This document shows positions 1-64,000 of a DNA stretch of 64,000 nucleotides, piece after piece. Within the stretch, counting starts at the first letter, position 1; every line of letters starts with the position of its first letter. Below the pieces are notes generated by a model. That model had not been told where the DNA came from. It saw only the letters and a list, made by a program, of their open reading frames with translations, and searched no databases. The position numbers and the translations under genes were made by a program. Origin of the DNA: Branchiostoma lanceolatum (lineage: Eukaryota > Chordata > Leptocardii > Amphioxiformes > Branchiostomatidae); NCBI RefSeq assembly GCF_035083965.1, contig NC_089724.1, positions 25,120,974 through 25,184,973 on the forward strand, in the 5' to 3' direction.

Positions 1-3000
1 TATAGGTGACCAAAGTTGCCCCCCCATCATAGTATAAGTATAGGGACATTAAAAAAAATCAATGTCTGACCAAGAAGTTTCAAACTTTACTTTTAGTTGA
101 TAGGGCACCTGGTAGGTCTTTGAAAACTGAAGACCGCAATATTATCTTGTTCGTGGTAACAGAGTTATAGGTGACCAAAGTTGCCCCCCACCCACCCCCA
201 TAGTATAAGTATAGGGACATTTAAAAAATCAATGTCTGACCAAGAAGTTTCAAACTTTACTTTTAGTTGATAGGACACCTGGTAGGTCTTTGAAAACTGA
301 AGACCGCAATATTATCTTGTTCATGGTTACAGAGCTATAGGTGACCAAAGTTGCCCCCCATCCACCCCCATAGTATAAGTTTTGAGACATTAAAAAAATC
401 AATGTCTGACCAAGAAGTTTCAAACTTTACTTTTAGTTGATAGGGCACCTGGTAGGTCTTTGAAAACTGAAGACCGCAATATTATCTTGTTCGTGGTTAC
501 AGAGTTATAGGTGACCAAAGTTGCCCCCCACCCACCCCCATAGTATAAGTTTTGAGACATTAAAAAAATCAATGTCTGACCAAGAAGTTTCAAACTTTAC
601 TTTTAGTTGATAGGGCACCTGGTAGGTCTTTGAAAACTGAAGACCGCAATATTATCTTGTTCATGGTTACAGAGCTATAGGTGACCAAAGTTGCCCCCCA
701 CCCACCCCCATAGTATAAGTTTTGAGACATTAAAAAAATCAATGTCTGACCAAGAAGTTTCAAACTTTACTTTTAGTTGATAGGGCACCTGGTAGGTCTT
801 TGAAAACTGAAGACCGCAATATTATCTTGTTCGTGGTTACAGAGTTATAGGTGACCAAAGTTGCCCCCCACCCACCCCCATAGTATAAGTATAGGGACAT
901 TAAAAAAATCAATGTCTGACCAAGAAGTTTCAAACTTTACTTTTAGTTGATAGGGCACCTGGTAGGTCTTTGAAAACTGAAGACCGCAATATTATCTTGT
1001 TCATGGTTACAGAGTTATAGGTGACCAAAGTTGCCCCCCACCCACCCCCATAGTATAAGTATAGGGACATTAAAAAAATCAATGTCTGACCAAGAAGTTT
1101 CAAACTTTACTTTTAGCTGATAGGGCACCTAGTAGGTCTTTAAAAAATGAAGACCGCAATATTATCTTGTTCGTGGTTACAGAGTTATAGGTGACCAAAG
1201 TTGCCCCCCACCCACCCCCATAGTATAAGTATAGGGACATTAAAAAAATCAATGTCTGACCAAGAAGTTTCAAACTTTACTTTTAGTTGATAGGGCACCT
1301 GGTAGGTCTTTGAAAACTGAAGACCGCAATATTATCTTGTTCGTGGTTACAGAGTTATAGGTGACCAAAGTTGCCCCCCACCCACCCCCATAGTATAATT
1401 TTGAGACATTAAAAAAATCAATGTCTGACCAAGAAGTTTCAAACTTTACTTTTAGTTGATAGGGCACCTGGTAGGTCTTTGAAAACTGAAGACCGCAATA
1501 TTATCTTGTTCATGGTTACAGAGTTATAGGTGACCAAAGTTGCCCCACCCCCATAGTATAAGTATAGGGACATTAAAAAAATCAATGTCTGACCAAGAAG
1601 TTTCAAACTTTACTTTTAGTTGATAGGGCACCTGGTAGGTCTTTGAAAACTGAAGACCGCAATATTATCTTGTTCGTGGTTACAGAGTTATAGGTGACCA
1701 AAGTTCCCCCCCACCCACCCCCATAGTATAAGTATAGGGACATTAAAAAAATCAATGTCTGACCAAGAAGTTTCAAACTTTACTTTTAGTTGATAGGACA
1801 CCTGGTAGGTCTTTGAAAACTGAAGACCGCAATATTATCTTGATCATGGTTACAGAGCTATAGGTGACCAAAGTTGCCCCCCACCCACCCCCATAGTATA
1901 AGTATAGGGACATTAAAAAAATCAATGTCTGACCAAGAAGTTTCAAACTTTACTTTTAGTTGATAGGGCACCTGGTAGGTCTTTGAAAACTGAAGACCGC
2001 AATATTATCTTGTTCGTGGTTACAGAGTTATAGGTGACCAAAGTTGCCCAACCATCGTATAAGTATAGGGACATTAAAAAAAATCAATGTCTGACCAAGA
2101 AGTTTCAAACTTTACTTTTAGTTGATAGGGCACCTGGTAGGTCTTTAAAAAATGAAGACCGCAATATTATCTTGTTCGTGGTTACAGAGTTATAGGGGAC
2201 CAAAGTTGCCCCCCACCCACCCCCATAGTATAAGTATAGGGACATTAAAAAAATCAATGTCTGACCAAGAAGTTTCAAACTTTACTTTTAGTTGATAGGG
2301 CACCTGGTAGGTCTTTGAAAACTGAAGACCGCAATATTATCTTGTTCGTGGTTACAGAGTTATAGGTGACCAAAGTTGCCCCCCACCCACCCCCATAGTA
2401 TAAGTATAGGGACATTAAAAAAATCAATGTCTGACCAAGAAGTTTCAAACTTTACTTTTAGTTGATAGGACACCTGGTAGGTCTTTGAAAACTGAAGACC
2501 GCAATATTATCTTGATCATGGTTACAGAGCTATAGGTGACCAAAGTTGCCCCCCACCCACCCCCATAGTATAAGTTTTGAGACATTAAAAAAATCAATGT
2601 CTGACCAAGAAGTTTCAAACTTTACTTTTAGTTGATAGGGCACCTGGTAGGTCTTTGAAAACTGAAGACCGCAATATTATCTTGTTCTTGGTTACAGAGT
2701 TATAGGTGACCAAAGTTGCCCAACCATAGTATAAGTATAGGGACATTAAAAAAAATCAATGTCTGACCAAGAAGTTTCAAACTTTACTTTTAGTTGATAG
2801 GGCACCTGGTAGGTCTTTAAAAAATGAAGACCGCAATATTATCTTGTTCGTGGCTACAGAGTTATAGGGGACCAAAGTTGCCCCCCACCCACCCCCATAG
2901 TATAAGTATAGGGACATTAAAAAAATCAATGTCTGACCAAGAAGTTTCAAACTTTACTTTTAGTTGATAGGGCACCTGGTAGGTCTTTGAAAACTGAAGA

Positions 3001-4624
3001 CCGCAATATTATCTTGTTCGTGGTTACAGAGTTATAGGTGACCAAAGTTGCCCCCCACCCATCCCCATAGTATAAGTATAGGGACATTAAAAAAATCAAT
3101 GTCTGACCAAGAAGTTTCAAACTTTACTTTTAGTTGATAGGGCACCTGGTAGGTCTTTGAAAACTGAAGACCGCAATATTATCTTGTTCATGGTTACAGA
3201 GGTATAGTTGACCAAAGTTGCCCCCCACCCACCCCCATAGTATAAGTATAGGGACATTAAAAAAATCAATGTCTGACCAAGAAGTTTCAAACTTTACTTT
3301 TAGTTGATAGGGCACCTGGTAGGTCTTTGAAAACTGAAGACCGCAATATTATCTTGTTCGTGGTTACAGAGTTATAGGTGACCAAAGTTGACCCCCACCA
3401 ACCCCCATAGTATAAGTATAGGGACATTAAAAAAATCAATGTCTGACCAAGAAGTTTCAAACTTTACTTTTAGTTGATAGGGCACCTGGTAGGTCTTTGA
3501 AAACTGAAGACCGCAATATTATCTTGTTCGTGGTTACAGAGTTATAGGTGACCAAAGTTGCCCCCCACCCACCCCCCATAGTATAAGTTTTGACACATTA
3601 AAAAAATCAATGTCTGACCAAGAAGTTTCAAACTTTACTTTTAGTTGATAGGGCACCTGGTAGGTCTTTGAAAACTGAAGACCGCAATATTATCTTGTTC
3701 ATGGTTACAGAGTTATAGGTGACCAAAGTTGCCCCCCACCCACCCCCATAGTATAAGTATAGGGACATTAAAAAAATCAATGTCTGACCAAGAAGTTTCA
3801 AACTTTACTTTTAGTTGATAGGGCACCTGGTAGGTCTTTGAAAACTGAAGACCGCAATATTATCTTGTTCATGGTTACAGAGTTATAGGTGACCAAAGTT
3901 GCCCCCCACCCACCCCCATAGTATAAGTATAGGGACATTAAAAAAATCAATGTCTGACCAAGAAGTTTCAAACTTTACTTTTAGTTGATAGGGCACCTGG
4001 TAGGTCTTTGAAAACTGAAGACCGCAATATTATCTTGTTCGTGGTTACAGAGTTATAGGTGACCAAAGTTGCCCCCCACCCACCCCCATAGTATAAGTAT
4101 AGGGACATTAAAAAAATCAATGTCTGACCAAGAAGTTTCAAACTTTACTTTTAGTTGATAGGGCACCTGGTAGGTCTTTGAAAACTGAAGACCGCAATAT
4201 TATCTTGTTCGTGGTTACAGAGTTATAGGTGACCAAAGTTGCCCCCCACCCACCACCATAGTATAAGTATAGGGACATTAAAAAAATCAATGTCTGACCA
4301 AGAAGTTTCAAACTTTACTTTTAGTTGATAGGGCACCTGGTAGGTCTTTGAAAACTGAAGACCGCAATATTATCTTGTTCGTGGTTACAGAGTTATAGGT
4401 GACCAAAGTTGCCCCCCACCCACCCCCATAGTATAAGTATAGGGACATTAAAAAAAATCAATGTCTGACCAAGAAGTTTCAAACTTTACTTTTAGTTGAT
4501 AGGGCACCTGGTAGGTCTTTGAAAACTGAAGACCGCAATATTATCTTGTTCATGGTTACAGAGTTATAGGTGACCAAAGTTGCCCCCCACCCACCCCCAT
4601 AGTATAAGTATAGGGACATTAAAC
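1..4624. repeat. Satellite array, ~170 bp monomer
   Basis: Tandem array of about 27 full monomers plus a truncated last copy. The motif TATAGGTGACCAAAG (or a one- or two-base variant) recurs at 1, 166, 336, 506, 676, 846, 1016, 1186, 1356, 1525, 1689, 1859, 2029, 2191, 2361, 2531, 2701, 2863 and so on to 4565. The spacing is almost always 170 bp, with occasional 162-165 bp copies. The array probably continues left of the window. Variants include a TATAGGGACA or TTTTGAGACA segment, TCGTGG or TCATGG, and GTTATAG or GCTATAG. Short antisense reading frames inside it are repeat artefacts. Array homogeneity is high, with most copies differing by only a few bases. Confidence 0.98.
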
Positions 4625-5199
4625 AAGAGCTTTTTAAAAAAGCTGGCGTTTCGGCTACGTTGATAAGTGTGAATTGTCTTTTCCCTTTACTTGAAGTAAA
4701 ATCTGCCAGAGGAAGTCACTCAAGGGCTGTTCAGTCTATAAGAAAAATTGTCATTTTGGGAAATGAGTACTGTTTTAATAGAGAAAGGCAGATTGGGGAA
4801 AGCAATTTTGAAGTTACGTCACTTAACTTAAGTGCTTTTGAAAAAGCTGGTCTTGGCCTACAACTTGTGCTTATTTGTAAAATGTATAATAGGCTCATTA
4901 TAAAAGCTATCAATGTAATTATGTACATGGCACGCAATAAAACATAAAATTTGAAAAAGCACCATTGAATCATCAGCACTATGGTAATTAAGTGAAATAG
5001 AAGTTCATAACAGCTAAGGTTCTATCTAAAATGACTACCAAATGTCAAACAAATTAACAGCTACCTCATCCGTATTATTCTGGTTTCCGCATTTACAACA
5101 TTTCTTCCTTATTTTCCTGGGTAATTTTGCTAAAATTCATGAAAATTCCCATAGTTTTGTGCCGAGGGGCGCCACTTTCCACGTCCGTGTTGTCTGAAT
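4625..5199. other. Unassigned sequence after the satellite
   Basis: No gene recognised. A 95-codon plus-strand frame (4660-4947) overlaps an 82-codon minus frame and resembles no family I know. The segment is moderately AT-rich and lies between the satellite and the left end of the next element. Confidence 0.5.
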
Positions 5200-6535
5200 C
5201 AAGGACATTATATAGGATAGGAAGGACTGAGCACACAGCCAGTCCCTATTCAAGAACCTTCGGTTCATGGTTGTAAAAATAATTGACACCTACATACTAA
5301 TTACCCCCAGATTTGCATATATTCCAAGGGGCCACAAGCGTCCCACTATTATAATACAAATTCAGATGGCTTGACCGGGCGATGAGGACTTCTTTTGGAG
5401 TGTTTTCAAGCTGCAAGACGATCGTGAAGAAACGGAGGAGCTGGAAGTCCTAAAAACGGACAAAACTAAATATAAAACCTCCTTGGTCTGGCGTAACCGA
5501 ACTGTGGGGAGGGGAGATCTTTTTAACACTTACCTTGCGTCAAGCTAGAATACCGGCTAGAAAATTGAAGAAGAAAATATCACACTGGAGATTTGGGAAT
5601 TCAAGACATACATGTATTTATTCTATATGTACAAGTATTTTTGTAAAAACAGAACCTTGGTTAAGCTTGGAGCGTGATTCACAAACAAATATTTGATGCG
5701 TAAACTTTAATTTATCCTCTACGTGGTATTTTCGGCAACGCTGTATCGTGGGACGTAGCTTTGGTGGTCATGGCTCTTCCACGGAAGTTTGCAATCTGCA
5801 AAATACAAAAAAAATCGGGAGTCGATCATCCTCTCGATATAAAGATTGGGAACCTACATACATGTTACCAGGCATGAAGATGTATACTGTGCACATTCCC
5901 CGTGTGGCGTTACGATCATATCACAAGAAATACATTTCCTACGAATATTACACTGGAACAAAAATTGACCAAAACTCATGTGCCTAGAACATCAAAAGTT
6001 AGCCGAGAACAACAACAACAATATTCTTATAGGGACACCCAAGCCTGGTGCTTTCGGGCAAAAGCGTTATTTTTTTGGTTCAAAAGGTTAAGCAATTCTT
6101 ATAGATACATCAAGTAGTGAATATTTTTCATATTTCTGAGACGAAAATATAGGTACGCATGGACAAAAATGCCTGTAAACTCACTCATCTTGGTCGCACG
6201 GCGCCCGATCACATATCAAAATGGCCGCCAACGTCTTCCCCGGATGATGGTGCCGTCTGCACACGTCACGTTTGCTTCCCATATAAGGAAATCCGCGGAA
6301 ACTACAGGCATCTCGCCCGTCGTTCGGCCAGCATCGGAGAGCGTGACGTCACGATCGGGCGCATTTGCATGGCCTTCGCCGGGTTTCGGCGCGAACGCTC
6401 AAATCAGACGGCGGAGAACAAAGAAGCGCCGCCGGAGGGTGGAAACAATAGATCGCCGCAGGGCTTAGCGGGTCTGAACAATAGCGCCCAGCGGGGACTT
6501 TCTGTGTGCTCAATCCTTCCTATATAATGTCCTTG
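5200..6535. mobile_element. Non-autonomous DNA transposon, inverted ends and likely target duplication
   Basis: The left end (from 5200, reading CAAGGACATTATATAGG...GGACTGAGCACACAG) is the inverse complement, with few mismatches, of the right end (about 6496-6535, GTGTGCTCAATCCTTCC...AATGTCCTTG). TCTGAAT flanks both sides (5193-5199 and 6536-6542), a probable 7-8 bp target-site duplication that would fit a hAT-type insertion. The right third (about 6160-6530) is GC- and CpG-rich and contains a palindromic CRE-type TGACGTCA at 6344-6351. A 122-codon frame at 6159-6527 lies wholly inside the element and looks non-coding. No transposase is visible. Confidence 0.65.
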
Positions 6536-6927
6536 TCTGAATGAAGTCGATACTGAACAATGGAGCATTTGCTACTGTAACAAAGAATCGCTGTTTTGCA
6601 AACAACATCAAGAGCCTCTGTTTACATCGGGGATAGAAGTTTAGTGGCGAGTGTTTTGCAAGAATCATCTTACCGCGCATAGGAGCCGCTGCACGGTATT
6701 TTCCATTACAATGAACAGAAAAATTCGAATGCCGGGTTTGGAATCTATGAAGTCCTGTTCATAAGACAAAGGCCTTGTATATATTAAATGAATATTTAAA
6801 AATAACAAATATAAAATATTTCTTTATTTATTAATGAAAAAAATGATATTCATAAATATGATATTGATAGATTAATATAATATCAATATATATTTTTGAT
6901 ATTCAATATCTAAAAAGAAAAAAAAAT

Positions 6928-7000
6928 CCATGCACGGAGACGAACCCGGATCTTCTGGGACCGAAGTGCTTCGCGTTGCCAGATCGGCCAAGCTGCGGTA
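6928..7000 (-). pseudogene. Decayed tRNA-Arg(UCG)-like element / SINE head
   Basis: On the minus strand an A-box-like TTGGCCGATCTGG is followed about 40 nt later by a B-box-like GGTTCGTCTCC. Between them is CACTTCGGTCCCAGAAGAT, close to the anticodon arm of eukaryotic tRNA-Arg with anticodon UCG. A long T run, the RNA polymerase III stop signal, follows immediately on that strand (6911-6927). The anticodon, T and acceptor stems do not pair well, so it is a tRNA pseudogene or SINE head rather than a working tRNA. Confidence 0.5.
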
Positions 7001-7378
7001 CGTAACAAGTCACTCTGGACGTAATGCTATAACCTCACTATATGGTATCATTTATGCCGATTTTTGGTCGTTTTCTTGACGAAATCATTTTTTTTCTTCT
7101 GCAATCTTGTGGAATAGATGTAATATGGTCATTTTTCAGGATATCAAAGTCCGAAACCACAATGCAATGATATTTCCGAACAGTTGTAGCAGTTACATGC
7201 GGTCGCCGTCCTGTGTCACATGCAAATCTGGCGTGCCTGCCTTTTCCTGCTCTCTTGCCATATAAGGCAACGGCTATACAAGGATTTGAGAACGTATTGC
7301 CATATAAGGTCTTATTGTGTGCGACACAGTGTTGAACCAAGCTTGAAGCATGCATGCTTGAAGGTAAAAGCCAGGACA

Positions 7379-7410
7379 TTGCGTTTCGGTGCGAAGGCAC
7401 CGAAACGCAA
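7379..7410. repeat. Perfect 14-bp hairpin beside a satellite fragment
   Basis: TTGCGTTTCGGTGC (7379-7392), a four-base loop GAAG, then the exact inverse complement (7397-7410). It abuts the orphan satellite piece and may mark the insertion junction. Confidence 0.8.
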
Positions 7411-7496
7411 AAAATCAATGTCTGACCAAGAAGTTTCAAACTTTACTTTTAGTTGATAGGGCACCTGGTAGGTCTTTGAAAACTTAAGACCGCAAA
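7409..7496. repeat. Orphan satellite fragment in the 3' end of the CARD-TIR gene
   Basis: About 88 bp nearly identical to half a monomer of the 1-4624 array, in the same orientation, starting AAAAAATCAATGTCTGACC and ending at GACCGCAA. It lies about 2.8 kb from the array and overlaps the last coding codons and stop of the CARD-TIR gene. Confidence 0.9.
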
Positions 7497-10400
7497 TACT
7501 TCTCAAGCTTCAGGTTTTGTGATTCGAGGGTTTCAATCCTTTCCTGCATGGACTTTTTGTCCTTCTCAAGGTCTTCTACATAATCCTGCTTTTCTTTCAA
7601 TTCATTTGTCATTTGTTCCTTCGTTTTCTGTAGTTGATCCTGCAGTGATTCTCTACTTTCTGACAGATACCTCATCTGCATTGTGACACTGTCGCGTTCA
7701 GCAGCATTTTCACTAGCTTGGTGCTTTGCTATTTCCAGTTTAGCTTTCAGTTGACGTCTTTCTTGAGCACTTTGTTGCAGCAGCTTTGTCATGTCGTCTT
7801 TCCATCCATTGAACATCTCACTACGAGGAGCAGAAGCCAAGTGCAGCGCGTCAAGGCACGTACTGTGGTATGCGTGTGACGTTTCCTTTGGTTTCATGTT
7901 GTACAGCAAGCTTCCAAAGGATGTTGATTGAACCAGACCTGAAATAGCAAGAAGACAATTTCATTCAAATATGTCTTTGTACGTTTTAGACATGGTACAT
8001 TGTGAAGTCTAGATATAAGTACAAGAAAAAATATTCATTAATCTTTTATTTTGTAAAGACTCACACCTTCTCTTTTTCAATATAACAGATAACATTTGCA
8101 ACATAAGCCTTATTTAAGACTCTCAGATAAAATTGAACCTTGTTACCAAAAGCTTGTCCATGCTTTAATCATAAGAAAACTGTAACAATTGGAGAAAGAT
8201 ATTTTCAAATATTCATGTACCTTTCCTGAGTCCGTTCCTGATTGCCTGGTAGTCCCCATGCTCCACATGAATTCTCACTGACAATCGTTCAGAACTTCTT
8301 TCGCCAATGACTGAGGCAAAATGTTTTGATACCAACAATTTTGACAGTTCTATCGACAAACTTCCAGACTCAGTCCTGGAGTATGTGTGGTAGAATTTGT
8401 CAACATCGCTGATCCGAAACAATGACAAGATCAGCAGAAGAGAGCCAATACTGGTTTTCAGTATCACTGCAGAATGCCCAAGAAATGTTCTGAAGACTTG
8501 CCAATACACCTGTGGATCATTTAGGACCGTGGGTGTAAACAATTTCCTTTCTATTTCCGCAATTCTTTCTGCTGCCTCGGGTGTCAAGTCGGGTGAGTTG
8601 ATGATCAGCTCTAGCCTTGCTTTTAGCTCTAGAACCCAAACAAACATCAGCCGTTTAAACTCAAGTGCCACCATTAGGCTGTTGGAGTGTCCTTAGGCAT
8701 CTCTTAATTCAAGAACATAATAGCATTGTCCCGAAACATAATAGAATTGGTTTAGATTACTATAGGATGTCATTAGTAGCACAGTGACTATATACATATA
8801 CCCACGATGTTTATGTACTATTAGTGTAGTACCTTCATCATGGTGTAATTATCAAAGTATGGTCAAGTTGACAAAAGGACAGACGTCAACAGTCGAACGC
8901 ATTCCAACAAGTTTGATATACATTCGATGTGGTATGATGTGGTATGTGTTAGAATGTGGTACTCGGTTTTATAACGCATTTGAATGGTGACAGATATGAC
9001 ATTCCCTGTGATGCGAGCAGTTTGGCGGTGAACTGGTTTATCAAATTTTATGGACAATATTGATTCATAGGCTTTTTAGCTACCCTCATGTACATGTATA
9101 GTATCGTGGCGACTTGAGATTTTTTTTAAACAATAGACTGTGTGCATCAAGCAATGTTGAGTTTATATTCTCTTCAAACTGAATGCTACGTATGCATTCG
9201 ACAAGGTTCAGTGGATTCACCTGGTATAGCCCAAGGGATCTCTGTGTCAGTTCCTACACCGGACATGTCCTCTGTCACATTACCTGAAACTACAACATGT
9301 ATAATTAGTTCGCCAATCAGTGAATGATAGATAGCAACATCGTCTCCTTGCGCGTGTACGTGGAACAACGAACAGCATTTACTTTTCTTAGTTCTTCTGT
9401 CATTAACGACAAAAGTACAAAAATTTAGTATAATGACTATGGCCATGAAACTTTAGGTTTGCCTGAATGTATACAAGGAATACTGTACTTATGCCAGTAG
9501 TAAAACGATACATGTGCAGAACCTTAGAAGTCTGTTTGATCTATGCAAGACTCACAATGTATGCATTCGTCCTTACCTACGAAATGGACATAAATACAAG
9601 TCATCATTTGAATGATAATCTGCCTCACCTTTAGATAAATCTTTGATCTGGCCAAAACCTTCCCTCGATTGCTCACTGGTCTGTCTCTTTCTCTTGGTAC
9701 CTTAAAAGGAAGATATATTTTGCTTCCATTTCATGTTTTATCATAAAATAAAAGGCTAGGTGCTTATTATTTGCCACAACCATTCTTTACATGTAACGTT
9801 AAGTCAATTAACAATTTACCATTATGAGTCTTTTTTTGTCATTGGTAGACCTTGTACTTAGCACTAAACAGGAATAGTAATGAAGATAAAACCGACTGCT
9901 TTACTTACCTGTATGGCACTGATCTGACAGTAGCTGCACAATTTTAATGGCAACATCTGTGATGTCTTCTGCAATGTTGTCATACTGGATACGGTGAGCG
10001 AGGGTCTTCTTCAACATGGGGAAACGACTGCCGACCTTTCTGCTGAAGGCTTCAAAGCTGTCTGTGTTCTGATCCAGCCAAATTGGGTAGAATTTCTTTT
10101 GATGAAACAATGACAGCTCATACTCTAGTCTGGGCCAGTACTTATCGAGAAGGTGATTACTCATTACAATAGTAACCAGCTTTAAACTCTCACTTGCAAG
10201 AGTGGACATTATTTTATCTGAAATGTTCTCTCCTGTGTTGATTGACACCTCATCTAAGAAGATTTCCTCCTCGTGTAGCTTCTGACCCAATAGAGCTTTG
10301 TGAAGCGGTCGGACAAATGACTTCTTGTCCTCACCAGCGTGGATGATGAACAGGCTTGGCCCTTTCCAAAGAAAAAATGTAAAGATTATTACGCTTAAAT

Positions 10401-12081
10401 AAGTAACAAAGCCAAAAAATCCATCGGCATACGCCCTCTGTATGCTCCTCTCCATTAACCTGCATGAAAATTAATGTAACCATGTAACATGTATTTTGGA
10501 AACTTACTTGTATTTTCAACATGTATGTCAAAAATAGAAAATACCTCTTCTGGTGGATAGTTGTATTGGTAAGGAAGCTGGTAGGACGCTGATTTGACTA
10601 CGACTTGTACTTGCAGACGTCATGGCAGCTGGAACAGGTGCAAAGCCTCCGTGTAAGGTTGACCTAGGTTGACCTAAGGTTTGTGATTGATAAACTATTT
10701 CAGATAACAACAAAAATAATAAAGGATAATATGATCATCCATCTCCACCACGTATAGAAAATAAGAATGCTGCTGCATCAGATTTTTCACGGACTGAAAC
10801 TTTTTTACCCTAGCGTTAGACGAACGAGGTCGACCATTTAAGAGCCCCCATTTCATATTGATTTCTAAAGGTTAAGTTTATGAATAAAAAACGACACTTT
10901 CTAATCATACATCATGAAATGCGGATTAAGATACTAGTACAAAGAACATAGTTCAAATGTTACGGAATTAGGTGCAAGGACCTATGTCGATGTTGATTAC
11001 AACCACCCACCCATTCCTGTAGTGGCACAGTTCGGAACAATGCTTTCTGCGTCCGCCATCTTTGTTTGTGTCCGCAAAATGGGCATATTGCCAGAATTTC
11101 ACCTGGGGAGTGGGAAACCTGTCTGGGATTGACCTGGACTGACATTTTGGACCGTATTAAATAGCGGAAAAATATTATGGCCTTCATATGCAGTCCAGCG
11201 GTAGTCTACTGACGATAAGACAAGTAGTCGGTTTGCTAGTTGACAACATATCGTATACTTAAATGTATGATTGAATAGGCTAAGTCATAAAAACGTTAAT
11301 GTCCCACCTCTTCCACGGTGTAATATGGTACCTTAGTATTACACCTTACCCTTCTTCCAATGCAATGTACAATACCGGTAGAGACCGATATTGTTTATAT
11401 CTAGACCGTTGTGAAGTATTTCACGGCACCTGGCACGTAAAAGGGTAACCATTAAGAGACCTTAAAGTGGCCTGAACTTTGACCCTAAGTTTATTGTAAA
11501 GGATTGTTTTATATACATGGTTGTGGACATGACAGCTGGGCTTGTATAAGACTTCAAACATTTTGCCTGTGACTCAGATATCTTTAAATTGTTAAATACA
11601 ACATGTTTACTTTTGACTTAGTTAAGTATAATATGTGTTTACATTAAAAAAAAGGAAACTGACCCCATTTCTCGGAGATTGGCAAAAATTATCATCTATA
11701 AAAGCACAATATAACACCTCAAGCGTATTTGAAGCAAATTGAACGCAATTCTGTCATTCTACAGACCAATTTAAATCCCAATCAGGATGACTTACTTGTA
11801 TCACTTGATTCTTCTTGCAGCATGTCTGCCAGATCAGGATACGTCTCTCGCAGGATTTCACAAAACACGGCAAATGCATTCCGACCTCTGATCTGCAGCA
11901 GTCCGATAAGTTCGTCCGCGCGTTCTTCGTGTGATTCCTTACTATTGATGTCCCGTTCCATGGGCGCAAGCAGAATGCTTCGTTCGATCAGTTGGGGGAT
12001 TACATAGTCCACCCTCAAATCCCGCCTGATATCAGGGAGTCTTCTTTGGAGAATGTCCCGGTGTTTGGACTCCATGGCCAC
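7484..12081 (-). CDS. CARD-TIR protein with unknown helical domain and coiled coil, 642 aa
   Basis: Seven exons: 12081-11796, 10673-10545, 10361-9909, 9700-9629, 9283-9221, 8691-8221 and 7938-7484. All splice sites are GT/AG and every intron is phase 1; the joined frame is 1929 nt. Residues 1-95 are a CARD of the caspase-9/CRADD type (HRDILQRRLPDIRRDL, then RGRNAFAVFCEILRE). 96-138 is a Ser/Thr/Pro linker. 139-289 is a TIR domain: beta-A LFIIHAGED, BB-loop region near DEVSINTGENI, and YWPRLEYELSLF with Glu218 four residues after Trp214, the spacing of the catalytic Glu in NAD-cleaving TIRs. 290-334 is a basic/acidic linker with TKRKR. 335-491 is an alpha-helical domain I do not recognise. About 535-640 is coiled coil. 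CARDs and TIRs are known homotypic assembly modules; an innate immune signalling or cell-death role is inferred. The start is the first of two close ATGs (M-A-M-E). The stop lies in satellite-derived sequence. Confidence 0.85.
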
Positions 12082-13605
12082 CAGAGTTCAGTTACGTTGC
12101 AGAAAGGTTGGCCGATGAATTCAAGGGTTTTTATAGGTTATTACAGGATAACAAACCCCTGCAAATAAAAAACGAGCAACCGACCTAACAGCAGATACTA
12201 TGACCAAGCCAGTACAAGTTACAAAGGTCAACAACTTTTCCGGCAAGGCAAAATAACATTAGCGCGCTACATCATGAGAAACCAACGCGTCGACGCCATG
12301 AACTCAATTGTTGTCAGTTTTCAGACCTTTTCTAGCCTCACCTTAAAGTCCTTGAAGCCTTAATGCCGAGATTGAATAACACTTATGGCCGATTAATGCA
12401 GTAAGAGCCCCGTCGTTTTGGTGACTTTGAAAGCAACTACATTTCATGCTGACCGAGTGATGTCGCCATGACCGTTACTTCCGGGTTGATGCCAGTGACG
12501 TCACAGCAGGTCGTTGGGTTGTGTAAACAGTCGAGTGATGATAGAAGTGGTCGAAATCGATCAATGCTGCTGTTCGCTACGTAGAAAATAGCAGTTTTTA
12601 CGACCGTTTCGTCTGATATTCCCTGAGAAACTCTATCACAAACTTTTGCAGCTGACTGAGCTGGGCTTGGTGGATCCCAACTATAAAACTAAACATTTTG
12701 ATTATCCAATTTATAGCCAAAGATTAAAATCGTCATTCAAGTCATGGGTGCGTAGGCAGAACCAAACGTTTAACCCTTGGCCTTGGAACGAAATATTACT
12801 TCCTCAGTGAAACAAAGGTAAAACTGGATGGCCCGTTATTGCCTGTACTAACCCTATAGGGAACTCCTGCCTGGTGTGCCATGATACGTGTTTTGTTTCT
12901 ATTTTTCTCGTGAGTTCTTATTCTGCAATTACAGGTAATTAAATTTTCTGAATAACACAGATTAGAGATCATGTTTAATGCCATTAGTAAAATCACTATT
13001 ACAAGTGCCTTTTGTAAGATGTCTGTATATCTAATAATAAGCGGGTCACAGAAAGCTGTGAAAGAGAAATACGGCTGTAAACGTATACAGATATATTTCT
13101 TTGTTTAAGAAATGATATATCGATCTCAATACGTGTTTTACGTAAATAGTACCAGCGTTGGTAGTACTTAGCAGCACTCAATAGGTAAGACTACATGTCA
13201 TAAATGCATCTTATATACACATTAAAAGATTTCTCTATATAACTTTATAAAGCCACAGAGGCATGGCAGGAAAATCACAGTAACACATACAGAGAAATTC
13301 TATGAAGACGTAGAATTTTACATGAATCTGAATCTAATGTCTATAGCAATATCGTTCTCACTAGAATACAGTTGATAAGGAAATATCACCAAAACAGCAG
13401 TGTTCCCAATGCGTGCATATTTTTTAATTAATTATTTTGCCTGTGATTCAATTAGTGTAAGAGTCCTTGCCTTCATTCCTTAGCTCTGAAATCCCAATCT
13501 TATAAAAAGCTGGTTTACACTCATCTAAATTTACAGATTCAAACTGGGAAATGCAGATGGCATAGGTAAAGAGCTACTATAGTTTAAGTTACAAAGTTCA
13601 GTACA
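12082..13605. other. Gap between the CARD-TIR start and the receptor 3' end
   Basis: No coding signal seen. It must hold the CARD-TIR promoter and the receptor's 3' untranslated region. An ETS-like ACTTCCGGGTT (about 12477-12487) and a palindromic CRE (12496-12503) lie about 0.4 kb upstream of the CARD-TIR start codon. Confidence 0.5.
12496..12503. promoter_or_regulatory. Palindromic CRE (TGACGTCA) upstream of CARD-TIR
   Basis: Exact ATF/CREB consensus, 415 bp upstream of the ATG at 12081. The same 10-mer GTGACGTCAC sits just before the MAVS-like start codon. Functional use is inferred. Confidence 0.45.
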
Positions 13606-14946
13606 TCAGTAGTACATCTCTTCTTCCTCCTCAGAGTCCTCTTCAGGCGTTTTCAGCATACCGGAAATGTCGTCAGGGGTGATGTCCTCGACGTCAAAGG
13701 GCGCCTTTTTCCACTTCCGACAGGTCAGTCTCGTTCCGTCCGGTTTCTCCAGGACGAAAGACTCGATCTTCAGGGTTGGGAAGCTGGCCTTCCTGTACAC
13801 CATCTGTATTCCCCAGTCTTGTCTGCAGTTTCTGTAGAGAAATGCATGTTGGCTAACTGTGATCCGTAACTTCACCCTAAGTGTGTGCGCGTGTGTGTTT
13901 GTGTGTATGTGTGTGTGTTTCTATACGTGTGTGTGTGTGTGTGTGTATATGCATGTGTGCGTGCGTGCGTGTGTGTGTGTATGCTTCTACCCATATTTAT
14001 ACAAATAAACATTGCAATGCATCCTCTAGTGCTACTTTCATTGTCTCTGGGTCATTTTCATAGTTTGCATAGTTAAAAAATGTCACTGGTGATGGTTCTT
14101 ACTTGCAGTACACCTTTCCGTTCATTTCCCAGTCATCAATCTTCTTGGGTGGGTGGGGTTTGATTTTGATCCGTTGGGGGAAACTTTTGTCCACCACCAC
14201 ATGGTGATTCTCCTTGATCTTGCGGAAGTCGCTGACATGGCAGGCAAACTCCTTGCACTTTACACAGAGCAGCTTCATCCCCCTCCCATGGACTTTCCTA
14301 CATCGGAAAAGACAGACAAATTAAAGCTATTATTACGACTTGATTTGTAGCGCTATGAACTGAGGTGTGGAAAGCCACGGGACATATCAAAAGTTATATG
14401 TCAAAGTAATCATATCAGATTTGTCACAAAATCACGGACCCTTTGCAGACGTTCTGTGGGTTTGTGTAACATCCACAATCTGCGAAGGAAATCGTTTACA
14501 CGTTGATGGTGATATTGCAACTATATGACAACAAAACCAAAATTATTTCCAGCTTCTATAAAGTAAATTTTAGACAATAGCGACTGGGCTGGCGGCTGCA
14601 ACCTACTTGGTTTTCCTCTCTAACTCCTTCAGCGCCTTCGCGAGGTCTCTCTCCTTCTTGGACTCTTCTTGCAGACGTTGGACCTCCTTCATGAAGTCGT
14701 CATGCTTCTCCCTCTGCATGTGCCACACCTGGAGCATAGCCTTCTCCATCAGCCTCTCCCGAATAGTGTTCAACTGGAATTGAATATTTTTGAAAGGTAT
14801 AAAATGGGCCGTTTCATGCTACAGTTCTTTTGAGTCAGTTCATTTGAGAGTATTTACAGCTGAACAACGTATTCTTGCAGAAGATAGATTCCGCTTCCTA
14901 ACATCATTATGCGGAACACCAGTAATATATATATATATATATATAA

Positions 14947-14979
<33 letters not shown>

Positions 14980-17900
14980 TGTATGTATGTATGTATGTTT
15001 ATTACCTTCGCCGAGAAGGTTATGCAGAGGGTAGCGTTTGTGTGTAGTGGCACAGCATAACTCAAGAATACCTTGATGGATTGTCTTGGTATTTGGTATG
15101 TTGGTAGGTTTTGATGAGACCTAAAAACGATTAGATTTTGGGCCCCCTAGCGGCTTCTTACGGTACTGGAGCGGAACTTCCTGTTTTGATATCTCGTGTT
15201 CTGGACATGCTATGGAACTTATTTTTGAGTGGTAGATATATCTTTGGACAGAGAGTAAGTGGTGTGGGTTTGGGCCCCCTAGCGGCTTTTTTTTAACTGC
15301 AGGAGCAGGTTTTGCGTCTGACTTTGAAAGGGCATAACTCAAGAAGGGCTTGATGGATGGTAATGATTTTTGGTAGGTAGATAGCTTGAGTGATGATGTA
15401 CATGATTAGACACTTCTTATGCAAATCAGTATCTAATTTGCATAATTAATGAGGAAAGTTTATGCATCCGCCAATTCCATGATAGGACTCTGAAACATGT
15501 GACATATGTAACTGAGGAAGAGAGAAATATTAATCAATATGAACTATGCAAATGAAGACCTCATTTGCATAATTAATGAGGAAATACTATAACAAGATGG
15601 GCTTGATGGATGGTCATGACTTTTGGTATGTAGATAGCTTGTATGATGCTTAGTATGATTGGACAATAATTATGCAAATAAGATTCTAATTTGCATAATT
15701 AATGAGGCAACGTTAAAAATCCGCTTTGTGTCATGATATGACTATTCAAATTGTAACTGAGGAAGAGAGGAATGTTTATAGATAGAAAATATGCTAATGG
15801 GGGCCTAATTTGCATACTTAATGAGTAACTTCTCTAATTCCACACTGGCAAATGACGGCACTTTCATACATTTAATACTTTTTTTGGCATCGGGACGTTA
15901 TGTGAATGTGAACATCGTTGAATCAAATTTTGCTAATAAGGGCCTCATTTGCATAATTAATGATAAATATAAGCATAACCTTTTTTGTTGAGCTCATGAT
16001 TTGTTAAGCTCATACTTTGGACATGTTATACATGTATTTTAAGACAATCAACTGGTATGATTTATAATTGATGGGAAACACTCCTAATACATCAGTCATA
16101 AAGGTTAAAATCATTTGGCGAAGGTATGAGGTCGTGGAACTCTAGTATATATATGTTTTCCGTATTCACCCACATCGCTGCACGAAACAACGACAATACC
16201 ATCCGAAAGGTAAGTAACTGTACCTTCTCCTTCAGGACATTACCGCCTTCCCTTCCAGCGATCAGCACGGACTTGCTGCCCTCTGCACGACCACGTCCTG
16301 AACAAAGAAAATAGAAATAAGTACTTTCAAAATGCAACAATATTCTATTCGATGATCAGCAATATCTATGAGAATGAATCAAGTAGTTTAGACTTTATGT
16401 TTAGAGGTCTCATGATTAGCAATCATTTTCCCAGATTTTCTAAATCGATGTCAGAAATAGTATCGTGTATCAACATTTTGTTACGTGATCTTACCTCTGG
16501 TCTGCACCTTGCCTATCTCGTTGCCGACATAGTCATAGCGGAACACGAAGTTGCACTTGGCGATGTCTATGCCTTCCTCTGCCACAGAGGTTGAGATGAC
16601 AATTTTGCGGCCACCGGTGGTGAACAGCTCCAGTAGCTCCACCTGCTGATTTTGGGTCATGCCTGCAGTGAACAGGTTTAGATGTGTTCAATCCTCAAAG
16701 AACAACATTTGAAAGACCAGCCCTTTACATCAATTGTACTTCCTGACAGATTTACCAACAAACCGAGAGGAATATAATGCTTTCATTATAATTGTCTACC
16801 ATGTGTCATCAATGGCAACCAACTTACAGATTACTATACGAACATGTTCAGCAAACATTGTGCTGTATCATAATGTTAGGGATGTTGTCTGTAGAATCTA
16901 GCTTACCCGAAGAAAATGATTTTTTTCATAGCTTCTGACAATTGAATTTCACAAAGCTTTACCTTCTGAGCATGTTCTGGAATAGAGAAAGTTAACATGA
17001 AACCTGATTGCCATGTATCATGAAACCAGCTATGTAAAGTGGCACACATTACGCACTACAAAAAGAAACAGTTACTGGCGAAGGGTTATCACCTCCTGTG
17101 CTCTCACTGGCTCCAGCACCCACGAGCCTTCCCGGGTTGAGCTTACAGAGAGCGGGGTCCTCCTTCATCCATGTGAGCAGGGCGATGGTGAGAGCGCGGG
17201 TCTTGCAGAACAGCAGGCAGCGGGAGTCAGGCGTCTCCTCGTACGCCTTGAGGATCAGGTACTTCAGCTGGTCCAGCTTCGGGTTGGAGTACTTCGGATC
17301 TGCAGCATATTCCTGCAGCTTCCCTCTTGCCTCTGCCAATAATGATACAGGTACACATCAGTTAATTGTGAAACGTATCTTACCATTGATGTAGTTCTTC
17401 GTCAAACTGGTTATACAGATCTTTGCAACTCGTTGAATGTAATGATGCCTCGAAGCAGATTCTCTGTTATTCCTGATACAGCTGATGATTTGCAATAGCA
17501 AGCGTTTTGATTTTCATATATTGTGTCATATTCATCAGCATTACAATACCTTTCTAGTAGCAAAACCACGAATCTATTATAAGGCCTTTAGAAGATTTCT
17601 CAGACTGATTCAGTTAAAAAAACCCAGATGGCGGCATTAGCTACGTACCCATGAAGTGCTTCACCAAATCTTCATCGGTACCGTCGAACCCTTCATTTTG
17701 CAGACCAGTCACGAACCGATCCAGGTACTGCAGGGCATCTTTGGTTCGGGCGTCAGCGTTGATAGCGAGAGCATCCGTGTACTTCTGCAGTGTAACAATA
17801 TAACATGCCGTACGTTGAGTTTTCTTTACGTTCGATGTGATACCATGAGGGGTCGAGTGTAAGAGTACTTTGTACATGCAAGGACATCTGGCTGTATTTG

Positions 17901-20900
17901 GTGAATGATATTGCTTCACATTTAGCAGCTGATGACCACGCTGCCAGGCGAAAAGGACATGAAAAAGGCAGTGAGGCAAGGACGCAATGCTAACTTCCAT
18001 ATGCTTTTCATTATAGTCTACTCACTGTAAGGTCCTGTAATACAGCTTATGTCTATTTTGACAGTACGTAGTCTCTAAAAACATATGGTGGCTTTGGCTC
18101 TACATAGTTTCACATTTGCTGGTGGGAGATAGTTGAACTTGTCTCTCTCATTCATCTTGTTATGTATCGTTATGTATTCCTTTTTTTCTCTCTCTATGTT
18201 GTTTATATTGGCCAGGTGCCTGAATTGAAATTGAATTAAATTGAGCTTACTCGAAGGTGTGTTGTAGCAGCGTGGATGGTTCGGCTGATTGCATCATCCT
18301 TGAGTGTTGCACCCTTCCTAGCTAGGGCGACCACCCACTGTTCATACGCCTGTTTTTCTCTTTGCCGGGGTGGCTTCAGCTCTTCTGGTGTCAGGTGCTT
18401 TGATGCTGTTGAAAAAGAGAAGGGTGGTTATGAGCCACACCATCATACCACAGTCAGGAAGAGGATGTCGAGAAAGTCGTTTTTCCTAAAGAATATATCC
18501 ACTTCTCCTATGTGTATTCAGTACTCCTTTTCTATATGTATATATATATATATATATATTTGTTTTTTTGTCTTCTTTTACATGTTGACATGAACAAGGT
18601 CTTGTGCCGTTTCAAAGGTCTTTGGAACAAGACAACAATATAAATTCTCATGAACCATGGCAATGGCAGTAAAGTGAGTCTCCAGAAGTCCTCCATCTTA
18701 CCTTCTGTTGCCAGGGTTTTCTCAATGTCCTCCATGATCATGTTGATCATATCCGCAAACGGGTCTTTGATTCGTCCACTTACAGATTTTGTTTCTGCAA
18801 AATTAAAGTGACGTTGGAATGCATTCTAGTAGTGACGGCTGCAGATGCTGTAGGTACGTTTATAGCTGTACACAATGTCATACATTTAGTCTACTTTAAT
18901 GGCATATACGTTACACTCTATAATGACCCCAATGCTTTGTCTTGGACTTAATTTCCTTTAGATATGAGATAATGGTAAGGGATCCAATGTGCGTATTGCT
19001 ATTAATCATTGGTAAATGTATATACAAAAACGACATGTTTGTCTTGATAAATCGAAGTGTATGCTCCTGCTATCTTGTGAAGTGGCAGCCTGCACTGTTT
19101 CAGAAAAAGTTATCTACCGGGCCGGAAATGCACTGGTACACAGAACGCGACAAAATATTTACCTTCGTCCGGTTTCTGGTTGAATTTCTTCAGTTCGTCT
19201 TTGTGCTCCACAACCTGAGAAATCCACTCTGCGTCCAGGTTTGCGCACGCCTTCAGGATGTGTTCCACAGCGTCCTTCTGACTCTTCGCCTTCCCCACAC
19301 CCAGAGAGGCGGTCAGGCCGATAATCTGCAAACAAGTGTAAACAACATAATACTTACAACTGACCATTGCAACTGAAAATGTACAACCTAGACTAGTGTG
19401 TCGCTACGTATACAAAGAGTTGCTTCACTCCAACGTAGTGAAGTACTGTTTTTGGCTCTCAATATGTTTCTCTGTACTGTCTGTCTGTGTGCCTGTATTT
19501 GTGATGCCATCCTTCCTCATTGCGGCTACTTTGTCTTTGATGGTGTTCCTAAACAGCAGTGCTAAGATCGTGAAGACTGCCATCTCCGACTGCGGTTCTT
19601 ACCTGTGGCAGCCTGGTGCCGTTCTTCTCCACCTTCTGCTTGATGTACCTCGTCATGATGGCGTTGTACGGGTCGTTCTTCTGGCAGTGGTGACACTCGT
19701 CAAAGATCAGCATGGAGAACGTGTCCAGAGTGATCAGCTCGTCTCTCAGGGCGTTCTCCAACACCTGTGCCGTCAGGATGATGACGTCGTAATCGGGGAG
19801 AGTCTCCCCTACTGGAATGTCGGCGGCAGCTTCGCCACTAAGGGGCAAAATGTCGTACCTGGACAAAACAAAGAAAACAGTCTAATTTGCCACGGATGTA
19901 AACGACTGACATGGTGTGTTTTATCCGTGCTTCTCTGAGGGTCAAACATCCATGTTCAACCACCGAGCGAAGCGCATTGATGATCGCTACGCTCGCGCTC
20001 GGTTGTTTATTCGGTGCTATGGCTATAGGAACTATTAAAGCATACCTCATGTCACACCTAGGGTCGGGACTTTAACCATTATTCCCTGTCGCTGACACGC
20101 AGCCTTATATGCGACAAGGGCATTGATATATCCCTATTTAGATAACGATGAGTGCAGATGTTGTATATCATGTCATCGACTGCAATACTCACTTGGGACT
20201 CACGTATTCCCGGAACGCGTTGTGCTGCTGTTCCACCAGCGGCACCTTGTTAACCAGGAACACCACACGCCGCCGTGCATCTGCACATGCTCCACCTTCG
20301 GGTACATTAAAAGAGAAGCATATCTCGGCTAAATTAGTTCATCTATAAAGGCATAAAGATACAGAGGCTTTCATACAAGTTTTTAATTGCAAATATTGCA
20401 TAGAAATGGGACCATAACGTATGGATTTCAGGAACGGTAACAACGTATCCCCTCCTTCATTCTTTCTTCCTAAAAGTTTCTGCAAGTATCATCTTCATTA
20501 AATAAAACTGATATGTGTGAACTAATCACCTTTGGCATCCTCTAGATGATCCCGAGTGATTTTGATAGCCACGCGAGTCTTGCCACTACCCGTAGGAGCA
20601 CAGATGATGGTGTTTCGTCCCTCTAGTGCTGGTATTGCCAGCTCCATCTGGTAGCAACGCATGGGAATGTCTTTTAGTTTCCGTTGTTCTGGTGGCGGTT
20701 TGGCGGCTTGTAGTGCCGTCTTCTTTTCGCATCCTGAAAAGATATGGCATTAATGTACGAGAAGATGTAACTTTAATATTTTCTGTTAGTCATCATTGTG
20801 TCGTGCGCGCACGTTAGAAAGCTGCAGCTTTACGTTTGGAACTGATAATGTTTCCTGTATAGTCGAAAAAGTGAGCGTTAGACTGGTATGACAAGTTTCT

Positions 20901-23900
20901 GGCATGAAGCATAACATAATGAAATTTCTGTTACCAGACATTACGTTAAGATTATGGCTATTAATATTCACATCACCATGGCTCGTGACAGGAGCATCCT
21001 GTCAAATTTGCTACGTTTTTGAATGTGCATGCGCAGTCCAGGCATCCTGTCAAGAGTCTCGGACAATTCTCAATTTTACGTGCACAAAAAGAAGACTGAA
21101 CAATGTGTCTGCAAAAGAAAAGGTCGAGTCTGTTGACTTTATTTTCTTTTAAATCTCACCTTCTTCCTCCTGCTTCTCAGCTACTTCATCAATATGGACT
21201 TCTTGCAGGGCCGTCGCTAACGGTTCTGCCCCGTTTGACGCGTTCAGACCATTTGCGGTTGCCGCCTCCGCTGGGACAGAGACCGCTACTGTGTCGTCTT
21301 CTGAGTCTGCCGCTGTAACATTCATCAAACAGGAAATGTCATCTCGATATGAATGTACCAAAACAGATTTACAGAACGTTTGGTAAAATTGATTCAGAGA
21401 GACTGTTACAACTACAAGGTTAAAGAGATGAAGCCAATGCTAATCATTCAACAATTACTGAATAAGAGAATTAGTGCTAAGCGTGTAGTCAAAAAAATGT
21501 CTAAAGTAATTTGAATAATCTCCTAACATCTTATTCTCAAAGACCTGTGTCTAAAGTTGACAGTGCTGGTGGGGTTAACAATGATGCGTTGCTTTGTTTA
21601 TATTACACGGGTCAGATACATGTATAAAAAGGGCTTTAGTTTGACCTCTAGAGTGGACTAACAGAAAAGGGGATGAGTTTTGTGAATCTTCATACAACCT
21701 GTTGAGTCTGATCCGTCGCCCTCTTTCTGTTCATTGTCTTTTTCTTTGTCGTCCTTGTCGGTGGAATCCACGCCTGTGACGACATCATCTTCTATTCATG
21801 TAAATCAAGAAAACAATTGGAATGTTGACGATGCAATCATCATCAACTCCAACACCATTGGCATTGAGTCACTAATATCTAATAAAGCTTGGGGGGTTGT
21901 AGCAACGACAGAAACGGTTTATTTTAGTTGAGTCATCTACATGTACCATACTACTATATTATTAGCAGTTTTACCTATCTACAAATTATGCATTCGCCCA
22001 ACGTGACTGTCATGGTACTGTAAAGAAACGGCATGTTTAACACACAATTGTGTCAGCAGTTATTTCTTCTGGTCAAACAGAACACCTGTCAGTCCCTCGG
22101 AATTCTGGCACAGTCTGTGTTTAGTTATTGCATTCAGCCAGACAATTTACTAGTACATCGCAATCTTATAGACGCCAAGGACTGTCTACTTTGAGGTATT
22201 CAGCAAAAAGGGAATAATGCGCTTAAGTAGGATATAGGTGGACCAACAAGTCACTCATTCTCAGCTTTTCTACAATACTTACCTGTCTTTATGTCTTCCA
22301 ACTCAGCTGCAAGCTCGTCGTACTTGTTCCTCCTCAGCCCCTCCAAGAACTGTGTGTACCAGCCGGGCCCGCAGCGCGTCACTCGGTCGATGAGAGTGAT
22401 CAGGGCCCGCGTGTTGCCGTGGTTCCGGTTTTCTGCCTCGATTTGCTCCTGCAAGAGGAATGGTGGAGATTTTGTGACAACATAGTTTTTATCGTGTCGT
22501 TCACAAATGTGACTGAGACTAAGCCACATCCTCACCTCTGCTTGGGATTAAAATTGAATTGGGTAGGATGACAAATTAATGTTTGGAAATTTGAAAAATT
22601 TGATCGATTACGTGATGATCGATAATTTCCTTTTTTAACTGGTGACGTCATGACTTTCTCTGAAATGACTCGAGTGATTATTTATGCCAGATCTGGTATG
22701 CGACCTTGGTCCTCCAGCAAAACTTTCGTTTTTGTATCTTTTGACCTGGACGTGCTATGGTCTTGATTTTTTGTTGGCAGAAAGCTTGTGATGTAATAAA
22801 GAAGTGGTGCTTGCTCTGGAACTGCAGGGGCGTTATTGTGAAAATCTTGTAAGGAGAATAACTGAACAAAGGAATGACGGATTTTCATGATATTTAGTAT
22901 ACAGTTACTAGGTCAGACAGAGATGTACGCAATAAAGTGTAAATTATGCAAATTGGGACTTAATTTGCATAACTGATGAGGAAAATCTATATTTGCAATG
23001 TTTTCCATCATAAGACTCAAATACATATAGCTTGTAGCTAATGGCAAGTGGAGCATCAACAGATACCAATTATCCAAATAAGTTCCTAATTTGCATAATT
23101 AATGCAAAAGTGCCATGATTTATCAAAGAGGAAAATGAAAGCACTGTCAATATTGCAACATGTCTAAGTTAGATAAAGGTGTTTATGGCCAAGCATATAT
23201 TATGCAAATGTGTAAGTCATTTGCATAAACAGAATAGTTCATGGAAATATGAGGTCTCCGAACTCTTGTATAAAATAACCTGTATAAAACCAAGACCAAC
23301 GCACGTCCAGGTCAAAAGATGCAAAAACGCAAGTTCTGCTGCAGTACCAAGATCACAGATCAGGGGGCCCAAAATCGACCTTGAATGTCGGATTCACAAC
23401 ATCCGCCCTCATATCAATTATCATCGTTATCCATCAAGAGGTTCTTGAGTTATGCTAACTACAGTAGTAAGGAAACACAGACACACCCAAAACTATAGCT
23501 CCATTTTTAGAAAGATGCCTGTACCTTATCCTGCTCTGACAGACAGGGAAGGTGTGGCAACATCTCCATGGCGACGACCACCTGCAGTTGAGGCGCCCAC
23601 AGTTGTAGGAGGCGCTTGAAGCCATTCATGTCCAACATTGTGTCTCGACCCTCGATGAAGTTTTTAATATGACTGTACCCTAAGGAATATTTAATTGATG
23701 GTAAGAAGGACGAGAGGGGATACAATCCGATATTTTCGGCCTTTCTTCTTAAACGAGGAATATGCGTAAGACTATAACTTTAATACACGTAAGAGTAACT
23801 TTAACCATTGTGTAAACTGCTATCACGTCCCCTAGCGTCCCTAGCGAGATACACATCAAGCAAGTGCAGTAAAATTTGAGTGAAGGGGAATTCCCCGTGA

Positions 23901-25092
23901 CGTGGGAACGAATGACGGAAGTCCCCAGGTAGACTCTGGGGTTCCCCGCATTCAAACCAACCATACTTTGCCTGTACATAATATGTTTAGACACCATGAA
24001 ACATCAGATAACGCCAACATTGTGTATGACATAACATTAAAACAAAAACATTCTTGTTTAATGTCCGATCTACATATCATTTTAATACCCTTTGTACACA
24101 TCCAATACTCCAATCCTACACAAAATGCTGAGGTAAACTGTTTAATTTACCTGCTTTGTCCAGAGAATCCAGGAAAGCATGAAACCAGCCCGGCTGTTCA
24201 CACGACTGTAGTTTCACCAGAAGTGCCTGCATTGCCTCATTTGGTCCTTTGTTCCGTTCGTCAGCAAGGACGCTTTGGACAAACGCCATACCTAAGCACA
24301 AGCATAAATCAAGGCAATAAGAGATTACCGATTTCACCACATCGCCCATTCAGATTTCCAGTTACACTGACAAAGATAGCAGCACTGTGAATGCATGACA
24401 GCGCTGCGTTGTTGATGTATTGGGATTCACGGAAACACACACGGCACACGAACAGACAGACACGTAGATAGACAAGTCACAATACCTCCCTCTTTTGGGG
24501 TTCAGTAACAAAAAGTCAGCACATCATTTTGTTATTGATCAAACACAGGGCAAGATCAAGGTGTAGAAGTAACCCAGTATGGAAATTGTACATTATTGAC
24601 TCCGATGTAAAAATTACAATTTGCTAAGACAATGCTGTGTTTGCAAGTTTCTCTATGTCGTTATAAAGTGTCCTTATACTGTATTACTTAGCAAAATTTA
24701 TCAAACGAGGGTTACTACAACGTATGAAAAGTTTCGGATCTCCAGTATGCTGAAGAACGACATGTAGTTAGAATATAGATACGGCCCTGTCGATATGTCA
24801 ACGTTAGATCTGTAATAGTGAAAAATTACATTGAGATGCCCACATATAAACACCCCATTGATATAGGTAACCCGGAAGAGGAGCGTTGCGAAAGGTGAAT
24901 AATTAACTACATGTCCATACGGGAAAAACGCAATTTACCGTTGTGAAAGTTACCCATAAGGTGAACGACGATGTTGCCCGGAATGACCGTCTCCTTCAGC
25001 AGCGGAGCGAACGCCTCCAGGAGGGCCTTTCCCAGCTCGTCCCCGATCGGAACGGGCTCCGGCTGGGGGTCTGTGCCGGTTGCACCTGGCAT
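13606..25092 (-). CDS. IFIH1-like: RIG-I-like receptor (MDA5-like RNA helicase), 1008 aa, complete
   Basis: Nineteen exons: 25092-24939, 24291-24151, 23679-23525, 22448-22283, 21791-21699, 21312-21160, 20733-20530, 20280-20193, 19858-19603, 19325-19163, 18794-18702, 18405-18251, 17784-17649, 17332-17093, 16662-16495, 16297-16224, 14773-14607, 14297-14103 and 13831-13606. Phases agree throughout (3027 nt). Residues 1-98 and 99-205 are two RLR-type CARDs; 206-287 is an acidic linker. The helicase follows: Q-motif [13 protein letters not shown], Walker A APTGSGKT (333-340), DECHH (438-442), [11 protein letters not shown], the insert-domain piece [23 protein letters not shown], and [12 protein letters not shown]. 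814-868 is a coiled-coil pincer. The C-terminal domain has two zinc-binding Cys pairs ([23 protein letters not shown]) and an acidic tail. The family senses double-stranded RNA in the cytosol and signals through MAVS. DECHH and two CARDs favour MDA5 over RIG-I, but orthology needs a tree. Confidence 0.95.
13883..13981. repeat. (TG)n-rich microsatellite
   Basis: Imperfect GT/GTGC tract in the last intron of the receptor gene; the open frames across it are low-complexity artefacts. Confidence 0.9.
14926..14999. repeat. (TA)n followed by (TATG)n microsatellite
   Basis: TATATA tract then about 13 TATG units in the intron between receptor exons 17 and 16. Confidence 0.95.
15040..15975 (+). repeat. 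Dispersed repeat in receptor intron 16
   Basis: Contains GGCATAACTCAAGAAGGGCT, GGGCCCCCTAGCGGC (twice), and several copies of an AATTTGCATAATTAATGAGG block spaced 100-250 bp apart. The same motifs appear inverted at 22.7-23.5 kb, so it is a dispersed family. No coding capacity recognised. Confidence 0.75.
22680..23460 (-). repeat. Inverted copy of the intron-16 dispersed repeat
   Basis: Same family as 15040-15975, opposite orientation: GGGGGCCCAAA at 23353 and GGTTCTTGAGTTATGC at 23440 are inverse complements of motifs in the other copy, and AATTTGCATAATTAATG recurs. It lies between receptor exons 4 and 3. Confidence 0.7.
23885..23947. promoter_or_regulatory. Paired NF-kappaB-like sites in receptor intron 2
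   Basis: GGGGAATTCCCC (23885-23896) is a perfect palindromic kappaB site. GGGGTTCCCC (23938-23947) is a second match to GGGRNNYYCC. A CRE-like TGACGTGG lies between them at 23898-23905. Three immune-type motifs in about 60 bp suggest an intronic enhancer; activity is inferred. Confidence 0.5.
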
Positions 25093-26835
25093 CGTACCGA
25101 TCACTTCCGTATCCTGCCTTCACAGTAGAGCTCAGTGAGTTTGTACGTCTGCAACGCCGGCCGTCTCTCTGCGTTTTACAACAGCAAGCGCTAAACACGT
25201 CTGGTATATGTAACGTTAAATGATCGATATGTTTTAACGTAAAGGCGTACACCGAAACTATAGCGCGGGGAGGCCCACATTACGGCAGACCTAAATATAC
25301 TTTATAGATCTTTAAAGCCAGTGCAGCTCTGCTACGCCCTGATTGGTTGGACCTTTGATCCACGTCATCGTTGTTGATACGAGAGTACAATAGGTGACCT
25401 TTGGGGATTGCGCAATTGTCTCCAGAGGGTGGTTAAGCAAATCCCACCCACTAGCTAGCAAGGTGATCCGTGTGTGTAAAGAACCGATCATTTGATACTA
25501 AAATGTTTGTTTACTTCTATTACAGGCCATAGTTAATATTGGCAAACGTGTATGTGTTAACAAACAAACGTCCCTTTCTGGAGACAACATTAGAACATAA
25601 CAGTGTAGCAGCAATAACATTTAGCATGTACATTGTCCAAGCTTTTATTCAAGCGTTGATATTTCTATACTGTACAATGCCAAGGGCTAGGGGAACGCCA
25701 GCGAGCTGTATATTGTTTCTGTGGTTTCGATGACAGGTTTCGACTGTGGTTTCCATTACGTCATTGCTAGGCAACACTACGCGCAACGTCATTAACAATG
25801 CATGAACCTTAAGTTTCTGAGTGGGTGAAAGGATACTTACTATCATGGCATCACTGATTTCTTTGTTGCTGCAATAGACCTTAGTCAATATAAGCCGTAC
25901 AAGCATTCTTGGCATCTGTATCTTACCATGCTAATGACAAATATGAACGCACTTTGGCATCTATTCTCAAGCACAGAATATTCTAGAAAACATGAGATGT
26001 CCACTGGAAAGGGAGAGTTCCACCGTGCCTACGCATGATCTTGGGAATTCTGTATCCTGATAACAAGTGTTTCGGGTCCGCCCACTTAATGTATCAGTGC
26101 GCGCGCTGATTGGTTCAGACATAACCTACGCAACAAGATTGACATCTGACCGAAACTATGCAAATTTGATATGTTTGTAGTGTTACCACACAGGACACAA
26201 TAAGAAATGGTAATGCCGTTTTTAACCATCTAGGATGAGAATATTGCATCATGATATGGCTATTCAAGGGGGAGGGGTAACAGTATAGTCGATCAGCATG
26301 GTGGAATATATATACGATAAATATTGGAAGGGCCATAAAATACGTTTCACTGTGTATACCTGAATGGGGTTGTGATGTGCAAGATTTAAAAACAAATCAT
26401 TTGACGACGGGCAAAATGTCGGTGAGAAGTGAACAACATACGTGATATGGAGCACGAAAGTGTGTCATGAAAAGTACATGTATACACTATCATATTGCAA
26501 GGACATTCAGACAGTCTATCTTGGCTACGGGTACGGTACAGCAAGGAGGTTTTATACAGTGGGAACAGTCGATGGAGCCGGTACGCTGTGTTGTGCTAGC
26601 TTGAATATGTAACACTGTGAATGTTGAATGCATTGGAGGTTTTTAAGCTAGTAACCGGGATACCAAATAGTACACGTCTATGTAATTCGGTCGCGTGGCA
26701 CCATCATTAAATAAAGCGCTACTGAACGCGCCCAGCTAACGTTAAGTGCAAAGGTCATATCTACACCAGGGTACAGTCTTTATGTCATTCAGAGAATATT
26801 GTGTCCAGTGAAGACCGAGGGATACGAAACCTGTA

Positions 26836-26847
26836 GGGAAAGTCCCC
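26836..26847. promoter_or_regulatory. Canonical kappaB site midway between receptor and MAVS-like gene
   Basis: GGGAAAGTCCCC contains the exact inverse complement of the classic GGGACTTTCC. It lies about 1.7 kb upstream of the receptor start and 1.5 kb upstream of the adaptor start. GAAA-core IRF half-sites occur within 50 bp (GAAACTG near 26870, inverse AGTGAAAG near 26880). Function is inferred. Confidence 0.5.
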
Positions 26848-28367
26848 AGTGAGGTAAGGTGTTGATATGAAACTGTACTTTCACTACACCAACGATTTTT
26901 TGACTCATAGGGGAATAACCAGGAAGTAAAGGGATTTTTGTGGTGTCACTGAATTCGGCGCTAGTGTATTGACGGAGGGAAATCGCTAGTTGGGCCAGCA
27001 ACCAACAGTAGGTCACAGCAGCTCAGGTGAGTTTCTCACTCAACCTGTGTGAGTTAATCTGTGTGAGAAACACAACTTGTAGCCAGACAATGTTAAAGGA
27101 ACGCTGATAATTCACAGGTAAGTTAATGTAGTGTTTAAGAGGGTTTAACACGATCGATTGGTATCACCGTTTGAGGTCCCACTGCGGTAGTTAATGAGTT
27201 ACAGTGAGGGTAGACGCCGGAACTTAGTGTACGTTGGTTGAATTTCCTGCATATGAACATGATAGGTGTTATCTAGAGTGTAATATGCAAGAGTTACTAC
27301 AAGGGAAGCACATAGCTTTGGAAGACTGTTATGGCACACCAGTGATAATGTGGTACCCCCCACCCCCAATAGTCCATTGCCACCACTCAGTACAGATCCT
27401 TGTACAGAATACTCTTGGACGGTGTAGCTTTATGGACATCAAGAAGGATGATAGACCACATAATGTGGAGATTGGCACGTCTTATCCCATTTAAATTGAT
27501 AGTGCTTACATGTACCAATATGAAATGCTGATCCTGGCCAAATGAGGAACTTCCGGGTTCCGGATATGTTTTCAAATAGCTAGGGAACGAAGTCCTCATC
27601 TAGATCAGTTCCTTTTCTCACCCCTTGTCATATGATGAGGTTGGCCAGTTAGTTATTATCTGTTCGCCTAGTAAGTTCGTCGTTTTGTGTGGGGTATTGT
27701 TTACACGTGAAATACACGGTACGGGGAGTGGTATGGGTTGGGGGGGGGGGCTATTACAAGTGTGTTTTAGTAGAAAATCGCCATAACGATAAACAATACA
27801 CCGTTCTCAGCCTTGAAACAACAGAAGACGACGCGATGGCTGCTGTTCTGTACGAGACTTTGCGTTGTTCTTCCGTAAGACTTGGTTGACGTTTTGTTTT
27901 ATGAACTATCTGGACCATGTATTTCGACGCCAGATGTAAATACACCTGTTTTTCACCTGCCTACGTTCGTGGCCCATTGAGCAGGCGGTAGTACCCAGTT
28001 AACTTCAAGGTTATCCGTCAGCATGTTGTATACTGGTATCCAAGCAGATTTCTGTTATGAGACGTCCAGTAAAAACTGTTCCACCCAAGAAAGAATGCTA
28101 AGTTAAAACCGTGCATTCACCTGACGTTTATCAATATGTAAAAACCCCTCCTGGGTGGTGGGTACCTCAGTACACATAAGACCAAAAGAAAAAAGTGGTG
28201 AAATATATTTACGGCTTCCTGCATTCTCACACATGAACATTTACACCTATAAGTTCTCAACATGCGATAAATCAGTTCGTGTCTCCACGCTAGAAAATTA
28301 TTACTTCATATTCACAACACACTTGACGGCGTCTTTTGCAGCAGCTGACCGTACTCTGACGTAGTGG

Positions 28368-28375
28368 TGACGTCA
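28368..28375. promoter_or_regulatory. Palindromic CRE just before the MAVS-like ATG
   Basis: TGACGTCA, 6 bp upstream of the start codon at 28382, so within the 5' untranslated region or core promoter. It matches the CRE near the CARD-TIR gene. Confidence 0.45.
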
Positions 28376-28381
28376 CAGAAC

Positions 28382-31300
28382 ATGGTTGGCTTCATGGATC
28401 CAGACCGTGTGTTCAGGGATGTCGTCAGCAGACACGAACCTCTGCTGTGTGAAACCATCAATCCTAGAGAAATGCTGCCTTTTTTCAAGGAAATGCTCAC
28501 AAAACGAGCGGTGGTGAGTCTTAACTTAAAAAACACGATCAATTAGCTTTTTGCCGTTTCTACATAGACGTGACTTTCATGACCGGGGGTGCTACAGACT
28601 TTCATGAACTGGAGGAGGTACAGACTTTCAGCGGGTACAGACTTTCCAAAGTGAACGAGGGGAGGGGCGGCACAAATTTTCATGACCGGGGGGCGCTACA
28701 GACTTTCATGAACGGTGGGGCGGCACAGGCCTTTAGAAATGAGGGTGGTGGAGATTTTCAGGAATCTTCAATCCATTTCTGGGGTCATGTGCACATGGCA
28801 TACGGCGTACATGGTACTTCCAGGCAGCATCTAATGTTATTCTATTTTCATTTCTTTTTGTCTTTTTCAACATTAGGAAGAGATCACGTGCGAGCAAGAA
28901 CAGCGCGGCGAATACATGGCGGTTCCGAAGCTGATGTCGGAGGTGAAGAGAAGGAGAGGCTGGTTTCCTGTGTTCATCCGGGCACTTCTAGCTCTCGGAC
29001 ATGAAGATGTAGCCGATACATTGGACCCCGGACCCAATCACACAGGTAGCACACACCTTCACCTTGACCCATCCTCATCTTGAGGGTCGGGGACTGACTA
29101 TGGTTGCCTTTAGCACCAGCTTCTTCCGCATCATTCTCTGGCTCCGCCCATGCTCTTTGTGCAGTATGCTAGAGACCTGCCAGGTGTTTAGTTCCAGGCT
29201 CTGCCTTTCCTGTTCTGTGAAGGCTGAGCCTGGAACATAACAGGATGGCACTCAGGCTAAGGATATACTCTCCAAGCAGAGGAGGGGTTCCGGCAGGTTT
29301 TTGACGTGTTTCTAACTTTGTCATTTTTTTTGTCTCTTTAAACTCTCTTTTATAGTTTTCTTTTTTTGTAGAAAGCCCGACAAAAACGCCTAAAAACACG
29401 TCAAAAACCTGACGGAACCCCTCCTCTGCTTGGAGAGTAACTAAGGAGAGATGCCTTGTACGTTAATATGTCAAGTAGGGTATGGGATGGACTTTACTAT
29501 TGTTGATATCTAGCATTGTCTGCTCAAATTGTGACATTGTGACTCAGCCCACTGCACAAATTTGAGAAACAAAATGACGGACACGCATACTACTTGACAC
29601 GTGACCAATCAACGCCCTCTTATTGACTGAATGGCTAATTTTGATTGACGGACACATCGGTCTATTATAGCACCTCTTTCCCGCCACAGTTCCCAGACCG
29701 ACTGATGGGGCCACTGCAGGGCCGGCCACACAGAACTCACCGTTTGGGGCGGCTGCAGGACAACCACAAGCATCACAGGTAACACGATACATTCATTTCA
29801 GGGTCTGAAGTTATGAACATGGAGTCGGTGACAGCATGCTTCACCACTTTTAGAATCTAGCAGTAGAAAGAACGGTTTAAAAAGCACGACTTCGCCGTCG
29901 TAGAATGTCTATTGCTGTTATTGAATCTTGTAGTCGGACATTGTTGTCTTTTGGCTTCTCTGATGAGATGAATAGTGCACGTGGTAAATGTGTCAAGCCT
30001 TTTCTTACAATGGGCTCATCCATGCAGAAACTGTATATCTCGACAACACTGTAAAATCAGATTTTCTTTGTCATCAAACTATGGTCTGGCAAACTCACAC
30101 CTCTTAACATTGCTTAATGATAAAGTCATGAATAATACACATTTTCATAAGAAGAATGACCAGTTCCATTTTAAAAAAAGTGTTCTTGCCCCCCCCCCCC
30201 TTAAGAGCCCCGGCACGTCGAGAGAAGAACGCACGGATGGTCAACCCCCACCAGAACCTCGCGTGCCTCACTCCATCCAGGACACACAGCCTCACCAGCG
30301 GCCGGACCACGGACAGGGCACCGTGGTGGTGGAGGAAGAAGATGCAGAGAAGAAAGATGGTGGGGACGACAGAGATGACAAGGATGAAGACATGCCCTCC
30401 CTGGAAGACTGCAGCGTCTCATCAGAAGAACAGCATCATTTCATCAGGAGAAGGGTAGATGACGACCACAGGGCCCCAGGGCGGACGTATGCGGATGCGG
30501 AGGACAAACCGACGGAAGGTACCGAAGACGGCGCTGCAGGGGAAGAGTCGACCGCCTTGTTCGTGGAACCGGCGGGCGATCACCGGGACGAGTCGCCTCA
30601 AGAACCGGGAGCGCTGATAAGGGAAATCCAGGAAGAAAACATGCAAAAGATCAGGGAAAAGGAGGCGCAACTTGAGTCGGTTAAGTCTGAGGTTCAGTCT
30701 GAAGCCGAGAGGGGGCGCTCAGGCACTCCCATTCCATTCTTGATGCAGAAAGAGCACGATGCAAGACAAGCACAGAGTAAGACAGATAAGGAGGAAGACG
30801 AAGGAAGTTCCTGTTCGAGTTTCGAGCTCCCGCCAGGATTTCACGACTCCGTGGAAGACCATTGGAACCTCAGCGAAACAGAATCGCCGCCTCCCAACAA
30901 CGAATTATCTTCCCCGCCAGACAGGCCTGATGAAACGCTCCAAAAGATCGACAACATCACAAGAGCTGAAAGGCAAGGAAAATCTGAGAAGGTACCTCCA
31001 GTCGAAGGAGCAACGGGGGTGGCGTTCATATCAGGAGCTGGCAAGCGGGTGTCTACGGCAACCGTTTGTGACGGGAGAGAAAACGAGCTATCCACGGAGC
31101 CCAAAGAGCCGGTGCAGCCTTCTGACAACGGCGACGGCGTCCACGACGACGGCATGAACGACTACCTGACAAAAGCGCCTCACGCGACTTTGAGCGGAAC
31201 TGTAGCAACAACTGCTCCGAAAGATACCAAAGATGACGCCAGCCCAGCCGATGCCCAACCCACAGATTTACCTACACGTTCAAAAGCATCTACTCCAAAC

Positions 31301-31600
31301 AAACCAAAAGCGCGCGAATCTGCTTCAAAACCCAACCAGGATGGCAAACACCGACCAAGTGACACCTGTCCTCGGAAACCGCCACCACCAACAAGCACAC
31401 CGCAAACCACCAAGCGCCCCCACACCATTCCTGAACGTACTGCAGAAGAAAACAACAGCCAGAACGCCAACAGAGACACCGACCAAAAACCTTCCATGGA
31501 GAAAGATGCGGGCTTTGGAGTGGACAGCGCAACGGTGTTCAGCGTGGCTGGATTTCTACTGGCCGCTGGTGTGGCCATATACAGGATGCGCTTCATGTAA
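28382..31600 (+). CDS. MAVS-like: MAVS-like CARD adaptor with C-terminal membrane anchor, 594 aa
   Basis: Four exons: 28382-28513, 28877-29045, 29690-29778 and 30206-31600, with GT/AG sites and matching phases 0, 1, 0 (1785 nt). Residues 1-100 form an RLR/MAVS-type CARD: REMLPFFKEML, then RGWFPVFIRALLALGHEDVA. 101-570 is hydrophilic, acidic and Pro/Ser/Thr-rich, with a charged helical stretch near 265-300. PVQPSD (432-437) fits the TRAF-binding pattern PxQxxD. The last 26 residues hold a hydrophobic helix (about 572-589) ending YRMRFM, a tail anchor with basic residues as in mitochondrial outer-membrane proteins. Architecture and size match MAVS, the adaptor that RLR CARDs engage; the disordered middle gives little alignment help. 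No pLxIS IRF-docking motif was seen. Exon 4 begins after a C-rich polypyrimidine tract at 30189-30200. The start ATG has A at -3 and G at +4. Confidence 0.85.
28577..28740. repeat. Minisatellite in MAVS-like intron 1
   Basis: About six degenerate ~25-30 bp units around CTACAGACTTTCATGACCGG, giving an open but repetitive frame. Confidence 0.75.
29267..29441. mobile_element. MITE with ~45-bp inverted ends, MAVS-like intron 2
   Basis: TACTCTCCAAGCAGAGGAGG at the left is matched by its inverse complement at the right, and the match continues inward through the CAGGTTTTTGACGTGTTT segment. Related CTCCAAGCAG ends occur at 42882-43032, at the end of the window, and as a lone half near 34430. Confidence 0.85.
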
Positions 31601-32032
31601 ATAGATGCATTTCACACGCGCACCAGAGATGGGTACTTGCCTACATAGTACTAGTATATCAAAGAAAAACAGAGAAGTTATTGATTTGCTTAATCAACTG
31701 GAAGTTGATACAACAGACATGTATTTGAGCTTTGTGTCTCATAGTTTAGGCTGGGTCCATTATGTATATATAATTTGTTTATGATGAGAGGACTATTTGG
31801 TAACTTTGATGTATTTTGAAAATCATATTTTGATTACGACTACAAATCACAACATCAGAGGAATCTTTTGAAATCTTTCTAACGACCTTTTCCCCTCATA
31901 CGCACATGCAATGTTGCTGCACTGATTAATCTGTATATTTAGGATTCACGCGGACCCCAGCACTATCTCTTCACACTTAGCATCTATTAGTAATTTTCCA
32001 CTGCCTCAAAATTTGTTTGGATGGTGTTGAAC

Positions 32033-32038
32033 AATAAA
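32033..32038 (+). terminator. Polyadenylation signal of the MAVS-like gene
   Basis: AATAAA 433 bp after the stop codon, followed by a GT-containing stretch. Implies a 3' untranslated region of about 450 nt. Confidence 0.6.
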
Positions 32039-32499
32039 AGTTTGGTCGTTATTTGCGCAAGCGTCAATTATCATATCAAACTACCATTAACAATTTGATT
32101 AGTTAACGCGAATGAATGATAGCAAAAAAACTATTGATAAGAACACATTGAATCACACGATTTCAAAGTACTTTTGCAAAACATGAGATTTCGATCCACA
32201 ATTCACTCAATAAAGAAGTATAGAGTGCATCACGTGCACCGAGTCGTAGATTTAACGGAGACAAGCTAACGAATTCGAAGAAATTCAACATAACAACACC
32301 AACATTTCAAAAGTTGACCTTTGATCAATCAATCGTAACACATTCACTCGTAACACATTCCGCGTAGCTTATTGGACAATTGCAGAAAAGAATTAAGTCA
32401 CAGTTTCAGACCCTCCAATAGCTTAAGAACTAGAAATGAAATAGTTGTTATACCACTTTTGATTTTACATGTATTTCGTTCCGTTACTTACGTAAACCT

Positions 32500-32560
32500 C
32501 TGTGTATATGATTATTTCTATTTCAATTAGCCATCGGGCATGGATCGGCAAGTTATTGTC
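32500..32560 (+). mobile_element. 3' tail of a non-LTR retrotransposon
   Basis: TTAGCCATCGGGCATG with flanking sequence is shared with the segment after the reverse-transcriptase remnant at 60.1 kb, so both are 3' ends of one family. Confidence 0.5.
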
Positions 32561-35001
32561 AATTGAAATGCCCCTTGGCTTATAATGAAAAAGAAGAGGG
32601 TTTTAAGTCTAAACGTTTGATAACTTTGGTAGGGAAGTTTTTGGGCACATGTTTTCAAGATTCAACATAGCCATACTATAGAAATAAAAATGCATGCTTT
32701 GTTGACGCGACAAAAATACAGTTGTTATCGTTAGATCTTCTACAAGTAAGGACACATGGACCACAACGCAGGTAAAATACAAAGTACAAAGTATTTGCAT
32801 ATATAATCATACAGCGTTTATCTAATGTAAACAATATTTGATGTATTTACCTATTTGCACACTATTTGCACCGACGGTTATCTCCTAGAATGTGATTGAC
32901 TTTAAATGTTTCAGATTCTCTTGAGCTAGTGGATCGAAAGGTGAATAGATTTGGGCGTTTATCATTATTATTTTGGCAATCCATGATAAAATGATGAATC
33001 ATGGATATCATTTTCAATCATATTATAAAGAAGTTGCGTTCAATGGGAATTCTAGAATAGCTTCGCATATTGATATTACTTGTGTTTTTTTACTTCGGTT
33101 TTTGACAGATAAGGACAACGTGGCACTGCACTCAAGTTTTTATAACTTTTCACAAACAAGCATGAGGTCTTCGGTACCTGGTACCATTTTTCGGACACTT
33201 AATTCCGTTCCATAGGGCGATGTCTCTTACCGTATAGTCTTGTTCAAACATTGTCTTTCTTGATAGTGAACCTTCGTATCTACTCAGCAGAGTCTGGTAC
33301 AAGATTACGACACACGCCCACCATTGTTAACGCATGTACAAGTTTGCCGTGCTGTCGGGTACTTGAGTTGGGTGTTACAGGTCAACCACGACCGGGGGTG
33401 TCGTCATCCTACGTGCCCACTGTGCGTCCTTATGCAAATATACAGACATGGTGGCCCGCACGTAGACCATGGCACCCTTTCTGCCATTGTACATGTTCTC
33501 TCTTACAATCCTTTACCAGGAGGTTATGCATGGGGTTTTCTACAAACCTTGAACGGGCGTAATGCCTTCTGTAAGGAGTCACAGATCTTAACCAAGACGT
33601 TAGCCCAATTTCGGTGCTACATTTTACATAAACATTACAACCGCAAACGGTGTTGCTGAACGGAGAGAACTAAGTTTATTCAACTTAAACAGGATTCTCA
33701 ACTCCCTCACCTCCTTTAAGTAGGCATGTGAGCACTTAAAGTCACGTTTACGCAGTTGGTAACCGGTCCAGACAGGTTGTTATGTCAACTCACCGATCTG
33801 ATAAGCAGGTTACAAAGGCGAAGTCCTTACCCAGCCGGCTCTCTTGCCGGGTTGACATTCGGAGAGGGAGGTCGGTGGGGAAAAAAAACGGTTCTACCTA
33901 ACAGCGCGCCGGCCGGTGTTTTACGTGAACTACGATGTGTAAAGTGTGCTCTTCTATCAATGGTGAGTTCGACTTTCTTACTTCTGTTTGTTCCAAATAT
34001 GTTCTTATTTCGTTTTATACGCAAAATTACGAAATTCATAATAACATTTCAATAGTGTTTGTTGTTATTGTTTGCGTTTACTATTTATGATGCAGGGCAA
34101 TTAAAATGTTCCTTACCGTAGACTAGCTGTTTTCGAGTCCCGCTGAATAAAATCATCATATGATGAGTAGGGTACCTGCCCATACGTGACCTTATTACCT
34201 AATCTTCACTTATGCACACCTTTATTTGTTTAGTCTAGTAAAATAGACATGTAAAATGAAATTTTCCTTTTGCACTAGCGGACGAAAAGTGACAGCATAG
34301 CTCACGGAAAAGAAGAAATAACTGATATATCGGCAGTATATATAGCAGAAGCAACTTGATCCTATATTGAATGCCCTTCACCCTTTCGTGCCATTTTTCA
34401 GAAACGTCCCAAACAAGCCGGGCCCTAACCTCTGCTTGGAGATCAGTTGCTTTCTATCTGTAAACGGTCTAAATTGCAAATAGCACAGAAAGTCGGTTTG
34501 GCTACATGTTACGTTTTACGGCCAATTGTACAGTTTAGAACAGAAAAAAAGATACCTTGCTCAGAACAAAACACTAGTCCGGTTGCTGTCATTACTGTAC
34601 ATTTTGCTCCATGCTTCGTTCGTCGTTCATGAATTTAAACCACGGATGTTAAAAATGCTGTACGGTAAAAGAGCCAAACCCTTTCAAAAGACACGACATG
34701 ACCTAGAGTCCGACTAGTTAATGATTAAAAGAGAAGTGCCAAACTCTGGTTGCGCAGCTGGATTTTCTAACCGTGAACATGGCAGCGTTAACCTTGGCAG
34801 TGGCGACATAAGAAACAAGCAGTTGTATGTACATGTATGCTTATTCTTTGGCTTTCGTTACTTTTCTTTGGGATATATGTTTGCCTGATCACGATTTCTT
34901 GTGACAAGAGACAACGGTGACAAAATGTACCAAAACTATGATGGTATTCCGTCAGGCCCCCTCTCCACTAGACGGCGATCATTGTGCCGCCGTAAACGAC
35001 C

Positions 35002-35272
35002 AAAATTAGTAGTCTCCGTTGCAGTCCTTCCCACTAGCGATTTTTCAACTTATCGGGTCCAGATTCTTTGGCTGGGGGGGGGGGGGGGCGTATTTGCTTG
35101 AGGCCCCGTATTTGCTTGGGATCCTGTAACATCGGTTACAGGATCACAGCGGTTACAGGATCCCAAGCAGATACGGGGCCTCAAGCAGATACGGTCCCCC
35201 AGCCAAAGTACCTAGACCTGATAAGTTGAAAAATCGCTAGTGGGAAGGACTGTAACGAAGGCTACAAAATTA
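35002..35272. repeat. Long foldback palindrome
   Basis: Two arms of about 130 bp are inverse complements with scattered mismatches. Left: CAGTCCTTCCCACTAGCGAT, CAACTTATC, TTTGGCTGGG, GCTTGAGGCCCCGTAT, GGGATCCTGTAAC. Right: the same blocks inverted. The centre has a short spacer; a G run interrupts the left arm at about 35079-35088. Transcribed, it would form a long hairpin. Confidence 0.85.
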
Positions 35273-36477
35273 GATCTGTGTGAGCCTTGATTTCGTAATT
35301 GGGATATGATGCATGATGTAAAAGTGTGATTTAAAAGACAAAAAAATTCACAAAATGTTAAAAAGTTCTTTATCTATGAAATTCGTTGAGCGATATCTGT
35401 CAAATCTTTGATCGTTCAGCCGCGTCACAGTAGTCTCTACCAGACTAACTACGCCGGCTATAGGGAAAATATTTGCCAGGGTTTCACTTGCAGGATTGCA
35501 TATTGGAACCTCTCTCCGTAGCCGACTCCCTTCATACAATTCACTCTATTTGGTCAATTTCTACTATTTTCCCAGCGATCCGCGGACCCTGGTAGAGGCT
35601 ACGTCATAGCGCGGTCGCAGCCTCTAGAGAAGAGAGCGTGTTAGGAATAAATTAGTTGCTAGCGCTCTACAAAACACGGCGCAATGTTTGACGGCACGGC
35701 ACAAAGTCGACCGTCACTGTAGCTCGTGTCAGTGACCTTCACATATCCGGGTACCGGCTAAACAAAGCTGCTACCCGGCAACCGGCTGCCGAAAACCCCG
35801 GAACCCTATATTCTTTTAGCCAATTGATCTGAAAATCAAATTCCTGTGTGGCTTTCACGGTTTCTTGATGAAAGTCAAACCAAGTACAGAAGCGTTTTGT
35901 TGAAGTTATCCTGTAGTCTATTTGATCCAATCAGGCGACACAGACCTTAACTCAGTGCGCAAGGCTATTTTGACATGCCTGCTTGTAGGTTCGAGTGCAA
36001 ATTTTGCTTCGCCCGGGAGAAGTATTGTTTAGACAATAAAGGATATATAGCGTTATGGCTTCTAAATGGATACATAACAATTTTTGAAGTGTCATTTTGC
36101 GTTCTCCTTCTGTTCCTATGATATTAATTCCCAAATGATCTCATCATCTCAATTATATACAAGTTACATATAAACGACTGATAGATTCATTTTCCCATTC
36201 ATTAACATTCTATGCCCTAAAGGACGTATTACTCAAAGGGGTGCGGATTTATACAAGCATTGTGCAATGCTGTTTGCTTTACGTCAACAATTATTTACTA
36301 ATATATCTTAGCGCTGTTAATGGGCTCGCTGTTTGGTGACGTCAAGGGGTGGCGGTTGTGACTGTTCATTTCCGTGCATGTTGATTCAATAGAATAGATT
36401 CAATTGTAGAAATAGGGATGATGTTATAACTTCTGCTACGGTACAACCCATTTTATTTTCAAGATCATGTGTGGTTC

Positions 36478-36654
36478 TGAATAAAAATACTCTTTTTTTT
36501 ACACAACTAAGAGATTTATTCCACCGACGCTATGTGAACCAGTCAGAATCGCCTTGAAGAAGGTGACAGATGGTCACCGAAACGTCGGTGCAAGGCCTCC
36601 TTGGTCGGTGGAATAAATCTCTTGGTTGTGTAAAAAAGAGTAGTTTTATTCAGT
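36478..36654. mobile_element. MITE with ~50-bp inverted ends and GTCACCGAAACG core
   Basis: CTGAATAAAAATACTC then ACACAACTAAGAGATTTATT at the left is repeated inverted at the right. The middle holds a hairpin GGTGAC-AGATG-GTCACC followed by GAAACGTCGG. Confidence 0.8.
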
Positions 36655-36764
36655 GACTTACCAACCTGATGAAACTATTAACGGACGTGTGTGGATCTGT
36701 TGCCATATTCTATTTGGGATGTGGCCACTTTATACCAGATCACGTTTGCCGTACGATCCTTATT

Positions 36765-37290
36765 TTTTTTCAACCTTTATTTAACCTTGAAAGTATGCAA
36801 AACATACACTCATTCGGCCGAGGCCGTTTTTTAAGAGTTCAAGGGAGGAGGTCAGGGGTACTTTCAACGTACCATCGGAAAATATAACATAAATTGTTAT
36901 ACAAAGATAACGTTACAATCAGCATTCCATAATCAGATTCAACATATAATGATAAGTCGACGATATAATATTATTTCCAATATTCGGTAATCATAGTCAG
37001 TTCGAAGTTACTCGTCGCAACATATTTTCAAATGTTGCAACTGAAGGCGCCGTTCTCAAGTTTGGTGTCAGACTATTCCATAGAGTATTACCGGAGTAGG
37101 AGATGGACCTTAAACGATCGCAAACCGTGAGATCATTCTTAGGACAGTTGAACATGTGCCGTACAAAATGCTGCTGTCTCGTTACCAACATGACTGTCTT
37201 AGATCCCTGTAGGTGGTTGGTTCTGTCACAGCCTGCTTGAAAACTATACGACGACTGTGAACGCGCCGCTATATGCAACAACGATATACA
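36765..37290 (-). mobile_element. Non-LTR retrotransposon 3' remnant
   Basis: The minus frame 37281-36997 encodes 94 residues ending in RSISYSGNTLWNSLTPNLRT and then TFENMLRR, the conserved C-terminal tail of CR1/Jockey/RTE-type reverse-transcriptase polyproteins. It is followed by a 3' tail with TTAAATAAAGGTTG and an A-rich end near 36765. It is 5'-truncated. Confidence 0.75.
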
Positions 37291-37777
37291 CGTAGGATGG
37301 TCCGAAAAACGAGCAAATTTCTCTCGTATAGTATATATGTCTAGTCATATGGACAAAATAGAAGCTAGTAATTCGGTTCTTTGCACAGACACTTACATGT
37401 CAAGCCAAACTAAGAACACGACACAAACGCTAGAAATATACTACAGTCCTGCGACCCCCATATATATTTCAAAATAGAACGGTACCAAGTGCTCTCATGA
37501 CCTTAACTTCATCATATAGAATCCTTGGAATGTATCAGACCATCGTTACCTGCCCCTCGCATCGTCAATCAATATCTACATTTCATTTTGGCTGTACAGC
37601 TAAGCTATATCGAGGAATGATCTCTGGCTGTCTGGCGTTGTTGTACGTGACAGTAAAAATGTAAACCAAAACCATTATTTCTATTCGTATGTAGGACGCG
37701 GACAAGCAGAGGTCCGAGGATGGAAGGCCCTTGGCGGTGCCCCCACGGCTGATGACCACCTCTCCAACCCACAAGCC

Positions 37778-39205
37778 ATGGCTACAAAAGATCTGAAGAC
37801 AAACGTCGAAGAGGATGAGCTACCCGGCTGCCTGCCGCCCTTCAGCCCACCGAAGAAGCCAACAGGCCCGCTGTCTGAGGAGGAGGAATTCGAACTGATC
37901 GCGAAATGGCAGGCGGGCGGACTGACGCTGGGCCAACCGAAGTCATCCGCCATCACCGACGTCACCGTCAAGTACAAGTCACGGGAGGATCTGGACACTA
38001 CCGGCTTCGAGACGTACGACGAAGAGACAGGGGAGGAAGACGATGCACTGTACGACCTGTACGCCACGATGGACGACGTCGACCAGACATGCGATCGTCT
38101 TGAAGACGACTTCGCGGCCTTGGCTCCGGCGATGGAAGGGGACCACCATTTCTTCTTCCTCGACGAGGAGGACGAATGTGGTCCAAACTTCGGAGACGAG
38201 GCCGAGGTGGGTGAAGAAGATGACTGGAACCATTACGAGTACCCTACCACCTTGTACCCGTACACGAAAGAAAACGGAGGAGTATGGTACACTACGGAGG
38301 AAGACGGCCACGGGTTCACCTTGGAAGAAGACTCAGACAACTCCGGCTCCTTGGAGAGACAGCAGCGCGTCAGCTCCGGGTATCTCAGTGCCGACCTGTC
38401 CTTCGAGCAGTCTTCTCGGGACGACAGCACTCAGTTCTCCGACAGCATCTACATCCCGAAGGGGTGGGAGAAATTCCCGAGAGAAATCGCGAGGCAGAAG
38501 TTCGACCCGAAGAAGGACCCGGCCCTGCCGAGTCTCAGAGCGCCATCCGTGGTTGAAGAGGAGCCGAGACAGTACCGGAGAGCTCGGTCGGAGAGAGGAA
38601 CGGAGGACCAGTGGGAGGTGTCCCTGGCCGATGAGATTCTGCAGGCTGAGGGGCTTCGCTCCGGCTCTCGCCGTCATCACCGTAGGTCCTCCCGGGAGCA
38701 CCATCGTCCACGCATCCTCGACCTTCGCCGACGTAGCCGCCACGACAGCGGGCCCATCCCCGGGTCCGTCCGGATGCCATCCCTGAGGGATAAGCTGGAG
38801 GAGTACCAGAGGGAGCTGGAAGTGCACCCCCGCCGATCTGAGCCGCAGTCTCGCCGGTCAAGTGTGGCCACCACGATGACGGGGTGGGACGTGACATCGA
38901 CGAGCTACTCGCAGTCACAAGCGGAGACCAGTACGGAGGACGCCTGGGGTGTCAGGCGCAAAAGATCCGCGCACCATCACCACCGCTCCCGGCGGGAGAG
39001 TCACAACGTCTCCGCCGCCACGACCCCCAGGCCATCCCGCCCATCCAGCGGACGTTCTCACACACACCGGCACGGAAAGAACAAGGACAGTGGCCACGAA
39101 TGGAAGGTAGTTTCCATTGTTGGTTGCGTGATCGCAATAGGCGTCCTCATTTACGGCCTATACGGACACGGGAGCACCAAGACCACTGCTATAAGAATGG
39201 AATAA
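37778..39205 (+). CDS. Tail-anchored disordered protein, 475 aa or more, 5' end unresolved
   Basis: One long frame in a GC-rich, codon-biased stretch, far longer than anything in flanking sequence. The N-terminal half is acidic (repeated Glu/Asp, YDLYATMDDVDQ, FFFLDEEDECG); the C-terminal half is basic and Ser/Arg/His-rich. A hydrophobic segment (about 444-462, VVSIVGCVIAIGVLIYGLY) lies 13 residues from the end, so the protein is probably tail-anchored with its bulk in the cytosol. The frame stays open upstream of the ATG to an acceptor AG at 37693-37694 (phase 1), so an upstream exon is likely; the ATG at 37778 may not be the true start. No folded domain is recognised. Layout and position resemble the MAVS-like gene 6 kb upstream, but sequence similarity is not evident. 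It could be a diverged adaptor paralogue or unrelated. Confidence 0.75.
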   Translation: MATKDLKTNVEEDELPGCLPPFSPPKKPTGPLSEEEEFELIAKWQAGGLTLGQPKSSAITDVTVKYKSREDLDTTGFETYDEETGEEDDALYDLYATMDDVDQTCDRLEDDFAALAPAMEGDHHFFFLDEEDECGPNFGDEAEVGEEDDWNHYEYPTTLYPYTKENGGVWYTTEEDGHGFTLEEDSDNSGSLERQQRVSSGYLSADLSFEQSSRDDSTQFSDSIYIPKGWEKFPREIARQKFDPKKDPALPSLRAPSVVEEEPRQYRRARSERGTEDQWEVSLADEILQAEGLRSGSRRHHRRSSREHHRPRILDLRRRSRHDSGPIPGSVRMPSLRDKLEEYQRELEVHPRRSEPQSRRSSVATTMTGWDVTSTSYSQSQAETSTEDAWGVRRKRSAHHHHRSRRESHNVSAATTPRPSRPSSGRSHTHRHGKNKDSGHEWKVVSIVGCVIAIGVLIYGLYGHGSTKTTAIRME

Positions 39206-42026
39206 GAACAGAACGTTGCAACCCATCAGGGCCCTTAGTACTACCCGGCGCTTCAGTGGGAAAAATAACAACGCTGAGCGACTGATGCCTTCTGTCAAGG
39301 ATTAGCTTACGTCACTGGCATATTCCTGACCCGAAAATTCCTTGCGTATGCTGTTGTGATTTCAGCGCACGTTGTTGCTTGGAAACGCCGTGTGAAACAA
39401 CATGACCTTAACTCGTGCCAGTATAAATTGATGCGCGCTTCGTGAACCACGATGAACTCTTAAGTGTGGTCAAACGTGTGTGAACTACAAATAGACTGTG
39501 TGTCGCGGACTTGAACACAGTACCTTAAATGCTGCGCATTTTGCTGACTTGTCATAATTTATTATCCGTAGAATGACATCATTTGAAGGCAGTGTTATAA
39601 AAACTAACGTGGAACCTTAAACACGTGTGGGTGTAATATTTGTAATGTTCTTAAGCCACAAAAATATTGTGGTGCATCGTCAAAACCTGATGTTTTATTT
39701 CTAATCCATCCCAAATCATTATTTTAATCAATATTTACATGTCATCTTTTGGGAAGTGTTTTAAAACACTGGGTCAGATTTGTAGGACACCACTGTTGTC
39801 AGTGAAAGTCTGGCAAATGTTCATAGGTGTGCATGGCTTCAAAATGTTAGAATACACTATAAAACATAAAGGCTTTAATATGACTAAGAATCATGCTCTG
39901 CAATTCTGTTTGCTAAAACATACGTTTAAAATGGACCTGATGTGATAACCGTTTTGCTCCTGGAGATACAAATATATTCTAACCAATCATTGGAGAGAAA
40001 AACAACAACTACAAAACAAGATTATGTACCTGCTAGCATCTTTATTGAACTTTAAAACATAACATCGAATGTACATTAAATAGAACACTTTCTCTTGATT
40101 AGAAATAAGAGGTTAATGTATTAATAATTATTGTTCGTACACAGTAAATACAGTCCTTAGTCAAGCAGAACGCAGTCACAAAGATGATGTATTCACATAT
40201 TGAAGTGTCAACAGATTTTCAACTTTGCTGCTAGAAAACAAAAGGAACATACAGTTTCAGTGGTTGTTTGACAAATACAATTGTAACTTCTTTTGGCAGA
40301 GTTTGGCTGCATGGTAGCATGTTATTGTGCGATACACGAGTATGAAAGCTGTCTTGTAACACTGACAATGGAGAAAAAAAAGAAATGTTACGAAAAATTT
40401 ACAGATTGCAAAAATAAAATTTTATGACAATACATTTTGTACAAAGTTATTATTTCTTACAATTTCTACTTATGAGGTTATAGTTTTGAGATTTTTCACA
40501 GCTGTTCCACATTTCCATAATCATAACTGAGAAACTTTGCAAAAATGCTATGATTTGGATTTTGGACAATATGTCCCACCTCCAAATTTGTGGAAAAGCT
40601 TAGAGCGTATTTTGTGGCTAATCAGCGGACAGGACAAAAACAGGCACTTTGATATAATCTCATCAACATGATACAATTGCACACATGATGAATAACCATT
40701 TGGCTCACCCCTGAGGCCTCGCCAAAAACATTAGTTTTCCACAATGATAAATTACATAGAATTATCTGCCTTTATACTTACTCAAAAAACAGAAATAAAA
40801 TCTTTAGAATGCCATTTCTCTAAGCATCAGTGCTTCACAATAGGGCCCGAAATATTTGGAGCCACAAAAGTGATTACAATTAAGTGTATAACTCATAAGC
40901 AGAAACAATTCAGACTCGTCTGGTATTGCATATTAACAAGGATAGAGGTGAAAAGTATAAAACATTAATTTTCTTTGATTACAACATCTATTCATTATGG
41001 TTATTTTTGCTATCTAAATCTGTGTCAATTGTTTAGCACCTCAATATAAAGCACTTGGACAGCAACAAAATACTCTAAATGTTCACATCAAATGGTGAGC
41101 ATATTTGCTGTTGGAAACTTGCCTGAGATACAGCATTCCATGCTCTCCATTAAGCCTTCAAAGACTTTGCCTCACTAACTCATACAATCATGTACATATA
41201 CCAACAGTCGCATTGTCTATCATACAAACAAGGCAATCCCAAGTCATAAATCATCTATTTCTCAATCTAGGAAGTTTTATTAATGTAAATTTCTCTGCTG
41301 CCAACACTGTTGTGAGTTCCATTGTCAGAACGCATGTATGTTTGCACTAACGACTATATGGAACAAAGTCAAAACGCAAAACAAGCACTTTTCAGAGGGA
41401 GTGCCCTTTGTGGTGGGACAGGTTCAAAAGTTCACCTTGACTGGGATAAAACAAACATGGCCAAATGTTTAGGTTGTTATTTGTCCTTAGGCGCCGGGTT
41501 TTGCTGGTGCCCGATACTCCAGAAGTTACAGTCCTGTGTGAATCTAATGTGTGGACGTGTTTCTATAGTCATAATGCTGAAGTAATAAGACATAACTTGT
41601 GGCCACAAAAGCATACTCTTTATGAAGATGTTGGAGATGAAAGGTTAACGCAGACATACATTGTAGGAGTTAGGGGGAGAGAATAGAAATGTTAAAGATA
41701 CAAACTAAAGAGATGTTACAAAGAATTTACTATCTAAATTTTTTTCTTGTCTTTTTCGGGAAATTTTTTCATGAGTCATTCATTATGCCAATGCAAAATT
41801 CTGCACTCCTGTACAAATTATGAAGTATTTAAGTAAAGCTAGACATCTTTTTTTTACATTCTACAGAATCATATGTTCAACTGTGCAAAAACTAATATTC
41901 TGCCCTTAACTCCTGTACCTGACAGATCAAGGTTCAAAACTGCAGCTGTAACAGTCTGAAATCTGAGGTCAAGACTTCTTTTAGGAAGGACAAACTTTAT
42001 TGATTGACTTAGTGGTACACGAGTGA
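39206..42026. other. Convergent 3' region between the tail-anchored gene and rhotekin
   Basis: AT-rich, no coding frame of note. It probably contains both 3' untranslated regions. On the minus strand AATAAA is present at 41996-42001 and again near 40039-40044; the latter would give rhotekin a ~2 kb 3' untranslated region. Confidence 0.45.
41996..42001 (-). terminator. Proximal polyadenylation signal of rhotekin
   Basis: AATAAA on the minus strand, 25 nt past the TAA stop. Unusually close; a distal signal near 40040 is an alternative. Confidence 0.4.
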
Positions 42027-45000
42027 TTACCTATCTCCAGTGGACCCCCCGGCTAACCGGGGAGGTTTGGGAGGAGGCGGGTTTGTAGCGCCAGATCCAC
42101 TCGAGATACTCCCTCTTCCACTTGAGCCGTCGTCAGACGACTCCGACCCTGAGACCTTCCCTCCGCGTTCCCGCGGTCTGGGTAGTTTAGCCGCCGTCTC
42201 TGACGTCTGTTCCGTGCCTGACGACTCCGACCCTGAGGACGTCCCCCTGCCCTGGCGCTTGGCTGGTACCGGCTTCTCCCTTGGTTCTCCTTGTGAGGAT
42301 GATGAGCCGGCGGTCCCCTTGTTGGAGCGAGGGGACGGCACGGGTTTCACGAGGGGGAGGGAGTCGCTGCTACTGGTTGAGTCTGCCCTGGGCTGAACAA
42401 GTCGTCTCTCTGCGGGGACAGGCTTGGGACTGAGCTCAGCTGAACGCTGGTCATCTGACGTAGCGTTGGGTTTGGTAACTTTGATCGCCTTGCCCTGCGA
42501 GAAGTACAGATGCAGCGTTGAAAATCGTTGTACTTGTAAAAGTACACCAGTACGATGGGTCTAATGACCACATAGCAGTGAAATAAACAGAAACACGCTG
42601 AAAAGAACCTATCATTTGCTCAGGGCCAGAGGCATCTGAAGATGGTGAACACTAACAGCATTTCGATTTCAAATATTCAAACGGTTAACCTACAGTTATA
42701 GCAACATTTGAAACTGGGTACAACATGCCATTTTTATCCATCACAATTCACATTTGCATCCATATTTGGCTAGAAATGTTCTTACACAATAACTCCTCAA
42801 GGTTTAACTGTCATTTCAAGGAAGTATGCAACCAAGCTGAGCTCAGCAACTTTACTGAATGACCTTTTAAGGAAGGCTAATGTCTCCAAGCAGATGTTGG
42901 CTCCAACTTGCCTTGCACCACTTTTTATCATGTTTTGTATGTCTTTTTAGTGGAGCATGCATTACTTAGAGGACAAACAAAAACCTGCAAAAGGACATGC
43001 AATACAAGACAAAGCCGACATCTGCTTGGAGATAAGATAACAAATGCTAGAAGCCTACCTGGAAAAGCAGCGCCCATGGCGGCGCCATCATCATTTCTGA
43101 AGTGTTGAAGACTTCATCGCCCGAGCCTCGTGAGCCTAGGGAACTCTGGGATATCCGATCATCCTCACTGGAGAACTCCACTGAGTCTTTGGTGGGTGAG
43201 TCCACAGCTGGGGTTGGGAAAATGGTCACTCTATAAAATTTCCACCACATACATGTGTACAAATGTACATGAATGAAGTGTTGTAAAGGTTTGTCTGTGT
43301 GTGTGCGTGTGTGTGCGTCTTTGTTTCTGATCTGCGTGAAGTGGTGAAGTCTGCCATCTCTCATTGCCTTTAGTACATGTAAAATGTTAATGGTATAAAA
43401 TGTCCCATTATACACTGTTGTGCACCTAGACTATGCGTAAGACAGTAGATATGTCATATATTGTGTTTTACGTAACATACACTTTTAGGTATAGAATGGA
43501 GCGTTTGTAGAGCTTTCAACCAAAGCTTTGGTTTACAATTCAGATATGCTGAGTCAAGCAATTTGTGCAAGGGGTCATTGACATCTAGGTCTGTTACTGT
43601 AAATGCAGAAATGTTTGCAGGGATTTAATTTTGCGGTAGGCAGAAAATGGAGCATTTGTGGTGGTTTTAGGTTCGCGTTTGAAACAATAGTAGCGCTACA
43701 TTCACACAATGGAACAGCTTTTCGCGGTGGTTTTACGTCCGCGGTGAACTCTAAAACCGGGCATAAAACCACCGCAAACATTTCTGCATTTACAGTATGT
43801 TGGGCTGACCTGTAGCACAAACACATGTACTTTAGACTGTCTAAGCTAGAATACATTGTTTATTATACTTACTTAGGTCATCATACAGTGACCCCTTCCT
43901 GAGGAAGGCGGGCAGCTTGCAGGGTGTGGGGACGTGGATGGGCATCATACAGTGGTACGCCTGCTGCCACGCTTCTGTGGACAGAAAGAAAGGGGGCTTT
44001 GTAAATGTCCTCAAGATACTTTCAGCATCTTTCTTTCAAGCTATGCTTTTAGTATGCAAATTATAATATTTTATCAAAAGCATTAAAATACAGTAAAGCT
44101 GGTGTGTTACGCTGAAGGGCAGTTATACCTGCCACACAGATACAGATATATTTGTATGCATATTCAAAAGAAAACCAGGAAATCTTTTCGGATTTACACA
44201 AATCAAGCCCATCAAGGCACTCCTCACTTCCATTGAATATAAAGTCATAAAAAACATATGGGACTGTCACACCATCATTGAAATCTTTCTTTATCTTTAT
44301 CTAACATTTCAAGACAACACAGAAATTTCCACAATCTTCTAGGCTTGGAGGGCTTGATTTTCAATGATAGCACTAACAAAAAAACAAAGAAATAAAGAAA
44401 AAAACTGATTTCCTTCCAACTAGAAGTTTGAAAAGCCAGAAACACTGGTCACCTGCATGAGTGAAGTGTCGCTGTAAGGCCTGTACCCAGGTGTCCCTGT
44501 CCTCCTTGGTGTCTGCAGAGAAGATGTGGGGCTGGTCCTCGCCTGACACTCGCGTGATCACGTCGAAACTGTTGGGTCTCTTCATGGTCATCTTGTCGAC
44601 CTCCTCCACTCTGGTGTCCTGTTGGTGTAAAATGTTGCTGTTTTAAAACACCAAAATTATCTTTTCTTTACAGGAAAAAGATATGTCTTATCCAAGTTTC
44701 TTTTTCAACACTTCTAAATGATAAAATATGTATTCATTTGAGAGATTTGCAATGCTTCAAGTTTCAGTGGTTTGTTTAAAAAAAAAAAAACACAGTAAAA
44801 AACACTTAACAATGAGACTGTAGTCTTACAAGTCAGTGGCCACCATCAGTATTATGTACTACTGCAACATTACATGACTTGAACGTTAACAAATTTCATC
44901 TCAAAATTCGGCTAGTGCCTTATGACCAAGGCCGGTTATATTGGCTATAAAGATCTTCCAATTATAATGTATAATACTATATTTTCAACATAACCTAACA

Positions 45001-48000
45001 ACTTAGACAACTGCAGAAGTTAGTTCTCAACCCTGCAAGTCATTCAAACAGTTTGCTATCCTTACCTGTCTGATGTGTAATGACAGGAGAGGTTCTTTCT
45101 CCTCTATCTCCTCAGGGTAAGCCCAGGTCCTGAGGTAGGGCCCCTTCAGTACACACCACCTCCGTGTCCAGTTAGGAAGGCCACCAACCATCTCCTGCAC
45201 AATCAAAACATTCCATTTTTCATTTTTTACAAACCCTTGAAGCAAACATTCGTAAGAAAACCATCTCACTGCAAACCATGCATCTCACAGCACATGCACC
45301 ACTTGTAGATTGTAGTTTTTAGATTTCCATGACTATTTCAGGCCTAGATGAACTATTTTCCATTGTTAGAAGTTGTTGAAAAGTATGAGTGAAATGCAGT
45401 TATTTGCAAAGCACAGAATTTGCTTCTGATCCTGCTTCTCAGGATTGCAAAAGAGAGGCATCATCAAAAGCAAAATTCTGTGACAGTCACTACATCTATA
45501 CAGGACACTCCAAAACTAAAGTGGACCCTACTAGGATGCCTGCTCTATAGCATCTGAGTAAGACACTGCAAGACACATCATGCAGGAACACTGAATAGTG
45601 GGCCTTTACCTCATTCGGGAGTTCCTTTGCAAAGCAAGGAAGAAGGGAAGAAAAAAAATTCAGTCATTTAACCACATTGTTGATAACCCTTGAGTAGAAA
45701 AATCAATTACACTAAATGTTCTGCATAAGAGAAAATGAATTATTTCAAAAACATTAAATCAGACCTTGTCTATAATAACCTGATGCTTTGGATAGTAATA
45801 TATTTGATCATATACAGCTTTCATCAAATCCAATTTCTAAACGTGCTGCTTTCTAATACATACATGTACCTAACAACAGCATCCTCTATCTAATTTCTGC
45901 TTAGCAGATTGGGTAACAAAACCCAGAGCTTGAGGCATCCTTCAATACAATGATTATACAGTACTCCCCCTCTAAAATCATGTAGTCACACTGGGAAACC
46001 ACACATATCAATGCAAAGCACATCCTAGCAGGTAGAGGAACACCAACAGAGAGGAAAGCTGCAGTACCTGTAAGTTGAGGAAGCCAGCTGCACATTCCTC
46101 CACCATACACCTGGGCTGGACGGCCAGCCGGCAACAAAGATTCCCGTACAGGGAGATGTGGCTACTACTGTCTGCAGGGCACAGGCAAACAGATAGGGGG
46201 CGTCACTGATATGCTAACTGTCAACAACTTGGACACTGCATCATGACATGGTGTGGAATTTTCTTAGTCTTTTTTGTGTGTTTTCTATTGAAAACAAATT
46301 TCCTACACAAGTGCGTGTTTAAGTATCAACACTTCCAAGTTTTCTAAAATCTTAATAGGAGACAAAATGTTCTTCAAACCTTTTCTTCTGTCAATTGTCC
46401 ATGAAAAGCATGCTTGGAACAGAAGCAAAGTCACAATATTGTATACAACAGCAGTGCAGTAGAAAGTGGTGCAAAGAAAGCTGAAAGGCTAAAACTAAAA
46501 GTATGTCCTTCACCAGAAATGAATAGTGGTCATATAGAAGCTAATAAGTACATGATTGTACAGTCAAACCAGGCCAAGAAGACCACTCAAGGGGACCGAT
46601 AAAAATCTGGTCTATGTGGACAGGTGGTCACTATAGATAGGATTTTGAATGTTCGTATCAATGGGAGAAATTATCTAAGGGACCATCAAAAAGGTCACCA
46701 TGGCCAAATGGTCCTTATATAGAACTGGTCACTTGTACCGGTTTGACTGCAGAACTGTGTCTGTGATCAAGAAATATGCATTCTCAAACATGGTATGATG
46801 TTTAAAGTTGTACCATAGAGCCTTACAGTCAACATTCCACATTATAAAGGACTGAGATCTTTCTCCGCAATGCAACAATGTACCCCTAGTACTGATCCTA
46901 ACATGTGACAACCATCCTCAGCAAACAACTTTCTATAACATCATTCTAAAAGTATTGCATCAACAAAGAACAGGAAGGGTCATGTAGCCTTGAGTTTGGC
47001 AAATGTTTTTAACATGAATCTATTTCTTGCTGGACTTGTGCCATCTTGTACTGTAAATCTTGAAATTTTCGCAGTGCTTTTATTAATATGCATTTCCAAT
47101 ACATTAATTATTATACTGTACTACCAAATAGCTTCAACTGAGAATTTCAAACATAGCGAAAACCTTTTTTCTCCTACCACAAAATAAAACCACCATGCAA
47201 GTAAATGAGTTACTGTAAATGCAGAAATATACACGGTGGTTTTACGTTCGCGTTTTTCGCGGTAAACTTTTAGCGCAAACTTAAAACCACCGCAAAACCT
47301 TTTGCCCACCTATGACTGTTACGCTTCTATTGTTTCAAATGCGTACTTAAACACACTCCATTTTCTCCCTACCGCAAAATAAAAACCATGCAAACTTAAA
47401 TGTATTTACAGTATGTAAAATGTAACTGTTGTTGGGGGATCCTAGGAAAACAGAAAGATTGACCAACCTTTAGATCCTACAGTGAGGTCATGTGTTCTAA
47501 TGGAGTCACTGGCATCTCTGAGACTGAGTTCAACACTAGCAGCAAGATGAAACTTGGGACCTCTGAGAAAGGGAAAGGAGACACTATTAGTAACTGTTGC
47601 CGTTACTAAATTGGCTTATCATTGCTCATCGTAACCACGACAGCACAATTTTGATTGTAAAAAAGGTATAAATCTACCCAACTTCTGATTTATGGTACTA
47701 GGTGGAAATTCCTACAGCCAAGTTATTTATACAAACTATTGGAGATGAAAAAAATTGCTTCTTGACATTTGCCAAACAAATGTAACATACTAAAAGATAT
47801 CTATTATGACTTGGGAGTTGCATACATAAGGGTAATTATTTCTACAGCTGCTAATTACTAGTCTAGTGCTTCTACAAAGACGGGAGATGTCAACTTACAT
47901 ATTACAAGGGTTGGATCCTGGGGCGGAGTCTGATCTTTCCTGAAAAGTAAACAGAAAGGAAAACTTTTTCATGTATTCATCACTCAATTTCTATGCTATC

Positions 48001-51000
48001 AAAAGAAACTCTAACATCTCTGACAATGTCCTCAAATTCTAATTGTTCCACTTTACAATGATGAGGCAGATTTAATCCTTTACAACTGTTTGATTCACAA
48101 TTATTCAGAGAAAATTCAATCTCTACAACTGGATACTTCTGAACTTTTCAAGTAACATCCATCACTCTTCTTCAGCATCACTAGAATGAACTGGCAGAAT
48201 GCATCGATACTAAATTTATCAGATTTATTAAGATGCAAGATGGAAAAACTGGTTGAGCATCAGTGCTGTTTCCAGGACCCGTCCTTCCGTCCCGGGACGG
48301 AAATTTGCTTCCTGGGACGGGAAAAAATTCAACCCTGTCTGTCCAAAAAATATCAATTTCATGACCTAAAATTGATGAAAATGTATTTTTGAAAGCTTAG
48401 AATGACAGATTCAACATCGAAAAAAACACAAAAACATGGGCTTCCAAACAATGAGTGGGACGAAAAAAAATCTAAAGCTGGAGACAGCCCTTCTTCAACT
48501 TCAACTTATCAGGCCCCCAGATACATGTAACCCCGCAAAGTAGGGGGGGGGGGGGGGCCTGTTGAGCATGTTTACTTCAAAGATTTTTGACCAAGACTTA
48601 CTAAGTAGGCCTGTACTTTCTTGCCCACGGACTTGCCAATGGAGGCAGACATGCTGTTGATCTTGTGTTTGATCTTCCTGGGTGTGCTGGCGAAGGCCAG
48701 GTCATCCTCCAACACTGTGTAGTACACCTCTACAGCCAGCGAGAAGTCATGCACAACATCCTCACTGGGAAGACAAAACAACAACATAACTTCATATGCA
48801 GGGCTCAAAATTCTTTTTTGGAAATAGGTGCACTTGTGCAACCAACCAAAAAAATTAGGTGCACAGAAAATATTTTGGGTGCACCACATAAAATAAAGTT
48901 GAATGATACCAAAACATAAGTTTGACGCTACAGCCTCTCTTAAGAACTTCAATCTGTAAATCTATCCAGATTTCAAATGTCAACCAAGCAATACACTAAA
49001 CAAAGTACAACAAAATGTTATATTGCTTTTTCTGATACTTACATTTCAAGAATACTCTGTATACTAGTGTACAAGAGAATCATTACTCTATAAGAGTACA
49101 AAAATATCTAGGTGCGCCGGTGCACCCACAATAAAAAATTAGGTGCACAGCTCCAATTTTGGGTGCACACAGGTGCACATGCACCCAGTATTTCGAGCCC
49201 TGCATATGAAAACAGTGTCAGGGTACATAACCAGTATAAAATACAGCAAACAAATTCCTTACGTATTATAACAACTCTCAATGATATTCAAAAGGCTCTG
49301 AGGATGGTACAGTGTGTAACACTGACGTATTGGAGGAATTTATAGCTACTGAAAACAAAATAAGATACATACATTTTTCAGGCTTATGACATGCAGTAAC
49401 ACTATTGATGAATTGAATGCACAAATTTGGGGATTTTGTCATCTCTGAAGATGACATAATATGGACATTTTCATAACATCCACCCACAGGTAACTACTGT
49501 AAAATGCATGTACTTTTGCAGTGGTTTTATTTCACAACAGGAGGGAAAATGTGGTTTTTGCAGGGTTCTAAATTCACAGTTGAAGAATTCTGTGGTACAG
49601 TGGCCATACAAAACACACAATCGAGGTATCATGATTTTGTAGTAAAAGATCGCTGCAAAAATAAAACCACTGCAAACATGATAAGATCGATACAGTAACC
49701 CTCATATGAGAGGGAATCTCCTCATTTTTATTTTTTATTTTAGCAAAAAAAAATTATGAAAACAGAAGGCTGGGGTGAAAACTTGCACCTGACCCTGTTC
49801 TCTCCCTGATACTGTGTGCACCAAAGTAAAAACTTTCCTCTGAGATTCTGTTTTCATGTTGTTTTTCCAACCTAGCATTTTTTTTAAATTCTTTTTTTAA
49901 ATTCTGCTAACCAAGAAAATAGATTGGTGTGTCCTTAGACAAGGATGCATAGGAAGGTGAGACTACTCACAAAACAATGATGTCATCGAAGGTGATGTCT
50001 GTCATGGTCCTGTCGACGTGCACCAGTTGTGTGTCCTGGATGTTGAGTCCCTGCTTCAGCACACAGAACACCGCACACCGACGCCCCTCCCCACGGTTCT
50101 TAGACAGCTCAGGCTCGCGCCACATCAGGGGGATACGAATGTCTGAAACACGCAACAATAAAGACTTGAGTTTTTTCCTAACACCAGATTGTAGGGACTA
50201 CTGCAAATTCATTTATTTTTGCAGGGACTTAATTTTGCAGTAGGAGGGTAAAGGACCTTTCAACGTGGTGTTTCAAGTGTGTGGTTGAAACAAATTCTTT
50301 AGGACAGTAGTAACAAAATGAAAATGCATCTTTGCAGGGTAATAATTCCACAGTGGAGAGGCGACCATGAAAAGAAAACAACCGCAAATATTAAATTACA
50401 GTATCAGGGAGAAACAAATCAAAATATACAGCACTTAACTTTATGCAAAAGTGAGGTTTTCTTGGCGACAACCAAGTTCAAGGAAGATATTCAAATGCAT
50501 AAGATGTAAGTACATAATGAATAGACATGAAACTTTAAAAGAAAAGGGACAGCCGTTGCTTTCTTTTCAAACATTATACCACTTAGTTTTTACCTGAAAC
50601 AGCAACCTTGGCTTTACATGGCTCTTTGGCCTGGTGGCCGTTGGTCGCTTCTGAGTTTTCTTTCCCCATCACCTCTGCTGTTTTACGCCTCTGTAGCTCA
50701 CTCATGTACGCCATCATTCTGCTCGAAACAAAAGGGAAATAACCATTAACACATTATTCCCCAAATAATATGTTAACAAAAAGGACTTGTTGAAATGTTT
50801 GCTGTTGGACAAGTATATAAAATTCTCCCATGTTTTAATAAATGTATTGATATGTACGAAAGTTCCATTTTCTATATTATGAACTTTCCATTTTTTTGTC
50901 AACTGACAATACAGAACAGTTCTCAAGACTTTTCTCAGACCTTTGAAGGGATTAAAGACTTAAGACTATGACGCATGGCATGGGTCACTTAGCAGTCTTA

Positions 51001-51400
51001 GCAGTGAGACAACAAGAAGGTAATGAGAGATGGCAGACATCATCCCCTTATAACACGTTCTGTAAACGCACTAAAGTTTGCGGCTGTCTGATGTTCACGG
51101 TTTTCGTGGTAACCTCTTCACCGCAAACTTTTAAAAAACAAACACAGCGAAAATACTTATGCTTTATAATGTTCTGTTTTCTGTCTATCTACCACAACTG
51201 TGAGGTACAAACCACTGCGAACCCTACATTTTCACCCTTCTGCAAAATCAAATCACCGCAAACTTGAATACATTTACAACATGCTTTGCAGCCCTTGCAG
51301 TACTGAGGGAATCCTGAGGATGATGCATGTACATGTACATACTGTTCATTTGAATATTGGCAATCACACATACAAACACACACATGCACACGCACGCACG

Positions 51401-51449
<49 letters not shown>

Positions 51450-51808
51450 ACTCTCACACACTCTCACACACAAATACTCTCACAAACACACATACACACT
51501 CTCACATACACACAAACACACACACACGCTCTCACATACACATACACACACACACACTCACAAACCCTGACATGTATACATACATATACACACAGACAAG
51601 CCAAAAACAATTGGAGTAAACTGTGAAGTAACAACTTGAAGCCCTACAGTACAGACACCCCGGTGAGAGTTGCGCACCTTGTGTTGGAGGTAAGCAGGTT
51701 CTTGGCAGCCTCCACTGCCTGCGCCTCGTGCTTGCAGGCCTGCAGCAGTTTGGTGGTGCCGTCTCGCATCTTGATCTCGAAATCCAGCTTCTGCTGGATG
51801 TCCGCATC
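42027..51808 (-). CDS. RTKN: Rhotekin, Rho-GTP effector (first coding exon not found), 614 aa seen
   Basis: Twelve exons with consistent phases (1845 nt): 51808-51678, 50718-50594, 50142-49971, 48764-48602, 47939-47899, 47562-47468, 46171-46068, 45194-45066, 44618-44453, 43974-43873, 43207-43059 and 42494-42027. The first two encode the HR1 Rho-binding repeat (QQKLDFEIKMRDGTTKLL, then MSELQRRK). The next five match the rhotekin/anillin-like region: IPLMWRE, RRCAVFCVLKQGLNIQDTQ, VDRTMTDITF, SIRTHDLTVGSK, ISLYGNLCCRLAVQPRC. The PH domain follows (LPNWTRRWCVLKGPYLRTW to DRDTWVQALQRHF), then AWQQAYHCMMPIH, PPWALLFQ, and a Ser/Pro/Arg-rich tail. Rhotekin binds active RhoA and links it to septin and cytoskeletal control. 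Exon 1 ends in phase 0 upstream of 51808, probably far away. The final TAA overlaps a possible donor (AG-GTAATC), so a longer C-terminus is possible. Confidence 0.93.
42882..43032. mobile_element. MITE with CTCCAAGCAGATGT inverted ends
   Basis: TCTCCAAGCAGATGT at the left and ACATCTGCTTGGAGA at the right, about 150 bp apart. It lies in the rhotekin intron between the last two exons, beginning 27 bp from an exon. Same family as 29267-29441. Confidence 0.8.
43595..43797. mobile_element. MITE, TACTGTAAATGCAGAAATG family, best-preserved copy
   Basis: About 24-bp perfect inverted ends (TACTGTAAATGCAGAAATGT and its inverse complement), 203 bp overall, with internal GGTGGTTTTA/TAAAACCACC symmetry. 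Confidence 0.9.
45610..45624 (-). CDS. Possible 15-nt rhotekin microexon (ELPNE)
   Basis: GAACTCCCGAATGAG on the minus strand is preceded by a long pyrimidine tract and CAAAG and followed by GTAAAGG. It is in phase 0 between exons that both join in phase 0, so inclusion adds five residues just before the PH domain without a frameshift. Confidence 0.4.
47211..47413. mobile_element. MITE, TACTGTAAAT family, second copy
   Basis: Starts TACTGTAAATGCAGAAATAT and ends ATGTATTTACAGTA; internal GGTGGTTTTACGTTCGCG is shared with 43595-43797. 203 bp, rhotekin intron. Confidence 0.85.
48261..48490. mobile_element. MITE with GTGCTGTTTCCAG-type inverted ends
   Basis: CAGTGCTGTTTCCAGG at the left and CTGGAGACAGCCCTT at the right are imperfect inverse complements; the interior has nested CCGTCCCGGGACGG palindromes. 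Confidence 0.6.
48799..49202. mobile_element. hAT-like MITE with CAGGGCTC ends
   Basis: CAGGGCTCAAAAT at the left and ATTTCGAGCCCTG at the right; the interior is full of AGGTGCAC/GTGCACC repeats. CATATG flanks both sides, and because it is palindromic it also extends the inverted repeat to TTCATATGCAGGGCTC. It begins 34 bp from a rhotekin exon. Confidence 0.8.
49495..49697. mobile_element. MITE, TACTGTAAAT family, diverged copy
   Basis: TACTGTAAAATGCATG at the left and GATACAGTA at the right; TTTTGCAGTGGTTTTATTTC inside matches the family. 203 bp. Confidence 0.7.
50199..50403. mobile_element. MITE, TACTGTAAAT family, diverged copy
   Basis: TACTGCAAATTC at the left and TTAAATTACAGTA at the right; interior TTTTGCAGGGACTTAATTTTG matches the family. 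Rhotekin intron. Confidence 0.7.
51055..51280. mobile_element. MITE, TACTGTAAAT family, most diverged copy
   Basis: TTCTGTAAACGCACTAAAGTTTGC at the left and ACTTGAATACATTTACA at the right, with CACCGCAAACTT blocks inside. Confidence 0.55.
51360..51592. repeat. (CA)n-rich microsatellite
   Basis: Long CACA tract with interruptions, between the MITE and the HR1 exon. Frames of up to 139 codons across it are low-complexity. Confidence 0.95.
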
Positions 51809-52093
51809 CTGAGGAGGTGGACACAAAGTCAACATCTGTCTTCAATGTAGATAGCACTTGTATTTCTTAACCTTCTCCCTGCTGCCTAACTCTGTGACCA
51901 AGAGGAAGTTGGGTGCCAAACGGCTACTTCAGAGTGCTAAAGGTTAATGTCTATTTTCTAGAACAATATAAAACAGCAGTATCTCAAAAAGTTTACCATC
52001 TAATTTCTGGGTGATAAACATTCCTTGCAGTTGCAGGAGGGGTGATCTATGCATATGATTCAGCTGTTAAACTCTCAGCTTCCCAGTAACTAA

Positions 52094-52855
52094 GGCGCAC
52101 TTTAGACCTACAATGTTATAAGGTCGTACGATCATCGTCGTAGGCGACGGTTTTCTTTAGACACACGGTCAGGAAATATCATGGGACCCCCGCGGCGCAG
52201 AATTCCATTGATGTGCGCGTGTGACTCAAAGTGAACTCTTGCGCTCAAATTCAAAATGGCGGGGGAACCGCTTGTTTTCGTCAAAAGATGAAGCTTTTAC
52301 TGACTTTGCAACAACTGTTGCCCTGCAGATGAGACGTTGAGAACGGTGCTCAACAAAGAAAGAGATTGAGGCTGGTACAGAGACGGACGGGATATAACCC
52401 GAGTTCGTGGCCGCTGCCGGGGATGTCCCGGGGATCGAGGAATAGGGGCATACTAGAGAAGTAGCCACTGGTAGCAGCTCGTCGCGCTGGAATAACCGGT
52501 TTCGGATGAGAAAAATATGTTTCCATTGCTAACTGCATGCATATTTACAAAGAAAACGATAGAAACTTTCCTTCCCGGACAGGAAACAGCACGCTGTAGG
52601 CTTATTAGCATATCACCCACTTCCGTCGCCGGCGACGATTCTTCTTTAGACGAGAAAAACACAGCCACAGGCCCCCCCGCTGAACGTCGTGCGACTGGGT
52701 CCGAGGTGGTCGCACGACATTTCGAGGATTTCCCGTTTATTGCCGTCGTACGATTGTTTCGATCGTCTTTAGACGGCCAAAAAATACCGTCGCCGGCGAC
52801 GTCGCCCACGACGATGATCGCACGACTCTAAAATGTCGTAGGTGTAAAGAGGCCC
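52094..52855. mobile_element. Harbinger-like MITE, copy 1
   Basis: Flanked by TAA on both sides (52091-52093, 52856-52858), as in PIF/Harbinger insertions. Imperfect inverted ends of about 60 bp: GGCGCACTTTAGACCTAC at the left against GGGCCTCTTTACACCTAC on the complement of the right, followed by shared CGATCATCGTCGT. No transposase frame; the 118-codon frame inside is shared with copy 2 and looks non-coding. Confidence 0.85.
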
Positions 52856-52858
52856 TAA

Positions 52859-55800
52859 AGAATGGGTGGGTCCACAAGTGCTCAGGGTTGAGAGGCCACC
52901 TGTCCAGTTGACCAAATGTTTTCGCTATCCTGAAATACATCTGTACGACTGACCGTCACTGTGCCTGGGTTACTGGGCATACATGTAGGTGTTTGTGTGT
53001 CATGATAGCTGGGCTTTTTATAAAAGATTCCTTGCATTTCTGTTTTACATGTAAGTGACCTAGTTTACACAGCTTCAAACTGAAGCATATTCTTTGATGT
53101 CACAGAAGACATGGAGAAAACAGATTAAGTGTTAGAAATACATTGTACACCTATATATCAAAGTTAAAAGGTATTTATCACAAAAGCTTTTATCTTGATA
53201 ATTTGGAGCTACAAAAATGTAGTTTTACCCGTAGCTACCAAAGCTACATTAACTACAAATTTGTTACGAAGACACTAGATCTAATCTGTATGTCATACCT
53301 TTTTTAAAAACATCTCAGCTAGTTAGATTTTACTTGTTTTAGCTATTTATCATTTTGCACTGGCCACAATACACAATAATACTGTAGATAGACAAAGTGC
53401 TTGTAGGGGATAGAAAGATCACAGCATTGACATGTAATACTTTTGGAACGATTGTAGAGCAAAATCGTGGGTGGTAGACTAATCATCAATGGCTCCATCA
53501 ATGTAATTATTTGTTTAAAGTCGTTCTTGCATTGCGTAAATGGGAGAAAGAAGATATACAATGTAAAATTCTAGGATACAGCTAAAGGTCTGCATCAAAA
53601 TGGCACACTACTTACTACATGTATGATTGTATGACCATCGATCAATAATAAATATTTTCTTTTTTGTCTGTTATAGTTTTATTCATGTGATGCTGGTATT
53701 AGTATTACCATGCATGAATTAACTACATCATATATAAACATATATCTTGAAAAATATGTCAAAAGCCTTTAATCGAAATGAAAAGAGGTTTTAGATTAAC
53801 CTCATCAAAAATATTATGAAAAGCTTTTTCCGCACATAATCCAGCAATCAATCAGTTCCATGCCAATTGTTAAATAATTTATTATATTGGAAATTTGCAA
53901 ATGGTCCTCTATGCGTTGGTGAATAGAAAAAAGAACTACATTTTTTGTTGCTGATAACATAGCCAATTTTACATTACAGTCAAATGCACAGCCTTTTGCA
54001 GTGAACGTAATATAATTACATGTACTGAACAGTGACTCGATTTCCATATGTCTCCTGCCATTAAGACTGTAGGCAACAATTATCAATTGGAAAAAAAGCA
54101 CTAATTATGGCAGAAACCATCTGAAAGCTGGTTACGGTTAACTTAATTGGATGCAAATGTCTTTGTACGTGACATTGGCTTCCCTTATGGCAATGACTTT
54201 GCAGAATTACACTTTGTGGCAATTTCCATTCCACTTAACTATCACACTTTACTGTTGATAACATGTTATTTCGTAATACCTAGACACTGACATCAAATAT
54301 TCATCGGGTCTCAGTGCAGTTACAATACTGGGGATTTTGGTAATACCTAAATAAGGTATGGCAGTATACTAGAGGTCTGTTGGATCAACCATGTGCAGAA
54401 ATGTTTTAGATATAGCTATCTCTAACTGAACTGGGGGATTTATCACAAGTTCATCCTTGGTACGTAAATCCCATTTTGCTGCACCATGGAGATGAAATTA
54501 CACAGATATTTTACACGCTCTGTCAAAAATGATCTCTTCATCTGTTCCATGGTCTGTTGGCTAAAACAACAGAACCAAACAGGGAAGTGGAGATATCCAA
54601 TATCATAGTAAGATTATTATTGAAAGGAAGAGTGAACAGGCATTCATGTCTACATTACATATTGTAATCAAACCGAAGTACGTATCATTATCATATATTA
54701 AACAGTAATTATGTGGTACATGTATGAACATGCGATTTTGAGGGCCATATAAAAATCGGTCACACACAAGAAATATTTTTGAGCTATTCTGGGCATCGGC
54801 TGTCCACTGACTGTAAAAGCGACTAGGATACACGATTGAGGAGACTTTCTTACTACATCTAAATAAATTAATATAATATGTATATATATATATCATGTGA
54901 TGGCTTCTATGCCACAACACCAAAAAAATGGTACCAGTGACCCTTGCTTCAACCATCTTGGGAACAAGTCTCAATTTTCACAACATGTGGCAGTTGGAGC
55001 AGAACAATGGCAACACTGCCATCTATGTCAACACTGAGGCATCCCTACTGCTCCACAACAACTGTTGGAGGAGGAAAATCAGGGACTGCATACTTACACA
55101 TTTGGGAAGCTTCACCATCGGGTGGTGCAGATGCATTGCCATTGGGTCCAGCAACTTTGCTTTCAGTGGTGAAATCTCAGACCCTTTCAAACAGATGTAT
55201 GCCGCTGCATCTTGGCAAATTTCCTGGCTTTCCAACCTCCTGGCTTGTCCATGTATGCCATCATGCCTTTACTCATGCCGGACTGAACCATTCAGAAACG
55301 GGGGTGGTGGGGACGGCATGGACCGCTAGCGTGTCCTTGCACACTGGGAGATTCCATTTTCACAGCAGAGCATGATTCATCATCCCACAACCAGGGACAC
55401 TGACGTCTGACTCACGAATGACGTTCGATCGTGGGGTCTAGATTTGAATTTTCAAACCGACACCGGCCAAAAGATCCAGATTTTCTTTGTTCAGAGGCCA
55501 GTAGACCAGACCAGAAGCTGGCTACTATCTATTCCCGCCACCACTTCCTCTGCTGGAGGAGGAAAATTACTTCTGCGGCTGGGCACTGACATCATCCTTC
55601 CTGAGAGGCAGTCTACTTGCAAGGACAGCCGGCGTTACCGATACCTCCCTCGGGATCCTACAGGCTTATTTCTATGCAGGCAAGCACAAGCTTCAAAACA
55701 TCATTCTCTAGGTCATACCACAGCAGAGCGGAGAGGGGGCATGTGAACAATTAGTTTAAAAAAAAATATTTCCTAATCTAGATCTCACAAACCGAACCAC

Positions 55801-56598
55801 TGATTGTACTTTCAATTCATATTTGGACAATTAAACTTTAACAAAGATGAAGAAAAAAAGGTAGTGCCCCCTATTATCTGATGCAATAATCTGAAGGACA
55901 GCTAAGGAATCTGATAAAAATGCCAACTGCTGAAGGATGTCAGAAATTTGGGTCAAGCAAGTGGAGGGATTACTAGTGGCATGTAATTTATGTGGGAAAC
56001 AGCTTCTACTAAGTTCCTGACAATTGTTATCTAAACCATTTAGGATATTTGAGCCTTGTTACTACAGCATTTCTCCTTCTTGTTCATTTGAACATTTTAA
56101 AAAAAAGAAGAATCATTGAATAAAATACATGATGTGCTATGTATTATAAATAAAATAAATGAAATAAAAATGAAAATGTTTGCACAAGGAAGTTATAATA
56201 TGGAGATATAACCTCTGGACTTGGTTTGCAGATTATTTTTTTCGGGAACCATTACTACATATAATATATTAGTAATGTACCAGCGGTAGCCTGTGTTTTT
56301 GTTTATTCGTTCCAGCTAATAACCATGTACAGTGCAATGACATTGGGTTGGCCTTTTAAGAACTTGCCATTATGGCCTAATTACCTAAAGTGGTTTCTGC
56401 TGTAGCCTTTCTGCCAGATGCATTTCAGAGATTAGTAACCTTTCCCTTCAACTTAGGGAATAAAACAGAGAAGAAAACATTACATGTATAAATTGTTTGT
56501 TTTTTTGGTCATTTGCCAGATCTATCATTCAAGAATTCATTGATAACTCTTCATTGATCTGTTGTCCTGTTATTCCCTTGACATAAAGAATATATACA
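52859..56598. other. Unassigned region upstream of the known rhotekin exons
   Basis: Probably rhotekin intron 1 or upstream DNA. A less AT-rich patch at 54928-55750 carries plus-strand frames of 133, 143 and 100 codons; none resembles a family I know and they overlap each other. No splice-consistent rhotekin exon was found here. Confidence 0.4.
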
Positions 56599-57118
56599 GT
56601 ATATACGGTATAGGGGGAAATAGAGCTGTGTACCGGTACACTGTACCGATACAGTACCGGGTACAATCAATTAGGTACAGGTCCAAAATACCTGACCCTG
56701 CTGTATCAGGTACTGGACCTGACTCAGGGGATGGCCACTTTGACACATAAAATTACTATGAAATTACCGTGGCAGTGCTCTAAAGCCACTCTAAAGTGCA
56801 GAAAACACATTTGCAAGGCTGGAGTCAAATTTTCATCTGTGTTTTCCTGAAAATAATACCTAGCACGATCAAATATCATGTTTTTACCAGTTCAAACATG
56901 CTTTTGTCCTTATTGAAAATCTAGCATTTTCCGAACAAGTAGTTTAGGTACAGGTTCAGGTCCCGACCTGTACCTTAACCCGTGTACCTGTACCTGTACC
57001 TGTACCTAAAATTTGTTTAGGTACACAGCTCTAGGGGGAAATCTTTGTCGGGATTTAATTTCATGGTGGTTTTTCACCAGCGAACATAAACCTCCACAAA
57101 CATTTTTCCTTTTACAGT
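56599..57118. mobile_element. TACTGTAAAT-family MITE split by a later hAT-like insertion
   Basis: The left part (TATACGGTATAGGGGGAAA) and right part (TCTTTGTCGGGATTTAATTT... to TTTTACAGTA) rejoin into one family member when 56621-57033 plus one copy of the target duplication are left out. Confidence 0.6.
56621..57033. mobile_element. hAT-like MITE with intact 8-bp target duplication
   Basis: Ends TAGAGCTGTGTACC and GGTACACAGCTCTA are exact inverse complements. GGGGGAAA is duplicated at 56613-56620 and 57034-57041, the 8-bp duplication expected of hAT transposases. The interior is rich in GGTACAGGT/ACCTGTACC. Confidence 0.9.
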
Positions 57119-57540
57119 ACTTATTAATTATACTCAATTTATAGTGTTTTTTCTTCAAAATAAATATCTCTAATTGAACATTAAGCAGAACTTCACAATA
57201 ATTCAGAATCACATTCTCCTGATTGAATAGCAATACACATACTAATATTATGTTTCTATTATTGCTTTTATAACATCCACACGTGTATGCGTAAGGCCCA
57301 CAGGCTGAGTCAGAATATGGAAGTGTTCCCAGAAAGCCTGTAATTATCCTGGAAACAGTCTGGCTGAGGGCATCTGTGCTTCCTGTTTCATTCATCACAA
57401 TGTGTGTCACTATCGGAATTAAATCAGTTCTAACGTAGAGGTGAAACAACTTCAACAGGATTGAATATCCTGAAAATCATTATATTTTCTGGCCGGGTGA
57501 ACTGTTTGGATTATTTATAGCAGTTACTGGGGAAGCTGCT

Positions 57541-57638
57541 TAGTCTGAGTACCATCCTCCCGTCCGTAGTGACTGCTGGCTCAAAAAAAAATTGCTTGCT
57601 AACCACCTAGCAGTCACTATAGGATGGTATTCAGGCTA
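57541..57638. repeat. Short foldback element
   Basis: TAGTCTGAGTACCATCCTCC... at the left is inverted as ...AGGATGGTATTCAGGCTA at the right, arms about 35 bp with a central A run. Confidence 0.75.
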
Positions 57639-57641
57639 GAA

Positions 57642-59152
57642 GCTGCTTACATATCATCAGGTTCCTGGGAAGAAAAAACAAACCTGAAAGATCAACATTT
57701 TCTTTTTTTTCTGCATTTCAAACATAGCCGTTTGATAGTATTTTTCCAGAATAATCCTTTCCGGCTGACCTTCATAAAATGACTTACATTACCCTAAGGT
57801 AAATTAATCTGCAATGGAATTTGCAGCAAATTGTCCTAACTATTTCATTTTGGTCCAGGAAAATTGCCAAAAGAAATTTATGCTAATGACTTCATTAGAC
57901 GTAAAACGGGCATAAATGACAGCTATAATAAGCACATTTGTCACATAAGTCACAAATAGCCTGCACAATCCAATTTGTTTTGCTACAGTTCTCACATCCT
58001 AGGAAAATAGCATTATCTTCTAAACAGGTGATTGTGCCCTCTGGGACAGGGTAGCACCAATAAATGGGGTCAGCAGCAATATTACAAACACCGCTGGGGA
58101 TATGAGAGACAATAAACTCTGTTCTCTTGGTACAGGTACATTAATCATGGTGCAGATAACTAAAGCACTGGGGGAATCTTTTACACTGTGCTGCATCTGG
58201 ACCAAGAGATAGCCATACACACTGTAGTGTAGTGGCAGTGAAAGCGGGTGGTATGCCCCCTTGTGTCTAGGTATCAAACTGCAGTCTACAAAGAACATCA
58301 CATTTACATAGAAGTACTAATTTCTGGTTTGGAGGAAAACTTTACATTGTGCCTATAAAACTAGCTTTTGAGTTATCATCTTGATAGTTACAATAATGGC
58401 AATCACTGTCCTTATCACATGTATGTTTCCTAATGTTTTATGGGACATATCTTTCTCCAGACTACGTACTTAAGCGGTCATCCTTCAGGCACAAACTTGC
58501 AAATAAAAATTCTCTATTATCAACTCTACAAGTCAACCGAGTACAGCCATGAGGTAAGACGGTTTACATCCCCATACAAAAAAACACAAGATACGGTCAC
58601 AAAACATTGATTACATGGGCCTGCTTATCACCATTAGCATGAAAGGAACTTGAGACCACACTTGTGCAAACATCAAGAGAAAGCCGGGCATATTTAACTG
58701 GAGAACGTGTTTCTGATTAAGTGTTGGAAATCGTATACCGGGGAACAGAAATTGGGTCTACAATTTCAAAGGCTTCCATGTAACTAGAAAAAGGAAGTTC
58801 ATGTTATTGTGAGTAGACTTGGCATTACTATTTTACATGTCATCAGGAGTCCATGCCTAAATCCAACTAGGAGGGATGTGTTGGTAGAGTTCACAAGTTC
58901 AACAATACAATATCCATGGGGGACCCTGATCCTCACCTTCTTTTCTACATAGCATGTTACTGATAGGCCCCCCCCCCCCCGTAAGTTTTGAGATTTACTA
59001 GTTGAACATTTGAAGTGTATGTATTCTGATAGAAATGTGTTTTCCTTGCCGTCAAAATCATTCAATTGCGGTGTACACATGTATGGAGCAAAAAATGGCA
59101 AGGTACATACAAAACTTGTTACATTTGAATCAAATCTTCTTGCTCTAATATA
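57642..59152. other. Unassigned AT-rich sequence
   Basis: No coding region, RNA gene or clear repeat recognised apart from a C run at 58969-58980. Confidence 0.4.
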
Positions 59153-62100
59153 CAGTGCATTGTTCTCGCCAGCGCCCGTCCTCCCGTCATTTGACGGGTT
59201 TTTGTCGCTCATGACGGACAAAATTTTTGCCCAACCCGTCATTTTTAATGGACAAAAATCGGTGTGTAAAGATATTTAGACCAAGTTTAGACAGAGCTTA
59301 GAATTTTAAAAACTTCAGAGGATCAGCGGAAGTTCGTGACGAGGGCAATCTAGATCATTTCTAATGCCTCGGCTGGCGACAACCCCAGCAACACACAGAG
59401 AGCACCGTGGTGGTTGCCCATAGTAATATTTGGTGGCCGCCGAAAACTCGGCGTCATGCCCCGCCCTCCCCACTACAGCCGGTCGCATCAGGCTGACGTT
59501 TATTTCTGTTTTGTCCCTCTCGGTTCACCGTCAGTTATTGTCATCAAAGAAGCCTTAAAATTCAGAAATACTCCTATAGCTATCAGGCTTTCTGTAATCT
59601 GTGTAAACAGTACAGGGCTCCAGACTAACTTTTAGACCTAGGAGCACTGTGCTCCTAACTCAAAAAAGTTAGGAGCACCAGCAAAAATCTAGGAGCACCA
59701 CTACAAAAAGTTGGAAGAACAAGCAAAAGTCTTGGTCATACCAAGTAATACTCCTATTAATAGTATTTAGAGAGAGGCCGGTATAGAAAATTACCTATAT
59801 ACGAAAGACTTTGTAAGTATTGCAATACAAATGCCGTGGAAGACGAAATACACTTTATTTCAAACTGTTCATTTCATGATAATGCACGAAATGAGTTGTC
59901 TATTCAGACCACTAAAATCTATCCGAATTTCCCTAAGCTTACAGACAAAGAAAAGACTACTGTATTCTTCTTTTAACTACCAAAAACCCACAAATTATAG
60001 AAAAGGTGGGACATTACGTCTTCCATTGCTTACAAAAGAGAAGTCAAACCCTTCACTAGTTATAGGCAATCACGTTTGTATAATTTAGATAAGCAGCTTT
60101 TATACCTATTTTGTACACTGTTCTTTTATGTATGTTATTTGCATTTAGCCATCGGGCATGAATTTGCAATGAACTTATTATTAATCAATGTTAACAACCG
60201 GGAATAAAGTATCTGAATTGATCATAAAAGACAAAAGCCTACATTTGGCAATTCAATTCATTCAATACCTTCCTACATGCTAAATGATACTAGTATGAGG
60301 GATTTTTAGAAAAATTGGGCATAGGTTCCCCGGCTGGCCCCTATCCGGGGGCCACGGTGCCTCAAGTTCGACAAGTTGAAAAATACACAATGGTATCTTT
60401 TATTTGGAACAAGGCAAGTAATGATTAACATAACATTAAATGATGAACACACAGATAACTCTAAAACTTATCTATTGGTTTCATGACCAAAACAAATAAA
60501 GTCAAATTCCATAATTTGAAACTTCACTGCTGGCATCAAGTTCAACATTTTTACAGGCATTTTTTCAACCCCCACCCTCTGTCTATAAACAATCCAAAAT
60601 ACTTAAATATCCTTGAAATTCTTGCTCAATAGTATCAAAAATTATTTGTTTGTGCCGGCCCAGCCAAATATCTTCGGTTCCTTTGAAACGCGCAGTTCAA
60701 ATTTGGCGCGTCAGGACCGCGCGGCGCGGCCATCCAATGACAGGCCGACCGCACGGAAAAGGCTTTGTGATTCATTTTAGACCGCAGCAAAATGAAAATA
60801 GCACCATAATGACGGGCAGATCATGAGCTTTGAAATGATACCGGTAACAAAAAGAAAATTTAATATTTGCGGGGATAAAACTCCACTTGAATTGATTCAT
60901 TGATTTTTGATCCTAAAAATTATCGATTTAACAGGTGTAAAAATGACAGCAGGAAACGGGCCTGTCATTCTGCTGCGGTCTAAAAACATCATGGCGGCCG
61001 TCCAGAAGCGCACGGCCGCTAGCGCTCACTTTCATCGGAAAATTCTGGCGTTTGAAACATTTTGCAAATCAAACAAATACATCACATACATCAAGGAGAG
61101 TAACTTATATCCTTTATTTCTATGGGTAATTTTGCCATTAGGAACGGATAGTTTTTTACCGCGGTCGTGGGAACATGATAGAAAATTCACCGACGATTTT
61201 CATGGTAGGGTAGGAAATTACCTAAATATTTTCAGCTTACCGCTTAGTTCTGCAGCCATTATCCTGTCGCAGGTCTGAATTTTTTATTGTCGCACCGTGC
61301 GACCGTGATTTTAAATCTAGTCGCATTCTCAAAAAACTGGTCGCATACATGTTGTATGCGAGGCGCACTCACGAGCGCTGACAGTATTAAAGTTTGAAGC
61401 CGCGGCGGCTGATTTACATGCGATTTCTTCCCGCAAGAAATGGTAAACAGGCGTCAGATATTGTAAACCACCAATCACAGTGCGTCGTCTCCGTCGCGTC
61501 AAGAAAAAACGACCAATGACATGCGACTCTCGCTACTCGCGAGATTTCAGCTAAGCGTGAATTTGCGAGATGTTAGGGGAATGGCGGGAATCGCAAGGAT
61601 CGCACGACGAAGTGGCTGTTGGAAGGCTTGAATCGACAACTTTTGAACACATTCAGTGCAGTTACCGGAGAAATTAACCACGGAAAACATGAGACAAAAA
61701 AATGGACGTCTTTATTGCATTCTTTCTCAAAGTAGGGTGTCAAATTCCTCATTATGTTCAATAATTACAGGGCGCATACGGAGCAAGTGTTGAAAAGTTG
61801 TGTTTTATTTTTGCCGACTTTTTCTGTGTGCATTTTTTGTAGGACGTAGCTGATACGTAATAAAGTTTTGTTGTGCTAAATTTTCTTTTCTTTGCCGATC
61901 GTATACAACATAGAAGTGTAGCTTGTGTGTAAAGTTGTGAACATTCGATATTTCTGCGATGACCCGGCACGCCTCCCCCCAAAAATTGAGCCTGAAACCC
62001 TTGTGTAATTTTTCACCGAAAGAGATGTCAGTAAACTTAGCTTATTCTACCAGGAAATTTGCCCCTCAAAATGCAGGAAATAGCGTTTCAGAGGGTCTAG

Positions 62101-62244
62101 ATCTCAAAATTTCCCGGGGGGGAATACCCCCGGACCCCCCTAGAATGGTCACGCCTCCGGCGCGACGCCTTGCGCCTTCGATATGTTCTTCCCCGAAGCA
62201 AAATTGAAATGACGGGTAAAAAATTCAGGCTGGCGAGAACACTG
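59153..62244. mobile_element. Composite hAT-like element, inverted GTTCTCGCCAGC ends
   Basis: The left end CAGTGCATTGTTCTCGCCAGC and the inverse complement of the right end CAGTGTTCTCGCCAGC share outer CAGTG and GTTCTCGCCAGC, and both are followed by CCCGTCATTT. The interior is mixed: a CAGGGCTCCAGACTAAC terminus at 59615 from another hAT-like family, a reverse-transcriptase remnant, and a CpG-rich stretch at 60.6-61.5 kb. No matching target duplication was found, so the two ends may belong to separate insertions. Confidence 0.55.
59767..59976 (+). pseudogene. Non-LTR retrotransposon polyprotein C-terminal remnant
   Basis: Translates in one frame through RKLPIYERLCKYCNTN, EDEIHFISNCSFHDNARNEL and NFPKLTDKEK to a stop, the typical C-terminal Cys/His region of non-LTR reverse-transcriptase polyproteins (C-x2-C, then EDE-x-HF and C). 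Everything upstream is lost. The family 3' tail follows at about 60144. Confidence 0.75.
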
Positions 62245-62695
62245 ATACAGTGTATACACCCTATAGACTTCTTAGTAACTTTGACCAACAATTCTATTGA
62301 CGTCAATACGGAGGGTGGTACCAAAGCTATTGTGTCAAATCATCAAGTCAAAAATCCAGAGCACGTGACCACAAACATGAACACATTGTCATGGCATCAA
62401 GTAAATCTGAAATGTCAATATTTTGGGGAGCATGGAGGTCATGTTTGGCTTGTATTCAAAACAAGGTTCTATGGGACCCTGAAATTCTAACCTGGAAGCA
62501 AGACACTCCGTGTTCTTTAATTTTTCGTTTCATTTTCATTTCATCTACCCAGGGACAACATACCACTGCTTGGCAATTGGGCAATGTACATTCACTCCGC
62601 ATGATACCACATCCCATGCTCTGTGTCTGCGTCATCAAGGTTATGAAACTTTAAAAGTTTAATCAGGTCTGTCAGGTTGTTCTTCCATATATTAA

Positions 62696-63463
62696 GGCGC
62701 ACTTTAGACCTACAATGTTATAAGGTCGTACGATCATCGTCGTAAGCGACGGTTTTCTTTAGACACACGGTCAGGAAATATCATGGGACCCCCGCGGCGC
62801 AGAATTCCATTGATGTGCGCGTGTGACTCAAAGTGAACTCTTGCGCTCAAATTCAAAATGGCGGGGGAACCGCTTGTTTTCGTCAAAAGATGAAGCTTTT
62901 ACTGACTTTGCAACAACTGTTGCCCTGCAGATGAGACGTTGAGAACGGTGCTCAACAAAGAAAGAGATTGAGGCTGGTACAGAGACGGACGGGATTTAAC
63001 CCGAGTTCGTGGCCGCCGCCGTGGATGTCCCGGGGATCGAGGAATAGGGGCATACTAGAGAAGTAGCCACTGGTAGCAGGGCGTCGCGCCGGAATACTAG
63101 TAACCGGTTTCGGACGAGAAAAATATGTTTCCATTGCTAACTGCATGCATATTTACAAAGAAAACGATAGAAACTTTCCTTCCCAGACAGGAAACAGCAC
63201 GCTGTAGGCTTATTAGCATATCACCCACTTCCGTCGCCGGCGACGATTCTTCTTTAGACGAGAAAAACACAGCCACAGGCCCCCCCGCTGAACGTCGTGC
63301 GACTGGGTCCGAGGTGGTCGCACGACATTTCGAGGATTTCCCGTTTATTGCCGTCGTACGATTGTTTTGATCGTCTTCAGACGGCCAAAAAATACCGTCG
63401 CCGGCGACGTCGCCCACGACGATGATCGCACGACTCTAAAATGTCGTAGGTGTAAAGAGGCCC
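62696..63463. mobile_element. Harbinger-like MITE, copy 2
   Basis: Nearly identical to 52094-52855 in the same orientation, with TAA duplications at 62693-62695 and 63464-63466. It differs by a few substitutions and small indels such as an extra CTAGTA before ACCGGTTTCGG. Confidence 0.9.
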
Positions 63464-63824
63464 TAAGTTTAGCCTTAGTTGTGAAAGAAATTGATAACTG
63501 TAATGTATTGCAGCAACACAGGTCAGCTTTGTGGTTGGAAGCCACTTGACTAATATCTTTTCATCATCTGTTATTGCACCAAAACCTCTGATGAAGTGGA
63601 TAATAATCCCCTTACTACTGGTTGTGAGACAGAGTTATCCAAACCAGATGGTCCTTCTCAGTATGGGAGCTGTCTAGTGCTGATCAATATGTAAGAAATT
63701 GCTTTCACCTGTATGTGATCACAAGATAAGCCAACCACAAGCTTTCTCAGTTTCTGTACTTGGCTACTCTTACATTTTACTGTAGCTGACAAGAATTGAA
63801 ACACCCTCCTCAAGTATAGTCTCC

Positions 63825-64000
63825 AACTTCCAAGCAGAGGTTAGGTTCTGGCTTGTTTTGGACGATTTTTTATCAGGCTTTCTATTTTGTCATGCTTTCT
63901 TTATGTCTGCCAGCAAAACAGTTTGGATGGCAGACAAAAAAATAAAACCTGACAAAATAGAAACCCTGATAAAAACACCTAAATTGACGTCCAAAACAAG
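63825..64000. mobile_element. CCAAGCAGAGG-type MITE cut by the window edge
   Basis: CTTCCAAGCAGAGGTTAGGT at the left; inverted segments GGCTTGTTTTGGACG and CGTCCAAAACAAG show the right arm starting at the window end. Confidence 0.6.

Follow-up and report, generated by a model that had tools for sequence, protein, structure and literature searches.

A lancelet gene joining a CARD to a bacterial-type TIR domain predicted to cleave NAD+

Does a lancelet gene that joins a CARD to a TIR domain, next to a virus-sensing gene, encode an enzyme that destroys NAD+, and if so, what would set that enzyme off? The question is raised by a 64,000-nucleotide stretch of the Branchiostoma lanceolatum genome (contig NC_089724.1; hereafter the window), where a preliminary description had placed, at positions 9909..12081, a CARD fused to a TIR with the glutamate of NADase-type TIRs. 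According to a 2020 survey (PMC7075850), SARM1 is the only animal TIR protein with known NADase activity, and, judged by title or abstract, we found no paper in the open-licence PMC literature that deals with a CARD-TIR fusion or with an NADase of lancelets or of CARD-TIR type.

Our first gene model, used as a database query, retrieved six proteins out of 996 candidates, with P0001 on top, a 470-aa B. lanceolatum protein listed as ‘uncharacterized protein’ (isoform X2). P0001 is recovered letter for letter from six genomic exons bordered by GT/AG, the CARD and TIR exons have compatible phases, and the protein matches Pfam CARD (PF00619, 5.1e-11) and TIR_2 (PF13676, 2.5e-7), each above its own cut-off. 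The exact exons and the two Pfam matches bear out the fusion. The exons, with one further candidate, are:

11796..12075, minus strand: exon 1, with the start codon at 12075 and the entire CARD (P0001 residues 1-93); exact match to P0001, PF00619 at 5.1e-11, AF2 block pLDDT 88-96 over residues 11-90
10545..10673, minus strand: exon 2, CARD-to-TIR linker; exact match to P0001, pLDDT <50 at residues 95-134
9909..10361, minus strand: exon 3, the entire TIR domain; FIIHAGED is residues 141-148, and Trp212 and Glu216 lie in the predicted alpha-C helix
9629..9700, minus strand: exon 4, linker; exact match to P0001
9221..9283, minus strand: exon 5, linker; exact match to P0001
8213..8628, minus strand: exon 6, a C-terminal domain resembling TRADD-N and the stop codon that ends the 470-aa form; exact match to P0001
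7484..7938, minus strand: possible exon 7, coiled coil; in-frame open stretch with acceptor TTTCAG and stop TAA

The interval first described does contain the CARD and TIR exons, but the gene runs 1.7 kb further, to 8213, and includes a third domain. Exon 6 appeared out of frame on first reading, as if it were a separate gene; this was ruled out once an inner acceptor was placed at 8628, from which the exon matches P0001 exactly, and we therefore assign it to the CARD-TIR gene. The possible exon 7, together with a shortened exon 6, would give a 619-aa coiled-coil form, which is absent from all protein records retrieved. The end of this optional exon is overlapped by one copy of a dispersed repeat, whose minus-strand frames (1270-1500, 3130-3348 and 7312-7509 of the window) have the peptide FSKTYQVPYQLKVKFETSWSDIDF in common; a minus-strand frame at 4479-4715 shares a different stretch with the 1270-1500 frame. 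The TIR exon is flanked by phase-1 introns on both sides. Since exon shuffling in lancelets is reported to be biased to 1-1 exons (PMC4284660), this exon would be suited to have served as a shuffled domain.

What kind of TIR does the gene encode? A TIR_2 match does not answer this, because TIR_2 matches nearly all TIR clades (PMC13142454). Against PF01582, the Toll/IL-1R/MyD88-type TIR model, the P0001 TIR scored 16.3 bits, under the cut-off of 21.3; the paralogues P0003 and P0004 exceed that cut-off (21.8 and 23.8) as well as that of TIR_2. In a single-sequence comparison with the PDB, the P0001 TIR matched TcpB/BtpA, AbTir, PdTIR, 7uxr and 9m0n at values below 0.01, and the sole animal TIR among the matches listed was IL1RAPL1, at 0.48 across 25 residues. 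A profile of nine TIR sequences ranked BtpA/TcpB, AbTir and PdTIR first, at about 1e-15, followed by 7uxr, 9m0n and plant Roq1 (0.0018). No TLR, IL-1R, MyD88 or SARM1 chain was among the 15 PDB matches listed at E<=10 for this profile, although the PDB does contain such chains. Among defence-protein models, the domain matched PDC-S66 at 1.5e-14 and ThsB1 at 6.4e-6. The structure to which the predicted TIR fold is closest is AbTir with a bound NAD analogue, and the model places Trp and Glu (W75 and E79 in model numbering) within the predicted alpha-C helix (model residues 74-85).

The closest sequence relatives of the domain are TIRs with reported NAD+ activity, namely AbTir (PMC11374754), BtpA (PMC7188309) and PdTIR, whose activity is known here from an automatic protein name only. 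Automatic names also label P0004 ‘NAD(+) hydrolase PdTIR-like’ and the lancelet protein P0008 ‘putative 2' cyclic ADP-D-ribose synthase TcpB’; such names are no evidence of activity. Because its sequence ranks among those of enzymatic bacterial TIRs and not beside Toll/MyD88, we class the P0001 TIR as bacterial-type. The claim that it is more like enzymatic TIRs than like Toll/MyD88 adaptors is supported by this ranking, but the N-terminal strand to which that claim had appealed is itself atypical of bacterial enzymatic TIRs, the Ser of FISH being Ile. The SARM1-type label has to be given up, as the TIR is bacterial-type and no SARM1 chain is among the profile's listed matches.

SARM1 has the architecture ARM-SAM-SAM-TIR. 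The lancelet protein is like SARM1 in joining an oligomerising helical domain to a TIR with Glu at the catalytic position, and unlike it in having a CARD and a TRADD-N-like domain. Pfam matches of P0001 at E<=5 comprise CARD and TIR only, with no SAM or ARM, and the BB-loop motif E-(R/K)-L-E-A-G given for SARM1 group 24 (PMC7075850) is absent, LDEVSINTGE standing in its place as read by eye. A separate B. lanceolatum protein, P0006 (351 aa), carries the same TIR type with ankyrin repeats in place of the CARD; this TIR type is therefore combined with further domains in lancelets, for which many TIR domain combinations have been reported (PMC2575513).

To examine the active site, we used an alignment of 18 TIRs, consisting of 12 lancelet-type rows (10 lancelet records plus P0007 and P0009) and six bacterial-type rows (two of them from named bacteria). 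Both WPRLE and LFIIHAGED are found in the TIR exon as described, and the Trp and Glu are real, although their numbering was off by two (Trp212 and Glu216 in P0001, not 214 and 218). Trp212 aligns with AbTir W204 and Glu216 with AbTir E208, and the Trp and Glu of WxxxE are invariant in 18/18 rows, consistent with the claim that the glutamate is kept. The Trp-to-Glu spacing is nevertheless a weak marker of an enzyme, because more than 70% of TIRs overall have this Glu, a share that exceeds 90% in TLR1/2/6/10 and falls below 10% in MyD88 and TIRAP (PMC7075850).

A stricter comparison is offered by eight AbTir positions whose mutation is reported to inhibit NADase activity (PMC11374754). Four are identical in P0001 (R151, D167, W204 and E208), two are conservative replacements (V193 to Ile, Y238 to Phe) and two are lost (S140 is Ile143; R215 falls within a four-residue gap), so that the full set of these residues is not kept. 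Of the 12 lancelet-type rows, 10 have Ile at the position of the FISH Ser, the exceptions being P0009 (Ser) and P0012 (Cys); all six bacterial-type rows have Ser there. Ser also occupies this position in 15/15 confirmed bacterial loci from a genome scan whose pattern admitted only Ile or Ser at FI-x-H (35 stretches matched). The equivalent of R151 is Arg in 10/12 lancelet-type and 2/6 bacterial-type rows. A single Amoebophilaceae bin, SS36425bin_2, accounts for six of the 15 bacterial loci (L004, L007, L009, L010, L011 and L012, the last with in-frame stops), and this suggests that TIRs have expanded in its lineage. Compared with AbTir, PdTIR and BtpA, the lancelet TIR is alike in sequence, fold, Trp-x3-Glu and the equivalents of R151 and D167, and differs in lying behind a CARD in an animal, in having Ile for Ser140 and in lacking the R215 stretch.

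On sequence grounds, the change of Ser140 to Ile is the main evidence against activity of this TIR. Together with the loss of R215, it favours a non-enzymatic adaptor, in which the TIR would retain the fold and the Glu yet act as a scaffold linking CARD complexes to other TIR proteins. Such an adaptor would also fit the many TIR domain combinations of lancelets (PMC2575513) and the fact that Glu is common even in TIRs for which no activity is known, TLR1/2/6/10 among them (PMC7075850). However, the nearest sequence relatives are bacterial enzymes, not adaptors; all 12 lancelet-type rows share the W, E and D; and, in the paralogue comparison, the TIR is better conserved than the CARD. We regard the adaptor reading as possible but doubtful.

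If the TIR is an enzyme, to what would its CARD respond? The preliminary description proposed recruitment to CARD filaments made by neighbouring genes, of which two are relevant:

13606..25092, minus strand: RIG-I-type RLR gene with two CARDs, helicase exons and a RIG-I C-terminal domain (PF16739 on two CARD exons, DEAD, Helicase_C, RIG-I_C-RD; start at 25092 read by eye)
28382..31600, plus strand: MAVS/IPS1-like gene with a two-exon CARD and a C-terminal hydrophobic tail (PF16739 at 7.4e-9 on the second CARD exon; start at 28382 read by eye)

The adjacency is real: on the minus strand, which both genes use, the CARD-TIR start follows the end of the RLR coding sequence after 1.5 kb, and the MAVS-like gene is divergent from the RLR gene, giving the right-to-left order MAVS-like (+), RLR (-), CARD-TIR (-). 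When joined by hand, the RLR gene's CARD pair matches RIG-I at 2e-12, and the MAVS-like gene's CARD matches RIG-I at 1e-4, MDA5 at 0.009 and MAVS at 0.15; the C-terminal sequence of the MAVS-like gene is VFSVAGFLLAAGVAIY. Beside the MAVS-like gene, at 37604-39205 (+), an open frame of 533 aa ends in a hydrophobic stretch and a short tail; it has no Pfam match above cut-off and could be a second tail-anchored protein. Open frames at 44373-48961 (-) with a PH domain (PF00169, 9.9e-8) and anillin homology (PF08174, 1.5e-9) are probably an unrelated anillin-like gene, and near-identical frames at 52453-52827 and 63097-63435 (-) represent a repeat with at least two copies.

Linkage of CARD genes to RLR genes is already known in outline from B. 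floridae, where three ‘possible toll-like receptors’ with CARDs lie <100 kb from RIG-I, MDA5, LGP2 and IPS1, and where all CARDs of the cluster were called homologous (PMC4565553). Within our 64-kb window, tblastn with 19 query proteins (E<=0.01) detected no further TIR gene, as against the three possible ones in the B. floridae cluster. That cluster resembles the present locus in its CARD-bearing genes near RLR genes; it differs in that the genes were named receptors, with no NAD+ or TIR chemistry proposed in the part of the report available to us, and in that the P0001 CARD is closer to another class than the homologous CARDs described there.

As a profile against the PDB, the CARD matched Apaf-1, RAIDD, caspase-9 and CED-3, and the solved CARDs nearest to it by profile and by predicted fold are those of the Apaf-1/caspase-9/RAIDD class, to which we assign it on that basis. 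We rejected an RLR/MAVS-type class for P0001, a rejection that concerns the class and not the partner: PF16739 gives 20.3 bits on P0001 and 25.1 on the CARD alone, under the cut-off of 28.2, and the P0001 CARD compares with the window's RLR CARD1, CARD2 and MAVS CARD at z 1.2, 0.1 and 1.8, whereas those three compare among themselves at z 8.8-13.0. Recruitment to RLR or MAVS filaments, by which viral RNA would trigger NAD+ loss, is consequently without sequence support. Its case consists of the gene order, the B. floridae cluster and two further observations. First, the contigs that carry the close relatives P0002 (34.2 Mb) and P0008 (34.4 Mb) are similar in length to that of P0001 (34.4 Mb), which hints that linkage is kept among the three. 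Second, paralogue CARDs are weakly similar to RLR CARD2 (P0003 z 4.2, P0012 z 3.6), and PF16739 matches 5/6 family CARDs at E<=0.01 (best 8e-7; the database tags P0012 with it). However, the CARD-TIR paralogues P0003, P0004 and P0012 lie on contigs whose lengths differ from these (22.2, 21.8 and 18.8 Mb), as do all remaining relatives with long contigs, and the available part of PMC4565553 mentions no CARD-TIR binding test. Coupling to an RLR is possible, though not supported by the P0001 CARD sequence, and we consider it unlikely.

The third domain is a candidate TRADD-N-like domain. The C-terminal domain of P0001 matches the C-termini of the paralogues P0003 and P0005 at z 8.8 and 8.4 (0/500 shuffles each); these two have weak matches to TRADD-like_N (PF20694, 0.0011 and 0.0016, under the cut-off of 23.7), and P0001 itself has none. 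With regard to the RRM-like fold of the TRADD-N superfamily, residues 389-467 are predicted to alternate strands and helices, with a block pLDDT of only 44-58. No PDB sequence match to the domain was found at E<=10, and the structure-match list (VIA) gives good coverage only of residues 1-90 and 135-285. TRADD-N is reported to be greatly expanded in lancelets and joined to death-fold domains and effectors (PMC8195603), a setting like that of the candidate domain here, although the arrangement described is DED-TRADD-N-WD40, not CARD-TIR-TRADD-N. The B. belcheri protein P0005 (574 aa) has CARD-TIR, a TRADD-N-like region and then a helix-loop-helix DNA-binding domain (PF00010, 1.3e-12), and is possibly a fused gene model.

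On the basis of the gene's exons, the class of its CARD, a bacterial-type TIR that retains Trp and Glu, and the predicted AbTir-like fold, we infer the following activity, trigger, partner and outcome. The CARD would dock on an oligomeric CARD platform, or self-assemble; its class points to an Apaf-1-like NB-ARC protein as the most likely platform, a family expanded in lancelets, with some DNA-binding members (PMC11747288). Enzymatic TIRs require self-association and the Glu (PMC10022894), so crowding would allow the TIRs to associate and complete an active site around Glu216. Cleavage of NAD+ would then yield ADP-ribose or a cyclic ADP-ribose isomer, and cell death or an immune signal would be driven by NAD+ loss or by the product. 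The protein resembles caspase-9 in the Apaf-1 apoptosome in the class of its CARD and in having that CARD N-terminal to an effector domain, but the effector is a TIR, which would occupy the place of the protease. The TRADD-N-like domain probably serves to recruit this complex or to hold it in check. In the simplest reading, a bacterial-type TIR is crowded together by its CARD; to this account, an Apaf-1/caspase-9-class CARD likely gathering several copies of a TIR predicted to cleave NAD+, we give a probability of about one half.

We know of no animal receptor for cyclic ADP-ribose isomers. It seems to us very unlikely that the TIR's main role is to make such an isomer for signalling while depleting little NAD+. 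In favour of that role, Trp212 aligns with AbTir W204, which AbTir requires to make 2'cADPR (PMC11374754, citing Manik et al.), and P0008 bears a cyclase name; against it, TcpC also keeps the Trp and makes linear ADPR (PMC11374754).

The CARD-TIR gene is genuine; it combines domains in an unusual way, lies at a notable site in an animal genome, and varies CARD-effector and TIR-effector designs that are already known. A bolder and rather doubtful extension of CARD-driven crowding is a lancelet ‘TIR apoptosome’, housed in the RLR-MAVS cluster, in which a CARD-TIR NADase would be drawn to Apaf-1-like CARD platforms, either alongside a caspase or in its place. Pathogen sensing would then kill by NAD+ loss, independently of SARM1 and through a domain exon-shuffled from a bacterial-type TIR. 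If the predicted activity is real, the gene would give animals, apart from SARM1, a switch for destroying NAD+, located beside virus-sensing genes. Animals too would then have coupled NAD+-cleaving TIRs to death-fold platforms, in the way that bacteria and plants have coupled such TIRs to their defence receptors.
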